From contig NZ_AMSI01000011.1 of assembly GCF_000300515.1 (NCBI RefSeq), forward strand, positions 124,001 to 188,000: a DNA stretch of 64,000 nt, written 5' to 3'. A program made the position numbers and the translations under genes. Under the pieces are notes generated by a model that was not told the origin of the DNA, made no database searches, and was given only the letters and a program-made list of their open reading frames with translations. The stretch is from Nitratireductor indicus C115. GTDB lineage: Bacteria > Pseudomonadota > Alphaproteobacteria > Rhizobiales > Rhizobiaceae. This document shows, piece after piece, positions 1 to 64,000 of this stretch; positions within the stretch are counted from its first letter, which is position 1, and every line of letters starts with the position of its first letter.

Positions 1-74
1 AAACCGTAGGTATCGTGATCGAGCAGCGTACCGTCCAGGTCGCTGAAGACGAGAAGGCGGGTGGGCCCGGTCAT
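1..74 (-). CDS. HAD-family phosphatase, mannosyl-3-phosphoglycerate phosphatase type (N-terminal fragment)
   Basis: Only the first 24 codons lie in the window; the gene continues off the left edge. The translation MTGPTRLLVFSDLDGTLL followed by DHDTYG holds HAD motif I (DLDGT, nucleophile Asp first), and the spacing to the HDTY stretch is typical of mannosyl/glucosyl-3-phosphoglycerate phosphatases. Its ATG overlaps the TGA of the upstream sugar phosphorylase (ATGA), so the two are translationally coupled. The family removes the phosphate from glycosyl-3-phosphoglycerate in the cytoplasm to give the compatible solute glycosylglycerate. That the neighbour is a glycosylglycerate-type phosphorylase supports the call, but substrate specificity cannot be read from 24 residues. 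Confidence 0.75.
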   Translation of the reverse strand, partial: MTGPTRLLVFSDLDGTLLDHDTYG

Positions 75-1864
75 TGCGTCTTTTGCCGGTTGGAGATCCA
101 GCGGGTCTGATAAGGCGCAAAGACAATCTCACCGCTTAAGGGCTTAACCGGTTCGCCGGTCAGGAGATCGCTCCATTCATCCCCGTCGATCAGGTTGAGC
201 GACATGGCGGGTATGGAGCGGGCATGCGGGGTGAGGTTCGAAATGGCGAAGATGCTTTGCGCCCGGTCAAGGCTCTGGCGCCAGAAGCCGAAGAAAGGCT
301 CGCCAAGCTGTAGGGTGAACTGGGTGGCGTTGGGATGAAAAGCAGGCTGGGCGGAGCGCAGGCGAACCATCTCCCGGAGCCTCGACAAGACCTTCGAGCG
401 CATGCTCTCGGGATCATCGAGGGCGGCCCGCAGTTCCCCATAGTCCAGCCGGCGGCGGTTGATCGCCCGGTTGTAACCGAGTTTTTCCACACCGTCATGA
501 TCGTTGGCGGAAGCAACAAGCGAATGGATATAGAAGGCGGGGATGCCCTCCAGTCCCATGACGATGGCCTGGCAGCACAGGAAGCGTTCCATCTGATGCC
601 CGTCACGCCCCGCATGAGTGCCGGCAAAGGCATCGAACAGCGAGACATTCAGTTCGTAGGGCCTGCTGCCACCGGGCCGCGCATAGAGCGAAACGAGACC
701 GCCGAAACCTTGAACCGTCTCGATCACCTCCTGCATCTCCTCCTCAGGCACCAGCCCTTCGGCAGGTCTGAGGCCGATCCCGTCATGAGAGGCTGAAAAA
801 TTGAAGTAGGCGCAGCCGAGCTGCGCCGGCGGCATGGCCATCTGCCACGCGTTCAGATATTTCGACGTGCCGCCCAGCAGCGCATGCAGCAGCAGCGGCG
901 GCAGCGCGAAATTATAGATCATGTGCGCTTCGTTACGATTGCCGAAATAGCTCAGGTTCTCGACGTTCGGAACATTTGTCTCGGTGATGAGGACGACGGG
1001 CGCTTCGCAATAATCGCACAGGAGCCGGATGAGACGGATGACCTCATGGGTCTGGCGCAAATGGATGCAGGGCGTGCCCAGCTCCTTCCAGAGATAAGCG
1101 ACCGCATCCAGCCGCATGGTGCGCACCCCGCGCTCGACATGCCCGCGGATGATGTCGAGGAATTCGAGCAGCACGCGCGGATTGGAGAAGTCGAAATCAA
1201 CCTGGTCGTGGCTGAAGGTGCACCAGACATGGCGAATGCCATTGGCCGTTTCCACCGCGCGCAGCAGCGGCGAGGTGCGCGGGCGCACAACGCCGCTCAG
1301 GTCGTCGTCGGGGCTGGCGGTGAAGAAGAAACGATCCCAAGGCTCGTGTCCCTGCAGGAACTCGCTGAACATGGCGCTTTGGCTCGAGCAATGGTTCAGG
1401 ACCAGATCCGACATCAGCCGGAAATGCCCAGCAATCCGAGAAATATCCTCCCAATCGCCGAGCTGGCTGTTTACCTGCCGATAGTCGGTGATGGCAAAAC
1501 CGTCATCGGAGGTGAAGGGAAAATAGGGAAGGATATGCACGCCCGAGAACGCGCCCTCCAGATAGCGGGTCGTGAAATCGTAAAGAAGATCGAGTGGTTT
1601 GTGTTCGCCATCGACCAGCGTGTTGCCATAGGTGATGACGTAATTGTCCTTCTCGCTCCACAGCGAGTTTGCTGGCACCCGCCCTCGCCTTCGTACCTGC
1701 CCTTTAGGGCCGAAAAAGGCCGAGACGACTTCCTCGATAAGCGCCGTTGTATCATGCGCGGGATAGATCGACCCGAGAAGCTGGCGCAAGCCGTTGGCAA
1801 GCCGCGTCGGGATGGAGTGTGGAACCTTTTGTGCCGTTCCTTGTGCCGTTCGGGGCTCTGTCAT
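71..1864 (-). CDS. GH13 subfamily 18 sugar phosphorylase, probable glucosylglycerate phosphorylase
   Basis: This 597-residue cytosolic enzyme has the sucrose-phosphorylase fold: HILPYFPFTSDDGFAITDY near residue 110, SDLVLNHCS near 155, the nucleophile Asp in MRLDAVAYLWKE near 250, and the acid/base Glu in ITETNVPN near 295. Family members reversibly phosphorolyse an alpha-glucoside to glucose-1-phosphate. With a glycosyl-3-phosphoglycerate-type phosphatase overlapping its stop, the likely substrate is glucosylglycerate rather than sucrose; this is inference from context. The start ATG at 1864 gives the usual length with a short N-terminal extension. The rest of the operon, where a glycosyltransferase would be expected, is outside the window. 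Confidence 0.85.
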   Translation of the reverse strand: MTEPRTAQGTAQKVPHSIPTRLANGLRQLLGSIYPAHDTTALIEEVVSAFFGPKGQVRRRGRVPANSLWSEKDNYVITYGNTLVDGEHKPLDLLYDFTTRYLEGAFSGVHILPYFPFTSDDGFAITDYRQVNSQLGDWEDISRIAGHFRLMSDLVLNHCSSQSAMFSEFLQGHEPWDRFFFTASPDDDLSGVVRPRTSPLLRAVETANGIRHVWCTFSHDQVDFDFSNPRVLLEFLDIIRGHVERGVRTMRLDAVAYLWKELGTPCIHLRQTHEVIRLIRLLCDYCEAPVVLITETNVPNVENLSYFGNRNEAHMIYNFALPPLLLHALLGGTSKYLNAWQMAMPPAQLGCAYFNFSASHDGIGLRPAEGLVPEEEMQEVIETVQGFGGLVSLYARPGGSRPYELNVSLFDAFAGTHAGRDGHQMERFLCCQAIVMGLEGIPAFYIHSLVASANDHDGVEKLGYNRAINRRRLDYGELRAALDDPESMRSKVLSRLREMVRLRSAQPAFHPNATQFTLQLGEPFFGFWRQSLDRAQSIFAISNLTPHARSIPAMSLNLIDGDEWSDLLTGEPVKPLSGEIVFAPYQTRWISNRQKTQ

Positions 1865-2116
1865 GAGCCGACCAGGAAATGCTGCATTGCAACATCATGA
1901 CCCGGCGCGACGACAATTTCAAGGGACCGGGACCGAAGCCGTGCATAGGGCTTTTGTCCTGAGGAGCCGGAAACCGGTTCAAGGGGACTATCCACAATTT
2001 GCTCGGTGCACTCCCCGGAAAGGAAAACTCAATGCCCGCTTGGCCCGACCGTTGATCGACGCATCATGGAACGATTATGAGGCAACCCGATCAGCCATGC
2101 GGCCGCTGTCGAGCTA
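1865..2116. other. Intergenic region upstream of the sugar phosphorylase
   Basis: About 250 bp between the start of the minus-strand phosphorylase and the nrdA promoter. It must contain the phosphorylase promoter, but I see no clear -35/-10 pair, dyad or conserved small reading frame in it. Confidence 0.5.
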
Positions 2117-2144
2117 TTGACATGAAAGCCCCCGGGCATACTAA
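2117..2144 (+). promoter_or_regulatory. Candidate sigma-70 promoter of nrdAB
   Basis: A perfect -35 hexamer TTGACA (2117-2122) is followed after 16 bp by TACTAA (2139-2144), a weak -10. This places the transcript start around 2150, directly at the first helix of the cobalamin riboswitch. The -35 and its position relative to the riboswitch are the main support; the -10 is poor. Confidence 0.5.
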
Positions 2145-2152
2145 ATATGCCC
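2134..2152. promoter_or_regulatory. Inverted repeat over the nrdA -10 region, candidate operator
   Basis: GGGCATA-CTAAA-TATGCCC is a perfect dyad with 7-bp arms that covers the -10 and start site. It does not match the NrdR box that I know (ACACWATATATWGTGT type). It could be a repressor site or the start of a 5' RNA hairpin. Confidence 0.4.
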
Positions 2153-2153
2153 A

Positions 2154-2331
2154 CTACGGTCTCTCGAATCGCAAGATCGAGAGCGAGAAAGGGAATCCGG
2201 TGCGGCGAATGCCAATGCCGGAACTGCCCCCGCAACTGTAAGCGGTGAGTCCCATCCAATGGTGCCACTGGAGCGTGCTCCGGGAAGGCTGGATATGGAC
2301 TGCGACCCGCAAGTCAGGAGACCTGCCGTAG
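2154..2331 (+). promoter_or_regulatory. Adenosylcobalamin riboswitch
   Basis: The conserved core is present in order: GGGAATCCGGTG (about 2191-2202), CTGCCCCCGCAACTGTAAGCGG (the B12 box region, about 2224-2245), GGGAAGGC (2282-2289) and AAGTCAGGAGACCTGCC (2311-2327). The closing P1 stem pairs CTACGG (2154-2159) with CCGTAG (2326-2331). It lies in the leader of nrdA, 140 nt before the start codon. The known class turns expression off when adenosylcobalamin is bound. Whether it acts by termination or by hiding the ribosome site is not obvious from the sequence. Confidence 0.95.
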
Positions 2332-2471
2332 CAACGATCTTACGTCCTCGGGCGGGGTGTCCCGGTGGTCGCATGTCCTGTTGCCCGGCTTCATGCCGGT
2401 CTCTGCACGCGTCCGCTCGGCCTTTGCCCTTCAATTTCGCACCAGAGATACGCATAAGGGACCTGAAGCCG

Positions 2472-5369
2472 ATGTCTCCAAATTCCGCGACCGCTTTGCG
2501 GGTCGAGCCAGAACAGCCCCCACTGGCAGAAGCGCCCTCGGCGCGACCGGCTGCAGAACCAGCCTATCAGGTGATCCGCCGCAATGGCGCCGTTACGCCC
2601 TTCGACCCGTCCAAGATCACGGTAGCACTGACCAAGGCTTTTCTGGCGGTCGAGGGTACCAACGCCGCCGCTTCAAGGCGGGTTCACGATATCGTCGAGG
2701 GACTGAGCGAGCAGATCGTCGCCGGCCTCACCCGGCGCGCCGATTCCGGCCGCACCTTCCATGTGGAAGATGTTCAGGACCAGGTGGAACTGGCCCTGAT
2801 GCGCGGCGAGCACCACAAGGTGGCGCGCGCCTATGTTCTCTATCGTGAAGACCGGGCGCGCGAACGCGCTGCCAAGAATGCCGGCAAGAAGTCCGGCAAG
2901 GCAAAGGCTGCCAAAGCGCCCAGCCTGCACATGAAAACCGCAGACGGCGCCATGGTGCCGCTCGATGCGGATCGCCTGCGTGCCGTCGTCGAAGAAGCTT
3001 GCTCGGGGCTCGAGGGCGTTTCGGCAGAACCGATCCTGGCGGAAACCACCCGCAATCTCTATGACGGCATCAGCCAGGACGAACTGGCTCTGGCGCCAAT
3101 CCTTGCTTCGCGCACGCTGATCGAGACGGAGCCGGGCTATGCCAAGGTCAGTGCCCGACTGCTCCTCGACAAGCTGCGCAGCGAAGCGCTGACATTCGTC
3201 AAAGGCAGCGCTCAGCAGGCCACACAGGCCGAGATGGCCGCGCTCTATGCCGACTATTTCCGCGCCTATCTGAAAGCCGGCATAGAAGCGGAACTCATCG
3301 ATCCCGAGCTTGGCCGTTTCGACATTGAGCGCATCGTGGCGGCGCTGATGCCCGAGCGCGACCTGCAATTCGACTATCTCGGCCTGCAGACCCTCTACGA
3401 CCGCTATTTCCTGCATCGGCACAATGTGCGCTTCGAGCTGCCGCAGGCCTTCTTTATGCGTGTTGCAATGGGGCTTGCCATTCGCGAGATCGATCGCGAG
3501 GGACGCGCCATCGAGTTCTACCGCCTGCTTTCGTCCTTCGACTTCATGACGTCGACGCCGACGCTGTTCAATTCGGGCACGCTGCGCCCGCAGCTCTCTT
3601 CCTGCTTCCTGACGACTGTCTCCGATGATCTCGACGGCATCTTCAAGGCCGTCAAGGACAACGCCCTTCTCGCCAAATATTCGGGAGGGCTGGGCAATGA
3701 CTGGAGCCGGGTGCGCGGCCTTGGTGCCCATATCAAGGGCACCAACGGCCAGAGCCAGGGCGTCGTGCCCTTTCTCAAGGTGGCCAACGACACGGCTATC
3801 GCTGTGAACCAGGGCGGCAAGCGCAAGGGCGCGGTCTGCGCCTATCTGGAAACCTGGCACATCGACATCGAGGAATTCCTCGACCTGCGCAAGAACACGG
3901 GCGACGACCGCCGCCGCACGCACGACATGAACACGGCCAACTGGGTGCCCGATCTGTTCATGGAGCGTGTGGAAGCCGACGGTACATGGACGCTGTTTTC
4001 CCCCGACGAGGCGCCGGACCTGCACGACCTCTACGGCATCCCCTTCCGTGAAGCCTATGAAGCCTATGAGGCAAAGGCCGAACGCGGCGAGATGAAGGTC
4101 TACAAGCAGTTGCGCGCGGTGGATTTGTGGCGGCGCATGCTGACCATGCTGTTCGAGACCGGGCATCCGTGGATCACTTTCAAGGACCCCTGCAACATCC
4201 GCTCGCCGCAAGGCCATGTGGGCGTGGTGCATTCGTCCAATCTTTGCACCGAGATCACACTCAACACCTCAGCGGACGAAGTGGCGGTGTGCAATCTCGG
4301 ATCGGTGAACCTCGCCGCCCATGTGAGCGCGGACGGGCTCGACCACGAACGCCTCGCCCGCACCGTGAAGACGGCGATGCGCATGCTCGACAATGTGGTC
4401 GACATCAATTTCTACACCATCCCGGAAGCGCGCCGCTCGAACCTGCGGCACCGCCCCGTGGGCCTCGGCCTGATGGGCTTTCAGGACGCGCTGCAGACGA
4501 GACGCATTCCCTATGCCTCGCAGGAAGCCGTTGCCTTTGCGGACGAGAGCATGGAAGCGCTGAGCTACCACGCCATCTCGGCCTCGGTCGAACTCGCGGC
4601 CGAACGCGGCCGCTACCAGACCTTCGAGGGGTCGCTCTGGTCGCAAGGCGTTCTGCCGGTCGATTCCATCGCACGGCTCAGCGAGGCTCGCCCGAGCGTC
4701 ACCATGGACAACGCCGAAACGCTCGATTGGGAGAGCCTGCGTGAGCGTGTGCGCAGCACCGGCATGCGCAACTCCAACTGCATGGCGATCGCGCCGACGG
4801 CGACCATCTCCAACATTTGCGGCGTCTCCCAGTCCATCGAGCCCAGCTATCAGAACCTGTTCGTCAAATCGAACATGTCGGGCGATTTTACCGTGGTCAA
4901 CGCGGCCCTGGTCCGCGACCTCAAGGCGCGCGGGCTTTGGGACGAGGTGATGGTCGCCGACCTCAAATATTATGACGGCAGCGTCGGCCAGATCGACCGC
5001 ATCCCTGACGATCTGAAAGCACTCTATGCCACTGCCTTCGAGATCGAACCGATCTGGCTCATCGAGGCAGCCTCGCGGCGGCAGAAATGGATCGACCAGG
5101 CTCAGTCGCTCAATCTCTACGTTTCCAACCCTTCGGGCCGGAAGCTGGACGAGACCTACCGCCTTGCCTGGAAATTCGGCCTCAAGACCACCTATTACCT
5201 GCGTTCGCGTTCGGCGACCCATGTGGAGAAATCCACACTGAAAGGCGTCGACGGAAAACTGAATGCCGTCTCAGCGTCTTCAGTGGCAGTGCCCGTCAGC
5301 GCCCCGGCTTCCGAAGGCTGGGGCAAGGCCTGCGCCATCGACGATCCTGATTGCGAGGCCTGCCAATAA
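2472..5369 (+). CDS. nrdA: Ribonucleoside-diphosphate reductase, class I large (alpha) subunit
   Basis: This 965-residue protein reduces ribonucleotides to deoxyribonucleotides in the cytoplasm together with NrdB. It carries two ATP-cone domains in tandem (about 30-120 and 150-240; the first begins YQVIRRNGAVTPFD), then the ten-stranded barrel. Redox Cys378 lies in LSSCFLT, the thiyl Cys592 in NLCTEI, the partner Cys607 in AVCNLGS, and the shuttle pair Cys961/Cys964 in CEACQ at the C terminus. The frame stays open upstream to 2259 inside the riboswitch, but homology begins only after ATG 2472, which is preceded by AAGGGAC, so I use that start. nrdB follows after 138 bp. The B12 riboswitch in the leader implies repression when cobalamin is plentiful, normally because a B12-dependent NrdJ exists elsewhere. 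Confidence 0.96.
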   Translation: MSPNSATALRVEPEQPPLAEAPSARPAAEPAYQVIRRNGAVTPFDPSKITVALTKAFLAVEGTNAAASRRVHDIVEGLSEQIVAGLTRRADSGRTFHVEDVQDQVELALMRGEHHKVARAYVLYREDRARERAAKNAGKKSGKAKAAKAPSLHMKTADGAMVPLDADRLRAVVEEACSGLEGVSAEPILAETTRNLYDGISQDELALAPILASRTLIETEPGYAKVSARLLLDKLRSEALTFVKGSAQQATQAEMAALYADYFRAYLKAGIEAELIDPELGRFDIERIVAALMPERDLQFDYLGLQTLYDRYFLHRHNVRFELPQAFFMRVAMGLAIREIDREGRAIEFYRLLSSFDFMTSTPTLFNSGTLRPQLSSCFLTTVSDDLDGIFKAVKDNALLAKYSGGLGNDWSRVRGLGAHIKGTNGQSQGVVPFLKVANDTAIAVNQGGKRKGAVCAYLETWHIDIEEFLDLRKNTGDDRRRTHDMNTANWVPDLFMERVEADGTWTLFSPDEAPDLHDLYGIPFREAYEAYEAKAERGEMKVYKQLRAVDLWRRMLTMLFETGHPWITFKDPCNIRSPQGHVGVVHSSNLCTEITLNTSADEVAVCNLGSVNLAAHVSADGLDHERLARTVKTAMRMLDNVVDINFYTIPEARRSNLRHRPVGLGLMGFQDALQTRRIPYASQEAVAFADESMEALSYHAISASVELAAERGRYQTFEGSLWSQGVLPVDSIARLSEARPSVTMDNAETLDWESLRERVRSTGMRNSNCMAIAPTATISNICGVSQSIEPSYQNLFVKSNMSGDFTVVNAALVRDLKARGLWDEVMVADLKYYDGSVGQIDRIPDDLKALYATAFEIEPIWLIEAASRRQKWIDQAQSLNLYVSNPSGRKLDETYRLAWKFGLKTTYYLRSRSATHVEKSTLKGVDGKLNAVSASSVAVPVSAPASEGWGKACAIDDPDCEACQ

Positions 5370-5507
5370 ACCGCTCCTCCCTTCCCTCCCTTCCCTGCCG
5401 CCCGGCTGCGGGGAAGACCGGTCCGGAGCGCTCGCGCTCCGGACATCCCCAACCCGACGGTGCGTGCCCGCTTCGAGCCGCGCCATGTTCGACCGGAAGA
5501 TCCGACA

Positions 5508-6623
5508 ATGCTCAACTGGAACGAAGACACCCCCACCCCCAAGCCCGCTCCATCGGGAATGCCAGAAGCCGACGCCACCGGCCTCGGCGCCATCGAACGG
5601 GGAGCAGCTCGCGTCACCGTCGATGAGAAGCGCATGATCAATGCGCGGGCCGACGTAAACCAGCTCCTGCCGCTGAAATACAAATGGGCGTGGGAGAAAT
5701 ATCTTGCCGGTTGCAACAATCACTGGATGCCGACCGAAGTATCGATGCAGGCCGATATCGCGCTGTGGAAATCCAAGGATGGACTGACGGAAGACGAGAG
5801 GCGCATGCTGAAGCGCAATCTCGGTTTCTTCGCAGCGTCAGAAAGCCTCGTGGCCAACAATATCGTGCTGGCCATCTACCGCCACCTCACCAACCCGGAA
5901 TGCCGGCAATATCTTTTGCGGCAGGCCTTCGAGGAAGCGGTTCACACGCACACCTTCCAGTATATCGTGGAGAGCCTCGGCCTCGATGAGGGCGAGCTGT
6001 TCAACATGTACCGCGAAGTGCCGTCCATCACCGACAAGGCTGCCTGGGCGCTGAACCACACGCAGAGCCTTGACGATCCAGCCTTCGCGACGGGAACGCC
6101 GGAAGCCGACCAGGCATTCCTGCGCGATCTTGTGGCGTTCTACGTGGTCTTCGAAGGCATGTGGTTCTACACGGGCTTCGCCCAGATCCTGTCGCTCGGG
6201 CGGCGCAACAAGATGGTCGGCATCGCCGAACAGTACCAGTACATCCTGCGCGACGAGAGCATCCATCTCAATTTCGGCATCGACGTGATCAACCAGATCA
6301 AGATCGAGAATCCGCATCTGTGGTCACCCGCCTTCCAGGACGAGGTGCGCGGCATGCTGCGGGACGCGGCGGAACTGGAAGCCGCCTATGGGCGCGATAC
6401 GATGCCGCGCGGTTTCCTCGGGCTGAACGCCGCGCTGTGCGAACAATATATGCACTTCATCGCCAATCGCCGCTGTGCGCAGCTCGGCCTCGCACCGGTC
6501 TTTGCAGAGACAGAAAACCCCTTCCCGTGGATGAGCGAGGCGATGGACCTGAAGAAGGAAAAGAACTTCTTCGAGACCCGCGTCATCGAATACCAGAACG
6601 GCGGCGCGCTGGCCTGGGACTGA
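5508..6623 (+). CDS. nrdB: Ribonucleotide reductase small (beta) subunit, class Ic type (Phe in place of radical Tyr)
   Basis: This 371-residue ferritin-like protein carries the metal cofactor that starts the radical for NrdA. Aligning [10 protein letters not shown] (141-150) with the E. coli segment that holds Glu115, His118 and Tyr122 gives Glu143, His146 and Phe150 at a constant offset of 28. At the same offset the first ligand Asp84 becomes Glu112 (SESLVANN). Phe for Tyr plus Glu for Asp is the signature of the Chlamydia trachomatis class Ic enzyme, which uses a Mn(IV)/Fe(III) centre and no tyrosyl radical. The C-terminal radical-transfer Tyr is kept (Tyr362, IEYQNGG). I chose ATG 5508 because the 16 codons before it look non-conserved. 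It is cotranscribed with nrdA. Confidence 0.95.
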
Positions 6624-6729
6624 CGACGACCGGAAATACCGGGCGCCGGCACAGTCTCGCGCGGCGCCACCGATCCGGACAAAGCCGTTCCGGTCCCTGT
6701 CCCCAACATCCCGGAACCTTGTCCGAGCA

Positions 6730-6764
6730 GGGCAGAGCAGCTTTCCCCAAGAGCGGCTCTGCCC
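6730..6764. terminator. Stem-loop between convergent nrdB and dctM
   Basis: GGGCAGAGC (6730-6738) pairs perfectly with GCTCTGCCC (6756-6764) around a 17-nt loop. It is the only strong dyad in the 175-bp space between two convergent operons, so it may serve both strands. There is no clean U-tract. Confidence 0.5.
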
Positions 6765-6798
6765 ACCCCCGAAGTGTCGGGGAAACCAGCGCCGGCTA

Positions 6799-8121
6799 TC
6801 ACATCAGCCCGCGCGCCAGCCATGTGGTCGTGGCCGGCACCAGCGCGATCAGCGCCAGAACCGCCAGCATGATCAGCACATAGGGGAAAGCACCGAGGAA
6901 GATCGTCTCGACCTTGATCTTGTCGTCGTCCAAAGACGATTTCACCGTGAAGGCGGAAATGCCGAAGGGCGGCGTCAAAAGCCCGATCTCCACCGCAATC
7001 ACCGTGATGATGCCGAAATGAATAAGGTCGAGCCCCAATGTCTTGGCGATGGGGGCTGCGATAGGCACCACGATCAGAAGAATAGACGTGCTGTCGAGGA
7101 TCATGCCGAGCAAGAGCACCAGCAGCACATAGACCGCCAGAAAGCCGTATGCACCGAGGCCCAACTCGCCGATCAGCCGGCCCACCTCCATCGGGATGCC
7201 AGCCATTGTGAGCATGCGCGAATACATGCCTGCCGCAATCAGCAGGAAGAGAATTCCCACCGAGATATAACCGGTTTCGCGAATGATCTGGCGCGCATTG
7301 CTGCCATTGAGCTTGCCGCGCAGGAGCGTGACGACCAGAGCCCCGGCAGCCCCAACGGCACCGGCTTCCGTCGGGGTGAAATATCCGCTGTAAAGGCCAC
7401 CCAGCACCAGCACGACGAGGGCTGCAAGCGGCACCAGCTTGCGCGCCGCCGACACGATGGTCTCGGTATGCTCGATGCGGCTTTGATGACCGGGCACGAC
7501 CACCGCATTCGGCATGAGGCGCGCGACCACCAGGATCATGGCCATGAAGGCAAGCGCCATGATGAGGCCGGGAATGACGCCGGCCAGGAACATGCGCCCG
7601 ATGGATTCCTCAGCCAGCACGCCATAGATGATGAGAAGCAGGCTCGGCGGTATGAGCATGCCGAGAATGGAACTGCCCGCAACCGCGCCGACCGCGAATT
7701 TCGGCTGATAGCCATGGCGGACCATTTCCGGGACGGCAACCCGGGTGAACACCGCCGCCGAAGCGATGGAAATGCCGGTTACGGCAGCGAACACGGTGTT
7801 CGACAGGACGGTCGCCACACCGAGACCGCCCTTCACCTTGCGCAGGGCCCATTCGGCCACATCGAAGGTGTCCTTGCCGACATTGGAGACGCTGATCAGA
7901 AGCCCCATCAGAACGAACATCGGAATGGTCGCGAAGATGTAGTCGGATATGCCTCCATAAAAGGTCAGCGAAACAAGGCGTGTCGCCAGATCGAAATTGC
8001 CGCGCATCAACCAGACGCCGATGAAGGACAGAAGCATCAGCGCCACACCGATATGCAGGCCAAGCAGGATAAGCGGGAGAAGGAAGCCAATCAGGACCAG
8101 GCCAATTTCGAGCGCACTCAC
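6799..8121 (-). CDS. TRAP transporter large permease, DctM family
   Basis: 440 residues with about 12 hydrophobic segments, starting MSALEIGLVLIGFLLPLILLG. Conserved blocks include ATIPMFVLMGLLISVS and GMLIPPSLLLIIYGVLAEESIG. It forms the membrane complex with the small subunit just upstream (its start overlaps the dctQ stop by 4 bp) and takes substrate from the periplasmic DctP two genes upstream, driven by Na+/H+ gradients. It is the last gene of the likely coxMSL-dctPQM unit. The substrate is unknown; association with a molybdenum hydroxylase suggests an organic acid or heteroaromatic acid. Confidence 0.93.
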   Translation of the reverse strand: MSALEIGLVLIGFLLPLILLGLHIGVALMLLSFIGVWLMRGNFDLATRLVSLTFYGGISDYIFATIPMFVLMGLLISVSNVGKDTFDVAEWALRKVKGGLGVATVLSNTVFAAVTGISIASAAVFTRVAVPEMVRHGYQPKFAVGAVAGSSILGMLIPPSLLLIIYGVLAEESIGRMFLAGVIPGLIMALAFMAMILVVARLMPNAVVVPGHQSRIEHTETIVSAARKLVPLAALVVLVLGGLYSGYFTPTEAGAVGAAGALVVTLLRGKLNGSNARQIIRETGYISVGILFLLIAAGMYSRMLTMAGIPMEVGRLIGELGLGAYGFLAVYVLLVLLLGMILDSTSILLIVVPIAAPIAKTLGLDLIHFGIITVIAVEIGLLTPPFGISAFTVKSSLDDDKIKVETIFLGAFPYVLIMLAVLALIALVPATTTWLARGLM

Positions 8122-8720
8122 TGGATGTCTCCTTCGACGTGACCTGCCGTCGTGTCTTCAGGCGCCCTGCTCGCGCCGGCGGCGCTGGCAAGACGGAAGA
8201 TAATCTGCACGAGGAATGCGATGGCCGAGGCCGTTATGCCGATCACCAGCATCAGCCGCACAGGCCAGGTTGGAAAGGTGAAGACACCCTGCACGCCGTA
8301 GAATTCATCGCTGGAGATGCTCTTCATCAGGAATTCCACGCTGCCGACGAGGGTCACCGCGAAGACAGCGAGACCTGCGAGCGCGAACAGCGCCTCGATC
8401 AGGTTGCCACCCATGGGAAAACTGCGACGCAGGGGCGCAATGATCAGATCGGTACGGGTGAGCCTGTTGTGCAGGATGGTTTCGGGGAGCTGCAAGCTGA
8501 CGATGCCGATCACCGAAAAGGCCGCGATCTCCGCAACGCCGGTGATCGGCGCGTTGAAGAAGGAGCGCCCGATGACATCGCAGCAGATAAGCGTCATGAG
8601 TGCGACGAGCCATATGCCGCCAAGCCATGACAGTCCGCTGAGCGCGACGCGCAGCGCCCTGAGCAGAAGGCCTTCGGCACCTGCCTGACTGTTGCCGGTG
8701 TAAGTGAACTCTCTTGCCAT
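8118..8720 (-). CDS. TRAP transporter small permease, DctQ family
   Basis: 200 residues with four predicted membrane segments (for example LSWLGGIWLVALMTLICCDVIGR near residue 30 and LIEALFALAGLAVFAVTLVG near 105). The frame extends upstream to 8975, but the ATG at 8720 has a GGGGGAGG Shine-Dalgarno directly before it and gives the usual DctQ length. It overlaps the dctM start (ATGA-type overlap at 8118-8121). It pairs with the large permease in the inner membrane. It is separated from dctP by a 98-bp spacer that contains a strong hairpin. Confidence 0.9.
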   Translation of the reverse strand: MAREFTYTGNSQAGAEGLLLRALRVALSGLSWLGGIWLVALMTLICCDVIGRSFFNAPITGVAEIAAFSVIGIVSLQLPETILHNRLTRTDLIIAPLRRSFPMGGNLIEALFALAGLAVFAVTLVGSVEFLMKSISSDEFYGVQGVFTFPTWPVRLMLVIGITASAIAFLVQIIFRLASAAGASRAPEDTTAGHVEGDIQ

Positions 8721-8750
8721 ATCCTCCCCCGAATCCGCCTTTCGCACCGC

Positions 8751-8796
8751 GCGTCTCAGGCAGGCCGGCACGGCTTTAACAGCCTGCCCGAGACGC
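8751..8796 (-). promoter_or_regulatory. Strong intercistronic hairpin between dctP and dctQ
   Basis: GCGTCTCAGGCAGGC (8751-8765) pairs with GCCTGCCCGAGACGC (8782-8796) with one G-U pair in the minus-strand RNA and a 16-nt loop. Its place directly after the solute-binding protein gene fits a 3' stabiliser or partial terminator that lets dctP be made in excess over the permease. Confidence 0.65.
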
Positions 8797-8818
8797 ACGG
8801 CGCAAAAGCCTTTGGCGA

Positions 8819-9895
8819 TCAGTCCTTGAGGCCCGCCGACCAATCGCGCGCCGGCTCCTTGCCGGCTGCCTTGAGCCTTGCCATGTACTCCTTCATCACC
8901 AGCTTGGCCGGAAGGCCAGCCGCCTCGTTGGTTTCCACCCACTTGGCTGCGATGTCGGGCAGACCGTCTACCCATTTCTTGCGCTCGGCTTCGGGAAGGG
9001 TGCTGATCTTGGCACCCTCCTTCTCCATCTGCGCCATGGCCGCTTCGGAGTTTTCCGTGATCTCCTTGGCCAGCGCATCGCGGTAGAGCTTGCCCGCTTC
9101 GACGATCGCCTTCTGCACGTCCTCGGGCATGCTGTCGAAACGGTCCTTGTTCATGCCGACGGCCCCCAGATACATGGCGCCGATATTGACCTTGGTGATG
9201 TAGGGCGCGACCTCATGCACCTTGGTCGGCAGGATGCCGGTGGCAAAGGAGAGCGTCCCTTCCGAAACGCCGGTCTGGATGTCCGTGTAGTAGGTCGTCA
9301 GACCGCCGTCGACGGGAATTGCGCCCGTTCCCTCAAGCCAGGTGGCGGAGACGCCGGGAGCGGAAATCTTGCGCCCTTTCAAATCCTCGACCGTGTTGAT
9401 CGGGAAGTTTGTAAGCAGGTGATAGCTGTCGGTGCCAGCACCGCCCAGGAAGACGACATTGTTCTTCTCCCAGGTGGCGGTGATCTCGGGATATTCTTCC
9501 TGGATGCTGTCCACCACCGAAAGGACGGTACCCAGATCATCGGTCGCAAAAGGTGCGAAATAGGTGACGTTTTGCAGCGGCAGGGCGGAGCTTTCCCAGA
9601 GTGTGCCGATCCAGCCGATATCTGTAAGGTTTTCGGCGACCGCGCTCAGCGTTTCACGATATTTGTAGAGCGAGCCGCCATAGGCTTCCGTCCAGGCGAT
9701 GCGGTAGTCCGAGCCCTTTTCCTCAAGGATGCGGTTAACCGCCGGCTTGAAGACACGATCCATCACGCCCACCCAGTGAATGGTCTGCGGGTGGCTCGAC
9801 GCGATAGTCAGGTTGATGGTCTCGACAGCCCATGCCGCCGTCGCCCAGGACGACGCCAATGCGGTTGCCGCAAGCAGTGCCTTGTATGATTTCAT
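8819..9895 (-). CDS. TRAP transporter periplasmic solute-binding protein, DctP family
   Basis: 358 residues. ATG 9895 opens a clear signal peptide (MKSYKALLAATALASSWATA, cleavage after AWA) and is preceded by GGAGGAAACGAA, although the frame runs on upstream. The mature protein binds the substrate in the periplasm and delivers it to DctQM. Family features include the long segment around SAPGVSATWLEGTGAIPVDGG. It lies 56 bp after the end of the large molybdenum-hydroxylase subunit gene and on the same strand, which suggests shared transcription and a shared substrate. Confidence 0.92.
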   Translation of the reverse strand: MKSYKALLAATALASSWATAAWAVETINLTIASSHPQTIHWVGVMDRVFKPAVNRILEEKGSDYRIAWTEAYGGSLYKYRETLSAVAENLTDIGWIGTLWESSALPLQNVTYFAPFATDDLGTVLSVVDSIQEEYPEITATWEKNNVVFLGGAGTDSYHLLTNFPINTVEDLKGRKISAPGVSATWLEGTGAIPVDGGLTTYYTDIQTGVSEGTLSFATGILPTKVHEVAPYITKVNIGAMYLGAVGMNKDRFDSMPEDVQKAIVEAGKLYRDALAKEITENSEAAMAQMEKEGAKISTLPEAERKKWVDGLPDIAAKWVETNEAAGLPAKLVMKEYMARLKAAGKEPARDWSAGLKD

Positions 9896-9951
9896 TTCGT
9901 TTCCTCCATCCTCAATCTTCTTCGTTTCTCCCCTTCTTGCGGGGGAGGAGT

Positions 9952-12327
9952 TCAGACCTTGCCGAGCGCCCGCAAAACGCGCTCCGGCGTGAACGGCATG
10001 CGCGAGACGCTTGCGCCGAAGGGCGACAAGGCATCGTTGATCGCGTTCATGACGGCTGCAGGCGCGGCTGCCGTGCCGGCCTCCCCGACACCTTTCGCAC
10101 CAAGCGGCGAGGTTTCGGTGGGCGTTTCCACATGCCCGACATGAATGTCGGGCATTTCGGCGGCCATCGGCGTCAGATAATCGGCCATGGTGCCGCACAG
10201 AAGCTGCCCTTCGGGGCTGTAGAGACATTCCTCGAAAAGGGCGCCGCCCAATCCCTGCACCACGCCGCCGCGTATCTGCTCGTCGACCAGAAGCGGATTG
10301 ATGATGCGCCCGCAATCCTCCACCACCCAGTGATCGAGAAGCCGCACCTGCCCCGTCTCGATATCCACCTCCAGGTGGGAGGCCTGCACGCCGTTGGTGA
10401 AGGCGAAGGGATAGCCCTGCGGCACATAGTGGCGGGCCGCCGTCAGTTCCGCGTGGAAGCCCGCCGGCAGGGTGTCCGGCCGGAAATAGGCGATCCTGCC
10501 CAATTCCGACAGGGGCATGCGTTCCTCACCGCTGGCGCGGGAGACGACGGCGCCAGCGCTTATGTCGAGTTCGCCGGGTTGCGCCTGCAGGATCGTGGCG
10601 GCCACCGTCAAGAGATTTTCCTTCAGGGCCTCGGCCGTCTTCATCACCGCGACGCCGCCGATGCCTGCGCCGCGCGAGGCCCAGGTGGCACCGCCATAGG
10701 GCGATGTCTGTGTGTCGCCGGTGTAGACGCGCACCCGCTCCAATGGCACGCCGAGATGTGTTGCCGCGATCTGGGCCATGATCGTCTCGGTACCCTGCCC
10801 TTGCTCGGTCACGCTGACCATCACCCGGATATCGCCCGAGGGCTCCATCTTCATGACGCAGCCATCCTGAGCGGAAATCCGCGCCCCGCCGACGCCGTAG
10901 AAGGCAGGGCCTGGATTGGTGATCTCGATGAAGGTGGCAAAGCCGATGCCGCGATAAACACCGCGCTCGCGCGCTTCAGCCTGTTCGCGGCGCAGGCGTT
11001 CATAGTTCATCATTTCGGCGAGCCTTGCGTGGCACTCCTCATGTGAAAGGCGCTCGAAGACATAGCCGGTCGGCGAAGTGTGCGGGTACATGTCCTGCGT
11101 CACCACGTTGCGGCGCCGCATTTCAAGAGGATCGATCCCCAGGGCGTGGGCGGCCTGATCGACCAGCCCCTCGGTCACCGCACAGGCCACCGGGTGACCG
11201 ACCGCGCGGTATTGGCACATGGGCGTCTTGTTCTGGAAAACGACCTGCAGTCGGCCGCGATAGGACGGCATTCTGTAGGGGCCGCCCATGAGGCGGATCG
11301 CTTGATTTCCCTCCACGGCGCTCGTGCGCGGATAGACGGAGAATGGCCCGATCCCTGTCAGATCGTCGACCTCCATGGCAAGTATCTCACCCTCGGCGGA
11401 AACGGCCATTCGCGCCTTCACCCGATGGTCACGGGCGTGAATATCCGTCTGGAAGGCCTCAAGCCGGTCGGCGATGAACTTGACTGGCCGGCCGTGGCGG
11501 ATCGACAGCGCGCAAGCGGCCATCTCCTCGCCATAGACATGGAGCTTCAGACCGAAGGAACCGCCGACATCCGGCGCGATGACGCGCACGCTGCCCTCCT
11601 CCAGCCCGAAATGCCGGGCAAAAACGTCCTGCATCTGGAACGGTGTCTGGGTGGAATGGTGCACGGTCAGCTGGCGCAGAGCGGGATCGAAATCGGCAAC
11701 GATGGAGCGTGGCTCCAGCGTCAGGCCGGTGTGGCGACCGAAATGGAACGTGCCTTCCGCGATATGGGCGGCGCTGGCGAAAGCCGCATCGACCTCGCCC
11801 TTCTCCAGATCGAGGCGGAAGGCAAGGTTGTCGCCCAGTTCCGGATGGATCACATGCGCATCGCTTTCGAGCGCCGTTTCCGGATCGACGACGGAAGGCA
11901 GAGCCTCCCACTCCACCTCGATCAAATCCGCTCCATCCTCGGCAAGGGCGCGGCTTTCGGCAAGGACTACGGCAACGGGTTCGCCGTGCCAGCGCGCGAC
12001 GTCGACGGCAAGCGGATATTGCTCGGCGGATTTCAGTCCCGGAAAATGCCCCAGGACGCCGACCCAGGGCTGGCACATGGACCTGATGTCCTGGCCGGTG
12101 ATGACATCAATGACACCCGGAACGGCGCGTGCTGCCTGCGTATCGATGGACAGGATGCGCGCATGGGCATGCGGGCTGCGCACGAAGGCGACATGGGCGA
12201 GATTGCGGAAAGCGATATCGTCGACATAGCGCCCGCGCCCCTGGGACAAGCGGCGCGCATTCTCGCGTGGAACGGTCTTGCCAACGAAATTACTCTTGTC
12301 GGCACGGGCGTCGTTACGCTTCAGCAC
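9952..12327 (-). CDS. Xanthine dehydrogenase-family molybdenum hydroxylase, large (Moco-binding) subunit
   Basis: This 791-residue catalytic subunit binds molybdopterin cytosine dinucleotide and hydroxylates the substrate with water as oxygen donor. Visible blocks are GRGRYVDDI near the N terminus, RSPHAHARILSID, GGSFGLKLHVYGEE and the catalytic Glu in KGVGEAGTAAAPAAV near the C terminus. The active-site loop reads QYRAVGHPVA, not the AYXCSFR loop of true CO dehydrogenase, so it is not CoxL of CO oxidisers. The start is GTG 12327, overlapping coxS by 14 bp, with GAGGAGG eight bases before it; the longer frame beginning at 12483 only reads through coxS. Substrate unknown. Confidence 0.92.
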   Translation of the reverse strand: MLKRNDARADKSNFVGKTVPRENARRLSQGRGRYVDDIAFRNLAHVAFVRSPHAHARILSIDTQAARAVPGVIDVITGQDIRSMCQPWVGVLGHFPGLKSAEQYPLAVDVARWHGEPVAVVLAESRALAEDGADLIEVEWEALPSVVDPETALESDAHVIHPELGDNLAFRLDLEKGEVDAAFASAAHIAEGTFHFGRHTGLTLEPRSIVADFDPALRQLTVHHSTQTPFQMQDVFARHFGLEEGSVRVIAPDVGGSFGLKLHVYGEEMAACALSIRHGRPVKFIADRLEAFQTDIHARDHRVKARMAVSAEGEILAMEVDDLTGIGPFSVYPRTSAVEGNQAIRLMGGPYRMPSYRGRLQVVFQNKTPMCQYRAVGHPVACAVTEGLVDQAAHALGIDPLEMRRRNVVTQDMYPHTSPTGYVFERLSHEECHARLAEMMNYERLRREQAEARERGVYRGIGFATFIEITNPGPAFYGVGGARISAQDGCVMKMEPSGDIRVMVSVTEQGQGTETIMAQIAATHLGVPLERVRVYTGDTQTSPYGGATWASRGAGIGGVAVMKTAEALKENLLTVAATILQAQPGELDISAGAVVSRASGEERMPLSELGRIAYFRPDTLPAGFHAELTAARHYVPQGYPFAFTNGVQASHLEVDIETGQVRLLDHWVVEDCGRIINPLLVDEQIRGGVVQGLGGALFEECLYSPEGQLLCGTMADYLTPMAAEMPDIHVGHVETPTETSPLGAKGVGEAGTAAAPAAVMNAINDALSPFGASVSRMPFTPERVLRALGKV

Positions 12328-12832
12328 GGCCGGCCTCCTCGTCCTTGCAACCGGCTTTGGCGGCCAGTTCGTCCGATGCGGCGAGCGTCGCCTCAACGAT
12401 TGCCTGATAGCCAGTGCAGCGGCAGTAATTGCCCGAAAGATACTCTCGCGCTTCCTCGCGGCTCGGCTCTTCCTGCGAGCCAAGATACTGATGGGCCGTC
12501 AGAAGCATGCCGCTGGTGCAAAAGCCGCATTGCAGGGCGTTGCGCGCGTGAAAATGCTTCTGAAGCGCCTGCATTCTTTCGTCGTCGGCAAGCCCTTCCA
12601 GAGTGCGTATGTCGCAGCCCTCGGCCTGAATGGCGAACATCAGGCAGCCGCGCGCAATGCGCCCATCCACATAGACCGTGCAGGCACCGCAGACACCGTG
12701 CTCACAGCCGATATGCGTCGCCGTCAACCCAACCGTCTGGCGCAGGAAATCGGCCAAGGTCATACGTTGCGGCGCATCATGGGTGACGGTCCGGCCGTTC
12801 AGCGTAAGGGTGATGGGAAAAACACTATCCAT
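12314..12832 (-). CDS. Molybdenum hydroxylase [2Fe-2S] small subunit
   Basis: 172 residues with two [2Fe-2S] clusters: a plant-type ferredoxin cluster in GCEHGVCGACTVYVDGR (about 42-58) with a fourth Cys in ARGCLMF, and the helical second cluster in LQCGFCTSGMLL (about 100) plus YCRCTGYQ (about 136). It passes electrons from the Moco of the large subunit to the FAD of the medium subunit. It sits between those two genes with overlaps on both sides (8 bp with the FAD subunit, 14 bp with the large subunit), showing tight translational coupling. Confidence 0.95.
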   Translation of the reverse strand: MDSVFPITLTLNGRTVTHDAPQRMTLADFLRQTVGLTATHIGCEHGVCGACTVYVDGRIARGCLMFAIQAEGCDIRTLEGLADDERMQALQKHFHARNALQCGFCTSGMLLTAHQYLGSQEEPSREEAREYLSGNYCRCTGYQAIVEATLAASDELAAKAGCKDEEAGRAEA

Positions 12833-13700
12833 GGGCCTTGCCGCTCCGGGAAACCATGTCGGCCAGAAGACGCTTCGTCAGCACACCGATCAGATGACGC
12901 TTGGTGGCAGGTCCATTATGCAGGTCCGCCGTGGGCTCGATCTCGGAGGCAAGCGCCTTGACCGCAGGTTCCGGGTCGAGTGCGGCCAGTTCCTGGCCGA
13001 CAAGGGTTGCGGCGGCCTGCTCAGCCAGTACCGCGCGGTCGCAAACCCCGAAACAGGCAAGCCTTGCAGCAGCGATCCGACCGTTCTCCACGTCGAGGAC
13101 GAAAGCGCCTCCGGCAGATGCATAGTCGCCGGAACGGCGCACGAATTCCTGGATACCGGAAAGCCGGCCCGCGGGCGCCTTCGGCACCGTCACGGAGACG
13201 ATGATCTCACCGGGAGCCAAATCCACCGCATAGGTGCCAAGGAAGAATTCGGCCGCCGGAACACTGCGCTGTCCTTCCGGGCCACGAATGTCGATCCTTG
13301 CGTCCAGTGCCTGCACCACCGCCGGCATTTCGGAAGCCGGATCGGCATGGGCGAGATTGCCGCCGATCGTGCCCCGCGAACGGATCGCCTCATGGGCGAT
13401 GAGCGCGACCGCATCGCGAATGAGCGGGACGTGGGTCGCCAGAAGCGCGGATTCGCGCAAATCCACATAGCGCGCCATCGCGCCAATGCGGATCGCGTCG
13501 CCCGTGTCCTCGATCCCGGAGAGCCCCGGCAGACCCGCGATATCGAGCAGCACGCTCGGGCGCGCCATACGCATGGCCATTGCGGGAATGAGGCTCTGGC
13601 CGCCGGCGATCACCTGCGCATCGTCGCCATGGGCGGCGAAGATCTCCTGCATCTCCTCGAAGCAGGACACGCGCACATAATCGAACGGCGCCGCCTTCAT
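12825..13700 (-). CDS. Molybdenum hydroxylase FAD-binding medium subunit
   Basis: 291 residues of the CoxM/XdhB family. FAD-binding signatures are AGGQSLIPAMAMRMARP near residue 35 and TIGGNLAHADPASEMPA near 110. ATG 13700 is preceded by a perfect GGAGG six bases upstream; the frame extension to 13742 is not needed. It is the first gene of the unit coxM-coxS-coxL-dctPQM. Its promoter and the TetR-type palindrome lie just upstream, back to back with the tetR gene. Confidence 0.94.
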   Translation of the reverse strand: MKAAPFDYVRVSCFEEMQEIFAAHGDDAQVIAGGQSLIPAMAMRMARPSVLLDIAGLPGLSGIEDTGDAIRIGAMARYVDLRESALLATHVPLIRDAVALIAHEAIRSRGTIGGNLAHADPASEMPAVVQALDARIDIRGPEGQRSVPAAEFFLGTYAVDLAPGEIIVSVTVPKAPAGRLSGIQEFVRRSGDYASAGGAFVLDVENGRIAAARLACFGVCDRAVLAEQAAATLVGQELAALDPEPAVKALASEIEPTADLHNGPATKRHLIGVLTKRLLADMVSRSGKAHG

Positions 13701-13747
13701 GCTTTCCTCCCCAATCACCAATGGGGTGGCCCATTGGTGCATATTTG

Positions 13748-13763
13748 TTTATCGTTTGATAAA
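13748..13763. promoter_or_regulatory. TetR-type operator at the molybdenum hydroxylase promoter
   Basis: TTTATC-GTTT-GATAAA, with perfect 6-bp arms. It lies immediately downstream of the minus-strand -10 and covers the expected start site of the coxMSL transcript. The same arms recur at 15385-15400 in front of coxG. The nearest regulator is the divergent TetR gene at 13881. Confidence 0.75.
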
Positions 13764-13791
13764 TAAGATCAATAGACCGGGCCAAAGTCAA
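13763..13791 (-). promoter_or_regulatory. Promoter of the coxMSL-dctPQM operon
   Basis: Read on the minus strand: TTGACT (13786-13791), exactly 17 bp, then TCTTAT (13763-13768). The expected start site is near 13756, inside the TTTATC-N4-GATAAA palindrome, which is the layout of a repressed promoter. Confidence 0.7.
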
Positions 13792-13880
13792 TACGCATTT
13801 TCTCGTGCTTGATGCCGGTTCTGGCAGCGGCTAGTTAGACAGGCCGAGCAAGGCAAACGGGCCGGGCGGACAGGATTGCG

Positions 13881-14534
13881 ATGGGTGTGAACGAGAAGAA
13901 GCGACTATCGCCGGAGCTGCGCGAGAAGCAGATCGTCTCGGAAGCGATCGCCTTTTTTGCGGATCAGGGATTCGGCGGTCAGACACGCGAACTCGCCAAG
14001 CGGATCGGTATCACGCAACCGCTTCTGTATCGCTATTTCGCCAGCAAGGATGCGCTCATCGAGCGGGTCTACCAGGATGTGTTCGTCGGTCGGTGGAAGG
14101 AAGACTGGCAAGCAATCCTTACGGAGCGCGCCATCCCGCTGCGTGAAAGGTTGACCCGGGTCTATCGCGAATATGCGCGCGTCATCGACAACCGCGAATG
14201 GGTGCGCATTCTCATTCTCGCCGGCATGAAGGGCGAAAGCCTGAACCGCCGCTATCTCGATCAGGTTCGCGACAAGCTCATCGAGCCGCTGTGCCGCGAG
14301 ATGCGGCATGAGGCGGAATTGCCCTCTCCCGAAGATGTGCCCTTGAGCTCGCAGGAACTGGATATCGCCTGGTCCTTCCACGGAACGTTCATTTATCGCG
14401 GCATCCGCAAATGGATCTACAACGTGCCGGTGGAGGGCGATGCCGACGCGGCCGTCGACAACGCCATCAGTGTTTTTCTCGACGGGTTCCCCAAGACATT
14501 GCCGCGCATACTGAGCGGGTCGGCCGCAGGTTAG
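13881..14534 (+). CDS. TetR-family transcriptional regulator
   Basis: 217 residues. The N-terminal helix-turn-helix is clear: EAIAFFADQGFGGQTRELAK, then ITQPLLYRYFASKDALIERVY (about 20-65); the remainder is the helical ligand-binding domain. It is divergent from coxM with the shared palindrome in the 180-bp space, so it most likely represses the hydroxylase/TRAP operon and coxG until a pathway substrate binds. The ATG at 13881 gives a normal family length. It is convergent with coxG, with a palindromic repeat between them. Confidence 0.9.
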   Translation: MGVNEKKRLSPELREKQIVSEAIAFFADQGFGGQTRELAKRIGITQPLLYRYFASKDALIERVYQDVFVGRWKEDWQAILTERAIPLRERLTRVYREYARVIDNREWVRILILAGMKGESLNRRYLDQVRDKLIEPLCREMRHEAELPSPEDVPLSSQELDIAWSFHGTFIYRGIRKWIYNVPVEGDADAAVDNAISVFLDGFPKTLPRILSGSAAG

Positions 14535-14642
14535 AAGGTAACCAGACCTGCCCCGTCTCCTTATTGTTGGAATCTGATCGTCCAGATGCCCTTGAGCGCC
14601 TCCAGATCGGTTCGCCGTTTCACGGAAACCCTGAACCGATCT

Positions 14643-14706
14643 ATCTCTTTGTTTTTCCGCATTTATGCAGACGTCAGGTGATTCCACCCGACTGCAAAAT
14701 GCTCTA
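14643..14706 (+). repeat. Dispersed 64-bp palindromic intergenic repeat, copy 1
   Basis: It begins ATCTCTTTGTTTTTCCGCAT and ends TGCAAAATGCTCTA, sharing layout with 17444, 44320 and 58739. The inner part folds on itself: GCATTT/AAATGC, TGCA/TGCA and GTCAGGTG/CACCCGAC. This copy sits between convergent tetR and coxG and includes the coxG stop codon. It resembles the small palindromic elements known from rhizobia and Brucella (RIME, Bru-RS), but I cannot assign it to a named family. Confidence 0.8.
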
Positions 14707-15324
14707 GCCAAGCCAAAGCCCGAAAAGCGCAATAACGGCGAGCGCCAGAAGCACGCCGTTCAAACGTGCCTGGAACAGGAGCGCGGAAAGTGTCCTGTCG
14801 CTATTGCCGGCGTGTGCAGGGTTTGCGGAGAAGCCAGCGCGTGTTGCGGAATGCGCCGCGCCGGCGCCGGCATCAGTGCCTTCGCCTGCAAGTTCGCGCT
14901 CGAGGCCTTCCATCATCAGCTTGATATTGCGCATGGAAACCGCTTCCACGAGGCGCCCGCCCAATGCGGCGAGCTTGCCGTTCATGACGGTCTCGGCGGT
15001 ATAGGCGATGCGAGTCGAACCGTCCTCGCCTTCCTCCAGCCGGATGCAGGCGCTTCCCCGCGCATGACCCGACGCACCGCCATCGCCGGAGCCCGTCAGG
15101 CGAAAGCCGTTGCAAGGGTCGAGGTCTTCAAGCTGCACCTTGCCCTTGAAGCGCGCCCGGATCGGCCCGACCTTGACGCTGACGGTGGCCGCATAGCAGT
15201 TTTCACCGACCTCCTCCAGATGGTCGCAACCGGGAAGGATGCGCGCCAGACTTTCTGCCTGCGTCAAGGCTTCCCATACCCGCGTTTTCGATGCGGCAAC
15301 CTCATAGACACCAGACAGGTTCAT
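14704..15324 (-). CDS. coxG: CoxG/SRPBCC family protein with C-terminal membrane anchor
   Basis: 206 residues. The N-terminal SRPBCC lipid-pocket domain is seen in MNLSGVYEVAASKTRVWEAL, SLARILPGCDHLEEV and VKVGPIRARFKGKV; a glycine/alanine-rich linker leads to a single hydrophobic C-terminal segment (LNGVLLALAVIALFGLWLG). CoxG proteins are thought to tether molybdenum hydroxylases to the membrane. ATG 15324 follows GGGGGAG; the longer frame to 15369 lacks support. It stands apart from coxMSL but its promoter carries the same palindrome, so both are probably co-regulated. No coxD/coxE/coxF maturation genes are in the window. Confidence 0.85.
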   Translation of the reverse strand: MNLSGVYEVAASKTRVWEALTQAESLARILPGCDHLEEVGENCYAATVSVKVGPIRARFKGKVQLEDLDPCNGFRLTGSGDGGASGHARGSACIRLEEGEDGSTRIAYTAETVMNGKLAALGGRLVEAVSMRNIKLMMEGLERELAGEGTDAGAGAAHSATRAGFSANPAHAGNSDRTLSALLFQARLNGVLLALAVIALFGLWLG

Positions 15325-15382
15325 CGCTTCTCCCCCAAATTCCGCGCCGCGCCACTTAAACGGCCTCAATGGATTTTCTTGC

Positions 15383-15402
15383 TATTTATCAATTGATAAA
15401 TA
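15383..15402. promoter_or_regulatory. TetR-type operator at the coxG promoter
   Basis: A perfect 20-bp palindrome centred on AATT, containing TTTATC-AATT-GATAAA (15385-15400). Arms and spacing are identical to the site at 13748. It lies 59-78 bp before the coxG start. Confidence 0.75.
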
Positions 15403-15530
15403 AAAGAGCAAGAAGCGTTCCGAAAACCCCGAAGGGCAGCGACAACCGAACGTTCCGTGCGAAATCGGCTGCGGCAAGCATTTACATTTTCCCGACTTGA
15501 TGCCCTCATAGGCAGCGGAGGAAGAGGAGG

Positions 15531-17435
15531 ATGGCTGCTAAGCGGCCATGCGGCGCGATGTTTCCACGATCCGATCACATCCGTGAAATCGAGAATGTCG
15601 GCATGGGAATGGCGACCGGGCGCGATGAGATCGTCGTCCAGTCCTGGTTGCGCTGCCTTGAGCAGCACCAGCTCGATCCCGCGCAGAATTGCGAAGCCTT
15701 CATCGTGCCCGATCACAAGCTCCGCGAACACCGGCAACAGTCGGAAGAACTCATCAACATCGCCCGCTCAGGGCTGGAGCACCTGTTCCAACAGGTTGCG
15801 GGACAGAACTATGTGCTGCTTCTGTCGGACCGCCAGGGCGTGACCGTCGAATTTCTGGGCGATCCGCTATTCGACAACAATCTGCGCAAGGCGGGCCTTT
15901 ATATGGGCTCGGAATGGTCGGAGGGGCGCGCGGGCACCTGCGCCGTCGGGGCCTGTATGGAGACGGGCGAAGCGCTGACCATTCATCAGACGGATCATTT
16001 CGACAACACGCATACCCCCCTCTCCTGCACGGCAGCCCCCATCTACGACATGCGCGGATCGCTGAACGCAGTGCTCGACATCTCGCTCCTGAGTTCGCCC
16101 ATTCTCAAGGCCAGCCAAAACCTCGCCCTTCATCTCGTGAATGCGACCGCGCGGCGTATCGAGCTTGCCAACCTGATGGCCAATACGCGCCATGAATGGG
16201 TGCTGCGATTCGCGCGCTCGCCCGAATTCCTGGACGTCGATCCGGAAGCCGCCATTTCCATCGATCCCAATGGCAGGGTGATTGGCATGACCCATGGCGG
16301 CGCGAAGCTTCTCGCACGGGCCTCGGGACTCGACTGGAGAAGGCCCGAGACACTGCTTGGCCAGCCGCTTTCGCTTTTCTTCGACACGGACATAGACAGT
16401 CTTCCCGATCTGACACGCAGCCGACCGACCGAGGAACGGGTTCTTTTCGCGCGCGACGGCAATGCGCTGTTTGCCCATGCCATCGAGCCCAACACGCGGG
16501 CGCGGCGGCGGATGCCCGCAAGGGATCAAATCCCCTCTCCGCTGCGCCGGCTGGGCGGCGATGAACCCTCAATCCTTGCGCTTCAGGCAAAGGCGGCAAA
16601 GCTCGCGCGAACGCGCTTGCCGATCCTCATCCAGGGAGAGACGGGAACGGGCAAGGAATATCTCGCCCGTGCGCTGCATGACGGCAGCGGCCTTTCGGGC
16701 CGCTTCGTTGCCGTCAACTGCGCGGCAATCCCCGAGCAACTCATCGAAAGCGAGTTGTTTGGCCATGTCCCGGGGGCCTTTACCGGCGCTTCCGCCAAAG
16801 GGCGCAAGGGACTGATCGAACAGGCGGATGGCGGCACGCTGTTCCTCGATGAGATCGGCGACATGCCTTACACTCTGCAAAGCCGGCTTCTGCGAGTCCT
16901 TGCGGAACAGGAGGTGCTGCCTGTGGGGGCATCCGAACCCCGGCCGGTGCGCGTTCGCATCGTCTCGGCATCGCATCATTCCCTGCCCGAAGCCGTGCGC
17001 GAAGGACGCTTCCGCGAAGACCTCTATTACAGGCTCAACACCGCAACGATCACGCTTCCGCCATTGCGCGAGCGGCCCGATTTCGACTGGCTGGTAGAAC
17101 GTGTTCTGAAGCGCCACGCAAGTGAAGGCAACAATCCCGCCCTGTCGAAAGCGGCCATTCTGGCGCTTAAAGCCCACGCCTGGCCCGGCAATATCCGCGA
17201 ACTCGATAATGTCATCGCCGTGGCTACGGCTCTTTGCGAAAAGGGCCATATAGACCTCGCGGATCTGCCCGAGCACCTGTCTTGCGAAGGGGAAACCGAT
17301 GCGGATGCGCAGGCACTCAGGCAATTGCTCGTGGCCTGCGACTGGAACGTTTCGGAAGCCGCCCGCAGGCTCGGCCTCGACCGCTCGACCGTGCACCGGC
17401 GCATGAAGCGTCACGGCATTTCCCAGCCGCATTAG
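15531..17435 (+). CDS. Sigma-54-dependent transcriptional activator, AcoR type (GAF - AAA+ - Fis HTH)
   Basis: 634 residues. An N-terminal GAF-like sensor region (about 70-220, containing EWSEGRAGTCAVGAC) is followed by a PAS-like linker, the AAA+ domain with Walker A GETGTGKEY (about 369), the sigma-54 contact loop GAFTGA (about 414) and Walker B LFLDEIGD (about 437), then a Fis-type HTH (VSEAARRLGLDRSTVHRRM, about 606). ATG 15531 is preceded by GGAGGAAGAGGAGG. It is a full-length activator that would open the -24/-12 promoter found 170 bp downstream. The AcoR-like domain order and the butanediol-dehydrogenase-like genes next door suggest a small ketone or diol as inducer; that is inference. 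Confidence 0.93.
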   Translation: MAAKRPCGAMFPRSDHIREIENVGMGMATGRDEIVVQSWLRCLEQHQLDPAQNCEAFIVPDHKLREHRQQSEELINIARSGLEHLFQQVAGQNYVLLLSDRQGVTVEFLGDPLFDNNLRKAGLYMGSEWSEGRAGTCAVGACMETGEALTIHQTDHFDNTHTPLSCTAAPIYDMRGSLNAVLDISLLSSPILKASQNLALHLVNATARRIELANLMANTRHEWVLRFARSPEFLDVDPEAAISIDPNGRVIGMTHGGAKLLARASGLDWRRPETLLGQPLSLFFDTDIDSLPDLTRSRPTEERVLFARDGNALFAHAIEPNTRARRRMPARDQIPSPLRRLGGDEPSILALQAKAAKLARTRLPILIQGETGTGKEYLARALHDGSGLSGRFVAVNCAAIPEQLIESELFGHVPGAFTGASAKGRKGLIEQADGGTLFLDEIGDMPYTLQSRLLRVLAEQEVLPVGASEPRPVRVRIVSASHHSLPEAVREGRFREDLYYRLNTATITLPPLRERPDFDWLVERVLKRHASEGNNPALSKAAILALKAHAWPGNIRELDNVIAVATALCEKGHIDLADLPEHLSCEGETDADAQALRQLLVACDWNVSEAARRLGLDRSTVHRRMKRHGISQPH

Positions 17436-17443
17436 AGTTGTTC

Positions 17444-17507
17444 ATCTCTCTGCTTTTCCGCATGTGTGCGGAGGTCAAGTGATCCCACCTGACTGCAAAC
17501 CCCTCTA
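17444..17507 (+). repeat. Dispersed 64-bp palindromic intergenic repeat, copy 2
   Basis: It begins ATCTCTCTGCTTTTCCGCAT and ends CAAACCCCTCTA. The inner dyad GTCAAGTGATCCCACCTGAC is conserved in form. It lies 9 bp after the sigma-54 activator stop codon, in the same orientation relative to its upstream gene as the other copies. Confidence 0.75.
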
Positions 17508-17533
17508 ACGCGCGACAGCCGTTGCGCCACACC

Positions 17534-17561
17534 TGTTGCATCATAAGCGCATGTTGCAACA
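17534..17561. promoter_or_regulatory. Candidate upstream activator sequence for the sigma-54 activator
   Basis: TGTTGCA (17534-17540) is followed by the perfect palindrome TGTTGCAACA (17552-17561), whose half-site is the same TGTTGCA; a further GTTGCG sits at 17521. These lie 43-70 bp upstream of the -24 element, in the region where enhancer-binding proteins bind. Confidence 0.5.
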
Positions 17562-17603
17562 GCCAGTCGCCGTCAAACCCTTGATTTTCCGCTGCCGACC
17601 TGT

Positions 17604-17619
17604 TGGCACGCGCCTTGCT
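17604..17619 (+). promoter_or_regulatory. Sigma-54 (RpoN) promoter of the SDR-MDR-monooxygenase operon
   Basis: TGGCAC (17604-17609), five bases, TTGCT (17615-17619): a match to the -24/-12 consensus TGGCAC-N5-TTGCW. The predicted start is near 17631, with AGGAGG at 17643-17648 and the SDR GTG at 17654. Confidence 0.9.
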
Positions 17620-17653
17620 CCCTGTCGTTCAACAACAATGACAGGAGGAAAAC

Positions 17654-18442
17654 GTGTCCAAGGAACTTGAAGGGCGATGCATCATCGTCACCGGCGCGGG
17701 CCGGGGCATCGGCGAGGCCATGGCGCGCGGGCTCGCTGCCCAGGGCGGCGCGCTAGTGATCGCAGACATCAACGGCGTGGCTGCCGAAACCGTTGCCGCA
17801 AGCATTCGCGATGGTGGCGGCAAAGCCATTGGCGTGAGCGCCGACGTCTCGAACCGTGAGAGCGTGAAGGAAATGATCGCCAAGGCCGTTGAAGCCAACG
17901 GCAAGCTCGACGTCATCTTCAACAATGCCGGCATCGCCCAGACAAAGCCGTTTCTTTCGATCAGCGACGAGGACTGGCATCGGGTGATGGACGTCAACGG
18001 GCTTGGCGTTCTCATCTGCATGCAGGAGGCCATTCGCCAGATGCTCGCCCAGGGCCATGGCGGCAAGATCATCAACACGGCCTCGATAGCCGGAAAGCAG
18101 GGCTATGAGCCGCTGGCTCACTATTCCGCGAGCAAGTTCGCGGTGGTCGCCCTGACCCAGGCCGCCGCCCGCGCCTTCGGCAAGGACCGGATCAACGTCA
18201 ATGCCATCTGCCCAGGCGTCGTGGCGACCGATATGTGGAAGGTGATCGACAAGGGTTTCGTCGATGAAGGGCTGACCCAGCGCGACAACCAGGCCTTCGA
18301 GACCTTTTCCGCCGACATTCTTCTCGGCCGTCCGTCGAAATCCGACGATCTCACCGGCGTTGCCTGCTTCCTCGCCTCTTCCGCTTCCGACTACATGACC
18401 GGCCAGAGCCTGGTGGTCGACGGCGGCATGGTTCTCATCTGA
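17654..18442 (+). CDS. Short-chain dehydrogenase/reductase, acetoin/butanediol dehydrogenase-like
   Basis: 262 residues with the classical SDR pattern: NAD(P) motif TGAGRGIGEA near residue 13, NNAG near 90, catalytic Ser in INTASIAGKQG near 140 and YSASK near 156, and a typical C terminus YMTGQSLVVDGG. The GTG start is set by the AGGAGG eight bases upstream. As first gene of a sigma-54 operon it oxidises or reduces a secondary alcohol/ketone in the cytoplasm. The sequence style resembles meso-2,3-butanediol dehydrogenases, but SDR substrates cannot be read reliably. Confidence 0.88.
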   Translation: MSKELEGRCIIVTGAGRGIGEAMARGLAAQGGALVIADINGVAAETVAASIRDGGGKAIGVSADVSNRESVKEMIAKAVEANGKLDVIFNNAGIAQTKPFLSISDEDWHRVMDVNGLGVLICMQEAIRQMLAQGHGGKIINTASIAGKQGYEPLAHYSASKFAVVALTQAAARAFGKDRINVNAICPGVVATDMWKVIDKGFVDEGLTQRDNQAFETFSADILLGRPSKSDDLTGVACFLASSASDYMTGQSLVVDGGMVLI

Positions 18443-18461
18443 CGGTATTGAGGGACACACG

Positions 18462-19538
18462 ATGAAAGCACTGCGTTTTCACGCGGCAAAGGATTTGCGC
18501 GTTGAGGATATCGAAAAACCCTCTGCCCGGCCTCCCGCCGGTCAGGTTCTGATCCGCAACCGCTTCGTGGGCATCTGCGGAACCGACCTGCATGAATATG
18601 CCTATGGGCCGATCTTCATTCCCAAAGAACCACATCCCTTTACCGGAGCACACGGCCCCCAGATACTCGGACACGAGTTCGGCGGGGTCGTCGAGGCCGT
18701 AGGCGAAGGCGTCGACGATCTGACGGTAGGCGACAGGGTGTCGGTGCAACCGCTCATCATGCCGCGTTCCGGCGACTACTACGCCGATCGCGGCCTTTTC
18801 CACCTAAGCACGGACCTCGCCCTTGCGGGCCTAAGCTGGCAGTGGGGCGGCATGGCCGAATACGCCACGCTTAACGCCTATAATGTCCAGAAAATTCCCG
18901 ACGCAATGACCGACGAGGAAGCCGCGCTCGTCGAACCCACGGCGGTGGCCGTCTATGCCTGCGACCGTGGAGGCGTGACGGCCGGCAGCAGCGTGCTCGT
19001 CACGGGCGCGGGCCCGATCGGCGTTCTCACGCTTCTGGCGGCACGGGCGGCCGGTGCCGCACAGCTCTTCGTTTCCGACATAAACGATGCGCGCCTTGAA
19101 TTCGCCCGCTCCATCCTGCCTGACGTCATCACCATCAATCCGTCCCGCGACAATCCCGGAGCGGTGGTGCGGTCCCTGACCGAGGGACGGGTCGGGTGCG
19201 ACGTGGCCATCGAATGCGTGGGCAACGAACACGCGCTGAAGGCCTGCGCGGATGCGGTCCGCAAGCAGGGCGTAGTCGTGCAGACGGGATTGCATCCGCA
19301 TGAAAACCCGCTCGACTGGTTCCAGGTAACCTTCAAGGACATCGATATTCGCGGTTCCTGGGCCTATCCGACGCACTACTGGCCGCGCGTCATTCGCCTC
19401 ATCGCGTCCGGTCTGCTGCCGGCCAAACATGTGGTGACCAAGCGCATCAGGCTCGATGACGCTGTCACGGAAGGGTTCGACGCGCTGCTCGATCCCTCGG
19501 GCAAGCACCTGAAAATTCTGATCGACCTTACGGAGTAA
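18462..19538 (+). CDS. Zinc-dependent medium-chain alcohol dehydrogenase, 2,3-butanediol dehydrogenase-like
   Basis: 358 residues of the MDR family. The catalytic zinc site is seen in GICGTDLHEY (Cys near 38) and GHEFGGVVEAVGEGV (His-Glu near 68), the NAD fold in VTGAGPIGVLTLLAARAAGA near 180. The usual structural-zinc four-Cys loop is absent, as in (R,R)-2,3-butanediol and sorbitol-type dehydrogenases. It lies 19 bp after the SDR and is cotranscribed. Two alcohol dehydrogenases of different stereochemistry next to each other are usual for vicinal diols or acetoin; I infer such a substrate. Confidence 0.88.
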   Translation: MKALRFHAAKDLRVEDIEKPSARPPAGQVLIRNRFVGICGTDLHEYAYGPIFIPKEPHPFTGAHGPQILGHEFGGVVEAVGEGVDDLTVGDRVSVQPLIMPRSGDYYADRGLFHLSTDLALAGLSWQWGGMAEYATLNAYNVQKIPDAMTDEEAALVEPTAVAVYACDRGGVTAGSSVLVTGAGPIGVLTLLAARAAGAAQLFVSDINDARLEFARSILPDVITINPSRDNPGAVVRSLTEGRVGCDVAIECVGNEHALKACADAVRKQGVVVQTGLHPHENPLDWFQVTFKDIDIRGSWAYPTHYWPRVIRLIASGLLPAKHVVTKRIRLDDAVTEGFDALLDPSGKHLKILIDLTE

Positions 19539-19612
19539 CCCGGTTCGCGTGCCGGCGGCGGAGGAGGCCAGCCGGCACGGCCATCAACCATCAGGCATAT
19601 GGAGGAGACAAC

Positions 19613-21415
19613 ATGCTTGAAGACAGCCCGCATACCAAAATCGATACCGTGCTCGGCAAGCTTAGCCGCGCGCTTGAGGCCGGCGACATCGATGCCGCCG
19701 TCAATCTGTTCCAGGCCGATTGTTACTGGCGCGATCTCGTCGCGTTCACCTGGAACCTTCGCACGATGGAAGGGCAGGACCAGATACGCGATATGCTTTC
19801 GAGCCAGCTGGCGGCCATCAAACCCTCCCGGTTCCGGCAAGACGAAAAGGAACCGGCCGGCGGTTCGGACGGCGTGACGGAAGGCTGGTTCGAATTCGAG
19901 ACTGAGCTTGCGCGCGGGTATGGCCATATCCGGCTCAAGAACGGCCTGATCTGGACGCTCCTGACAACCATGAGCGAACTCAAGGGGTTTGAAGAGCCGA
20001 AGGGCCTGCGCCGACCGCTCGGTGCCGAGCACGGGCACAATCGCGACCGCAAGACCTGGAAGGAGAAGCGCGAGGCGGAAGCGGTCGAGCTTGGCTATAC
20101 CACGCAGCCCTATGTGCTCATCATCGGTGGCGGACAGGGCGGCATCGCACTGGGCGCAAGGTTGCGCCAGCTCGGCGTTCCCACCATCATCGTGGAACGC
20201 AACGAGAGACCGGGCGACAGCTGGCGCAAGCGCTACAAGTCGCTGTGCCTGCACGATCCCGTCTGGTACGACCACCTGCCCTATATTCCATTCCCCGAGA
20301 ATTGGCCGATTTTCGCACCGAAGGACAAGGTCGGCGACTGGCTGGAGATGTACACGAAGGTGATGGAGCTCAATTACTGGAGTTCCACGACCTGCAAATC
20401 CGCCTCCTATGACGAGGACACGAAGGAATGGACCGTCGTGGTCGATCGCGACGGCGAGGAAGTGGTGCTGCGCCCCAAGCAACTCGTTCTGGCGACGGGC
20501 ATGTCTGGCAAACCCAACATTCCAACCTTCAAGGGACAGGATGTCTTCAAGGGCGAGCAGCAGCATTCCTCGCAGCATCCCGGCCCCGATGCCTACAAGG
20601 GCAAGAAGGTGGTCGTGATCGGGTCAAACAACTCCGCGCACGATATCTGCGCGGCGCTGTGGGAAGGCGGAGCGGACGTGACGATGCTGCAGCGTTCGTC
20701 CACCCACATCGTGCGCTCGGACACGCTGATGGATATCGGCCTCGGCGACCTCTACTCCGAACGTGCGGTCGCCAGCGGCATGACCACACGCAAGGCCGAC
20801 CTGATCTTTGCCTCCCTGCCCTACCGGATCATGCATGAGTTCCAGATTCCGCTCTATGACAAGATGCGCGAGCGGGACGCCGACTTCTATGCCGATCTGG
20901 AAAAGGCAGGCTTCCTGCTCGACTGGGGCGCCGATGGCTCCGGGCTGTTCATGAAATATCTGCGGAGAGGCTCCGGCTACTACATCGATGTCGGGGCGTG
21001 CGATCTCGTCATCGACGGCAGCATCAAGCTGAAATCCGGTAGCGGCGTGAGCCATCTCACAGAAGATGCAGTGGTTCTTGAGGACGGCACTGAGCTTCCC
21101 GCCGACCTCGTGATCTATGCGACAGGATATGGCTCCATGAACGGTTGGGCGGCCGACCTCATTTCAAGGGACGTTGCCGACAAGGTGGGCAAATGCTGGG
21201 GCCTCGGCTCCGACACGCCCAAGGATCCCGGCCCCTGGGAAGGCGAACAGCGCAACATGTGGAAGCCCACGCAGCAGGAGGCGCTGTGGTTCCATGGCGG
21301 AAACCTGCACCAGTCGCGCCACTATTCGCAATATCTCTCGCTTCAGCTCAAAGCGCGCATGGAGGCGCTGACCACTCCGGTCTACGGTCTCCAGGAACGG
21401 CATCACCTGTCCTGA
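19613..21415 (+). CDS. Flavin-containing monooxygenase (Baeyer-Villiger-like) with N-terminal NTF2-like domain
   Basis: 600 residues. An N-terminal NTF2-like fold (about 1-130: LSRALEAGDIDAAVNLFQAD) precedes a two-dinucleotide flavoprotein: FAD motif IIGGGQGGIALGARL near 170 and NADPH motif VVVIGSNNSAHDI near 333, with the fingerprint-like stretch FKGEQQHSSQHPG between them. It resembles FMO/Baeyer-Villiger enzymes of the NTF2-fused branch. Third gene of the operon, so it probably oxygenates the ketone made by the two dehydrogenases. No esterase for a Baeyer-Villiger ester product is in the operon, so the reaction type is uncertain. Confidence 0.88.
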   Translation: MLEDSPHTKIDTVLGKLSRALEAGDIDAAVNLFQADCYWRDLVAFTWNLRTMEGQDQIRDMLSSQLAAIKPSRFRQDEKEPAGGSDGVTEGWFEFETELARGYGHIRLKNGLIWTLLTTMSELKGFEEPKGLRRPLGAEHGHNRDRKTWKEKREAEAVELGYTTQPYVLIIGGGQGGIALGARLRQLGVPTIIVERNERPGDSWRKRYKSLCLHDPVWYDHLPYIPFPENWPIFAPKDKVGDWLEMYTKVMELNYWSSTTCKSASYDEDTKEWTVVVDRDGEEVVLRPKQLVLATGMSGKPNIPTFKGQDVFKGEQQHSSQHPGPDAYKGKKVVVIGSNNSAHDICAALWEGGADVTMLQRSSTHIVRSDTLMDIGLGDLYSERAVASGMTTRKADLIFASLPYRIMHEFQIPLYDKMRERDADFYADLEKAGFLLDWGADGSGLFMKYLRRGSGYYIDVGACDLVIDGSIKLKSGSGVSHLTEDAVVLEDGTELPADLVIYATGYGSMNGWAADLISRDVADKVGKCWGLGSDTPKDPGPWEGEQRNMWKPTQQEALWFHGGNLHQSRHYSQYLSLQLKARMEALTTPVYGLQERHHLS

Positions 21416-21424
21416 ACCCCTATA

Positions 21425-21454
21425 GCGCCGTGCGTCCATTCGACTGCACGGCGC
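21425..21454 (+). terminator. Stem-loop terminator after the monooxygenase
   Basis: GCGCCGTGC (21425-21433) pairs perfectly with GCACGGCGC (21446-21454) around a 12-nt loop, 9 bp after the stop codon. The following bases are TTGCCGATTCTTG, so the U-tract is weak. It may also serve the convergent lrp gene. Confidence 0.65.
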
Positions 21455-21575
21455 TTGCCGATTCTTGAATTTGCGTATCGCGCTTTCCGAAAATCGCCTC
21501 AGATTTTCAGGCCGATGCGTGAGCAGTGACCGGGCGCAGCTTGCCCCGCGCCCGGTCGCTGCAAAGGCCTTGTGC

Positions 21576-22043
21576 CTACAACTCCAGAACCACCGAACGC
21601 TTGATTTCGCGCAGAACGACATTGGTCTGCGCCCCACGCACAGCCGGCAAGCGGAAGAGAAAGTCCTCCAGAAAATGATTGTAGGCATCGATGTCGGTGC
21701 AGACGACGCGCAGATGATAATCGGCCTGTCCGGTCGTCGCATAGCAATCCTGCACCTCGCGCCGCGCCGCCACAGAGCGGATGAAAACCGCTATCGCATC
21801 GGGATCGTGCCGGGCAAGCTGGACATGCACAATGGCCTGAAAGGACAAGCCCAGCCGCGAGGGGCGCAGGATCGCGCCATAACGTTCTATGACACCAGCC
21901 TCCTCGAGCGCCTTCACCCGGCGCCAGCAGGCCGAGGACGACATGCCGACCCTTTCGGCCAGATCCGCATTCGAAATGCGGCAATCGGCTTGAAGCAATT
22001 CGAGAAGACGGCGATCCCGCTCATCGAGCTCTATCTGGTCCAT
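21576..22043 (-). CDS. Lrp/AsnC-family transcriptional regulator
   Basis: 155 residues: HTH in LDERDRRLLELLQADCRIS, then LAERVGMSSSACWRRVKALEEAG (about 6-50), followed by the RAM ligand-binding domain. ATG 22043 gives the standard family length; the frame continues to 22115 but that extension is not typical. It is divergent from iorAB with 124 bp between, the usual position for an Lrp-type regulator of an amino-acid-derived 2-oxo acid pathway, so aromatic amino acids or their oxo acids are likely effectors. Confidence 0.9.
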   Translation of the reverse strand: MDQIELDERDRRLLELLQADCRISNADLAERVGMSSSACWRRVKALEEAGVIERYGAILRPSRLGLSFQAIVHVQLARHDPDAIAVFIRSVAARREVQDCYATTGQADYHLRVVCTDIDAYNHFLEDFLFRLPAVRGAQTNVVLREIKRSVVLEL

Positions 22044-22167
22044 TTTTTCGAAGAACCTTCTGTTGCCGGTGAATTCTACCGAATAATAGTCCCAGTCCAG
22101 GCATTCTGGAACCATTTTTCAGACAATAGCCGGTATCATCTTTCCTGAGATTGGGGAGGATCGAGCC

Positions 22168-25100
22168 ATGCTGCAAAGGCACAGCCACATCGCCGAATAC
22201 ACGCTCTCCGACCGCTATGACGCGACGAAGGGCCGGGTGTTCCTTACGGGAACGCAGGCGCTCGTTCGTATCCTGCTCGACCAGGCACGGCGCGACCGGC
22301 TGGCAGGCCTGAACACGGCAGGGTTCGTTTCAGGCTATCGCGGCTCACCGCTCGGCGCGCTCGACCTGGAACTGTGGCGCAACAAGGCCCTGATCGAGCG
22401 CGAGCGCATCTCCTTCATGCCCGCGGTCAATGAGGACCTTGGCGCCACCGCCGTTCTCGGTGCGCAACAGGCCGCGCTCGATCCCGATTGCACGGTCGAG
22501 GGCGTGTTTTCCATGTGGTACGGCAAGGGACCCGGCGTCGACCGGTCGGGCGACGCACTGCACCATGGCAACGCCTATGGCTCCTCCCCCAAGGGCGGCG
22601 TTCTGGTGGTCGCCGGCGACGACCATGGATGCGTCTCGTCCTCCATGCCGCATCAGTCGGACGTCGCCTTCATGAGCTGGTTCATGCCCACGCTCAATCC
22701 TTCCTCCGTCGAGGAATATCTGGCCTTCGGCGAATATGGCATCGCGCTGTCGCGTTTCAGCGGTTGCTGGGTCGGCTTCAAGGCGATTTCCGAAACGGTG
22801 GAATCGGGCCGCTCCGTCGAGCTTCAGCCGGACCGCCGGTTCACGCTTCCCCATTTCGAGGCGCCGGCAGGCGGGCTGCATGTGCGCCGGGCGGACCTGC
22901 CCAGCATCGAGATCGAAACGCGCATCGGCCACAAACTGAGAGCCGTGGAAGCCTTCGCCGAAGCCAATCCCATAGACCATGCCCTTTACGGGATAGAAGA
23001 TGCGATCTTCGGGATCGTCACCACCGGCAAGGGCCATCTCGACCTGATGGAAGCGCTCCGGCTTCTCGGCCTCGATGAGGCAAGATGCCGTGCGCTCGGC
23101 ATCGACATCTACAAGGTCGGCATGGTCTGGCCGCTCGCCCGGCGCGATGCGCTGGCCTTCGTGCGCGGCAAGAAGGAAGTGCTGGTGGTGGAGGAGAAGC
23201 GCGGCATCATCGAAAGCCAGTTCAAGGAATATTTCTACGACTGGCCGGGCGCCAAGCCGGACAAGATGGTCGGCAAGCACGATGCCCAGGCGACACGCGA
23301 TCTCGTGCCGTGGACCGGCGAGCTTACCCCGCTCGGCCTCGTGCCCATCGTGGCCGAGAGGCTCGACCGGTACTTTCCGGACGAGAACCTCCGCGAAAGG
23401 GCGCGTGCCCTGACGGAGGCTCCCGCAATCAGCCTCAGCGTGGCGGGCGCAACGCGTACGCCCTATTTCTGTTCCGGCTGCCCGCATAACAGCTCCACCA
23501 AGGTGCCGGAAGGCAGCAAGGCCGCATCCGGGATCGGCTGCCACGTCATGGCAAGCTGGATGGACCGGGACACCGAAGGCTATGCGCAGATGGGCGGGGA
23601 AGGCGTGCCCTGGGTGGCGCGTTCCCTTTTCAATGGTGGCCGCCACATGTTCCAGAATCTCGGAGAGGGAACCTGGTATCATTCCGGCTCGCTGGCCATC
23701 CGCCAGGCAGTGGCTGCCGGCACCAACATAACATACAAGATCCTCTACAACGACGCGGTTGCCATGACCGGCGGTCAGCCGGTCGATGGCCCGGTCAGCG
23801 TAGCGGGCATCGCGCAGACCTGTCGCGCGGAGGGCGTCGAGCGCATCGCGCTCGTCTCCGACGCAATCGGCAAGTTTTCCGCGGCTGACTTTCCCGCCCG
23901 CACGAGTTTCCACGACCGCGGCGAACTCGACGCCGTGCAGCGGGAATTGCGCGAGGTGAAGGGCGTGAGCGTGCTCATCTATGAGCAGACCTGCGCCACC
24001 GAGAAGCGGCGCCGGCGCAAGCGCGGCAAGATGGAAGACCCCAGGCGCTTCGCATACATCAATCCGCTCGTCTGCGAGGGATGCGGCGATTGCTCCGTGG
24101 AAAGCAACTGCCTCAGTGTCGAGCCGCTCGAAACCGCCTTCGGGCGGAAGCGCCGGATCAACCTTTCATCCTGCAACAAGGATTTCTCCTGCCTCAACGG
24201 CTTCTGCCCGAGCTTCGTAACGGTGGAAGGCGCGGAGCGTGCAAACCGCGCATCGCGCGACATCGACGCCCTGGCGCTTGCCGCGGAACTGCCCGAGCCC
24301 GAACTCGACCTTCTCGACAAGCCGTTCGATCTTCTGGTCGGTGGCGTCGGCGGCACGGGTGTCGTGACCATCGGCGCGCTTGTGACCATGGCCGCGCATC
24401 TGGAGGGGCTGGGCGCCAGCGTTCTCGATTTCACCGGCTTCGCGCAGAAATTCGGAACCGTACTGAGCTATATCCGGCTGGCCGCCGAACCGCGTGATAT
24501 CCATCAGGTGCGCATCGAAAGAGGTTCTGCCGATGCCGTGATCGGATGCGATATCGTTGTGGGCTCCTCGCCCAAGGCTTCGATGCATTACCGGAAGGGC
24601 ACACGCGTGGTGCTCAACACGGCCGAGATGCCTACGGGTGATCTCGTCTTGAGCCGCGACGCGGATTTGCGCACGGATGCGCGTGAGGCGGCGATCCGGG
24701 AGGCGGTGGGTTCGGAGAATGTCGAAGCGTTCGACGCCAACCGGTTGGCGGAAGAACTCCTCGGCGATCAGGTCTATGCGAACATGATCCTGCTTGGCTT
24801 TGCATGGCAATCGGGCCTCGTGCCGGTGAGCCGAGCCGCCCTCGACCGGGCCGTGGAGCTCAACGGGGTCAAGATCGAGGACAATCGCCGCGCTATTGCC
24901 ATCGGCCGAGTGATGGCCGCAACACCGGAGGCGCTGCTGGGCGCGGGCGAACCGGACGAGATTTTCGCAACGAGCCTGCCGGGCATCGTCGAGGATCGGG
25001 CGACATTCCTCACGGGCTATCAGAACGCGGCCTATGCGGAACGCTATAATGAGCGGATTGCCGCCTTTCATGGGCAATTATCCGACCGCCTTGCCGATCC

Positions 25101-25611
25101 GCTCGCCGAGATCGCCGCGCGGGCGCTGTTCAAGCTGATGGCCTACAAAGACGAATACGAAGTCGCGCGCCTGCACACACAGATGGGATTCGACAAGGAA
25201 CTGAACCGTGTCTTCAAAGGGGATTTCAGGGTTCGCTATCACCTTGCTCCACCGCTCCTGCCGCTTGGCAAGGATGCGCGGGGGCGACCCCGCAAGCACG
25301 CTTTCGGAGCGTGGATCAGGCCGGGGCTGCGCCTGCTCTCTCATCTGCGCGGTCTACGCGGAAGCTGGGCCGACCCCTTCGGATACACCAAGGAGCGGCG
25401 CATGAACCGCGCCCTGATCGGCTGGTATGAGAACATTCTCGACCAGGTGATCGCGCACCAGCAGGATGCTCAGCAGGAAACGCTCGAAGCGCTCCTTCGA
25501 ACGCCGCTCGAAATGCGCGGCTACGGTCCCGTTTGGGAGGCCGCGATGAAGCGCGAGAAGGCCAGGGCCGAGACGCTTCTGGCCGAGATCGGCGGTATCA
25601 CACCGCGCTGA
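22168..25611 (+). CDS. Indolepyruvate:ferredoxin oxidoreductase, fused alpha-beta form
   Basis: 1147 residues, the fused IorAB type of aerobic proteobacteria. It decarboxylates aryl-pyruvates to aryl-acetyl-CoA with ferredoxin as acceptor. The thiamine-diphosphate part includes GIGCHVMASWMD near residue 457; iron-sulfur Cys motif CEGCGDCSVESNC lies near 635 with further Cys in CNKDFSCLNGFC; the gamma-type domain starts at GGVGGTGVVTIGA near 724; a C-terminal DUF6537-like helical region completes it. It is monocistronic and divergent from its Lrp regulator. Its 3' end overlaps the convergent sulfoxide reductase gene by 14 bp. Confidence 0.94.
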   Translation: MLQRHSHIAEYTLSDRYDATKGRVFLTGTQALVRILLDQARRDRLAGLNTAGFVSGYRGSPLGALDLELWRNKALIERERISFMPAVNEDLGATAVLGAQQAALDPDCTVEGVFSMWYGKGPGVDRSGDALHHGNAYGSSPKGGVLVVAGDDHGCVSSSMPHQSDVAFMSWFMPTLNPSSVEEYLAFGEYGIALSRFSGCWVGFKAISETVESGRSVELQPDRRFTLPHFEAPAGGLHVRRADLPSIEIETRIGHKLRAVEAFAEANPIDHALYGIEDAIFGIVTTGKGHLDLMEALRLLGLDEARCRALGIDIYKVGMVWPLARRDALAFVRGKKEVLVVEEKRGIIESQFKEYFYDWPGAKPDKMVGKHDAQATRDLVPWTGELTPLGLVPIVAERLDRYFPDENLRERARALTEAPAISLSVAGATRTPYFCSGCPHNSSTKVPEGSKAASGIGCHVMASWMDRDTEGYAQMGGEGVPWVARSLFNGGRHMFQNLGEGTWYHSGSLAIRQAVAAGTNITYKILYNDAVAMTGGQPVDGPVSVAGIAQTCRAEGVERIALVSDAIGKFSAADFPARTSFHDRGELDAVQRELREVKGVSVLIYEQTCATEKRRRRKRGKMEDPRRFAYINPLVCEGCGDCSVESNCLSVEPLETAFGRKRRINLSSCNKDFSCLNGFCPSFVTVEGAERANRASRDIDALALAAELPEPELDLLDKPFDLLVGGVGGTGVVTIGALVTMAAHLEGLGASVLDFTGFAQKFGTVLSYIRLAAEPRDIHQVRIERGSADAVIGCDIVVGSSPKASMHYRKGTRVVLNTAEMPTGDLVLSRDADLRTDAREAAIREAVGSENVEAFDANRLAEELLGDQVYANMILLGFAWQSGLVPVSRAALDRAVELNGVKIEDNRRAIAIGRVMAATPEALLGAGEPDEIFATSLPGIVEDRATFLTGYQNAAYAERYNERIAAFHGQLSDRLADPLAEIAARALFKLMAYKDEYEVARLHTQMGFDKELNRVFKGDFRVRYHLAPPLLPLGKDARGRPRKHAFGAWIRPGLRLLSHLRGLRGSWADPFGYTKERRMNRALIGWYENILDQVIAHQQDAQQETLEALLRTPLEMRGYGPVWEAAMKREKARAETLLAEIGGITPR

Positions 25612-27919
25612 AGGGCGCCTTGTGCGGCCAGGCCATCGGTGCAGGCCGATCCCATTTCTCAAGCGAGACGAGGCAGAGCTGTCCCGCACAGCCCTGGCTC
25701 AACACGGAGGCCCCCGCATCGGAGGTGACGGCGTTTGGGTTGCCGTTGACGCAGGTCAGGCCTGCTCCCGGCAGGTCTTCCGGTGCATACCAGGCGCCGG
25801 TGGAGAGCTGCACCACGCCTTGCATGATCGCATCTGAGGGGCGTGCCGACGCCAGAACCGAACCGCGCTCATTGTGAAGCCGGATCACATCTCCATCACC
25901 GATCCCGAGGCGCGCGGCATCTTCCCGGTTGAGCCTTGCAACCTCACGTCCCTTTTCCTTTGCGGCCATGCTGGTCGCCCCGAAATCGAGCTGGCTGTGG
26001 AGGCGGGTTGCCGGCTGGTTGGAAACGAGCTGGAAGGGGTGACGCTCGGCCATTGGCGCGCACAGCCATTCGGCGGGTGCAAGCCATGCCGCGTGCCCCG
26101 GCAGGCCGGCGCCAGCCACAATTTCGGAAAACAATTCGATCCTGCCGCTCGGCGTCTCGAGAGGAGCGCCCGAAGGGTCTTCATGAAAGCGCGCCATCAT
26201 GCCGGGTGTGTCGCGCACCGGCAGGTCAATCCGCGCGCCCTGCATGAAATCCTCAAAGGACGGGGCATTGCAGCCGCGTTTTTCAAGAGCCGCGCGTGTC
26301 GGCTCATACATCTCTTCCAGCCAGCCTTGCGCATCGCGCCCCTCGGTGAAGATTTCCCGGCATCCGAGCCGGTCCGCGAGATTGGCGAAGATCGCATAAT
26401 CGTCGCGTGCCTCGCCAAAAGGCTCCGCGAGCTTTTCCATCGCGAAAAGATAAGGGTCGTTGCCACCGGCGCCGATGTCGTTTCTTTCTGCGGTGATGGT
26501 TGCGGGAAGAATGATATCGGCATGGCGCGCCGATGCGGTGAAGACGCTGTCATGCAAGATGATGGTCTCCGGCCGGGAGAAGGCCTCTTTCAGACGCGTC
26601 AGGTCCTGGTGATGATGGAAGGGATTGCCGCCGGCCCAATAGACGAGGCGGATATCGGCATAGCGGCGCGTTTCGCCCTTATAGGTGTAGGCAGCGCCCG
26701 GCTTCATAAGAAGCTCCGAGATGCGCGCGACGGGAATGAAATCGCCGACGCGATTATGCCCCTGCGGCATGGTGGGCAGTGGCACGGCCAGAGCCTCCTT
26801 GCCGATATTGCCGATGGAACCCAGACCGTAGCAGAAGCCCGCGCCGGGCAAACCGCCCTGCCCCAGCAGGCAGGCAAGCGTCAGCGCCATCCAGACGGGC
26901 TGTTCGCCGTTTTCCGCGCGCTGCAGTGAATAGGTTACGTTGATGAGCGTCCTGCTCTTCGCGGCGCGGTCGGCCAGCGCGGCGATTTCGGAGGCCGTAA
27001 CACCGCAGATTGCCTCGGCCCATTCGGGCGTTTTCGCGACACCATCGGAACTGCCCGTCAGATAAGCCTCGAAGGCTGGATAGCCCGTCGTGTAGCGCTC
27101 CAGATAGGCGCGGTCGACCCTGCCTGTCTGATGCAGTCTGTAGGCCATGCCAAGCATCAACGCTGTGTCGGTTGCGGGGCGCGGGGCAATACGCGTTACG
27201 CCCGGCAGATCGCTGAAATCATCGGCGATGGGACTGACTGAGACGAAACCGCAACCGCGAGCAGCCGCCCGTTGCAGCACGCTCTTGCCCAGGTGCCGGG
27301 AATTGCCGCCGGCGCTCACCGCCAGATTGCGCAGCGGCAAGCCGCCGAAGGAGATCAGAAGCTCGGTCTCCTCAGCAAGTTCGCGCAGATAAGGATGATC
27401 GCGATTGAGCCTGATCGCGTTGCCAAGCACCAGAGACAGGATCACGCTGCCCGCACCGGACGAATAGGTGTCCACGGAAGCGACATAGCCGCCGAAGACA
27501 CTGTTCAGAAAGCGATGCACCTGGCTTTGCGCGTGGTGGAAGCGGCCAGCCGAGGACCAGCCATAGGAGCCCCCGAACACGCTCGCACCGGGCAAAGGCC
27601 TGTCTTCCGGCAAGGCGGGCGCAGCGCCCAGCCGGCGCAATTCCTGCGCCGTCCGTTGCAGAGCCTCCTCCCACTCGACCTCGACAAACCCATCGGAACC
27701 GCGACGCTGATCCGGACCCGGGCCATCCTCCAGCCAGCCGCGGCGGATCAACGGCTTACGGATACGGGCCGGATGATCGAGAGACGCCGGAATATTGGCA
27801 AGCAGCGGCGACGGGTCGGGATCGGCCTCGAAGGGGCGGATGTCCAGCCTGCCGCCGTCCATCCGCGCGCTGAAGGCGCCCCAATGGCTGCTGTGCTGCC
27901 TGTACGCGGTGTCGTTCAT
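25598..27919 (-). CDS. Molybdopterin oxidoreductase, BisC/TorZ-type (biotin or methionine sulfoxide reductase-like)
   Basis: 773 residues of the DMSO-reductase family. GGSYGWSSAGRFHHAQSQ near residue 115 has the Mo-coordinating Ser, as in BisC/TorA; YWAGGNPFHHHQDL near 440 and the C-terminal dinucleotide-binding domain (SNQPATRLHSQLD) are typical. No twin-arginine signal is present (start MNDTAYRQHSSHWG), so it works in the cytoplasm like BisC. ATG 27919 was chosen because the longer frame adds Cys-rich sequence that reads through tctA. It is the last gene of the nine-gene operon, 4 bp after tctA, suggesting that an S-oxide is an intermediate or an imported form of the substrate. Confidence 0.9.
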   Translation of the reverse strand: MNDTAYRQHSSHWGAFSARMDGGRLDIRPFEADPDPSPLLANIPASLDHPARIRKPLIRRGWLEDGPGPDQRRGSDGFVEVEWEEALQRTAQELRRLGAAPALPEDRPLPGASVFGGSYGWSSAGRFHHAQSQVHRFLNSVFGGYVASVDTYSSGAGSVILSLVLGNAIRLNRDHPYLRELAEETELLISFGGLPLRNLAVSAGGNSRHLGKSVLQRAAARGCGFVSVSPIADDFSDLPGVTRIAPRPATDTALMLGMAYRLHQTGRVDRAYLERYTTGYPAFEAYLTGSSDGVAKTPEWAEAICGVTASEIAALADRAAKSRTLINVTYSLQRAENGEQPVWMALTLACLLGQGGLPGAGFCYGLGSIGNIGKEALAVPLPTMPQGHNRVGDFIPVARISELLMKPGAAYTYKGETRRYADIRLVYWAGGNPFHHHQDLTRLKEAFSRPETIILHDSVFTASARHADIILPATITAERNDIGAGGNDPYLFAMEKLAEPFGEARDDYAIFANLADRLGCREIFTEGRDAQGWLEEMYEPTRAALEKRGCNAPSFEDFMQGARIDLPVRDTPGMMARFHEDPSGAPLETPSGRIELFSEIVAGAGLPGHAAWLAPAEWLCAPMAERHPFQLVSNQPATRLHSQLDFGATSMAAKEKGREVARLNREDAARLGIGDGDVIRLHNERGSVLASARPSDAIMQGVVQLSTGAWYAPEDLPGAGLTCVNGNPNAVTSDAGASVLSQGCAGQLCLVSLEKWDRPAPMAWPHKAPFSAV

Positions 27920-27923
27920 GGTT

Positions 27924-29447
27924 CTACTCCATGTCCACCCGGTGAACCTGGCGGGAGCGCAGCTTCTGGCGGATGGGGCCAAGCGGCAGCGAGCGCAGGA
28001 TGAGCACGAGGCACAATGCCAGGAATATCGCACTGATCGGATGGTGCAGGAAGGTCATCGGATCCCCGCGCCCAAGAAGCAGCGCACGGCGCAGATGCTG
28101 TTCCATCAGCGGTCCGAGCACGAAGCCCAGAAGGAGGGGCGGAGCCGGATAGCGGAACAGCGCCAACACATACCCCACCACGCCGAACAGCAGCATCATA
28201 TAGACATCAAAGATGCTGTTGCGGATGCTGTAGACACCGATACACACGAAAACCAGCATGATCGGATAGAGGATGCGCGGTGGAATGGCCAGCATCCGCA
28301 CCCAGATGCCGATCAGGGGAATGTTGAGCACGAGCAATAGGACGTTGCCAATCCAGAAGCTGGCTGCGAGACCCCAGAAGATATCGCCGTGGGAGCTGAT
28401 GAAATCCGGGCCCGGCGTGATGCCGTGGATCATCAGGGCACCGATGAGGACAGCCATCACCACATCGCCCGGCACACCGAGTGTAAGCGTTGGAATGAAG
28501 GCCGTCTGCACGGATGCGTTGTTGGCGGCCTCCGGTGCTGCAATCCCCTCGATGGCGCCGGTGCCGAACTTCTCCGGGTTCTTCGAAACCTGCGTCTCGG
28601 CGACATAGGCAAGATAGGAGGCAAGGGCAGGCCCCGCGCCCGGCATCGCGCCGATGACGGAGCCGATGCCCATGCCCCGGAAGGTGGGCAGGATCGACTG
28701 CTTGAGCTGTTGCTTCGTCGGCAGCATGTCGCGCAGGCGCACGGAACTGGCGTTCAGAAGCACAGGACCCTTGCCTGCGAAGCTCGACAGGATTTCCGCC
28801 ACGCCGAACAGGCCGATTGAAAGCGCCACCAGACTGACGCCTTCCGCCAGATCGAGCACGCCGCCCGTGAAGCGGAATTCGCCCGTGTATTTATCCGTTC
28901 CGATCATGGAGAGGGCAAGCCCCGCAACCACCATCGTCATACCCTTGATGGGGGAGCCGATGGACAGGGTGGAAGCGGCCACCAGACCAAGCAGCATGAC
29001 CGAAAAATACTCGGCCGACGAGAAATTCATCGCGAAGGCGGAAATGACGGGCGCAAGCCCCATGACGAGCACGATGGCCATGGTGCCGCCGGCAAAGGAG
29101 GTGAGCGTCGTGATCATCAGCGCCACGCCGGCCTGTCCCTTCTGGGTCAGCGGATAGCCGTCGAGGCAGGTTACAGCGGCACTCGCCGTGCCTGGAATAT
29201 TCAGCAGGATCGAGGCGGTGGAACTACCGTATTGCGCGCCGTAGAAGATGCCCGCCAGCATGATCATCGCGGTGGTGGGATCGAGATAGAAGGTGATCGG
29301 CAGACATAGCGCGATCGCCGCCAGCGGTCCGAGGCCCGGCAGAACGCCAACGAAAGTGCCCACCGTGACGCCGATGAAACAGAACAGGATGTTGTGAGGC
29401 GTACTGGCAGTGGCGAAGCCGCCGAGGATCTGGTTCAGGAGGTCCAT
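27924..29447 (-). CDS. tctA: Tripartite tricarboxylate transporter large permease, TctA family
   Basis: 507 residues with about 12 membrane segments. Signature sequences are FVGVLPGLGPLAAIALCLPITFYLDP near residue 45, GIFYGAQYGSSTASILLNIPG near 77, and the second repeat GAMPGAGPALASYLAYVAE. ATG 29447 is the family start; the frame extension upstream lies in tctB. It is 4 bp after tctB and 4 bp before bisC. It moves a carboxylate captured by TctC across the inner membrane with a cation gradient. Confidence 0.95.
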   Translation of the reverse strand: MDLLNQILGGFATASTPHNILFCFIGVTVGTFVGVLPGLGPLAAIALCLPITFYLDPTTAMIMLAGIFYGAQYGSSTASILLNIPGTASAAVTCLDGYPLTQKGQAGVALMITTLTSFAGGTMAIVLVMGLAPVISAFAMNFSSAEYFSVMLLGLVAASTLSIGSPIKGMTMVVAGLALSMIGTDKYTGEFRFTGGVLDLAEGVSLVALSIGLFGVAEILSSFAGKGPVLLNASSVRLRDMLPTKQQLKQSILPTFRGMGIGSVIGAMPGAGPALASYLAYVAETQVSKNPEKFGTGAIEGIAAPEAANNASVQTAFIPTLTLGVPGDVVMAVLIGALMIHGITPGPDFISSHGDIFWGLAASFWIGNVLLLVLNIPLIGIWVRMLAIPPRILYPIMLVFVCIGVYSIRNSIFDVYMMLLFGVVGYVLALFRYPAPPLLLGFVLGPLMEQHLRRALLLGRGDPMTFLHHPISAIFLALCLVLILRSLPLGPIRQKLRSRQVHRVDME

Positions 29448-29451
29448 GGTC

Positions 29452-29910
29452 TCAGCCTCCGAAGATCGTGAAAGGAAGGCGGAAGCCATAGATGAAGAGT
29501 GCCACGCATCCCACGCACATGGCCGCTATCACGATACTGGTGGAAACCCAGCGGATCGGGCCATAGGCGAATGTGCCGATCAACATCAGGACGACGGTCG
29601 CCGGAACAAGCCCGAACGGCTCGACCATCAACGCCCACGCCACGACGGCGATGAGCACCAGGGCAACCGGGAGCGGCGGCGAAACATCCACCTCGATACG
29701 GCTGCGCAAGGCGCCGAAAAGACAGATGAGGCTGCAAAGGCAAAGCGCGCAGCCGATCAGAAACGGCATCGCACCGGCGCCGATGCGCCGCATCGAGCCC
29801 AGACCGTGACCATAGGCGATGATCGTGAAGCCAAGACCGATCGCCAAAAGAACGAGGGCGATTGCAATATCGGCATATTGCGCGCCCCTGATTTGCTTTC
29901 CATTTCCCAT
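29452..29910 (-). CDS. tctB: Tripartite tricarboxylate transporter small permease, TctB family
   Basis: 152 residues with four hydrophobic segments (YADIAIALVLLAIGLGFTIIAYG near the N terminus, then RIGAGAMPFLIGCALCLCSLICLFG). I use ATG 29910 (MGNGKQIRG), preceded by GGGGATC; two further in-frame ATGs lie upstream and cannot be excluded. It partners TctA, 4 bp downstream. Confidence 0.88.
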   Translation of the reverse strand: MGNGKQIRGAQYADIAIALVLLAIGLGFTIIAYGHGLGSMRRIGAGAMPFLIGCALCLCSLICLFGALRSRIEVDVSPPLPVALVLIAVVAWALMVEPFGLVPATVVLMLIGTFAYGPIRWVSTSIVIAAMCVGCVALFIYGFRLPFTIFGG

Positions 29911-29991
29911 TTTGATCCCCATTGATCCCCAGGGCATTTTATTGTTTCGAAACCGGAGGCCGTCGCTCGGCCCCGATGCAAGCCTATCCCT

Positions 29992-30789
29992 CTAGCCGGC
30001 AAGGCCCCAGCCGCCGCGGGCGCGGCCCGACGGATCGGCCCCGGCGAGGTCCAGGCCGAACAGGCGACCGGCGCCGATATCGCGCGGCGTGAGCCCCGCC
30101 CCGCGCATGGCACGCCAGAGCGTCGCCGAGTTGGACGAAATCACCGGCCGTGCAAGATCAGCTTCCAGTGCGGCGATACGGTCCATGGAGCGCAGGTTCG
30201 TGCAGCTCAGGAAAACGGCATCGCAGTCTCTGATCGCGCTGCGATGGCTGAGCGCAAGCGCCTCCACGTCGCGCGAATTGATATCCCGGATCAACTCGGA
30301 ACTCGCGCAGCCGAATGTGGCATTGCCGGGAACGGGATGCCCCGCCTTTTCCAGAAACGCGATCTCGGCAGCGTGAATATCATCGGGATAGGGACTGATC
30401 AAAAACACCGTCCTTGCCTGAAGCGCGGCCAGAGCGTCGAGCACCGCACGCGTCGTGGTCACTGCGGCTACACCCGAAGCCGTGGCGATCTTTTCCGCAA
30501 TCGTATCGAGCGCATCGTCGGCCCCGAGGAAACTGCCCGACGTGCAGGCATAGAGTATGATGCGGGCATCGATGCCACCCAGGAGGCGCGATTGATGCTC
30601 GACACTGTCCATCATGCGAATGAGCGATTCCTGCGTCAGCGCGGCGCCCTCGCGTGGAAGGCGTGAGAAGTGAGCTGTCACACCATCGGGCAGGAACTGC
30701 GGAAACTCGGTCTCGCAGGCAACGTTTCTTTCGGGAATGACGAAGCCGAGCCGAACCGGCGTTGCAGGCAGGGGCTTGAAGGGTTCCAT
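29992..30789 (-). CDS. Asp/Glu racemase superfamily enzyme, maleate cis-trans isomerase-like
   Basis: 265 residues. The two catalytic Cys of the family are visible in LYACTSGSF near residue 80 and FLSCTNLRSMD near 195. Members isomerise maleate to fumarate or decarboxylate arylmalonates. ATG 30789 follows AAAAAGCGAT and gives the family length; a longer frame reaches 30852. It sits between tctC and tctB in the organosulfur operon, which fits handling of a C4-dicarboxylate (or its thioether) brought in by the transporter; the true substrate is unknown. Confidence 0.82.
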   Translation of the reverse strand: MEPFKPLPATPVRLGFVIPERNVACETEFPQFLPDGVTAHFSRLPREGAALTQESLIRMMDSVEHQSRLLGGIDARIILYACTSGSFLGADDALDTIAEKIATASGVAAVTTTRAVLDALAALQARTVFLISPYPDDIHAAEIAFLEKAGHPVPGNATFGCASSELIRDINSRDVEALALSHRSAIRDCDAVFLSCTNLRSMDRIAALEADLARPVISSNSATLWRAMRGAGLTPRDIGAGRLFGLDLAGADPSGRARGGWGLAG

Positions 30790-30899
30790 ATCGCTTTTTC
30801 CTTTTCGGAAGGGCCCGTCGCTTTTCGCAGGGCCTTGCCGGTCCTGCCGCAACCGATCCCTTCGGACCGAATTACGGGAACCATCCGCCGCGTCCTTGC

Positions 30900-30929
30900 G
30901 GGTGGGGCGGGTGGGGCGGGCGGGACGGG
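30900..30929 (+). promoter_or_regulatory. G-quadruplex-forming tract between tctC and the isomerase gene
   Basis: Seven runs of three or four G separated by single or double bases occupy 30 nt (GGGTGGGGCGGGTGGGGCGG, then GCGGGACGGG). The G-rich strand is the template strand of the minus-strand operon. It lies in the 202-bp gap after tctC, next to a stem-loop, so it could slow transcription beyond tctC. Confidence 0.6.
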
Positions 30930-30940
30930 CGGAGCATGCG

Positions 30941-30963
30941 GGGGCCGGTCGATCTCCGGCCCC
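30941..30963 (-). promoter_or_regulatory. Stem-loop after tctC
   Basis: GGGGCCGG (30941-30948) pairs perfectly with CCGGCCCC (30956-30963) around a 7-nt loop, 28 bp past the tctC stop codon. There is no U-tract, so it is likely an attenuator or RNA stabiliser rather than a full terminator. Confidence 0.6.
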
Positions 30964-30991
30964 GGCAAATCACCCAAGCGTCACTGAGACA

Positions 30992-31972
30992 TCACTTGGG
31001 CGCGCTGGCACCGGCAAGCTTGACCATGTAGGCCCAGTTCTCGATCTCGGAAGCGACGAAGGCCTTGAACTCCTCCGGCGTCGAGCCGACGGGTACGGAG
31101 CCGAGTTCCTTGTTGCGCTGGACGACATTCTCATCCTTGAGAGCTGCCGCCGTCGCCTCATAGAGTTTCTGGACGATGGCATCGGGCGTGCCGGCCGGGG
31201 CAAAGATGCCCTGCCAGGAGATGGCAACGATCTTCTCGCCACCCGATTCCACGAAAGTCGGAACATCGGGCAGGAGCGGGTTGCGCTCGGCAGCCGTCAC
31301 AGCGAGCGGCTTGGCGATCCCGGCCTGAATTGCCTTGATGGCTTCTGGCAGATTGTTGATGGCAATCTGGACATCGCCCGCATTCAACGCGTTGTTCACT
31401 TCCGCGCCACTGTCATAGGGCACGTTTTCCATCTCGACGCCGTAATTGTCCTTGATCAGCTCGAAGGTGAGGTAGGGCGAGTTGCCCACGCCCGGCGTCG
31501 CGTAGAGCTCACCCGGATTTTCCTTGGCGAAGGCCATCAGGTCCTTCACGTTGTCAAACTTGGAATCCTTGGAAACCAGAAGGACGCTCGGCTGCTGGAT
31601 AAGCTGGGTGACCGGCGCGAAATCCTCGAGAACCTTGTATGGAATGGTGTCGGCATAAAAGGCCGGTGCAATGGCTTCGCTCGCCACATTACCCATCAGA
31701 ATGGTGTAGCCATCCGGGTCTGCCTTCGCGACCACGGCCGAGCCGACCGTACCGCCGGCGCCGGGCCTGTTTTCGATGACGACGGGCTGGCCAAGCAGCT
31801 TGCCCATCGGTTCCGCCACAAGCCGCGCGATGATGTCGGCAGCGCCACCCGGCGCCCATGGCACGATCATGGTGACCGGACGATCCGGATAATTCTGGGC
31901 GTGGGCCGCTGTGCCAAGCACGGCCATGGAAAGCGCGCCGAAGGCGGCTGCCAAGGTTTTGATCTTTTTCAT
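30992..31972 (-). CDS. tctC: Tripartite tricarboxylate transporter periplasmic binding protein (TctC/Bug family)
   Basis: 326 residues. The signal peptide MKKIKTLAAAFGALSMAVLG ends with TAAHA before QNYPDRPV. Family hallmarks are VPWAPGGAADIIARLV near 38, ENRPGAGGTVGSA near 67 and ATPGVGNSPYLTFEL near 160. Bug proteins bind carboxylates (citrate, succinate-like acids, acidic amino acids) in the periplasm and hand them to TctAB. It is the fifth gene of the operon, placed ahead of the membrane subunits by the isomerase gene and a 202-bp structured gap. Confidence 0.95.
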   Translation of the reverse strand: MKKIKTLAAAFGALSMAVLGTAAHAQNYPDRPVTMIVPWAPGGAADIIARLVAEPMGKLLGQPVVIENRPGAGGTVGSAVVAKADPDGYTILMGNVASEAIAPAFYADTIPYKVLEDFAPVTQLIQQPSVLLVSKDSKFDNVKDLMAFAKENPGELYATPGVGNSPYLTFELIKDNYGVEMENVPYDSGAEVNNALNAGDVQIAINNLPEAIKAIQAGIAKPLAVTAAERNPLLPDVPTFVESGGEKIVAISWQGIFAPAGTPDAIVQKLYEATAAALKDENVVQRNKELGSVPVGSTPEEFKAFVASEIENWAYMVKLAGASAPK

Positions 31973-32039
31973 CGTCTTTCCCCTGAGGTTCGGTTTGTCA
32001 TGTCGCCGTTTTCCGGTTCTTGTGATTGCCGCATTGCGG

Positions 32040-33077
32040 TCAGACGGAAACTTCCGTCCATTCGAGCGCCACGAAGGCGATGCGGTCGCCGGTGTGAACC
32101 ACCGGGTCTTTGCGGATACCTATGATCAGAACGTCCTGCGGCATGGCCGGTTCGGCCATGGAGCGTCCTGTGATGCTGCAGATCGCGCCCAGCGGCTTGC
32201 CAGCCTCAATTTTCATGGCCGGGCGATTGGCAGTCCGGAACAATCCGCCCTCGCGCGTCATCACATGGGTGCGCCGGGTGACGCGGCACAGCTTGTCGGC
32301 GGGCTTGCGGCGCGGCGCGGCGATCATGCCCATTTCGGCGGCGACGCCACACAGCCCCGCCACACCGAGTTCGACGCAGCCCTCATCCGTCTCACTGCCC
32401 GACCCCAGCTCGACCATGAAGGCCGGCTTGCCGCGGGCCAGCATCTGGTAATCGATCGCTCCGGGAATATTGCCGGGAAGCTCGCCCGCGCCGGGCGCGA
32501 CATTCATGCGGCAGGCAACGACGGGATGGAAATGGCGGATCATCGAAAACAGTTTAGCTTCATCGACACCGCTATCGGGATGCAGCTTGTAGACCGCATA
32601 GGGGTCCGAATAGAACAGGTTGTTCATGGTGTGCATGGAGATCAGCACATCCGCACAATCAGCAGCGGCTGCAAAAAGCGCGGCCGACATCTGGTCGCTG
32701 ACAAGCCCGTTTGCATTGCCCGGGAAGGTCTGGTCGAGGTCCTGGTCGTCCTGCGGCGCGGTCTTGCGACGCGCATCGAGGGCCAGCGGATTGGCCGTGG
32801 AACTAAGCACGACCGAACCCGAAAGCTCCGACGGATCGAGACCTTCGATGAAATCGAGAGCGGCCCAGATGCCATTGATCTCGTTGCCGTGAACCTGCCC
32901 GGAAATCCATAGGCAGGGGCCGGGCTTCTCACCCTTGAGAATGAGGAAAGGAAGGGCGATCTCGGCGCCGGAGGCGAAGCTGCCAACACGAATACGCCCC
33001 TCTGTCAGGCTTCCCGGTGCGGCGGCGGCAAAGGCTTCTGCAAAACCTGCCCCGGTCGAAATCCGCTCTTTGCTCAT
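32040..33077 (-). CDS. Succinylglutamate desuccinylase/aspartoacylase family zinc amidohydrolase
   Basis: 345 residues. The zinc site is seen in SGQVHGNEINGIWAAL (His-x-x-Glu near residue 63), with a later His in DVLISMHTMNNLFY and a candidate catalytic Glu in AFMVELGSG. Such enzymes remove an acyl group (acetyl, succinyl) from N-acyl amino acids; the aspartoacylase relative ACY3 deacylates mercapturic acids. It lies between the C-S lyase and tctC, so an N-acylated substrate is a reasonable guess. Start ATG 33077 follows AAGGGGAAAGAACG. Confidence 0.88.
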   Translation of the reverse strand: MSKERISTGAGFAEAFAAAAPGSLTEGRIRVGSFASGAEIALPFLILKGEKPGPCLWISGQVHGNEINGIWAALDFIEGLDPSELSGSVVLSSTANPLALDARRKTAPQDDQDLDQTFPGNANGLVSDQMSAALFAAAADCADVLISMHTMNNLFYSDPYAVYKLHPDSGVDEAKLFSMIRHFHPVVACRMNVAPGAGELPGNIPGAIDYQMLARGKPAFMVELGSGSETDEGCVELGVAGLCGVAAEMGMIAAPRRKPADKLCRVTRRTHVMTREGGLFRTANRPAMKIEAGKPLGAICSITGRSMAEPAMPQDVLIIGIRKDPVVHTGDRIAFVALEWTEVSV

Positions 33078-33121
33078 CGTTCTTTCCCCTTTTTTGTTTG
33101 AACCCAGCGGTAGAGCCGCTT

Positions 33122-34279
33122 CTATTTGAATTGAGCGGTCAGGCCTGCCGCCAGATCAGCGATGAGATCATCGGGATCTTCCAGCCCCACATGCAGGCGC
33201 ACCAGAACCCGGTCATCGACGGAGGCTTCGTGATTGCGCGTTGGATGCGGAAGCGTGATCAGGCTTTCAAAGCCTCCCCAGCTCGATCCGATGCCGAAAT
33301 AGTCGAGCCCGTCGGCGAAGCGGCGCGCGGCCTCGTGATCATTCGATTTCAGCGTGAAGGCGAAAAGACCCGAAGCGCCGTTGAAGTCGCGCTTCCAAAG
33401 CGCGTGATCGGGATGGCTTTCCAATGCGGGATAATGAACCGCCGCCACCTCCGGGCGCGCCTCAAGCCACCGGGCGACCTTCAGCGCATTCTGCTGATGC
33501 CGCTCAAGCCGCAGCCCCATGGTGCGCAAGCCGCGCAGGGCAAGATAGCAATCGTCGGGTGCGGTGGAATAACCGAGAAGACCGACCATGTTCCGCACCG
33601 TGCTCCAGGTCGCCTCGGAACACACGATGAGGCCAAGCATCGCATCGGAGTGGCCAACGATATATTTGGTGGCCGCGTGGATGGAAATGTCGACGCCCTT
33701 CTCGAAGGAAGGAAAGAGCAAGGGCGTGGCCCAGGTGTTGTCGTTCATGACAGGAATGCCGCGCGGTGCTGCCACCGATGCGATGGCCAGGATATCCTGC
33801 AATTCGAACGTGCCGGAACCCGGGCTCTCGCAATAGATCGCCACCGTTTCCGGGCGGATCAGATCGGCGATCTCCGCACCGGTGCGCGGTGCGAAATATT
33901 CGACATCGACCCCCAGGGGACGCAGATAGGATTCACACAGGTTGCGGGTCGGGCCGTAGACGTTGTCCGTCACCAGAAGATGCGTGCCCGGCTTGGCATA
34001 GGCGAGAAGCGAAGCCGAGACAGCGGCAAGCCCCGAGGGCATGACAATCGCGCGATAACCGCCTTCCAGCTCGGCCACCGCATCCGCAAGGGCAAATGCC
34101 GTTTGCGTGCCGTGGCGGCCATAGCGCAGCGTGGTGTATTTCTCCTTGCCCGCCGCATCGTAGCTGTCCATGTCCGGGAACAGGATGGTCGATGCGCGAA
34201 CGATTTCCGGGTTCACCGCAACCGGGCGATCCTTTGCGTGAGGCCGTCCCAACCGTGCGATCTTCGTGTCTTTCTTCAT
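33122..34279 (-). CDS. PLP-dependent trans-sulfuration family enzyme (cystathionine beta-lyase-like C-S lyase)
   Basis: 385 residues of the Cys/Met-metabolism PLP family. Landmarks are YTTLRYGRHGTQTAFALADAV near residue 48, GYRAIVMPSGLAAVSASLLA near 75, and the PLP Lys in SIHAATKYIVGHSDAMLG near 200. It resembles the MetC branch, which makes thiol, pyruvate and ammonia from S-substituted cysteines by beta-elimination. ATG 34279 lies 4 bp after the rhodanese gene; the longer frame only reads into that gene. In this operon it would supply the thiol oxidised by the dioxygenase. Confidence 0.9.
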   Translation of the reverse strand: MKKDTKIARLGRPHAKDRPVAVNPEIVRASTILFPDMDSYDAAGKEKYTTLRYGRHGTQTAFALADAVAELEGGYRAIVMPSGLAAVSASLLAYAKPGTHLLVTDNVYGPTRNLCESYLRPLGVDVEYFAPRTGAEIADLIRPETVAIYCESPGSGTFELQDILAIASVAAPRGIPVMNDNTWATPLLFPSFEKGVDISIHAATKYIVGHSDAMLGLIVCSEATWSTVRNMVGLLGYSTAPDDCYLALRGLRTMGLRLERHQQNALKVARWLEARPEVAAVHYPALESHPDHALWKRDFNGASGLFAFTLKSNDHEAARRFADGLDYFGIGSSWGGFESLITLPHPTRNHEASVDDRVLVRLHVGLEDPDDLIADLAAGLTAQFK

Positions 34280-34283
34280 GGGG

Positions 34284-35915
34284 CTACCTCGCCTTCTGTA
34301 GGGTTCTTGCAGGGGCAATGGCTGCAGCGCCGCTTTCGACCACTGGCGCGGGACCACGCGTGAACACGCCCTTTTCCTGCGCATCCATCTGATCGATCAA
34401 GCCCGTTTCCCACGCCAGATAACGGCGCGCGGCCTCCAGACTGCCGTCATGCCTGTCGTGAACGAAGAACAGGAAGTCGATCATGTCGGCATCGGCAGGC
34501 ACATCCGGCGTCGCTTCGATGGCGAGCCCCGCCTCGCGCCATTGTGCCGGACTGCCGGGGAGAACGCGCAGATCCGCATATCCCATGTCCATCAGGTCGC
34601 CCGCCGCGAGGCAAAGTATCGTCGGCTCCTGACCCGCGAGGATCAGCGGACGGGCCGGATCAAGATCGAGCGCGGCAAGCCGGGGGCGAATGGCCCAGAT
34701 AGCGCCCTCGATATGCCCTTCGCGATAGGCCTTGCCGGGAGACACGTCGATCAATTGAGCGCCTTCGGAAAGCGCCGTGGCGGCCTCGCCTGCAGAAATT
34801 GTGGCAAGCCCCGCCGTCCAGTCGCGTTCGGCCGGAGCGGGCACGGCATGTTCACGCGTATCGACATCGAGGATGACGGCATCGTGCCCCATACGGCGCA
34901 GCCAGAACGCGGTGGTTGCCGCGCGAATATCGCGATTGTCGGCAAGCACGATGCGCGCGCCGCGCACCCCGATCCACTGATCGGTCGCTTGAACGAGCTG
35001 CCCTCCCGGCGCATGTGCGGCACCGGCAATCGTGCCATTCGCAAACTCTTCCGCGCTTCGGACATCGAGGAGAAACGTGGTGCGCGTATCGTCCGCAAGC
35101 CAGGCCTGAAGAGTGTCATGGCTTACAAGCGGCAGGCCGTTGAGTTCGACAAAGGCAGCGCGGCGGGCCGCGACATCGGCGAGCGTGTCGTCCGTCGGCT
35201 CGGGAAGCGGCAAGGGCTGCGAACCATATTGCAGGGTCAGCCCTGCAAGCTGCCAGCCCTGCGAACCATTGCGCAAGGCGTGGATCGGATTTGTGAAGCC
35301 GAGGTTGCGCAGTGTCTGCGCGCCGATGATGGAACGCGTGCGGCCGGCGCAGTTGATAACGATACGCGTCTGCGGCTTCATCACCAGTTCGCCGATGCGC
35401 AGACCCAGTTCAGCATTCGGACAGGAGCGCGCGGTGGGTATGTTCATCTTGGCGAATTCGGCCGGGCTGCGGCCATCGAGAATGACCATGTCCTCGCCCG
35501 CGCCGATCATAGCGTCCAGTTCCTCGGCGGAGACCGAGGGCGTGCCCATGTCGTGTTCCACCATCTCGCCATAGGCCTTCGAGGGGACATTCACTCCTTT
35601 GAAGAGGCCGAAGCCGGCTGCCTCCCATGCGGGAGCGCCGCCCCTGAGAATGAAAACGGAGCTGTAGCCAAGGGTTTCGAGCTCATGCGCCGCGCGCTCG
35701 GCAACGCCATCGCCATTGTCGAGAAGAACCACCCGCACGGCCCGGTTGGGAACCAGGCGCGGCGCTTCGGCCTCCAGAACGCTGAAAGGGCAGTTGACCA
35801 CGAAGAAGGGATGGCCTTCGCCATATTGACCGTGCTCGCGCACGTCGAGAAAGGCGATCTCGGCAGCCTCCGACAGGGCGGCCTTCACCTCTTGAGGCGA
35901 CATTGCTGACGTCAT
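34284..35915 (-). CDS. Four-domain rhodanese-like protein with one catalytic cysteine
   Basis: 543 residues made of four rhodanese domains (about 5-110, 125-240, 260-370, 380-480). Only domain 2 has the active loop with Cys (INCAGRTRS, near 190); the matching positions read LLDNGDG, LADNRDI and LAGQEPT in domains 1, 3 and 4, which lack Cys. Rhodaneses carry sulfane sulfur as a Cys persulfide. It lies 21 bp after the thiol dioxygenase and 4 bp before the C-S lyase, so sulfane sulfur or sulfite handling in that pathway is likely. The C-terminal tail (about 480-543) is not rhodanese-like. Confidence 0.92.
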   Translation of the reverse strand: MTSAMSPQEVKAALSEAAEIAFLDVREHGQYGEGHPFFVVNCPFSVLEAEAPRLVPNRAVRVVLLDNGDGVAERAAHELETLGYSSVFILRGGAPAWEAAGFGLFKGVNVPSKAYGEMVEHDMGTPSVSAEELDAMIGAGEDMVILDGRSPAEFAKMNIPTARSCPNAELGLRIGELVMKPQTRIVINCAGRTRSIIGAQTLRNLGFTNPIHALRNGSQGWQLAGLTLQYGSQPLPLPEPTDDTLADVAARRAAFVELNGLPLVSHDTLQAWLADDTRTTFLLDVRSAEEFANGTIAGAAHAPGGQLVQATDQWIGVRGARIVLADNRDIRAATTAFWLRRMGHDAVILDVDTREHAVPAPAERDWTAGLATISAGEAATALSEGAQLIDVSPGKAYREGHIEGAIWAIRPRLAALDLDPARPLILAGQEPTILCLAAGDLMDMGYADLRVLPGSPAQWREAGLAIEATPDVPADADMIDFLFFVHDRHDGSLEAARRYLAWETGLIDQMDAQEKGVFTRGPAPVVESGAAAIAPARTLQKAR

Positions 35916-35936
35916 CGATTTTATGCTGCCTCTGCT

Positions 35937-36509
35937 TCAGCGCCGCGTCTTCACGCCGACGGACATGATCTTGGTCGTGCCGGCTTCCGGGTCGAAAACA
36001 AGGCGTTCGGTCAGGGTTTCAAGGGGACGTCCGTACATATGAAGGTGGCGGATGGGCTGTTCGCCCTGAATTTCCACGTGATGGACATCGTCGGGCATCA
36101 TCGCAACACCAGCACCCGGCTCCACGGACACGACACGGTCGACGCGGATTTCGGCGCGACCGGGAACGCTGCCATCGTCGAGCCGCTCATAAAGCGTGTT
36201 GTGTTCAACACCTTCCACCGCCGCTATGCAGGCCCAGGTGGTGTGGTTATGCGGCGGGATCTTCTTTCCCGGCAACATGACGTTGAGATAGAGGGTGAGC
36301 CCTTGAGGGTCGTCCTGCGCGATAAGATAGCGGGCCTGACGTTCGCCTTCATCCGGCCCCGGGTAATCGGCCTCGCCCCACAGCTCGCGCTTTGCCGCAA
36401 GCCCGATCAATGCATTCTTGGCATCCTCCAGCGCCTCACGGCTCGGCCCGTCGGCCATGGTCACACGCACCTTGGCCAGAACAGCTTCAACTTCTTGTTC
36501 GCGGGTCAT
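35937..36509 (-). CDS. Cysteine dioxygenase-family thiol dioxygenase
   Basis: 190-residue cupin. The iron ligands are His87 and His89 ([10 protein letters not shown]) and His144 (DVHHVEI). Cys94 aligns with Cys93 of mammalian cysteine dioxygenase and Tyr159 (HLHMYG) with its Tyr157, so the Cys-Tyr crosslink seems possible, while the Ser of the Ser-His-Tyr triad is replaced by His. Family members oxidise cysteine, 3-mercaptopropionate or mercaptosuccinate to sulfinic acids; which thiol applies here is open. ATG 36509 has AGGAAG before it. It is the first gene of the operon and lies about 100 bp from a LysR-type palindrome. Confidence 0.9.
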
Positions 36510-36611
36510 CGTCTTCCTGCCTCGTTTTTCATTCTTGCCCTTCTCCATGGGCTTACGAAGCAGGCTAGCAGCGTGCTCGAAGGCAGCACCAATTCAAACT
36601 CACGCAAGAAT

Positions 36612-36628
36612 CATTAGCAGCGCTAATG
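36612..36628. promoter_or_regulatory. LysR-type operator upstream of the thiol dioxygenase operon
   Basis: CATTAGC-AGC-GCTAATG is a perfect dyad containing the T-N11-A pattern of LysR-family sites. It lies 103-119 bp before the dioxygenase start and 44 bp after the end of the LysR gene. Confidence 0.65.
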
Positions 36629-36672
36629 CTTGTGCAGAAAATACAATCGGAAATAGAGAAGTTGCTTATCTA

Positions 36673-37518
36673 TCAGCCAGCGCAAATCTGCTCGAAAAGC
36701 GCATTCGCGGCTTGAGAAAGCGCCACATTGCTGCGGTAGATATAGAAATTGACGTCCGGCAACGGCGGAAGTCCCTCCCTTTCGCCAAGCACCTTGAGAT
36801 CGGGCTTCAGCATCTCGGGAGTGCGCGCCGTCACACCGAGGCCGGCATTGAGGGCAACATGAATGCCCGAAAGGCTGGGGCAGGTGTAGCGCTCGATATG
36901 CGGCACGCCGCGCTGATCGAGCGCGTTGAGCGCCATGCGGCGGAAGATCGACGGCTCGTCCGCCAGGACCAGAGGCACCGGTTGCCGCCGGTCGAGCTCG
37001 AAGGCCGCTGCTGCGATCCACACGGTTGGCGACGTGCGCAGAAGGCGACCCTGAAAACGTTCGGAGTGTCGGGTCGTCAACGTCATGTCGAGCCGACCGT
37101 CTTCCAGAAGCGGCATCAGGTTCGGGCTGCGGTCGACCGTCAGCATCACATGAACGCGCGGGTTGGACCGGGCGAAGGTGGAAAGGAAACGCGGCAGGAT
37201 GGAATCGGCGATGTCATGCGGCGCGCCGATGCGCACCTCGCCGCTCTGCTGGGAAGAATTGACGGTGACGACCGCCTGATCGTTCAGTGCAACGATCTGG
37301 CGTGCATAGGTCAAAAGGTTCTGTCCCGCCTCGTTGAGCTTGCGCTGACGCCCGACCTTCTCGAAGAGCTGCTGGCCGAGTGCTTCCTCCAGCCGTCGCA
37401 TCTGCTGGCTGACGGCCGACTGGGTACGAAAAACCCGGCGGGCGGCAGCAGAAAATCCCCCCTCCTCCGCGATGGCGACGAAGGTGCGCAACAGGTCGGT
37501 TTCCAGATTGACCAGCAT
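36673..37518 (-). CDS. LysR-family transcriptional regulator of the organosulfur operon
   Basis: 281 residues. Winged HTH in LLRTFVAIAEEGGFSAAARR, then FRTQSAVSQQMRRLEEALG (about 8-60), then the periplasmic-binding-like effector domain. ATG 37518 (MLVNLETDLL) gives the standard start; the frame runs further upstream without homology. It is in tandem with, not divergent from, the nine-gene operon, and a T-N11-A palindrome lies between them. An S-containing substrate or pathway thiol is the probable inducer. Confidence 0.9.
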   Translation of the reverse strand: MLVNLETDLLRTFVAIAEEGGFSAAARRVFRTQSAVSQQMRRLEEALGQQLFEKVGRQRKLNEAGQNLLTYARQIVALNDQAVVTVNSSQQSGEVRIGAPHDIADSILPRFLSTFARSNPRVHVMLTVDRSPNLMPLLEDGRLDMTLTTRHSERFQGRLLRTSPTVWIAAAAFELDRRQPVPLVLADEPSIFRRMALNALDQRGVPHIERYTCPSLSGIHVALNAGLGVTARTPEMLKPDLKVLGEREGLPPLPDVNFYIYRSNVALSQAANALFEQICAG

Positions 37519-37538
37519 GGATACATCACAGAAGCGAA

Positions 37539-37567
37539 TGTTTTTGGACAGTTTCCGTCCAAAAACA
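37539..37567. terminator. Perfect hairpin between prpB and the LysR gene
   Basis: TGTTTTTGGAC (37539-37549) pairs with GTCCAAAAACA (37557-37567) around AGTTTCC. It lies 57 bp after the prpB stop and 20 bp before the LysR ATG on the same strand. It could end the prp transcript (no U-tract follows) or act as an autoregulatory site of the LysR protein. Confidence 0.5.
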
Positions 37568-37624
37568 TAAGCCAACGGGATATGAATGCAATCCTGCTTC
37601 AGCCAAACGGGGATGCAGCTTCCC

Positions 37625-38539
37625 TCAGGCGGCGGCCTCGGGCACGACAGTGCGGACGATCGACGCATCGAGCGCTTCATAATCGGCCAGCCCAATCGTG
37701 TCGTAGAGTTCGGCGCGGGTCTGCATCTCCTCCAGCATCGCCCTTGTGGCGTCATCGCGGCGCAGAGTGTCATAGAGGCGCGCCTGCGCCTTGTTGGCAA
37801 CCCGCAAGGAAGAAACCGGCCAGATCACCATGCGATAGCCCATCTCCTCGAATTCCGAGGCCGTGAAAAAGGGCGTGCGGCCAAATTCGGTCATGTTGGC
37901 CAGAAGCGGCACACCCGGCAATTTCACGGCAAAGGCGCGGAACATCTCCGCTGATGTCAGCGCTTCAGGGAAGATCGCGTCGGCGCCAGCCTCCATATAC
38001 AGGCGGGCACGCGCCACGGCGCCGTCGATTCCCTCGCTCGCTGCCGCATCCGTGCGGGCAACGATGTAGAGATGGCGGCGCGCGCTGGCCGCGGCCGCAA
38101 CCTTGGCCGCCATATCCCGTGCGTCGGCGAGCTTCTTGTCGTTCAGATGGCCGCATTTCTTTGGCAGAAGCTGGTCCTCGATATGAACCGCGCCAGCACC
38201 TGCATCCTCGAAGCTGCGCACCATGTGCATCACATTGAGCGCTTCGCCATAACCGGTATCGCCATCCACCAGAAGCGGCAGGCCGCTGGAACGGGCGATC
38301 TGCCGGATGAAGAAAGACACCTCATCCACGGTGATGATACCGAGATCGGGAAGCCCCATGGAAGCGGTCATGGCGGCGCCCGAAAGATACAACGCCTCGA
38401 AGCCAGCCTGCTTCGCCTGCAATGCGGCCATGCCGTTATGCGCGCCTGGAAGTCTCAATATGCCGCCGCGCTCAACCAGCGTGCGGAAACGCTCGCCGGC
38501 GGGCTGTGCCGGAAGATCGGAGGAAACAAGATAAGGCAT
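37625..38539 (-). CDS. prpB: 2-methylisocitrate lyase
   Basis: 304 residues of the isocitrate-lyase/PEP-mutase family. The signature KKCGH (GAVHIEDQLLPKKCGHL, near residue 125) holds the catalytic Cys, and GDTGYGEALNVMHMVR near 88 binds Mg2+. It splits 2-methylisocitrate into pyruvate and succinate, the last step of the methylcitrate cycle for propionyl-CoA. ATG 38539 gives the family length. Last gene of the operon thioesterase-prpD-prpC-prpB, 14 bp after prpC. Confidence 0.95.
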   Translation of the reverse strand: MPYLVSSDLPAQPAGERFRTLVERGGILRLPGAHNGMAALQAKQAGFEALYLSGAAMTASMGLPDLGIITVDEVSFFIRQIARSSGLPLLVDGDTGYGEALNVMHMVRSFEDAGAGAVHIEDQLLPKKCGHLNDKKLADARDMAAKVAAAASARRHLYIVARTDAAASEGIDGAVARARLYMEAGADAIFPEALTSAEMFRAFAVKLPGVPLLANMTEFGRTPFFTASEFEEMGYRMVIWPVSSLRVANKAQARLYDTLRRDDATRAMLEEMQTRAELYDTIGLADYEALDASIVRTVVPEAAA

Positions 38540-38553
38540 CGGTTCGACCTCTC

Positions 38554-39720
38554 TCAAGCGGCTCTGGAACTGGCGACGGCAACGCCGCGCTGTTCGAGCG
38601 GAACGAAGACCCGGTTTTCCGGTCCGGTATAATTGGCCGAGGGCCTGATGATCTTGTTGTCGCGGCGCTGCTCCATGACGTGCGCGGCCCAGCCGGTGGT
38701 TCGCGCAATCACGAAGAGCGGTGTGAACATGGCCGTGGGAACGCCCATCATGTGGTAGGAAACGGCGCTGAACCAATCGAGATTGGCAAACATCTTCCGC
38801 GCGCCAGCCATCGTTGTCTCGATGCGCTCGGCAATGTCGAACATCTTCATCGAACCAGCCTCCGCAGAAAGCTCGCGCGCCACCTTCTTGATCACCTCAT
38901 TGCGCGGGTCGGCAATCGTGTAGACGGGATGGCCGAAACCGATGACAACCTCCCTTGCCTCCAGGCGGCTGCGAATGTCGGCTTCCGCCTCGTCAGCATC
39001 AAGGTAGCGCTTCTGGATATCGAAGGCCGCCTCATTGGCTCCGCCATGCTTTGGCCCGCGCAATGCGCCGATGGCTCCGGTTATCGCCGAATAGAGGTCG
39101 GACCCCGTGCCGGCGATGGAACGCGCGGTGAAGGTGGAGGCATTGAACTCGTGCTCCGCATAAAGGATCAGCGAGACATGCATCGCCTTCACATGAGAGG
39201 GCCTCGGCGTCTCGCCATGAAGCAAATGCAGGAAATGCGCACCGATCGTATCGTCCTGCGTCTCCACCTCGATGCGCCGTCCATTATGGGCGAAATGATG
39301 CCAGTAGAGCAGCATCGAGCCGAGCGAAGCGATCAGGCGATCGGCAATATCGGCAGCACCGGCAGGACTGTGGTCGACAGCTTCGGGGAGAACGCACCCC
39401 AGCGCCGAAACGCCCGAGCGCAGCACATCCATCGGATGCGTGGCTGCCGGCAGCAATTCCAGCGAGCGCTTGACCGCCACAGGCAGCCCCCGCAGCGCCC
39501 GGAGTTTCGCCATATAGGCCGAAAGCTCGGCCGGCGTCGGCAAGGCTCCGTGAATGAGCAGATGGGCAATCTCCTCGAAGGTGCAGCGATCGGCAATCTC
39601 GAGAATGTCATAGCCGCGGTAATGAAGGTCGTTGCCGGACCGGCCAACCGTACACAAGGCAGTGTTGCCGGCGACGACCCCCGAAAGGGCCACGGACTTC
39701 TTGGGCTTCGGCGCGCTCAT
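38554..39720 (-). CDS. prpC: 2-methylcitrate synthase
   Basis: 388 residues of the citrate synthase family. Catalytic His/Asp positions appear in [15 protein letters not shown] (near 230), [13 protein letters not shown] (near 275) and the Asp in [10 protein letters not shown] (near 320). It condenses propionyl-CoA with oxaloacetate. The ATG overlaps the prpD stop (ATGA), showing translational coupling. Short type-II citrate synthase length supports PrpC over GltA, as does the operon. Confidence 0.94.
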
Positions 39721-41249
39721 GAGGCTCCTCCCTGTTTCCTGTTCCAATCAAAAATGCCGTGTGCGGCGGATGAGCCGAGCTTTCCGGGCAGAGCCTCGAA
39801 GGTGAGGCCCTGCAATTCCTGCGGGGAGAGCTCAGTCAGGCGCTCGACGGCGGCAATGAAGCGATCCTGCTCCGCCGGAGAGACGACGCCATCGGCCAGG
39901 GTGCGGAACTTGCGCACATAATCGGGACGCGAGAACGGGCGCGCGCCAAGCGGATGGGCGTCGGCAATCGCCAGTTCATCCTCGATGGTGCTGCCGTCTT
40001 CGAGCGTCACCACCACACGACCACCGAACGCCTTTTCCTCGGGGTCGCGGCTGTGATAGCGGCGCGTCCATTCCGGATCCTCGACGGTGCTGATCTTGTG
40101 CCAGAGGGCAACCGTCTGTGGCCGGGCGGCACGCTCGGGCGCGTAGGAGCGCTCGTGGTGCCAGCCCCCATCCTCCAGGGCCACGGCGAAGATATACATG
40201 ATCGAATGATCCAGCGTTTCGCGGCTTGCCGCGGGGTCCATCTTCTGCGGATCGTTAGCACCCGTGCCGATCACATAATGGGTGTGGTGGCTGGTGTGGA
40301 TGACGATAGTCCGCACCTTGGCGAGATCACCGATCTTCGGCCTCATGCGGCGCGCGAGGTCTATCAGGGCCTGGCTCTGATATTCGGCGGAATGTTCCTT
40401 GGTGTAAGTGTCGAGAATGGCCCGCTTCGGCTCGCCCTTTTCGGGAAGGGAGACGTGATATTCGGCTCCCGGACCGCCCAGCAGCCAGGCAATGAAGCCG
40501 TCCTCGCCTTCCCACGCCGGAGAAGGTGCGCCCTCCCCGCGCATCACGCGATCCACCGCCTCAATCGCCATCTTGCCGGCAAATGCGGGCGCATAGGCTT
40601 TCCAGCTTGAAATCTCGCCCTTGCGCGACTGGCGCGTGGTTGTGGTCACATGCAGCGCCTGCTGCACCGCCTGATAGATCGTTTCCACCGGCAGATCGAG
40701 GGCGGCGCCGATGCCTGCTGCGGCCGAAGGCCCAAGATGAGCGATATGATCGATCTTGTGTTCATGCAGGCAGATGCCCTTCACAAGGTCCACCTGGATT
40801 TCGTAGCCGGCCGCAATGCCGCGCGCGAGCGCGGCGCCCGATAAGCCGCAATGCTGCGCAACGGCGAGGATCGGCGGAATATTGTCTCCCGGGTGCGAAT
40901 AGTCGGCAGCCAGGAAGGTGTCGTGGAAATCGAGTTCGCGCACCGCAACGCCGTTTGCCCAGGCAGCCCATTCCGGCGAAACGCGATCGGCAGCCGCAAG
41001 CCCGAAGACGGTAGCGCCGGGCCTAAAGGCATGCGCGACCGCCTGTGCCCGGGCGCTTTCCACCGGACGGCGCGCCACCGACGCCGCCGCCACAGCGGCA
41101 TTGTCGATAATGCGGTTGCCGATCATCTCAACTACATCGGCTTCGAGCGATACGTCATCGGCGGCAACAGAGGCGATCTTCCAGGCGAGCTGATCCTCGC
41201 GCGCCAATTTTTCGGCGGACTTGTGGGTGCGGACCTTATGCGTTTTCAC
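39717..41249 (-). CDS. prpD: 2-methylcitrate dehydratase, MmgE/PrpD family
   Basis: 510 residues of the MmgE/PrpD family, with the typical segments [20 protein letters not shown] near residue 105 and [17 protein letters not shown] near 173. It dehydrates 2-methylcitrate without an iron-sulfur cluster. It starts with GTG, which overlaps the thioesterase stop by 4 bp (GTGA) and has AGGAAG upstream. It is the second gene of the prp operon. Confidence 0.94.
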
Positions 41250-41656
41250 GTAGTGACTTCCTCTGGCTTTGCTTGATTTGGAATGGGCGTGGGCACGCCG
41301 TCGGCATTGACGGCCACCATCATGAAGCGACCGCTGAGCGCCATGTCCGACACCCCTGCATCTGGGTCCTCGGCTTCCACCTCAACGAGGACGGTCATCG
41401 AGGAGCGCCCGCGAAAGACGACACGGGCGCGGATATCGGCGATCTCACCAAGCCGGAACGGCTTGTGGAACTCGATACTGTCTGCCTTCGCCATGACGAC
41501 CGGGCACCGGGCATAACGGGCAGCACAGACAAAAGCGGCCTTGCCCATCAGATGCAGCGCATTGGCGCCGTAAAGTGTGCCGTAATGATTGGTAAGGCTC
41601 GGAATGACCAGTTCGAAAAAGCGGACCTCGCCCTCCGGGGATGCATGTAGCTCCAC
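41246..41656 (-). CDS. Acyl-CoA thioesterase, hotdog fold
   Basis: 136 residues. The family signature is [20 protein letters not shown] near residue 23 and [19 protein letters not shown] near 64. It hydrolyses short acyl-CoA thioesters. It starts with GTG after GGAGG and leads the prpDCB operon, where it may relieve toxic propionyl-CoA or methylcitrate-cycle intermediates. A prpE propionyl-CoA synthetase is not present, so propionyl-CoA is probably made by another route such as branched-chain amino acid breakdown. Confidence 0.88.
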
Positions 41657-41761
41657 TTGCCTGCCTCCAGAATTGTGCGGAACCCTCTTTTCTCATTCGC
41701 AATATCCGCATAGTTTGAACGACGTAAATCACTGAAAAAGCAGAGGTTTGCGAAGATTAAT

Positions 41762-41786
41762 CTGCAAATTTGCAAAGTTTGCAAAT
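41762..41786. promoter_or_regulatory. PrpR/RamB-type operator
   Basis: CTGCAAATTTGCAAAGTTTG and on to CAAAT contains TTTGCAAA (41769-41776) overlapping AAAGTTTGCAAA (41774-41785). These match the sites known for actinobacterial RamB/PrpR (AAAGTTTGCAAA and TTTGCAAA). It lies 22 bp before the regulator's TTG start and about 105 bp before the thioesterase start, so it can serve both directions. Confidence 0.8.
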
Positions 41787-41807
41787 CCGCAGAGGAGGAG
41801 AAGTACC

Positions 41808-43214
41808 TTGAAGAAGCTGTTCATGGGGGTGCGGCTGAAACGGCTGCGCGAGGAACGCCGGCTTACCCAGCAGGCGCTTGCTGACGCCATCGGAATATCG
41901 CTCAGCTATCTCAATCAGATCGAGAACAACCAGCGCCCGCTGACAGTGCCCGTGCTTCTCAAGCTCAATGCGGCCTTCGGCGTGGACGTGCAGCTCTTTT
42001 CCGACGAGGACGAGGCCAGGCTCGTGGGGGAGCTGCGCGAGGCGCTGTTTGATCCTGCCCTCGGCGAGGAAATCTCCACCGCTGAACTGAAGGAGATCGC
42101 GACCAATATGCCGGCCATCGGGCGCGCGCTGGTCGGGCTGCACAAGCGCCTCGGGCGCGCGCTCGATCAGGCCAATGCGCTTGGCGCGCATCTTGGCGAC
42201 AACCGGCAGGATGCCACACTGCCCCTTGCCAATGCCCCGTTCGAGGAAGTGCGTGACTATTTCTACGCCCGACACAACCATATCGATATTCTGGACCGGA
42301 CTGCGGAGGAGACGGCGCAGGCACTCCAAATGCCGACCGGACGAATGGCAGCCGCCCTCGAAAAGCACCTTGGCGAACGGCATGGCGTGCGCGTCGTCCT
42401 GCGCGAGCAGGAGGGTACGCAACGCCATTTCGATACCAAAACCCGCGTGCTTGCGCTATCGCGCCGGCTGAGAAGCGGGCAGCAGGCATTTCAGATGGCG
42501 ACACAGCTCGCATTTCTGGAATTCAGCCAGTTGCTCGACGAGCTCATCGCCGATGCGTCCTTCTCCAATGCCGAAGCCCGAACGCTGGGCCGGATCGGCC
42601 TCGCCAATTATTTCGCCGGTGCGCTCGTCCTGCCCTACCGCGCCTTTCTCGAAGCCTCGGAAGAGCTGCGTTACGACATCGAGCTTCTGGGACAGCGCTT
42701 CGGCGTCGGCTTCGAGACGGTGTGCCACCGGCTCAGCACCCTGCAACGGCCCGGCGCGCGCGGCGTTCCCTTCTTCTTCATCCGGGTAGACAGGGCAGGC
42801 AATATCTCGAAGCGGCAGTCGGCCACCGATTTTCATTTTTCGCGTGCCGGCGGGACCTGCCCGCTGTGGAATGTCTATGAGGCGTTCTCACATCCGGGCC
42901 GCATGCTGACCCAGCTTGCCGAAATGCCGGACGGGCGAACCTATCTGTGGATCGCACGCATGGTCAGACATGCGAGCGGCGGCTATGGCGCGCCAGACAA
43001 AAGCTTTGCCATCGGGCTTGGCTGCGACCTGCAGCACGCGCCGAAACTCGTCTATTCCAAGGGGCTCAGGCTGGACGACGCACTTGCACGCACACCCATT
43101 GGCGCGGGCTGCAAGATTTGCGAGCGCCCGTCCTGCCCGCAGCGAGCGTTTCCTCCCGTCGTCAAGCCTTTCGCCATCAACGAAACACGTAGTTCCTTCT
43201 CGCCCTATTCCTGA
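41808..43214 (+). CDS. Short-chain fatty acyl-CoA regulator, PrpR/RamB (ScfR) family
   Basis: 468 residues from the TTG at 41808, chosen because GGAGGAG lies eight bases upstream; ATG 41823 is the alternative. An XRE-type HTH (LREERRLTQQALADAIGISL, near 12-32) is followed by an IrrE/ImmA-like domain with a degenerate metalloprotease motif, and a C-terminal domain with conserved Cys in GGTCPLWNVYEAF and GCKICERPSCPQRAFP, which in mycobacterial PrpR hold an Fe-S cluster. It is divergent from the prp operon and has a RamB-type operator at its own start, so it should sense propionyl-CoA or related acyl-CoA. Confidence 0.92.
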   Translation: MKKLFMGVRLKRLREERRLTQQALADAIGISLSYLNQIENNQRPLTVPVLLKLNAAFGVDVQLFSDEDEARLVGELREALFDPALGEEISTAELKEIATNMPAIGRALVGLHKRLGRALDQANALGAHLGDNRQDATLPLANAPFEEVRDYFYARHNHIDILDRTAEETAQALQMPTGRMAAALEKHLGERHGVRVVLREQEGTQRHFDTKTRVLALSRRLRSGQQAFQMATQLAFLEFSQLLDELIADASFSNAEARTLGRIGLANYFAGALVLPYRAFLEASEELRYDIELLGQRFGVGFETVCHRLSTLQRPGARGVPFFFIRVDRAGNISKRQSATDFHFSRAGGTCPLWNVYEAFSHPGRMLTQLAEMPDGRTYLWIARMVRHASGGYGAPDKSFAIGLGCDLQHAPKLVYSKGLRLDDALARTPIGAGCKICERPSCPQRAFPPVVKPFAINETRSSFSPYS

Positions 43215-43227
43215 CGGTCGGAGCCGA

Positions 43228-43590
43228 TCATCCTGCAAAGGCTTCCGCGTAGATATCAGGCTTGAAACCCACGAGACGACGGTTCCCCATATCGAGAACG
43301 GGCCGCTTTATGAGGCTTGGCTGCTCCTGCATCAGGCGCAGGGCCTTCTCCTCGGTCATATCCGCCTTTTCAGTGTCGGGGAGCTTGCGAAATGTGGTGC
43401 CGGCGCGATTCAGGAGTTTTTCCCAACCGACCTCGCCTGCCCAGGCCTTGAGCCTGTCGCCGTCGATACCTGCCGTCTTGTAATCATGAAACTCATAGGG
43501 AACGCCATGTTCCTCAAGCCAGCTGCGCGCCTTCTTCATCGTGTCGCAGTTCTTGATCCCGTATATCACCACACCATTTTGCCGGGGCAT
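43228..43590 (-). CDS. Spx/MgsR-family protein (YffB-like, ArsC superfamily)
   Basis: 120 residues with the ArsC thioredoxin-like fold: VIYGIKNCDTMKKARSWLEE near the N terminus carries a single Cys (no CXXC), GTTFRKLP near 64 and LIKRPVLDMGNRRLVGF near 93. Proteins of this group (YffB) may act as glutathione-dependent reductases. It ends 13 bp from the convergent PrpR-type gene and is monocistronic. Function unproven. Confidence 0.88.
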   Translation of the reverse strand: MPRQNGVVIYGIKNCDTMKKARSWLEEHGVPYEFHDYKTAGIDGDRLKAWAGEVGWEKLLNRAGTTFRKLPDTEKADMTEEKALRLMQEQPSLIKRPVLDMGNRRLVGFKPDIYAEAFAG

Positions 43591-43762
43591 GAGCTTCTCC
43601 TGTCTGCTTGCTGCCGAAACTGTCAGCGTACGCTGTCCGCAGCCGGTATCTGATGAGCATAATAATCGTGCGGCCTGTTATTTCTCGCATACCGCCATGC
43701 GGCAAGCTACAATACAGCCGCCTTCCGCGAACAGGTTGGGATGCAAGCAGGGGATGGATTTC

Positions 43763-44281
43763 ATGAATATTATCCGCAAGCTGCAGAACACTCTTGCTGC
43801 TTTCCTGCTTCTGGCCTCTTGCCCAACCGTCATTGCCCAGGAACTGGAAAAGCCCCAAGGCGATGTCATTTTGAAAATTACCGGGCATATATCCCGGACC
43901 AATGAAAATGGCGTCGCTCTCTTCGATATGGCGATGCTTGAGGCACTTCCACAGACGAGTTTTCAAACCACAACCATATGGACTGAAGGCAAGATCACCT
44001 TCAGCGGCGTCTCGCTGCATGATCTTCTGATCGCAGTGGGAAGCAGCGGCGCACGCCTGCGCACCCTGGCTCTAAACGACTATGCAGTGGAAATTCCCGT
44101 TTCGGAGGCCATCGAAGGCGGCCCCATCGTGGCAACGCGCGCCGACGGCGCATACATGTCCGTCCGCGAGAAGGGCCCGCTCTGGATTGTCTACCCTTTC
44201 GACCTCCAGGCGCGCTATCGTTCTGAACTCACCTACTCGCGAAGCATCTGGCAGTTGCGCGAAATCGCTGTTGTCGACTAG
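43763..44281 (+). CDS. Secreted molybdopterin-binding-domain-like protein
   Basis: 172 residues. The second of two close ATGs is used because AGGGG lies nine bases before it. MNIIRKLQNTLAAFLLLASC followed by PTVIAQ is a signal peptide; the mature part (FDMAMLEALPQTSFQTTTIW, then GVSLHDLLIAVGS and YAVEIPVSEAIEGGPIVATR) resembles the SUOX/oxidoreductase molybdopterin domain, but the Moco Cys is not evident. In related bacteria such small proteins often sit next to a sensor kinase; none is here. Role unknown. Confidence 0.7.
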   Translation: MNIIRKLQNTLAAFLLLASCPTVIAQELEKPQGDVILKITGHISRTNENGVALFDMAMLEALPQTSFQTTTIWTEGKITFSGVSLHDLLIAVGSSGARLRTLALNDYAVEIPVSEAIEGGPIVATRADGAYMSVREKGPLWIVYPFDLQARYRSELTYSRSIWQLREIAVVD

Positions 44282-44319
44282 CCCACTTTATCTTTTCATT
44301 GAAGTACTGCCTTGTCCCC

Positions 44320-44383
44320 ATCTCTTTGTTTTTCCTCATTTATGCGGATATCGGGCAATTCCAGGCGGCTGCAAAATGCTATA
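44320..44383 (+). repeat. Dispersed 64-bp palindromic intergenic repeat, copy 3
   Basis: It begins ATCTCTTTGTTTTTCCTCAT and ends TGCAAAATGCTATA. The 24 bp before it (GAAGTACTGCCTTGTCCCC) also resemble the flank of copy 4. It is 39 bp after the stop of the small secreted protein gene. Confidence 0.75.
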
Positions 44384-44474
44384 GCGGAGCAACCGCCACG
44401 CACCTTGGAATTTCAAACGGCTATGGCGGGAGCGCTGCGGAAAACGCATACTCCGGGAAAATGGGGCATATCAT

Positions 44475-45668
44475 ATGATTCACGACTACTGCGTCATCGG
44501 CGGCGGCATCGTCGGCCTTGCCACCGCCATGCGCCTTCTGGAAGACAATCCCGGATGCAGCCTGATACTTCTGGAAAAAGAAGATGCGCTCGGCAAACAC
44601 CAGACCGGGCACAATAGCGGCGTCATCCATGCAGGCATCTATTACCCGCCAGGCAGCCTGAAAGCGGAACTCTGCCGCAAGGGAGCCGAAGCAACCAAGC
44701 AGTTCTGCGCGGAAAACGACATTCCCTTCGAGGTGTGCGGAAAACTGCTGGTTGCGACATCCGACATCGAAATGCAGCGCATGGATGCTCTTTTCGAACG
44801 TTCCAAGCAGAACACAATCGAGGTTCACAGGGTGAGCCAGGGCGAATTGCGGGAACGCGAGCCCAATATCAGCGGTCTCGGCGCCCTTTTCGTGCCGGCA
44901 ACCGGCATCGTCAGCTATGCGCAGGTCTGCCAGGCGATGGGGCGGCGGATCGAGGCGCTCGGGGGCGACATCCGCCTCTCGACACGCGTGACGGGCATAC
45001 GCGAAGCCGTCGATGCAGTCGACATTGCCTCCGAGGGCGAGAACTGGCGTGCGAAGAAGCTCGTTGCCTGTGCCGGACTCCAGTCGGACCGCCTCGCCGT
45101 TCTGGCAGGGCTTGAGATCGAACATCGTATCGTGCCGTTCAGGGGAGAATATTACCGCCTTCCCCCAGCGAAGAACGACATCGTCAAGCACCTGATCTAC
45201 CCCATTCCAGATCCTGCCCTTCCCTTTCTGGGCGTCCATCTCACCCGCATGATCGACGGCAGCGTGACGCTCGGGCCGAACGCGGTGATCGGCTTTGCCC
45301 GCGAGGGGTATCCGCGTTTCTCGCTCAATCTGGGCGATGTTGCCGATTATGCGTTCTTCAAGGGGTTCTGGAAGACGGTTCTCGCACACAGGAAATCCGC
45401 CGTCACGGAAATGCGCAATTCACTTTGGAAGCGCGGCTATCTCGATGCCTGCCGGACCTATTGTCCCAGTCTGGAAATCGAGGATCTGCTGCCGCATGAA
45501 GCGGGCATCCGCGCCCAGGCGGTGCAACCGGATGGCACGCTCATTCACGATTTCCTCTTCGTGAAGACGGACCGGATGCTGCATGTCTGCAACGCCCCGT
45601 CTCCGGCCGCGACTTCGGCCATTCCCATTGCCGAAATGATTGTTGGGCGACTGGCCGAGACGGCCTGA
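44475..45668 (+). CDS. lhgO: L-2-hydroxyglutarate oxidase
   Basis: 397 residues of the DAO/LhgO flavoprotein family. FAD motif VIGGGIVGLATAMRLL at the N terminus, then the LhgO-type stretch GKHQTGHNSGVIHAGIYYPPGS near 40-60 and GPNAVIGFAREGY near 270. It oxidises L-2-hydroxyglutarate to 2-oxoglutarate at the membrane, passing electrons to quinone or oxygen. It stands alone, followed by a strong terminator, so no link to the neighbouring oxoprolinase operon is shown beyond adjacency. Confidence 0.92.
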   Translation: MIHDYCVIGGGIVGLATAMRLLEDNPGCSLILLEKEDALGKHQTGHNSGVIHAGIYYPPGSLKAELCRKGAEATKQFCAENDIPFEVCGKLLVATSDIEMQRMDALFERSKQNTIEVHRVSQGELREREPNISGLGALFVPATGIVSYAQVCQAMGRRIEALGGDIRLSTRVTGIREAVDAVDIASEGENWRAKKLVACAGLQSDRLAVLAGLEIEHRIVPFRGEYYRLPPAKNDIVKHLIYPIPDPALPFLGVHLTRMIDGSVTLGPNAVIGFAREGYPRFSLNLGDVADYAFFKGFWKTVLAHRKSAVTEMRNSLWKRGYLDACRTYCPSLEIEDLLPHEAGIRAQAVQPDGTLIHDFLFVKTDRMLHVCNAPSPAATSAIPIAEMIVGRLAETA

Positions 45669-45692
45669 CCCGATGTGCCGCACGGCGCGCTC

Positions 45693-45727
45693 AAGCCTGA
45701 ATTTGGGCCTGTTCCCAATTCAGGCTT
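45693..45727 (+). terminator. Terminator after lhgO
   Basis: AAGCCTGAATTTGGG (45693-45707) pairs with CCCAATTCAGGCTT (45714-45727), a 14-bp stem with one bulged T and a 6-nt loop, 24 bp after the lhgO stop. It also faces the end of the convergent pxpA operon. Confidence 0.75.
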
Positions 45728-45865
45728 CAAAGGTCAGTTCTACTCGCCCCACAATTCTCAGGGTATGACTGTTCAGTTTGAGAACTTCGCTTTGGGTTCA
45801 GATTGGCAGCTCGTTTGACCGGCAACTCGTAGGCGCCCGGCTCAAGCAAACCGTCAATGTCTGCC

Positions 45866-46669
45866 TCATTGGGCATAGGATCGATCATTTCCCTCGCGAA
45901 GACGACGTTGCGATAAGCCAGCCACCGCGAAACCAGCGGCCTCGACGGCAGCGCGGATCGAGCGGCCAATGTCCACAGCCCTGGGCGTGTCGCTATGAAC
46001 CAGGATTGAATGCGCCCGTGTGTGAATGGTTTTACCGCTGATCGTATCGATCGTGCCTTCAACGATTGCCTGGGTCACGCGCCGCGTGATTTCCTCGGGG
46101 TCTGCGATGACGGATCCATCCACGCTGCGGGCCACGAGTTTTCCCGCATCGTCATAGGCGCGGTCGGCGAGGAAGAGGCAGGCAACGCGCATTCCCGCCA
46201 CGCGCGCAGCACGCTCAGCCTCCGTATTGGGCAAGGTCACCACGATCATCTCGGGATCAAATGCCTTGTAGGCGCGGATCAGCGAAGCGGCCAGATCGGC
46301 ATCTGCAAGGGACATGTTTCCGAGCGCCCCATGGGCGCTCACATGGCCGACCTTGCCCCCTTGGGCCGCCGCAATCGCCTCCAGGGCGCCGAGTTGGTAA
46401 AGAACCGAGGTCTCCAGTTCGCGGCTTCCCATAGGGATCGCACGGCGACCGAACCCCATGCGGTCGGCAAAGCCCACATGGGCCCCGATATCCACGCCGT
46501 TGCGCATGGCAATCCGCACGGTCTCGTCCATGATAACCGGATCGCCGGCATGAAAACCGCAGGCGATGTTCGCCGACGAGACGATGGACAGAAGCGTTTC
46601 GTCATCTGCGATGCGGTAGGGGCCAAACCCCTCCCCCAGATCCGAATTGATGTCGATCATCTTCTGCAT
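45866..46669 (-). CDS. pxpA: 5-oxoprolinase subunit PxpA (LamB/YcsF family)
   Basis: 267 residues. Family signature MIDINSDLGEGFGPYRI at the start, then ANIACGFHAGDPVIM near 48, IGAHVGFADRMGFGRR near 73 and VGHVSAHGALGNM near 115. With PxpB and PxpC it opens 5-oxoproline (pyroglutamate) to glutamate using ATP. I use ATG 46669, which follows GGAGATCTAGA; ATG 46660 (MIDINSD) is the alternative. It is the last gene of the six-gene operon. Confidence 0.93.
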   Translation of the reverse strand: MQKMIDINSDLGEGFGPYRIADDETLLSIVSSANIACGFHAGDPVIMDETVRIAMRNGVDIGAHVGFADRMGFGRRAIPMGSRELETSVLYQLGALEAIAAAQGGKVGHVSAHGALGNMSLADADLAASLIRAYKAFDPEMIVVTLPNTEAERAARVAGMRVACLFLADRAYDDAGKLVARSVDGSVIADPEEITRRVTQAIVEGTIDTISGKTIHTRAHSILVHSDTPRAVDIGRSIRAAVEAAGFAVAGLSQRRLREGNDRSYAQ

Positions 46670-46670
46670 T

Positions 46671-47042
46671 CTAGATCTCCTCATATTCGAAAAGAGCCTG
46701 TCCGAACTCCACCGCTTCGCCCTCGTGGACCAGCGGCGAGCCAAGGCGTCCCACCCGGCTCGCCACCACCGGAAGTGCCAGCGGGCCGGCATCGATGAAA
46801 GCGACGATATCTCCGCTCGAAGCCGCCCCATCGCAAGCTCCTCCGCCGGCGCGGAACAGGCCAGGGGCCGTAGCCCGAACGGTATCGGCAGGCATCTTCC
46901 CGGCGAATGCCGGGATCGCCTTTTCGGGGAAGGCCCTGTCCAGCCGCAGGCGGAGCGAGAAGCCGCCCTGCTCCACCTCAAGCCCATATGCCCCCGCAGC
47001 GCGCATGCGCTCCGCGAGTTCGGCGATTTCGGACGGCTTCAC
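46671..47042 (-). CDS. Biotin-carrier-like protein lacking the biotinylation motif
   Basis: 123 residues. Its layout follows BCCP: an N-terminal helix (SEIAELAERMRAAGAYGLEVEQGG), a short linker and a C-terminal biotinyl/lipoyl-type barrel (GDIVAFIDAGPLALPVVASR, ending EAVEFGQALFEYEEI). Where BCCP has EAMK, this protein has AGPLALP with no Lys, so it cannot be biotinylated there. The GTG start overlaps the pxpC stop (GTGA). It may be a structural adaptor of the PxpABC/AccBC complex or a decaying duplicate of accB; the tight coupling argues for a real role. Confidence 0.75.
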   Translation of the reverse strand: MKPSEIAELAERMRAAGAYGLEVEQGGFSLRLRLDRAFPEKAIPAFAGKMPADTVRATAPGLFRAGGGACDGAASSGDIVAFIDAGPLALPVVASRVGRLGSPLVHEGEAVEFGQALFEYEEI

Positions 47043-48022
47043 GGTTTCGGCCTCATGGCGGCAAGCGATACGAAATGAGCGACCTTACGCAGAAAGGCGT
47101 CTTCCTCATGCGCGATGGCCAGCGCCTCGCGCTGCGATACCTCCACGAAACGAACCGTTTCGCCGGGCCTCGACTGGGCAAGACGCCTCAAATCTGCTGC
47201 GATGATCATGCCAAGTCTAGGGTAGCCACCACAGGTATTGCCATCGACCATCTGCACAACCGGCTGTCCGGAAGGAGGAAGCTGCACCACGCCCGGCAGA
47301 ATGCCATGGGAGAAAAGCTCCATCGGCGTGTCGAGTTGCAGCTCCGGCCCGCCGAGACGATAGCCGACGCGGCTGCTGTCGCGCTCCAGCCGCCACATGC
47401 TCTCCCAGAAGGCATCCCGGCTTGCCGGCGTCAATGCGCCGTATTCGGCAGCGGTGATGATGCGCAGGTTCACCGGCTCGTGCGGCGTCTTATCCAAAAG
47501 CCTCGGTGAAAGACCGAAACCGGCCTCGGGACCGGCCATTGCAGGCGCTGGATTGGCGATGGTGTTCACCTTCAAAAGATCATTCGGCTTGAGCGCGCGC
47601 CCTTCCACCCCACCGAAACGACCTTTCAGATCAGTACTTGCGGAACCAAAGACAGGCTCAACGGAGAAACCACCGGCAATAGCGAGGTAAGCAAAAGAAG
47701 CATCGCGCGGTGGATACAAGCCAAGTACTTGTCCCTTCCGCCCGCGCATCGTCCACCAGGGCGGGAGGGGACGGCCATCGAGGCATGCGGCGCAATCGCC
47801 GCCGGTAATGGCAAAGGCCATATCCCGCTCGAAGCGGATGGATAGGCCGGAGGCGGCGATCTCGATACCCGCAGCCCCCTGCTCGTTCCCAAGAAGGAGG
47901 TTCGCCAGCCTCAGGGCAAATGGATCCATGGCTCCGGCAAGGCCGACGCCTGAAGCGCGGTATCCGGGGCGTCCGAGATCCTGAAGGGTGATCATCGGTC
48001 CGGAGGCGAGCACCGTTATCAT
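47039..48022 (-). CDS. pxpC: 5-oxoprolinase subunit PxpC (biotin-dependent carboxyltransferase/KipA family)
   Basis: 327 residues: ITLQDLGRPGYRASGVGLAG near the N terminus, GGDCAACLDG near 75, the family stretch SSRVGYRLGGPELQ near 218 and VQMVDGNTCGGYPRLG near 260. It forms the catalytic unit with PxpB. It overlaps pxpB by 4 bp and the biotin-carrier-like gene by 4 bp. Confidence 0.93.
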   Translation of the reverse strand: MITVLASGPMITLQDLGRPGYRASGVGLAGAMDPFALRLANLLLGNEQGAAGIEIAASGLSIRFERDMAFAITGGDCAACLDGRPLPPWWTMRGRKGQVLGLYPPRDASFAYLAIAGGFSVEPVFGSASTDLKGRFGGVEGRALKPNDLLKVNTIANPAPAMAGPEAGFGLSPRLLDKTPHEPVNLRIITAAEYGALTPASRDAFWESMWRLERDSSRVGYRLGGPELQLDTPMELFSHGILPGVVQLPPSGQPVVQMVDGNTCGGYPRLGMIIAADLRRLAQSRPGETVRFVEVSQREALAIAHEEDAFLRKVAHFVSLAAMRPKP

Positions 48023-48684
48023 GCGCGCACCTCGTCGATGCGGAAACGGATGCGGTCGCCAGGGGCAAGCAGGATCGGTATTTCGCGATCCGGGTCGAAG
48101 AGCTTCGTTTCCGTGCGTCCGATAATATGCCAGCCGGATGGGGAATCGCAGGAGATGACGCCGGTCTGTGCGCCGCCGATCACCAGGCTGCCCGCCTTAA
48201 CGCGGGTACGTGGCACCTTGCGGCGCGGCGTGGCAAGACGCTCGTCCATGCCGGCGAGATAGGCGAAACCCGGCTGCGAACCCAGGCAATAGACCGTGCA
48301 TTCGCTGGCGGCATGGAGTTCGGCCACAGCGCCGACCGACAGGCCGGCATGGTGCGCAACCTCTTCGATGTCCATCCCCGCCTCCCCGCCATAGCGGACC
48401 GGAATTTCCACGATACGGCCCTCGCGCCGCTCCACATCCAGAGTTGACCAGGCCTGCTCCACGGCAGCGCACATGGCTTCGAAATCTGCGGCGGCGGGAT
48501 CATAGACAAGAAGGAGATTGTTCATGCCCGGAACTACCTCGCGCAGATGCGGCCAGCCGGAGACAAGCTCGGCAAGTCCCCAGATACGCTCCTGGACCGC
48601 GTGATCGAGCCTTGCGCCGGCTGCGTCGCAGTGGAGCCCTGCCTCGCCGAAGGGGCTGAACCGCATGGGTAAGATTTCAGGCAT
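48019..48684 (-). CDS. pxpB: 5-oxoprolinase subunit PxpB (KipI family)
   Basis: 221 residues: [14 protein letters not shown] near the start, [13 protein letters not shown] near 50, [18 protein letters not shown] near 132 and [17 protein letters not shown] near 180, all KipI/AHS1 features. ATG 48684 overlaps accC by 8 bp. It is the partner of PxpC. Confidence 0.93.
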
Positions 48685-50044
48685 CCCGCGACTCTTTCAA
48701 AAGGCGCTCCAGATGGTGGATGTTGCATCCTCCGGCCATAAAGCCTTGATCTTCGAGAAGACGGTGGTGCAGCGTCACATTGGTTTCTATGCCCTCCACG
48801 ACCATTTCACGCAACGCCCCGCGCAAACGCGCCAGAGCTTCATCACGCGTGCGACCGTGGGCGATCACCTTGCCAATCATAGAATCGTAGTTGGGTGGAA
48901 CTCGATAGCCCGCAACGACATGGGAATCGACACGAACGCCCACACCACCCGGCGCATGCCAGCGCCGCACCTCTCCCGGCGAGGGCGCAAAGCTACGCGG
49001 GTTCTCTGCGTTGATGCGGCACTCAATGGCGTGACCGGAAAGGACGACATCCTCCTGGCCGAACGAAAGGGGCTCGTCCCGCGCAATGCGGATCTGCTGT
49101 TCCACCAGATCGATGCCGGTCACCATTTCGGTCACCGTGTGCTCGACCTGGAGCCGGGTGTTCATCTCGATGAAATAGAGTTCACCATCCTCGTAGAGAA
49201 ACTCGAACGTGCCCGCGCCACGATAGCCAATCCGCCGGCAGGCTTCGGCGCAGCGGGCACCCACCCGCTCCAGCAGCGCGCGCGGAACGGCCGGTGCGGG
49301 CGCTTCCTCGATTACCTTCTGGTGACGGCGCTGCATGGAACAATCGCGCTCGCCGAGCCACACGGCATTGCCGTGCCCATCCGCGAGGACCTGGATTTCG
49401 ATGTGGCGCGGGCGCTCGAGGAATTTTTCCATATAGAGCGAGGGATTGCCGAAGGCGCGCTGCGCCTCCTCGCGGGTAATCGCGATGGCCTCCAGCAGCT
49501 CCTCCGCCTGATGCACGATGCGCATGCCCCGGCCGCCGCCGCCGCCCGTCGCCTTGACAATAACGGGAAAACCGATCCCTCGCGCCATCTCGAGGCAGGC
49601 CGCACCGTCCTCGGGCAAGGCGCCCTCGGAGCCGGGCACGCAGGGAACCGCAGCTTCGATCATGGCCTGCTTGGCCGATATCTTGTCGCCCATGCAGCGG
49701 ATCGCCGATGACGGAGGGCCGATGAATATGCGCCTCGCCTCCTCGATCTTGTGGGCGAACAGCGCATTCTCGGACAGAAAGCCATAGCCTGGATGAATGG
49801 CATCGGCGTCTGTCATTTCGGCCGCGAACAGGATGGCGGACATATCGAGATAGCTTTTCGCCGGGGCGGCGGGACCGATGCAGACGGCCCGATCGGCCAA
49901 CCCCACATAGGGCGCCTCGCGGTCGGCTTCGGAATAGACCTGTATGACCTCGATGCCCAGCAGGCGGCAGGCGCGCTGGATGCGCAATGCGATCTCGCCC
50001 CGGTTGGCGATCAACACGCTGCGCAGGGTTCTTGAAGCGCTCAT
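48677..50044 (-). CDS. Biotin carboxylase of the PxpABC operon
   Basis: 455 residues, AccC type. ATP-grasp features: [16 protein letters not shown] at the start, [11 protein letters not shown] near 163, [16 protein letters not shown] near 287 and the catalytic [11 protein letters not shown] region near the C terminus. It carboxylates biotin on the carrier protein with ATP and bicarbonate. It lies between accB and pxpB (8-bp overlap), not with accA/accD, so it serves the oxoprolinase-like carboxyltransferase rather than fatty acid synthesis. ATG 50044 follows GCAGGAAACC. Confidence 0.93.
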
Positions 50045-50066
50045 GGTTTCCTGCGTTGGTCTCATT

Positions 50067-50486
50067 TCAGGACAACCGGAACAGCGGCGATCCATATTCA
50101 ACGCTCCCGCCATCCTCGGCCAGTATCGCCGCGACAACCCCATCGTAGGGCGCGGTCACGTGATTGAGCGTCTTCATCGCCTCGATAATGCCAAGCACCT
50201 GGCCACTCACCACGGATGCGCCGGGCTCGACAAAGGGCGCTTCCTCGGGACCGGGCCTACGGAAAAAGATGCCGAGCATGGGAGCAGGCACGATTTCCCC
50301 CTCGACCTCGTTCGTCGCGATCTGCAGGGATGCGGCCGGAGGCGGTTCGCTCGGCTTCGGAGCGCATAAGGCCGTTCCTGCTTCCGCCAGAACGCGAATT
50401 TTCTTATCGCCTTCGGTGATTTCCAATTCGGCTATTCCGCCACCTCTCACGAGGTCGACATAAGCCTTGATCCTGTCGAGTTCCAC
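50067..50486 (-). CDS. Biotin carboxyl carrier protein of the PxpABC operon
   Basis: 139 residues with the biotinylation motif [17 protein letters not shown] (Lys near 104) in the C-terminal barrel, preceded by the helix [15 protein letters not shown] and a Pro/Ala linker. It carries carboxybiotin between the carboxylase and the transferase. GTG start at 50486. It is the first gene of the operon, with a 17-bp palindrome 74-90 bp upstream. Confidence 0.93.
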
Positions 50487-50559
50487 GGTTTTCCGGCTCC
50501 CCGTTCTTTAAGGAAAGTCATGACGAAAAGCCGATGCGCAAAAAAGCGATAAATTCGCA

Positions 50560-50576
50560 TTTTGAATCATTCAAAA
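50560..50576. promoter_or_regulatory. Palindromic operator upstream of the oxoprolinase operon
   Basis: TTTTGAAT-C-ATTCAAAA, a perfect 17-bp dyad with the T-N11-A pattern (TTTGAATCATTCAAA), 74 bp before the accB GTG. A LysR- or GntR-type regulator could bind it. Confidence 0.6.
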
Positions 50577-50756
50577 AAAAGATAAATGGACAATGCGGGG
50601 TTCGGCGACGGCTCTGCCGGCTCAAGACATCCCGGAAATTCCGACGCGAGGAGAATGCCCATCCCTTGCAACATGCCCGCCCCATGCCCGCGCGCGCAGC
50701 GGCCTGCGCACAGAGAACCCCGCGAACTCATAAAATAAAGAGATCAAATACGATCT

Positions 50757-50771
50757 ATTATTATCGCTATT
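50757..50771. promoter_or_regulatory. Shared 15-bp motif, copy A (upstream of the TRAP operon)
   Basis: ATTATTATCGCTATT, matched with one mismatch by ATAATTATCGCTATT at 53911. AATAATTAT follows at 50780. Sites at both promoters of the TRAP/aminotransferase cluster suggest one regulator, most simply the LysR protein at 56014. Confidence 0.5.
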
Positions 50772-50870
50772 CAGTATGGAATAATTATGAAACTGTAAAT
50801 AGCTGATAACAAAGGGCCTTTCCGCGAAACCTTGCCGTCTGCACGGGCTCTCACAGAAAAGGGGAAATCC

Positions 50871-51851
50871 ATGTTCAAATCACTTCTCTCTCTCGCATTC
50901 ACCGCGTCGATGGCACTCGGCGCGACATCGGCTGTGGCGCAGACCAATTGGGATCTACCGCTTGCCTGGCCTGCCGACAACTACATTACCAAGAACGAAC
51001 AGCGCTTCGCAGACGAGGTGAAGGCCGCGACCAATGGCGAAGTGGCGATCACGCTGCATCCCGGCGGCTCGCTGGGCTTCAAGGGCCCCGAGATGTTCTC
51101 CGCCGTTCGCGATGGCCTGGTGCCGATCGGCGACATGCTGCTCAACCAGCAGGTGGGCGAGAACAAGCTGATGGGTCTTGAATCCCTGCCCTATCTGATC
51201 GGCAGCTTCGACGAGCTGCGCGCCTTCCAGAAGCACTACCGGCTGCTTCTGGACGAGGTGTTCGGCGCCGCGAACCAGAAAGTGCTCTTTACCATTCCCT
51301 GGCCGCAGCAGCAGATCTTCACCAAGACCGAGATCAGCACCATCGGTGACATGAGCGGCATCAAGATCCGCTCCTACGACAAATCCTCGACGGAGATCTT
51401 CCAGGCCGCCGGTATGACGCCGGTGCAGCTTCCCTGGGGCGAGGTCATACCGTCGCTCGCCGCCGGCGCGATCGATGCCGTCGCCACCTCGTCTCCCTCG
51501 GCCATCGACGGCGCGTTCTGGGAATTCCTGAAATACGCCTATCCGACCCGCCAGACATGGAACACCAATGTGGTGAGCGTCAATCTGGATGCCTGGAACG
51601 CCCTGAGCGAGGAGCAGCAGGGCCAGATTACGGCTATCGCCGAGAAACTGGAACCGGAATTCTGGACCGCCGCGCAGGAGGTCGACACCAGTGCGATGAA
51701 GACGCTCGCCGATAACGGCATGGTGATCGGCGAGCTCTCCGAGGAGACCCGCACGGAACTGCGCGAGCGCGCCGCGCCACTGCGCGAGGCCGCCCTTAAC
51801 GAGATGGGCGACAAGGCCAAGGCCGTTGTCGAAGCATTCCAGAAGCAGTAA
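50871..51851 (+). CDS. TRAP transporter periplasmic solute-binding protein, DctP family
   Basis: 326 residues. ATG 50871 follows AAGGGGAAA and opens a signal peptide (MFKSLLSLAFTASMALGATS, cleavage after AVA before QTNWDL). The rest is DctP-like (TIGDMSGIKIRSYDKSS near 155; LPWGEVIPSLAAGAIDAVAT near 180). It is first in the TRAP operon, divergent from the oxoprolinase operon, and a hairpin follows it. The bound acid is unknown; a pyroglutamate-like acid would fit both neighbours. Confidence 0.92.
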   Translation: MFKSLLSLAFTASMALGATSAVAQTNWDLPLAWPADNYITKNEQRFADEVKAATNGEVAITLHPGGSLGFKGPEMFSAVRDGLVPIGDMLLNQQVGENKLMGLESLPYLIGSFDELRAFQKHYRLLLDEVFGAANQKVLFTIPWPQQQIFTKTEISTIGDMSGIKIRSYDKSSTEIFQAAGMTPVQLPWGEVIPSLAAGAIDAVATSSPSAIDGAFWEFLKYAYPTRQTWNTNVVSVNLDAWNALSEEQQGQITAIAEKLEPEFWTAAQEVDTSAMKTLADNGMVIGELSEETRTELRERAAPLREAALNEMGDKAKAVVEAFQKQ

Positions 51852-51860
51852 TCAATAAGC

Positions 51861-51883
51861 GCGCCGGCTAACAAAGCCGGCGC
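51861..51883 (+). promoter_or_regulatory. Intercistronic hairpin after dctP
   Basis: GCGCCGGCT (51861-51869) pairs perfectly with AGCCGGCGC (51875-51883), loop AACAA, followed by TGTTCTCTT. A second small hairpin (GCCCGC/GCGGGC) follows at 51893-51907. They probably lower expression of the permease genes relative to dctP. Confidence 0.75.
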
Positions 51884-51966
51884 TGTTCTCTTGCCCGCTG
51901 GGCGGGCACCCGCATGCGAGACTGCGGCAGCTCGCGCTCGCATCCTTCTTTCCAGGAGAGAAACCG

Positions 51967-52479
51967 ATGTGGCAGGCCGTCAATTCGCTGGTCGATCGCT
52001 TTTCCCGCATGCTCGCCTATCTTTCCGGCGGCGCGATCCTGCTTATCGCCATAATGCAGATGGCCGAGATCGTCCTGCGCAACGGAGCCGGCATAAGCCT
52101 GCCCTTCGTGTGGGAATACGCCTCCTATCTCCATGTCAGCGCCATTTTCCTGGGCGCGGCCTTCACGCTTCGGACCGACGGCCATATCCGCGTCACGCTG
52201 ATCCGCGGTCTCAATCCACGCCTCTTCGAAATCTTGGCAACTGTAGTTGGACTGGCAATCTCCGCCTATCTGACAAAGGCGCTTTTCGGATTGGCATGGG
52301 GATATGGCATCACGGGGCGCACTTCCGGCACGATCAATAATGTCCCGCTCGTCATTCCGGCCATCTTCGTCTCGGCAGGTGCCGTGATGCTGACGCTGCA
52401 ACTCGCGCTGCGTCTCGTCCAGGCGCTCATCGGCAGCCCGCTCGTGGTGCCGTGGAACGAAACCTCACGAGCCGACTGA
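51967..52479 (+). CDS. TRAP transporter small permease, DctQ family
   Basis: 170 residues, four membrane segments (LAYLSGGAILLIAIMQMAEI near 17; FEILATVVGLAISAYLTKAL near 88). The start follows GGAGAGAAACCG. Partner of the large permease 19 bp downstream. Confidence 0.9.
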   Translation: MWQAVNSLVDRFSRMLAYLSGGAILLIAIMQMAEIVLRNGAGISLPFVWEYASYLHVSAIFLGAAFTLRTDGHIRVTLIRGLNPRLFEILATVVGLAISAYLTKALFGLAWGYGITGRTSGTINNVPLVIPAIFVSAGAVMLTLQLALRLVQALIGSPLVVPWNETSRAD

Positions 52480-52498
52480 GCGGAAGGAAACCGAGACG

Positions 52499-53788
52499 AT
52501 GCCAATTCTCACGACGATTCTCCTCTTCCTCCTGCTCCTGACCAGCGGCGCCTGGGTCGGCCTTGCCCTGATGGGCGTGGGCATCGGCGGGCTCAGCCTG
52601 TTCCGCTCCCTGCCGGTGGACAAGGTCCTCGCGCAGACCGTCTGGAACGGGCTCACCTCGCCGGAACTGGTGGCCCTTCCGCTGTTCATCCTCATGGCGG
52701 AACTCCTGTTCCGCTCGCGCTTCATCGACGGGCTTTTCAGCGCGCTCGAACCGTGGGTGCGCCGCCTGCCCGGCGGGCTCCTGCATACGAACGTGCTCGG
52801 CTGCACCTTCTTCGCCCTTATCTCGGGCTCTTCGGCGGCCACGACCAGCGCCGTCGGCCGCATCACGGTGCGCGAACTGGAAAAGCGAGGCTATGAACGC
52901 TCGGTCGTCATGGGCTCGCTGGCCGGAGCCGGCACGCTGGGTTTCCTCATCCCGCCAAGCGTGATCCTGATCATCTACGGCGTTCTCGCGCAGACCTCGG
53001 TTCTCAAGCTCTTTGCCGCGGGCATTCTGCCAGGCCTCTTGCTGGCGGGCATGTTCGTGCTCTATCTCGGCATCCGCGCTATCGTCCTGAAGCGGCAATA
53101 TGAACCCGAGCAGAGTTCTTCCGAAAACATCTGGAAGGAACGCCTGCGCGCCTTTCCCACGCTCCTGCCCTTCTTCATCCTGATGGGCGTACTGCTCGGC
53201 TCCATGTATGGCGGCTTCGCAAGCCCGTCGGAAGCCGCCTCCGTCGCCGTTTTCACGACACTCGTCATCATGGCGGTGGAAGGCACGCTCAGCGTCAAGG
53301 CCGTGACGGACGCCTGCATCGGCACGGCGCGCACGGCGAGCATGCTCGGGCTCATCATTGCGGCGGCCTCGTTCCTCTCGACCGCGGCGGTCTATCTCGG
53401 CCTGCCGCAGGCGATTTCCGCACAAATCAATGCACTCGATCTCAGCCCCATGATGCTCATCGCGCTTCTGGTCATGATCTACATCGTGCTCGGTTGTTTC
53501 CTCGAAGGCATGTCGCTCATCGTCATGACGCTGCCCATTGTGCTGCCGCTGGTCACCAATGTGGGATACGACAAGATTTGGTTCGGCGTCTTCCTCGTAA
53601 TCGTTGTGGAAATGGCGCAGATCACACCGCCGGTCGGTCTCAATCTCTTCGTCATCCAGGGTCTTACGGGCGAGAAGCTCGGACAGATCGCCAAGGCGGT
53701 CTTTCCCTTCTTTCTCATCATGATCGCCTTTGTGTTCCTGCTGGCCGCATTTCCGGAGATCGCGACCTTCCTGCCCGGCAAGCTCTGA
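52499..53788 (+). CDS. TRAP transporter large permease, DctM family
   Basis: 429 residues with repeated hydrophobic helices; SPELVALPLFILMAELLFRS near 54, SGSSAATTSAVGRITV near 109 and GFLIPPSVILIIYGVLAQTS near 143 are DctM signatures. It transports the DctP-bound substrate with Na+ or H+. The start follows GGAAGGAAACCGAG. Confidence 0.93.
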   Translation: MPILTTILLFLLLLTSGAWVGLALMGVGIGGLSLFRSLPVDKVLAQTVWNGLTSPELVALPLFILMAELLFRSRFIDGLFSALEPWVRRLPGGLLHTNVLGCTFFALISGSSAATTSAVGRITVRELEKRGYERSVVMGSLAGAGTLGFLIPPSVILIIYGVLAQTSVLKLFAAGILPGLLLAGMFVLYLGIRAIVLKRQYEPEQSSSENIWKERLRAFPTLLPFFILMGVLLGSMYGGFASPSEAASVAVFTTLVIMAVEGTLSVKAVTDACIGTARTASMLGLIIAAASFLSTAAVYLGLPQAISAQINALDLSPMMLIALLVMIYIVLGCFLEGMSLIVMTLPIVLPLVTNVGYDKIWFGVFLVIVVEMAQITPPVGLNLFVIQGLTGEKLGQIAKAVFPFFLIMIAFVFLLAAFPEIATFLPGKL

Positions 53789-53910
53789 TCGTTCACGGAG
53801 CGCACGCGTGACAAGGCCCCGCGAGCTCAGGAAACCCGGTTTCCCAATGCCGGAAGATGGTGGAAGCACACCCCCCCCAATAAAGTCTCAATTTTCATGA
53901 TAAACCATCA

Positions 53911-53925
53911 ATAATTATCGCTATT
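53911..53925. promoter_or_regulatory. Shared 15-bp motif, copy B (upstream of the aminotransferase)
   Basis: ATAATTATCGCTATT, 14 of 15 bases equal to copy A at 50757. It is 65 bp before the aminotransferase start in the 201-bp space after dctM, so the aminotransferase-rraA pair likely has its own promoter. Confidence 0.5.
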
Positions 53926-53989
53926 GCTCATGCTTTAGCTTGATTATGGTCCTTAAAGGCCGCATGGCGCGTACGATGAGGTGTGGAAA

Positions 53990-55225
53990 ATGATGCTGAA
54001 ACTGGCTGAGAGAGTCATCATGCTGAAGCCGTCGGCGAGTATCGCCGCAAAGAAGATGGTGACGGAGCTGGAGGCGGCGGGCCGCACTATCCTGGATTTC
54101 ACCATCGGCGAGCCGGACCTTCCAACGCCACCGCATATCGTCGAAGCGGCAATTTCGGCCATGAGGAACGGCGACACGCACTACACCGCATCCGCCGGCA
54201 CGCCGGCCCTGCGCGAAGCCGTAGCCCGCAAGGTCGCCCGCGAGAAGGGCCTTGCCTGCAAGGCAGAGAATGTGGTCATCGGCTGCGGCGCCAAACAGCT
54301 CATCTACGAGGCGTTCGCCACCACTGTCGAGGCCAGCGTCGAGGTCATCGTTCCGGCTCCCTACTGGGTTTCCTATCCCGATATCGTCGGGTTGCAGGGC
54401 GGACGCCCGGTGATCGTCACGGCGGACGCCGAAGATGACTTCAAGCTCACTCCGGCAGCGCTCGAAGCGGCCATCACACCGGCCACGCGGTGGCTGGTGC
54501 TCAATGCCCCCAACAACCCCACAGGGGTTTTCTATTCCCGCGAGGAACTCACCGCGTTGGCCGGCGTCTTGCGCCGCTATCCGCATGTGTGGATCATGAC
54601 CGACGAGATTTACGAAAATCTCTTCTATGAAGGCGAACGCTCACCGAGCATTGTCGAGGTAGCGCCCGATCTCGCCGAGCGCTCGCTTCTTATCAGTGGA
54701 GTTTCCAAAGCCTATGCAATGACAGGCTGGCGCGTCGGCTATGCGGTCGGCCCCAAGCCGCTGATCGATGCCATGACCAAGCTGCTCAGCCAAAGCACCA
54801 CCTGTCCCAGTTCCATCAGCCAGGCGGCAGCCGTCGCTGCACTCGACGGTGATCAAAGCTGCATCGATGAGGCGACCGCGCTTTATCGCAAGCGGCGCGA
54901 CAGGATGGTCGAACTTCTCAAGCAGGCGCCTGGTCTCGAGGTACGTGCACCCTCCGGCGCGTTTTATCTCTACCCTTGCGTGGCCGGCCTCATCGGCAAG
55001 ACGACACCTGCCGGCAAGGTTCTCAAGTCAGATACGGACGTGGCTCTCTATCTGCTGGAAGCCGCCAATGTCGCGGTGGTGGATGGCAGCGCCTACGGGC
55101 TCTCGCCCTATATCCGCTTTTCCTTCGCTACCGGCATGGAAACCATTGAGCAGGGATGCGTCAATGTCGTCACCGCCTGCGGAGCGCTTTTTGCCAACGA
55201 AACCCGCCAGTCGGCCACCGCGTGA
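53990..55225 (+). CDS. Class I/II pyridoxal-phosphate aminotransferase (aspartate aminotransferase-like)
   Basis: 411 residues. Class I features: TIGEPDLPTPPHIVEAA near 40, NAPNNPTGVFYSREEL near 178 and PLP Lys in ISGVSKAYAMTGWRVGYAVG near 242, with the terminal Arg in YIRFSFA. It swaps an amino group between an acidic/neutral amino acid and a 2-oxo acid. I use ATG 53990 after GAGG; GTG 53981 and ATG 53993 are alternatives. It is 12 bp before the RraA-family aldolase, so its 2-oxo acid product is the likely aldolase substrate. Confidence 0.92.
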   Translation: MMLKLAERVIMLKPSASIAAKKMVTELEAAGRTILDFTIGEPDLPTPPHIVEAAISAMRNGDTHYTASAGTPALREAVARKVAREKGLACKAENVVIGCGAKQLIYEAFATTVEASVEVIVPAPYWVSYPDIVGLQGGRPVIVTADAEDDFKLTPAALEAAITPATRWLVLNAPNNPTGVFYSREELTALAGVLRRYPHVWIMTDEIYENLFYEGERSPSIVEVAPDLAERSLLISGVSKAYAMTGWRVGYAVGPKPLIDAMTKLLSQSTTCPSSISQAAAVAALDGDQSCIDEATALYRKRRDRMVELLKQAPGLEVRAPSGAFYLYPCVAGLIGKTTPAGKVLKSDTDVALYLLEAANVAVVDGSAYGLSPYIRFSFATGMETIEQGCVNVVTACGALFANETRQSATA

Positions 55226-55237
55226 AAGGCCCGGATC

Positions 55238-55894
55238 ATGATCGGAAACCGTATTTTCCCGAATGCCGCTCAGGCGGACCCCGCCACCATCGAAGCCTTT
55301 CGCTCCAGCGCTACGGCGATCATCAGCGACAATCTTGAGCGTGTGCCGGGGGCCATCGGGCTGCGCCCCTTCCACAAGACGGGCGAAGTGATGATAGGCA
55401 CGGCCCTGACCGTGCGCGTGCCAGCAGGCGACAACCTTTTCATTCACAAGGCGCTGGACCAGATACGTCCGGGAGACGTCCTCGTGGTCGATGGTGAAGG
55501 GCATGAAAACCGTGCACTGGTCGGCGAGATCATGACCTCCATCGGTGCGTCGCGCGGAGCCGTGGGCTTCGTCATCAATGGATCGATCCGCGACGCTGGC
55601 GCACTCGCACAAAGCTCCTTTCCCTGCTTCGCCCGCTCGGCCATCCACCGCGGCCCCTACAAGAATGGTCCAGGTGAGATCAATGTTCCCGTTTCCATCG
55701 GAGGCTTCGTGATCGAACCGGGAGACATCGTGGTCGGCGATGAGGACGGGATCGTAGCCTTTCCGCAATCGATTGCCGGAGAACTGCTGAACCGTGTGCG
55801 CACGCAGGAAGCAAAGGAAGCCGAGATCATGAAGAGCATTGCCGAAGGTACCTACAAGGGTGCCTATGGCAAGCCCTCCGGTCCTGCTGCCTGA
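55238..55894 (+). CDS. RraA-family aldolase/decarboxylase (4-hydroxy-4-methyl-2-oxoglutarate aldolase-like)
   Basis: 218 residues of the RraA/DlpA fold: SDNLERVPGAIGLRPF near 32, VDGEGHENRALVGEIM near 85 and the aldolase stretch GFVINGSIRDAG near 110 with the Arg-Asp pair used for substrate and metal binding. Such enzymes cleave 4-hydroxy-2-oxo-dicarboxylates to pyruvate and a second oxo acid, or decarboxylate oxaloacetate. Neighbouring aminotransferase and transporter fit breakdown of a 4-substituted glutamate. Confidence 0.88.
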   Translation: MIGNRIFPNAAQADPATIEAFRSSATAIISDNLERVPGAIGLRPFHKTGEVMIGTALTVRVPAGDNLFIHKALDQIRPGDVLVVDGEGHENRALVGEIMTSIGASRGAVGFVINGSIRDAGALAQSSFPCFARSAIHRGPYKNGPGEINVPVSIGGFVIEPGDIVVGDEDGIVAFPQSIAGELLNRVRTQEAKEAEIMKSIAEGTYKGAYGKPSGPAA

Positions 55895-56013
55895 TCGAAC
55901 CATGTCAAGGCTCGCCCTTCTGCGAGCATATCCTTGGCGGGCTCTTGCCCGTGACGGGATAATTCGCAGAGTGTATGCCGGACCTGTAAGGCCGGCAGAG
56001 GGAGTGCGACCGC

Positions 56014-56919
56014 TTGATTACCTTCAAACAGCTTGAAGCGATCTACTGGATCACCGAGCTCGGGAGCTTTGCAGCCGCTGCCGACCGCCTCAATACGACG
56101 CAGTCGGCGATCTCGAAGCGGGTGCAGGAGCTGGAGCAGCAGTTCAGCGTCGAGATTTTCGACCGCTCCAAGCGCACGGCGCGGCTGACTGAGAAGGGGC
56201 AGGAAATCCTGCATTACGCCAAGTCCCTTCTTGAAGAGCGCGATAATTTCATCGAGCGCATCAGCTCAAGCCAAGTCCTGATCCGGCATTTCCGACTTGG
56301 GGTCACGGAGCTGACCGCCATGACCTGGCTTCCCCAGCTCGTTAAGGAGATCAAGACAGAGTATCCCCGCGTCAGCATCGAGCCGGAAGTCGAGCTCAGC
56401 GCAACGCTCTTTGATCGTCTTATGGACGACACGATCGACCTGATCGTCATTCCGGACGTATTCAACGATTCGCGTTGCGTATCGGTGCCGCTGAAGGCCG
56501 TGGAAAATGCCTGGATGGGCGTACCGGAATTGCATACGGGTGAAGAACCCCTATCGTTAAAAGAACTTTCGAACTTCACAATGCTGGTTCAAGGCACACG
56601 ATCCGGAACCGGCCTTGTCTATGGCCGCTGGCTCTCCGAGCATAACATCACGCCCTCCAAGACAATCCATTGCGAAAGCATGCTGGCGCAGATCGGCTTC
56701 ACGGTTTCAGGCCTCGGTGTGAGTTACCTGCCGGTGCCGGTAGCCTCGCAACTCGTGCAGGACGGCAGGTTGAAGCACATTCCCACGCAAACCAGACTGC
56801 CGCATGTGCGCTATGCGGTTCTCTATCGCCATGATCGCAGTTCGAATTTCAAGAAGCGCATTGCCGAAATGGCGCAACAATGCTGCGACTTCCGCACCTT
56901 CTTCGCAGAATCCCGGTGA
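56014..56919 (+). CDS. LysR-family transcriptional regulator of the TRAP/aminotransferase cluster
   Basis: 301 residues. HTH in FKQLEAIYWITELGSFAAAA, then DRLNTTQSAISKRVQELEQQF, then the effector domain. It starts with TTG at 56014, which follows AGAGGGAG; no ATG near gives full HTH coverage. Lies 119 bp after rraA in the same direction. The 15-bp motif at 50757 and 53911 and the dyad at 50560 are its candidate sites. Confidence 0.88.
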   Translation: MITFKQLEAIYWITELGSFAAAADRLNTTQSAISKRVQELEQQFSVEIFDRSKRTARLTEKGQEILHYAKSLLEERDNFIERISSSQVLIRHFRLGVTELTAMTWLPQLVKEIKTEYPRVSIEPEVELSATLFDRLMDDTIDLIVIPDVFNDSRCVSVPLKAVENAWMGVPELHTGEEPLSLKELSNFTMLVQGTRSGTGLVYGRWLSEHNITPSKTIHCESMLAQIGFTVSGLGVSYLPVPVASQLVQDGRLKHIPTQTRLPHVRYAVLYRHDRSSNFKKRIAEMAQQCCDFRTFFAESR

Positions 56920-57388
56920 GGTCTGTTTCGTTTCAGAACTCCGTCCGCGATCTGCGGGAGATTCAAGCTTCGGATGGAATAATTGCTGCCGCCCCCCAAT
57001 CGCCTAGATGGCTTCGTGTTGTCTCGGTAAGCTGACGAAGCTGAAACGGGGCGGTTCAGTCTCGACCTGGTACAAGCTCAACGGAAACCGATAAGGTTTG
57101 TAGCAGGCAGAAGCGGCTTCAGTCATGCCGGTAGACTATCGTCCCGGTCTACTCAAGACAGTTAAGGCGACGCTACCATCTGACGGGCTTTCTGGAGGTC
57201 GCCGGTCGGATTGCATCCTTGAAGTGACCCGCCTGGCCACTCGATAAAACTGCATTTTCGTGTTCTCACACGTGCAAATCGAGAACCGAACTGGCCATTT
57301 GTCAGATATGCGGTGCATTGAAGCTGACTTAAGTGCAAACTTGCATAACGAAGAAACCCTCGCACACGACGGACGCGATCGGCAATCT
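56920..57388. other. Long intergenic region before the ECF sigma gene
   Basis: 469 bp with no convincing gene. A 41-codon frame from 57126 has no recognisable feature, and the sigma-factor frame stays open upstream to 57260 without homology. The promoter of the sigma/anti-sigma pair must lie near the end; I could not find a clear GGAAC-type autoregulated -35. Confidence 0.5.
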
Positions 57389-57895
57389 ATGACCCACCTT
57401 TCGCAGATCGAACTCCTCCTTCCCGAACTGCGTGCTTATGCACGCTCGATCTGCGGGTATGCTGAAAGCCCGGAAGATCTGGTGCAGGACGCTGTCGAAC
57501 GGACCCTGCGCCACGAAACTCGCCCCGAGCGCACTGAAGAGCTGCGCCCGTGGTTGTTCCGTGTGATCCGCAACCTGCATTATGATGAACTCAGAAAAAA
57601 ACGAGTGCGCCGTGAATATATCGCAGAGCAAAAACGTCTTATGGATGAAAGCGACGGAACAAGCAGCGAAGGCCGCGACATACTGATCCGCCTCGCCTTC
57701 GAGAGGCTGCCCCCCGAGACGCGGGAAGTGCTGTTTCTCATCGATATCATGGGTTTCAAATATGCCGAGGCGGCGGAGGTCATGAGTGTACCCATCGGCA
57801 CCGTGATGAGTCGTGTCAGCAGAGCCCGGAGAGAGCTTTTGCGCCGCGTCAACGGCAACGATCAAGATGAAGAACAGGCAAAGCAGACCAGATGA
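57389..57895 (+). CDS. ECF-type RNA polymerase sigma factor
   Basis: 168 residues: region 2 (AYARSICGYAESPEDLVQDA and VERTLRHETRPERTEELRPW, then LFRVIRNLHYDEL) and region 4 (RLPPETREVLFLIDIMGF, then AEAAEVMSVPIGTVMSRVSR). I chose ATG 57389 for family length; the Shine-Dalgarno is weak. Its stop overlaps the anti-sigma start (ATGA), a standard sigma/anti-sigma pair. The stress it answers is unknown. Confidence 0.9.
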   Translation: MTHLSQIELLLPELRAYARSICGYAESPEDLVQDAVERTLRHETRPERTEELRPWLFRVIRNLHYDELRKKRVRREYIAEQKRLMDESDGTSSEGRDILIRLAFERLPPETREVLFLIDIMGFKYAEAAEVMSVPIGTVMSRVSRARRELLRRVNGNDQDEEQAKQTR

Positions 57896-58635
57896 GCAAA
57901 CTGACCGACGAAGACTTCATCAGGGTCAATGCATTTCACGACAATGAAATGGCGGAAGATCACAAAGCGTTCTCACGCCGACTCGAGGCAGAGCCGGCAT
58001 TGAAGGCCGCACTTGCCGAAATCCGTGAGGTGTCCACCAGCCTTAAGGCCTTAAAGCCGCAGCCGGCACGGCATCCCTCGCTTAGCAACGACAACCGGCC
58101 TGCCTGGCACGGATGGATCGGTTCGACCCTGGTGGGCTCTCTGGCGGGTGCTGTGGCAATCGCCCTTCTTGTAGGCATTCCTGCGAACCGCCAAAACATA
58201 CTGGCCTCCGAAAGCGCCGTGGCCATTCACGAGAGTTTCTCCTCCCAGACCTTTGTTTCACATGACGAGGTTTTCAACACCGTTGCCTGGGAGCAGATCG
58301 AGCAATTCCCCGACCTTTCCGCCGCCAATTTGACGCTTGTGGCGCTCCGTGAACTGCCGCATGGCGTGGCCGCGCATTTCGCCGGTCGCGAAGGCTGTCG
58401 CCTGACCGTCTTTTCGAGCAAGCGGCGCGTGGCAAACGATTACTTTGCACCTGCTCTACAGAGTGCTGAATGGGAAGTACCCGGTCGTTTCTACCGGACG
58501 TTCGCCACGGACATGGATGAAGGAAAATTTGCGGCGATCACCGCCTATCTGGAGCAGGCAACGCGCAAGACGGCTCAGCCAACCACGGTGATCGCCCTCA
58601 AGAACGCAACCGCGCGGGCCACGTCTTGCGGCTAA
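57892..58635 (+). CDS. Membrane-anchored anti-sigma factor
   Basis: 247 residues. The N-terminal sigma-binding part (FIRVNAFHDNEMAEDHKAFS, then RRLEAEPALKAALAEI) has the anti-sigma domain pattern without the HXXXCXXC zinc motif, one transmembrane helix lies near 75-97 (IGSTLVGSLAGAVAIALLVG), and the rest is periplasmic. It would hold the ECF factor at the membrane until a signal releases it. Overlap with the sigma gene supports this. Confidence 0.85.
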   Translation: MSKLTDEDFIRVNAFHDNEMAEDHKAFSRRLEAEPALKAALAEIREVSTSLKALKPQPARHPSLSNDNRPAWHGWIGSTLVGSLAGAVAIALLVGIPANRQNILASESAVAIHESFSSQTFVSHDEVFNTVAWEQIEQFPDLSAANLTLVALRELPHGVAAHFAGREGCRLTVFSSKRRVANDYFAPALQSAEWEVPGRFYRTFATDMDEGKFAAITAYLEQATRKTAQPTTVIALKNATARATSCG

Positions 58636-58738
58636 GGTCAAATGGCAGCTTGCTTTTTACAAACCGGGAAATGAAGTGTGAACCGCCGGATCGGCTCATA
58701 GAGCGGTTCATCGTTTCACAGAGATATTGTCCTGTCCC

Positions 58739-58801
58739 ATCTCCCTGTTTTCTGCATTTATGCGAACGTCAGATAGTTTCACCTGACTACAAAATGCTCC
58801 A
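58739..58801 (+). repeat. Dispersed palindromic intergenic repeat, copy 4
   Basis: It begins ATCTCCCTGTTTTCTGCATT and ends CAAAATGCTCCA, 63 bp with one deleted base relative to copies 1-3. It has the inner dyad GTCAGATAGTTTCACCTGAC, and its upstream flank matches copy 3. It lies 104 bp after the anti-sigma gene. Confidence 0.75.
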
Positions 58802-58824
58802 GGCTCAGCCTCATTGATCCATAT

Positions 58825-59010
58825 TCAGAAGAAGACAGTAGCGACGATCGCCATAGCTAAGAAGAAGGTGTGAGCGCAGCAATCGTAGCGCGTATGGATG
58901 TGCCACCAGCCCTTTAGCCTTCCGACCATGTTTTCAATCTTGTGTCGACGCTTGTAGAGCCCCTGTCGTAGGGGACCAGGGCCTGTGCGCCCGTCGAGCA
59001 GGCATCGTTC
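58825..59010 (-). pseudogene. IS5-family transposase remnant (C-terminal end, frameshifted)
   Basis: The frame ending at 58825 reads LYKRRHKIENMVGRLKGWWH, then IHTRYDCCAHTFFLA and VATVFF, which is the C-terminal end of IS427-type IS5 transposases (RRHRIENMFGRLKDWRRI). The preceding VPYDR lies in a different frame, so a frameshift occurred near 58965. No complete transposase or terminal repeats can be recognised. This marks an old insertion next to repeat copy 4. Confidence 0.7.
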
Positions 59011-59354
59011 AACACGATGGAGACGTCGATGTTGAATTGCTTCCAATTCGCGCCCGCCGGACTTGGACTGCCATCGTGGACCAGCCCACGATGCATTCGG
59101 CTTGGGCGTATCTGTACACATAGCCTTTTCTTCCCTACATCGACATTTCCTATTTTGTAGCCTGGTCGGCGGGAAGCCGGCAAATTCCGGTGCTCGAACA
59201 GATCGTCGAGCGAATGCCCAAGCTTCTCGAAACCGAAAGCACCTTGAAGGTTGTGCTGTGCTGCGGAAGCGGCGGACTTGCAGAGTTTTTGGAAAAGTCG
59301 GAGGCTTGGCAAGCGGTCGCACAGGGCACCGCACGATGCGGGAGACCGGTCCGC
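59011..59354. other. Region between the IS remnant and the LysR gene
   Basis: Long open frames exist on both strands (the minus frame continuing from the IS piece and the plus frame joined to LysR from 59190), but neither shows a domain I recognise. The plus frame (ILEQIVERMPKLLETEST) looks protein-like and could be debris of another gene. It must hold the LysR promoter. Confidence 0.4.
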
Positions 59355-60269
59355 TTGAAGCATACATTGAACCTTTTGCATTATGCGGCTTTCCGGGCCG
59401 TCATCCTGACAGGGACAGTAAGCGGTGCCGCCGAACTCCTGGGGCGTAGCCAACCGGCGGTGAGCCGGCTTCTCGACAAGCTGGAGTATGAGTTGGGCGT
59501 TTCGCTATTCGACCGGCGCAGGGGGCAGGTCACACCCACACCTGCGGCCAACCTTCTACTCGACGAGATCGAGCGCGCCTATCTTTCCCTCGAGTCCCTC
59601 AGCAATTTTGCCTCCCGCCTGGCAAGCTGGGAAGGAGGCGAGATCAGCATCGCCGTCATGCCTGCGCTGGGCATCAGCTATGTGCCGCAACTTCTGGCCG
59701 AGTTCCGCAAGGACTGGCCGAAAACGAAGGTCACGCTGAACGTTCGCATGTCGATGAAGATCGAGGAATGGGCGGCCGCCCAGGCAATCGATTTCGGCCT
59801 CGCGGAAACGCCTTTCAGGCGCTCGGGCTTTCGCACGGAAGTGTTCAGCAATACGCCTTACATAGCCGCTGTTCCGAAGGATCATCCCCTGGCAGATCGA
59901 ACCCGGCTTGGGCCCGCTGACCTGCGGCAGGGACCGTTCATTTCCTGGACGTCCTTCGTCTCAGCACGGCATCTTCTCGATCAGGCTCTACTGTCGAGCA
60001 GCGTCAAGGTGGACGCGGCCTATGAAACCACATTCTCGATCTCGGCTTATGAGATGGTTCGGCAAGGGATCGGCATCGCGATCATCGATCCTTACACAGC
60101 CGCAGAGCAGCAGGACCCAAGCGTGAAGTTGATCCCATTCGAGCCGAAGATCCCGTTCAACGTCGCCCTGATACGACCGGAGACTAGGATCGCCAATCCC
60201 GCTGCCGACGCTTTGCTGGAATTGATGGCGGCCAAGAGAGACAAGCTTCTCGCGCGTCTACCATTCTGA
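59355..60269 (+). CDS. LysR-family transcriptional regulator upstream of a GlpD-like/ABC cluster
   Basis: 304 residues: HTH in LHYAAFRAVILTGTVSGAAE, then LLGRSQPAVSRLLDKLEYELG, then the LysR substrate domain. I place the start at TTG 59355 (LKHTLNLLHY), just before the HTH, as in relatives; the frame upstream to 59190 lacks homology. Same strand as the downstream flavoprotein, 103 bp away, so it may regulate it. No clear operator was seen. Confidence 0.85.
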   Translation: MKHTLNLLHYAAFRAVILTGTVSGAAELLGRSQPAVSRLLDKLEYELGVSLFDRRRGQVTPTPAANLLLDEIERAYLSLESLSNFASRLASWEGGEISIAVMPALGISYVPQLLAEFRKDWPKTKVTLNVRMSMKIEEWAAAQAIDFGLAETPFRRSGFRTEVFSNTPYIAAVPKDHPLADRTRLGPADLRQGPFISWTSFVSARHLLDQALLSSSVKVDAAYETTFSISAYEMVRQGIGIAIIDPYTAAEQQDPSVKLIPFEPKIPFNVALIRPETRIANPAADALLELMAAKRDKLLARLPF

Positions 60270-60372
60270 TTCAGTATGCAGTTTATGCATATTGATCCTC
60301 GATAATTCTATTTTGAACATTGCCAATTTCCCGCTTTACTGGCGCCGTCACTCCTCCAGGAACGGGTCTCCA

Positions 60373-61962
60373 ATGCCGCCAGAGCCGACCGAGACGCAGG
60401 GCCGCGATTACGATGTTCTCGTGATCGGTGCTGGCATCAACGGGACGAGCGCAGCGCGTGAACTGGTGAGTTCGGGATTTCGGACGCTGCTGGCCGAGAA
60501 GGGTGATTTCGCGTCAGGCGCCTCCAGCCGCTCCTCCCGCATTCTTCATTGCGGACTACGCTACTTTGAGACGCCCAATCCGGTGCGCACTTTCACCGTC
60601 CATCCGTTTCGCTTTGCTGGTGCACTGAGCATGGCGCGTGCGGCCATGCAGGCGCGCGCCGAATTGGCAGACAGTGTTCCCGAGCGCTGCAATCCCATAA
60701 CCATGTGCTTTCCTGTCTATCGCGACAGCAGCGTCAGGGCCTGGCATATCGACCTGGGATTTATCCTTCTGCGTGCCATCGGACCTTCCAAGCCGCCTTT
60801 GTCCTATCGTCGGCTGACCAGGGATTTCGAACGGCATCTGCCGTTTGCCGCGCATCTGCGCGACCGGCACCAGCTTGTCTCGGTGGCGACCTATCGGGAA
60901 TACGTCATGGATTGGCCGGATCGGCTATGCGTTGATACAGGGCTTGAAGCCGAGCAAATTGGAGCCGATCTCAAATTGTTTTGCGAAGTCGTTTCACTTC
61001 GCAGGCAAGCCGGAAAATGGTGTGCCCGGCTTATCGATTTGCACGGCGGACACGAGCAGGAGATTTCCGCCAGGGTGGTTCTCAATATGGCTGGCACCTG
61101 GATCGACAGCGTCAAGGATCGCTCGGAGGGGCCGGCAACCCCTCGCCTGATCACAGGAACGAAAGGAGCCCATATCGCAGTAAGGTTGCCCAAGGCTTAT
61201 GAAGGCTTCGGCATCACTACCTTGCACCGCGGCGGAATGCCCTTCTACTGCCTACCCTCCCATGACGACATTTTCTATTTCGGCCCGACTGAAACCCTCT
61301 TCGACGGGGATGCGGGCGACGTCTCGGCAACCGACGCAGACATCGATTTTCTCATCGGCGAGGCTAATCATCTCCTGCCGGGCTTACAGCTTTCGCGGCG
61401 CGACGTGGTGTTCACCTGGGCTGGTGTCAGGCCGCTAACACACGATGCCGGCCAGCCCATGGGGCGCCGCACGCGTGAAATTCACGACCTTGCGAGCGCA
61501 GGTATGCCGGGTATGTTCGCCATGACCGCGGGCCCCGTTATGTCCCATCTCAGCGCGGGACGGGAGATATGCACGGTGGTGGAGAAATATCTCGGCGCGA
61601 GCAGGCATTCCTCCGCTTGGCGGGGAAGGCCGTGCGAGATGCAGCACGTTGGGCATGGTATTGCAAGGCCCATTTCGACAGACCGGCCCGCCAGTTTCCG
61701 CAACGCGGTTGCCACTGAACATGCCAGGGATTTGAAGGGAATACTCTACACGAGGACGGGGCTTGCGTGGCGCGGCCATCTGGAACGCGAGGACGTGGAA
61801 GAAGCCGCAGGCGCCGTCTCAGAACTCGCCGGCTGGTCGCCGGAGAGAACCGTCCGGGAGGTCAACGATTTCCTCCGATACCAGAAGACGGTGTTTCGCA
61901 CCGCATCGGACCCGGAACAGAACAACGCAACGACATCAAAAATGGGAGATGTTCAAGCATGA
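60373..61962 (+). CDS. GlpD-like FAD-dependent glycerol-3-phosphate dehydrogenase family protein
   Basis: 529 residues. FAD motif DVLVIGAGINGTSAARELVS near 15, then the GlpD hallmark EKGDFASGASSRSSRILHCG with LRYFE near 40-65, and a C-terminal GlpD-type helical domain (CTVVEKYLGAS onward). GlpD oxidises sn-glycerol-3-phosphate. Here the gene is translationally coupled (ATGA) to a polar amino-acid ABC binding protein, not a glycerol system, so the true substrate may differ. ATG 60373 follows AGGAACGGG. Confidence 0.85.
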   Translation: MPPEPTETQGRDYDVLVIGAGINGTSAARELVSSGFRTLLAEKGDFASGASSRSSRILHCGLRYFETPNPVRTFTVHPFRFAGALSMARAAMQARAELADSVPERCNPITMCFPVYRDSSVRAWHIDLGFILLRAIGPSKPPLSYRRLTRDFERHLPFAAHLRDRHQLVSVATYREYVMDWPDRLCVDTGLEAEQIGADLKLFCEVVSLRRQAGKWCARLIDLHGGHEQEISARVVLNMAGTWIDSVKDRSEGPATPRLITGTKGAHIAVRLPKAYEGFGITTLHRGGMPFYCLPSHDDIFYFGPTETLFDGDAGDVSATDADIDFLIGEANHLLPGLQLSRRDVVFTWAGVRPLTHDAGQPMGRRTREIHDLASAGMPGMFAMTAGPVMSHLSAGREICTVVEKYLGASRHSSAWRGRPCEMQHVGHGIARPISTDRPASFRNAVATEHARDLKGILYTRTGLAWRGHLEREDVEEAAGAVSELAGWSPERTVREVNDFLRYQKTVFRTASDPEQNNATTSKMGDVQA

Positions 61963-62816
61963 AGCGCAAATCCGCATTGAAAAGTACCGCCGTACTCGCC
62001 CTGGCGATTGCTGCAGGCTCCATTGTCTCAGCAAGCGGCTCCTACGCAGCCGATGCACACATGCAGCAGATCCTCGAACGCGGCGTAGTGCGTGTCGGCG
62101 TCCTCGGCGCCTTCAAGCCGTGGTCTTTCCCTGCACCGGACGGCACCATGCAAGGCATCGAGATCGATCTCGCACAAAGCGTGGCGGACGCACTCGGCGT
62201 CAAGCTCGAGCCGGTTATTATCACCTCCGCCAATCGCATGCAGTTTCTGGAGCAGGGCAAGATCGACGTGATTATCGGCGGCATGTACGACACCGCCGAG
62301 CGCCGCAAGGTTGTGGGCATGATTGAGCCCGCCTATTGGAGCTCTGGTCCCACGCTTCTTACGAAAGAAGGTGCGATCAAGGACTGGAAGGACGTTGCCG
62401 GCAAACCGGTCTGCGGCAAGCAGGGTGTCTATTACAACAAGATGGTGGAGATTGAATACAAGGCGAAGGTTGTCGCCTTCACCGGAAACACCGAAGGTAA
62501 GGAAGCGCTACGCTCCGGCAAATGCGTCGGCTGGCTTTATGACGATGCGAGCATCATGGCCGATCTCGCCTCCGGCGAATGGGAAGGCTACGAGATGCCG
62601 GTTTCCGTCCTTTTCAGCAATCCCTGGGCAGCAGCCGTTCCGCTCGAGGAAAAGGACAAGGCGCTTGGCGCTTTCATGACCGGCATGGCCTATCGCTGGC
62701 AGGCATCGGGCAAGTTGATCGAGCTTGAAAAGAAATGGAAGGTCAAGCCGTCGGACTGGATCGCCGCCCAGAACGAAAAGGCGAAGTGGGATACGAGCTA
62801 TCTGGAAGCGAACTGA
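61959..62816 (+). CDS. Polar amino-acid ABC transporter periplasmic binding protein
   Basis: 285 residues. MKRKSALKSTAVLALAIAAG, then SIVSASGSYA is the signal peptide, followed by MQQILERGVVRVGVLGAFKPWSFP of the SBP family 3 (His/Arg/Gln type) and GIEIDLAQSVADALGVKLE. It captures an amino acid or related compound and feeds the two permeases downstream. Its ATG overlaps the flavoprotein stop. Confidence 0.93.
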   Translation: MKRKSALKSTAVLALAIAAGSIVSASGSYAADAHMQQILERGVVRVGVLGAFKPWSFPAPDGTMQGIEIDLAQSVADALGVKLEPVIITSANRMQFLEQGKIDVIIGGMYDTAERRKVVGMIEPAYWSSGPTLLTKEGAIKDWKDVAGKPVCGKQGVYYNKMVEIEYKAKVVAFTGNTEGKEALRSGKCVGWLYDDASIMADLASGEWEGYEMPVSVLFSNPWAAAVPLEEKDKALGAFMTGMAYRWQASGKLIELEKKWKVKPSDWIAAQNEKAKWDTSYLEAN

Positions 62817-62862
62817 TCCATGATCCGCGGAAAGTTGAACGAAAACCGCTTGCGGAGCTGAG

Positions 62863-63609
62863 ATGTTCCAGTTGATCGCGCCCTTCTTCCAGGATCTCTA
62901 CGAGCGCACGGGCCTGAACTTCATCGTGTTCTACGCCCCTTACGAGTACGATCGGTTCCTGTCCGGCATCGCCATATCGTTGCAGTTGATATTCTGGTCG
63001 ATTGTCGCCTCGCTGTTGATTGGTGTGTTCGGGGCCTGGGCGCAAAGCGCCCGGTCTCCCGTCCTTCGCGGACTGGTTGGCGCCTACATCCAGGCGTTCC
63101 GCAACACACCACCCATGATCCAGCTCCTGTTCTTCTACTTCGCCCTGGGCGCGTTCACGCCGCAGGTCGACATGGGCGGCTATTACCAGCCGCTCATTTC
63201 TTCCTTCGCGTGGGCGATCATTTCGCTTGGGATATTCGGTGGGGCCTTCAATGTGGAGATATTCAGGTCCGGCCTCGAGGCCGTGCCGGATTCCACAAGG
63301 GAGGCCGCTGAAAGCCTCTGTATGAGCAAGTGGCAGATATACACGTATGTTACCCTGCCGCTGGCCTTTCGCATCAGCTTGCCCGCGCTGACCAACAACC
63401 TGATCAGCCTAGCCAAGACCACTTCGCTGGCTTACGTCATTTCCGTTCCGGAAGTGACCTATTCGCTCAATCAGGTCTGGTCCGACAACATCAATGTCCC
63501 GGAAATGATGCTGCTACTATTTCTGTTCTATATCCTGGTTGTCTCGCTGCTCGCAGCCGGGCTCCATTTCCTCGAGCGCAGGCTCGCCCTGCCGGGGTAT
63601 GGCCAATGA
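62863..63609 (+). CDS. Polar amino-acid ABC transporter permease (HisM/ArtQ type)
   Basis: 248 residues with about five membrane segments and the EAA-loop region (FRSGLEAVPDSTREAAESLC, then MSKWQIYTYVTLPLAF). It pairs with the next permease. The stop overlaps the next ATG (ATGA). Confidence 0.93.
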   Translation: MFQLIAPFFQDLYERTGLNFIVFYAPYEYDRFLSGIAISLQLIFWSIVASLLIGVFGAWAQSARSPVLRGLVGAYIQAFRNTPPMIQLLFFYFALGAFTPQVDMGGYYQPLISSFAWAIISLGIFGGAFNVEIFRSGLEAVPDSTREAAESLCMSKWQIYTYVTLPLAFRISLPALTNNLISLAKTTSLAYVISVPEVTYSLNQVWSDNINVPEMMLLLFLFYILVVSLLAAGLHFLERRLALPGYGQ

Positions 63610-64000
63610 ATGACGGAGCCTTTCGCATCGACCGCCACCGCTTCGCCGTCGAGCATTTCTCGTCGCGGCTGCACTGGCGTCACGGCCTCTGGCTGGCATT
63701 GGCTTTTTTCGGCTCGTTCGTCCTCGCTCATGCCCAGTCGGATACGCAGCGGATTCCGTCCGCCATCGGGACGCTTTTCATCTGGTTGCCATTCATCCTG
63801 AAGGGTTTCGGGCTGAATCTGTTGATGAGCTTCATCGCAATGGCCTGCGCCACTGTTCTAGGCGTCGGCCTCGGGCTCCTGCAGATCAGCCACTCGCGAT
63901 GGGTGAGCCTGCCTGCGTGGTTCATCACTCACCTGTTCCGCAACTCGCCCTGGCTGGTCATACTGTTCATGGTCATGTTCCTGGTGCCATTCGAGATGCA
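63606..64000 (+). CDS. Second polar amino-acid ABC transporter permease (5' part, runs off window)
   Basis: Open from ATG 63606 to the window edge (131 codons read). It starts MNDGAFRIDRHRFAVEHFSS and contains hydrophobic helices GLWLALAFFGSFVLA and GFGLNLLMSFIAMACATVLG plus LFRNSPWLVILFMVMF, which are permease features. Overlaps the previous permease by 4 bp. The ATPase gene is expected just beyond the window. Confidence 0.85.
   Translation, partial: MNDGAFRIDRHRFAVEHFSSRLHWRHGLWLALAFFGSFVLAHAQSDTQRIPSAIGTLFIWLPFILKGFGLNLLMSFIAMACATVLGVGLGLLQISHSRWVSLPAWFITHLFRNSPWLVILFMVMFLVPFEM

Follow-up and report, generated by a model that had tools for sequence, protein, structure and literature searches.

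Nitratireductor indicus C115 carries, in the 64,000-nucleotide stretch of contig NZ_AMSI01000011.1 analysed here (the window), nine genes on the minus strand between 25598 and 36509, with a gene for a LysR-type regulator upstream (Table 1). The preliminary description of this DNA had recognised a one-strand operon with gaps of 4-202 bp, and this is confirmed at the same coordinates; from msdo to bisC the gaps are 21, 4, 44, 67, 202, 81, 4 and 4 bp, sizes which depend on gene starts picked by eye. The whole gene order is also present in N. pacificus. Methylcitrate-type genes lie upstream of the operon and are presumed to be unrelated. Most of the earlier family assignments hold against Pfam and NCBIfam, but those of the "CDO", the isomerase and the BisC protein need correction, as described below.

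Table 1. Features of the N. indicus C115 operon and its upstream region (positions in the window)
Feature	Position	Strand	Basis or remark
LysR-type regulator, 281 aa	36673..37518	-	Pfam LysR_substrate + HTH_1
Candidate LysR-type box (T-N11-A), palindrome ATTAGC-N3-GCTAAT	36613..36627	-	117-118 bp before msdo
Mercaptosuccinate dioxygenase (Msdo), 190 aa	35937..36509	-	8vni, E=6e-71; six invariant residues
Four-domain rhodanese	34284..35915	-	Pfam, 4 stretches
Cystathionine-beta-lyase-like (MetC-like) PLP C-S lyase, 385 aa	33122..34279	-	TIGR01324 over cut-off; 1cl1
AstE/AspA-family zinc deacylase, separate subfamily	32040..33077	-	PF24827
TctC periplasmic binding protein	30992..31972	-	PF03401; 2dvz, BugD 2f5x
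AMDase/EutA/maleate-isomerase-like enzyme	29992..30789	-	PF17645; 3ixm, 2xec
TctB membrane subunit	29452..29910	-	PF07331
TctA membrane subunit	27924..29447	-	PF01970, E=3e-151
BisC/DMSO-reductase-like molybdenum S-oxide reductase, 773 aa	25598..27919	-	1eu1, E=1e-161

The candidate box, in the form ATTAG-N5-CTAA[T/A], occurs in 6 of 26 msdo upstream regions, the others being L001, L062, L064, L065 and L157, where it lies 114-198 bp before the msdo match. A promoter and terminator scan of the locus gave no excess over shuffles.

The dioxygenase and the known mercaptosuccinate cluster

The closest solved relative of the operon dioxygenase is the mercaptosuccinate dioxygenase 8vni (241 bits); the next match has an E of 2e-9, and the four others compared gave about 40 bits or less. 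H87, H89, H143, H155, H157 and Y159 are invariant across 16 aligned rows and supply a three-His iron site and HxY, residue roles which we take over from work on CDO and 3MDO. The gene had been described as a thiol-to-sulfinate enzyme of the CDO fold; thiol dioxygenase it is, but a cysteine dioxygenase is ruled out by its nearest relative and by a genome in which no match to CDO_I (PF05995) was found anywhere. Judged by sequence, the enzyme is Msdo and not CDO or 3MDO.

Activity on mercaptosuccinate has been demonstrated for relatives of this enzyme, Msdo is the key enzyme of growth on mercaptosuccinate, and LysR control of Msdo has been shown in relatives (PMC5373536). Advenella mimigardefordensis DPN7 (MIM_c37410-37480) and Variovorax paradoxus B4 carry msdo beside genes for a rhodanese and a cystathionine beta-lyase, with LysR adjacent in Advenella (PMC5373536). 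All four genes, including the adjacent LysR, are found in N. indicus, that is, four of its ten genes (LysR included) are the already known mercaptosuccinate cluster. The earlier statement that no described pathway has this set thus falls for Msdo, rhodanese and cystathionine beta-lyase, while it stands for the extension, since the addition of an AstE/AspA-like deacylase, BisC-like and EutA-like enzymes and TctCBA to an Msdo cluster was not found in the literature.

The legend of the Advenella cluster names no deacylase, BisC, EutA or tripartite tricarboxylate transporter (TTT), but lists an amino-acid ABC transporter. The latter is raised on mercaptosuccinate over succinate (ratios of 22.7 and 5.6 for two spots of 37450, and 7.0 and 6.8 for 37480) and is also up on DTDP (DTDP/S of 3.1, 8.6, 3.1 and 0.9), and other uptake proteins up on mercaptosuccinate are DctP (8.1) and two TTT receptors (7.3 and 4.1) (PMC5373536). 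The lyase and the rhodanese are not among the proteins tabulated as raised at least 3-fold, and both mentions of the cystathionine lyase in the paper treat it simply as a neighbour (PMC5373536). A cysteine thioether as substrate would account for both the lyase and the amino-acid ABC transporter of this cluster. Advenella DTDP catabolism (Mdo) likewise combines a CDO-type thiol dioxygenase with adjoining TctC genes, but its substrate is 3-mercaptopropionate and its desulfination, by Acd, is CoA-dependent.

Lyase, deacylase, reductase and transport proteins

The MetC-like lyase matches 1cl1 with E=1e-96. Tyr338 is missing from all 27 msdo-linked lyase rows, while 20 of 22 housekeeping MetC rows have Tyr there; it is also lost in 3/3 other MetC-like paralogs, so that the loss marks non-housekeeping lyases and not this substrate. 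Arg at MetC position 115 was rejected as a substrate marker, for most housekeeping MetC also carry it. The lyase tree kept 53 of 63 rows (L070 labelled L157_MS), leaving out as duplicates L098, L099, L120, L111 and L153 and as distant L090, L091, L092, L155 and L156. Of four rows that had carried a housekeeping label, three (L098, L099 and L120) come from the locus of the window itself or from that of N. pacificus, while L070 lies within an msdo cluster. The lyase of G1054, initially labelled housekeeping, grouped with that of the window, and an unplanned check of the fetched region revealed an msdo cluster. With the labels corrected, two separate recruitments were dropped, and the sequences of the msdo-linked lyases are compatible with a single clade distinct from housekeeping MetC (p-AU 0.53; support weak, 60/83).

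The deacylase keeps H63, E66, H149 and E223, presumably the zinc ligands H, E and H and the catalytic Glu as in the AstE/AspA family generally. The substrate Arg of Aspartoacylase/AstE/DoeB and the NR of the NLNR-FPG motif are absent from it. All seven full rows of its subfamily share DLDQ/DMDQ and GELPGNI motifs, K105 and D115-Q116, while 30/30 other homologs readable at the motif have Arg as in NLNR and none has DLDQ (5 of the 35 were unreadable there). An AlphaFold model (3 rows) had a mean pLDDT of 64, with the motif loop 95-127 under 50 and K105, D115 and Q116 not placeable.

This subfamily was found in 4 of 696 sampled genomes (3/399 and 1/297), every copy reading DLDQ, and its association with msdo is significant by Fisher test (p=1.6e-5, or 7e-4 when the genome of the window is left out). 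Three of the four copies adjoin msdo, and the fourth (G916) stands directly behind a MetC-like gene, with no msdo and no TTT match in the 19.9 kb fetched; this deacylase-lyase pair therefore need not feed Msdo. The G916 pair favours a general degradation of mercapturates (N-acetylcysteine S-conjugates), in which a broad lyase acts and Msdo oxidises any dicarboxylic thiol formed, and so does the fact that aminoacylase 3, of the AspA family, deacetylates mercapturates. We regard this as rather improbable, because a cluster whose final enzyme is a thiol dioxygenase close to Msdo is expected to yield a dicarboxylic thiol. A literature search found no mercapturate deacetylase-lyase cluster, and no work linking mercaptosuccinate with succinocysteine.

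In the four-domain rhodanese only domain 2 has a loop Cys (C189, CAGRTRS), a motif present in 34/34 relatives, near-copies included. The BisC-like protein is of the MGD S-oxide reductase type as had been proposed, but its 799 bits against bisC_fam (TIGR00509) lie under the curated cut-off of 1018. Its YSSG stretch aligns a Ser with the YS of the reductase 1eu1, and G-S-Y-G-W-S is invariant in five rows; these would provide the Mo-Ser and the Tyr and Trp of SYGW. No Tat signal was seen by eye. Unlinked BisC-like genes also occur in 6 of 14 msdo genomes, and N. indicus C115 has a second, unlinked copy, which rules out an exclusive partnership with msdo; in one family sample the gene occurred in 3/8 msdo genomes against 3/99, a weak and post hoc difference (p=0.005).

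The isomerase-like protein scores above the Amdase cut-off and has both active-site Cys (C82 and C196) of the maleate isomerase and Asp-Glu racemase type, retained in L001 and L010; its 99 bits against EutA (TIGR02990) fall under the cut-off of 318. TctC, TctB and TctA are all encoded, giving a complete TTT. Such genes are common and varied.

Distribution among msdo loci

Among 33 msdo loci, a set that contains near-copies and cut contigs, a rhodanese is found at 32, a lyase at 25 and a LysR match at 24. The conserved co-occurrence that the preliminary description had proposed to look for thus exists: these three recur beyond chance, and the full order recurs in N. pacificus. A deacylase is present at seven loci, every one with a lyase (this nesting is not significant alone, at about 0.11 by hand calculation from locus counts), and a strong BisC match at four, every one with a deacylase; EutA occurs at two of these four and in two lineages only. 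Deacylase and BisC also stand beside msdo in two Cupriavidus replicons and in Paracandidimonas. Cupriavidus campinensis MJ1 (L064) and Cupriavidus sp. EM10 (L062) have LysR, msdo, rhodanese, tctC, lyase, astE, tctC and bisC in one run, differing from N. indicus in having no EutA and no TctA match within the stretch. These two replicons are unannotated in the genome collection. In two other Cupriavidus replicons (L065 and L066) metC is followed first by a piece of bisC (residues 445-505) and after it by one of astE (residues 245-342). L064 has the two genes in the opposite order, and the pieces are therefore rearranged remnants rather than products of a simple deletion. Taken together, the sequence comparisons support a coupling of deacylase, lyase and Msdo.

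The transcript could instead serve two functions, mercaptosuccinate breakdown and, through AstE, EutA and TctCBA, the use of an unrelated carboxylate of the N-acyl-amino-acid or ectoine-like kind; the resemblance to EutA and EutE/DoeB and the varied substrates accepted by TTT systems would fit this. It is very unlikely, as the deacylase follows the lyase directly at G916 and accompanies msdo at seven loci, at one of which a LIV-type ABC transporter takes the place of TTT.

No lyase is seen in the stretch examined at six msdo-rhodanese loci (L006, L013, L014, L049, L054 and L067), each of which extends 3.7 kb or more downstream. These loci, the published growth on mercaptosuccinate via Msdo and the molybdopterin oxidoreductase proposed for sulfite disposal in Variovorax (PMC5373536) speak for a plain mercaptosuccinate operon, in which free mercaptosuccinate is the substrate, sulfur handling of a general kind falls to the lyase, deacylase and BisC, and sulfite is removed with the help of the molybdoenzyme. 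This is unlikely, since it leaves unexplained the dedicated deacylase subfamily and the difference of the msdo-linked lyases from housekeeping MetC, and the molybdoenzyme belongs to the S-oxide reductase type. A Marinobacter msdo-rhodanese locus adjoining CoA-transferase, MaoC, MmgE/PrpD and CoA-ester lyase genes and a CitE-like gene at L054 would suggest a methylated or homologous thioether as substrate, for example S-(2,3-dicarboxypropyl)cysteine, the adduct of itaconate. This is highly improbable, for both loci show no lyase or deacylase, and the sulfinate of the primary thiol derived from that adduct would probably not release sulfite spontaneously.

A possible route for succinated cysteine

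We prefer, at slightly below even chances, to read the operon from its sequence as one for mercaptosuccinate catabolism that has been enlarged and that probably starts from a thioether of succinate with N-acylated cysteine. The simplest growth substrate would be N-acetyl-S-(2-succino)cysteine (2SNAC), either as such or in its sulfoxide form. TctCBA would import the polycarboxylate, the BisC-like enzyme would reduce the sulfoxide to the thioether, and the AstE-like enzyme would remove the N-acyl group to give S-(2-succino)cysteine (2SC), from which beta-elimination by the MetC-like lyase would release mercaptosuccinate, pyruvate and ammonia. Msdo would then form sulfinosuccinate, breaking down to succinate and sulfite, and the rhodanese would handle sulfite or sulfane sulfur. 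A possible task of the EutA-like enzyme is to epimerise a racemic succinyl carbon or to isomerise maleate. We infer the thioether substrate, the acyl group, the sulfoxide step, the transport specificity and the role of the isomerase. The identity of Msdo and the recurrence of deacylase, lyase and Msdo together lend strength to the earlier proposal that a C4-dicarboxylate thioether yields mercaptosuccinate, its upstream substrate staying conjectural.

Thiols are commonly damaged when fumarate succinates cysteine, and the damage is stable. Two bacterial routes of 2SC breakdown have been described; in the yxe/scm systems of Bacillus, Enterococcus and Dickeya, 2SC is acetylated, YxeK or 2SL cleaves the bond between the succinyl group and sulfur, and cysteine is saved (PMC9706529, PMC12757645). 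The N. indicus route would have in common with them the 2SC/2SNAC compounds and an N-deacetylase, but would deacylate first, cut the Cys-S bond and lose cysteine; YxeK monooxygenase, 2SL lyase, acetyltransferase and YxeP deacetylase are absent from the Pfam/NCBIfam matches of the nine operon proteins. That it constitutes a third route, one that destroys cysteine by repairing the sulfoxide, deacylating 2SNAC, releasing mercaptosuccinate by beta-elimination and converting this by dioxygenation to succinate and sulfite, is put forward tentatively, at somewhat less than even chances. Msdo has so far been known from growth on mercaptosuccinate (PMC5373536). If the third route is real, the natural job of Msdo would be the disposal of succinated cysteine, the lyase that has had no stated role in Msdo clusters would be its feeder, and environmental 2SC and mercapturates would have a fate in which the carbon goes to succinate and the sulfur to sulfite.

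The operon, its dioxygenase and the published cluster

The preliminary description had proposed nine genes on one strand forming an operon with a LysR gene upstream, and this layout was borne out, with spacings of 4-202 bp. All ten genes are found in identical order in Nitratireductor pacificus (locus L001, genome G1046), a member of the same genus as the window's genome, with identities of 89-97%. In addition, 6 of the 26 regions upstream of the mercaptosuccinate dioxygenase (Msdo) gene carry a candidate LysR-type palindrome, ATTAG-N5-CTAA[T/A], in a range of hosts that extends from Nitratireductor to Cupriavidus. The protein families first named are backed by Pfam and NCBIfam with three corrections: the dioxygenase gave no match to the CDO family; the isomerase-like protein is AMDase-like, scoring well below the EutA cut-off; and the score of the BisC-like protein falls short of the NCBIfam bisC_fam cut-off.

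Features of the window and of compared loci
Sequence	Feature	Position	Strand	Remarks
Window	nine-gene operon	36509-25598	minus	
Window	LysR gene	37518-36673	minus	upstream of operon, same strand
Window	methylcitrate-cycle-like genes (MmgE/PrpD, citrate synthase, PEP-mutase/PrpB type)	37625-43214	that of lysR	upstream of lysR; ScfR-type regulator gene within, on opposite strand
Window	indolepyruvate-oxidoreductase-like protein (POR, DUF6537 domains)	22168-25611	convergent with operon end	14 bp overlap with bisC
L150 (G916)	MetC-like gene directly before DLDQ-type deacylase	8356-10513		pair adjoins F420-biosynthesis, alanine dehydrogenase/transhydrogenase and IclR genes
L065, L066 (two Cupriavidus replicons)	bisC piece of 61 aa, astE piece of about 100 aa	13686-14123		behind metC, reverse of L064 order
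L063 (Aminobacter sp. SR38 pSR7)	msdo cluster with LIV-type ABC transporter, IclR, nitrilase-like gene	7803-18570		"M14" deacylase of same subfamily as window's
L067 (Marinobacter sp. M3C plasmid)	msdo-like gene (match split in two), rhodanese	9001-18452		no lyase match; msdo-like gene and rhodanese adjoin CoA-ester lyase, CaiB CoA-transferase, MmgE/PrpD, acyl-CoA dehydrogenase and MaoC genes
L054 (G781)	msdo, rhodanese, tctC, CitE-like CoA lyase (41% to Marinobacter one)	9619-13776		no lyase match

By phmmer, the best PDB match of the dioxygenase is 8vni, named mercaptosuccinate dioxygenase (E=6e-71), and the four remaining matches are of the cysteine/3-mercaptopropionate dioxygenase type (E 2e-9 or weaker); H87, H89, H143, H155, H157 and Y159 are kept in the alignment of 16 rows. 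Msdo is rare among the sampled genomes: 11 of 297 genomes from the order (E<=1e-25; 4 of these above 250 bits), 7 of 398 from the phylum (2 above 250 bits), 8 of 399 from the family to which the sampled genome G467 belongs (E<=1e-60), and 3 of 11 from the genus.

The Msdo characterized from Advenella mimigardefordensis has a KM of 0.2 mM, turns over 17.1 umol per mg and min, and is controlled by an adjacent LysR protein; its product sulfinosuccinate decays to succinate and sulfite (PMC5373536). A rhodanese and a cystathionine beta-lyase are clustered with msdo in Advenella and likewise in Variovorax paradoxus B4 (PMC5373536). Because of this published cluster, four genes out of the ten in the window belong to an already known kind. 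In the available text of that paper the lyase is mentioned twice, as a mere neighbour of msdo. The Advenella cluster also has an amino-acid ABC transporter, parts of which were raised on mercaptosuccinate versus succinate (22.7 and 5.6; 7.0 and 6.8). This rise deserves limited weight: the same parts were mostly up on DTDP too, DctP and two TTT receptors encoded elsewhere also rose, and the Advenella lyase and rhodanese are absent from the table of proteins raised at least 3-fold (PMC5373536).

The deacylase subfamily and the lyase

Seven full deacylase rows have in common R103, K105, D(L/M)DQ-x-(F/Y)PG and GELPGNI, whereas DoeB and other solved relatives have Arg and NLNR-x-FPG at the places of K105 and D(L/M)DQ-x-(F/Y)PG; the zinc ligands and the catalytic Glu are retained. 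In aspartoacylase the residues replaced here bind the substrate, so the acyl-amino acid of this subfamily is probably different from that of its relatives. A profile built from msdo-linked copies, and biased towards such copies, found the subfamily in 3 of 399 genomes of G467's family (two copies at 586 and 523 bits and a broken one whose two pieces score 321 and 215, with the next match at 91) and in 1 of 297 genomes from the order (579 bits, with the next match at 129). As a control, the motif was read in the homolog loci returned by both searches: DLDQ stands in the subfamily loci, including that of genome G916, and Arg occupies the Q position in all 30 readable loci among 35 non-subfamily ones, five having no readable motif. 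The subfamily copy lies beside msdo in three of the four genomes; in the fourth, G916, no msdo was found within the 19.9 kb fetched. With msdo in 12 of 696 genomes, the Fisher p for its co-occurrence with the subfamily is 1.6e-5, or 7e-4 minus the window's genome.

In the lyase tree with corrected labels, the housekeeping MetC sequences (22 rows) make up a single group (98/94); the msdo-linked ones (27 rows) are compatible with a single clade (60/83, p-AU 0.53). Among the latter, the lyase of the window falls in a subgroup of four (99/92) together with that of genome G1054, first labelled housekeeping, whose region, fetched later, holds msdo and rhodanese. Residue 338 (E. coli numbering) is A (15), S (10), G (1) or T (1) in the msdo-linked lyases and Y (20), W (1) or A (1) in housekeeping MetC. 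Since three other paralogs also have A, a missing Tyr marks non-housekeeping lyases. Y338 is among the specificity determinants of E. coli CBL, according to the title of a paper cited in PMC5025676. The window's genome has four more cystathionine-lyase-family paralogs (C5, C4, C24, C1) besides the operon copy.

Recurrence of the extension

The window's proteins were compared by tblastn with 33 msdo loci, which include near-copies (e.g., L065/L066 and L012/L013) and four with less than 4 kb downstream (L009, L011, L012, L014). Rhodanese (32/33), the MetC-like lyase (25/33) and LysR (24/33) were matched at most loci. The deacylase was matched at 7/33, its L055 copy being split between two frames, BisC strongly at 4/33 (leaving out a weak match in L011, 25% over 357 residues) and EutA at 2/33. 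These genes are nested: the lyase is present at 7/7 deacylase loci, the deacylase at 4/4 BisC loci and BisC at 2/2 EutA loci. Worked by hand from the counts with near-copies included, nesting of BisC within deacylase loci is significant (about 0.0009), and that of the deacylase within lyase loci is by itself not (about 0.11). The pieces in L065 and L066 are remnants of a rearranged and decayed extension. The Marinobacter locus L067 is perhaps a CoA-dependent mercapto-dicarboxylate variant.

The four-domain rhodanese has a loop Cys only in domain 2 of the window's protein, and its CAGRTRS is retained in 34/34 relatives. Both isomerase/racemase-type Cys of the EutA-like protein are retained in L001 and L010. 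The BisC-like protein aligns with DMSO reductase along most of its length and its SYGWS stretch is invariant in five rows; of 14 msdo genomes searched, 6 carry unlinked BisC-like genes, the window's genome has such a second copy, and G916, the fifteenth searched, gave no BisC match.

A proposed route

From function and nesting, the order would be import, sulfoxide reduction, deacylation, beta-elimination, dioxygenation and sulfite handling. The three carboxylates of S-(2-succino)cysteine (2SC), or the three without a free amine of its N-acetyl form, would suit a TTT system. In the two known 2SC routes, as described in the available text of the sources, 2SC is acetylated and the succinyl-sulfur bond is cut by YxeK or 2SL, saving cysteine (PMC9706529, PMC12757645); unlike these, the route proposed here would break the other C-S bond. 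No paper linking these elements was found in the literature searched, most subscription journals being outside its reach. The substrate of the operon is one that we infer; its core is known, and the extension is real and recurrent.
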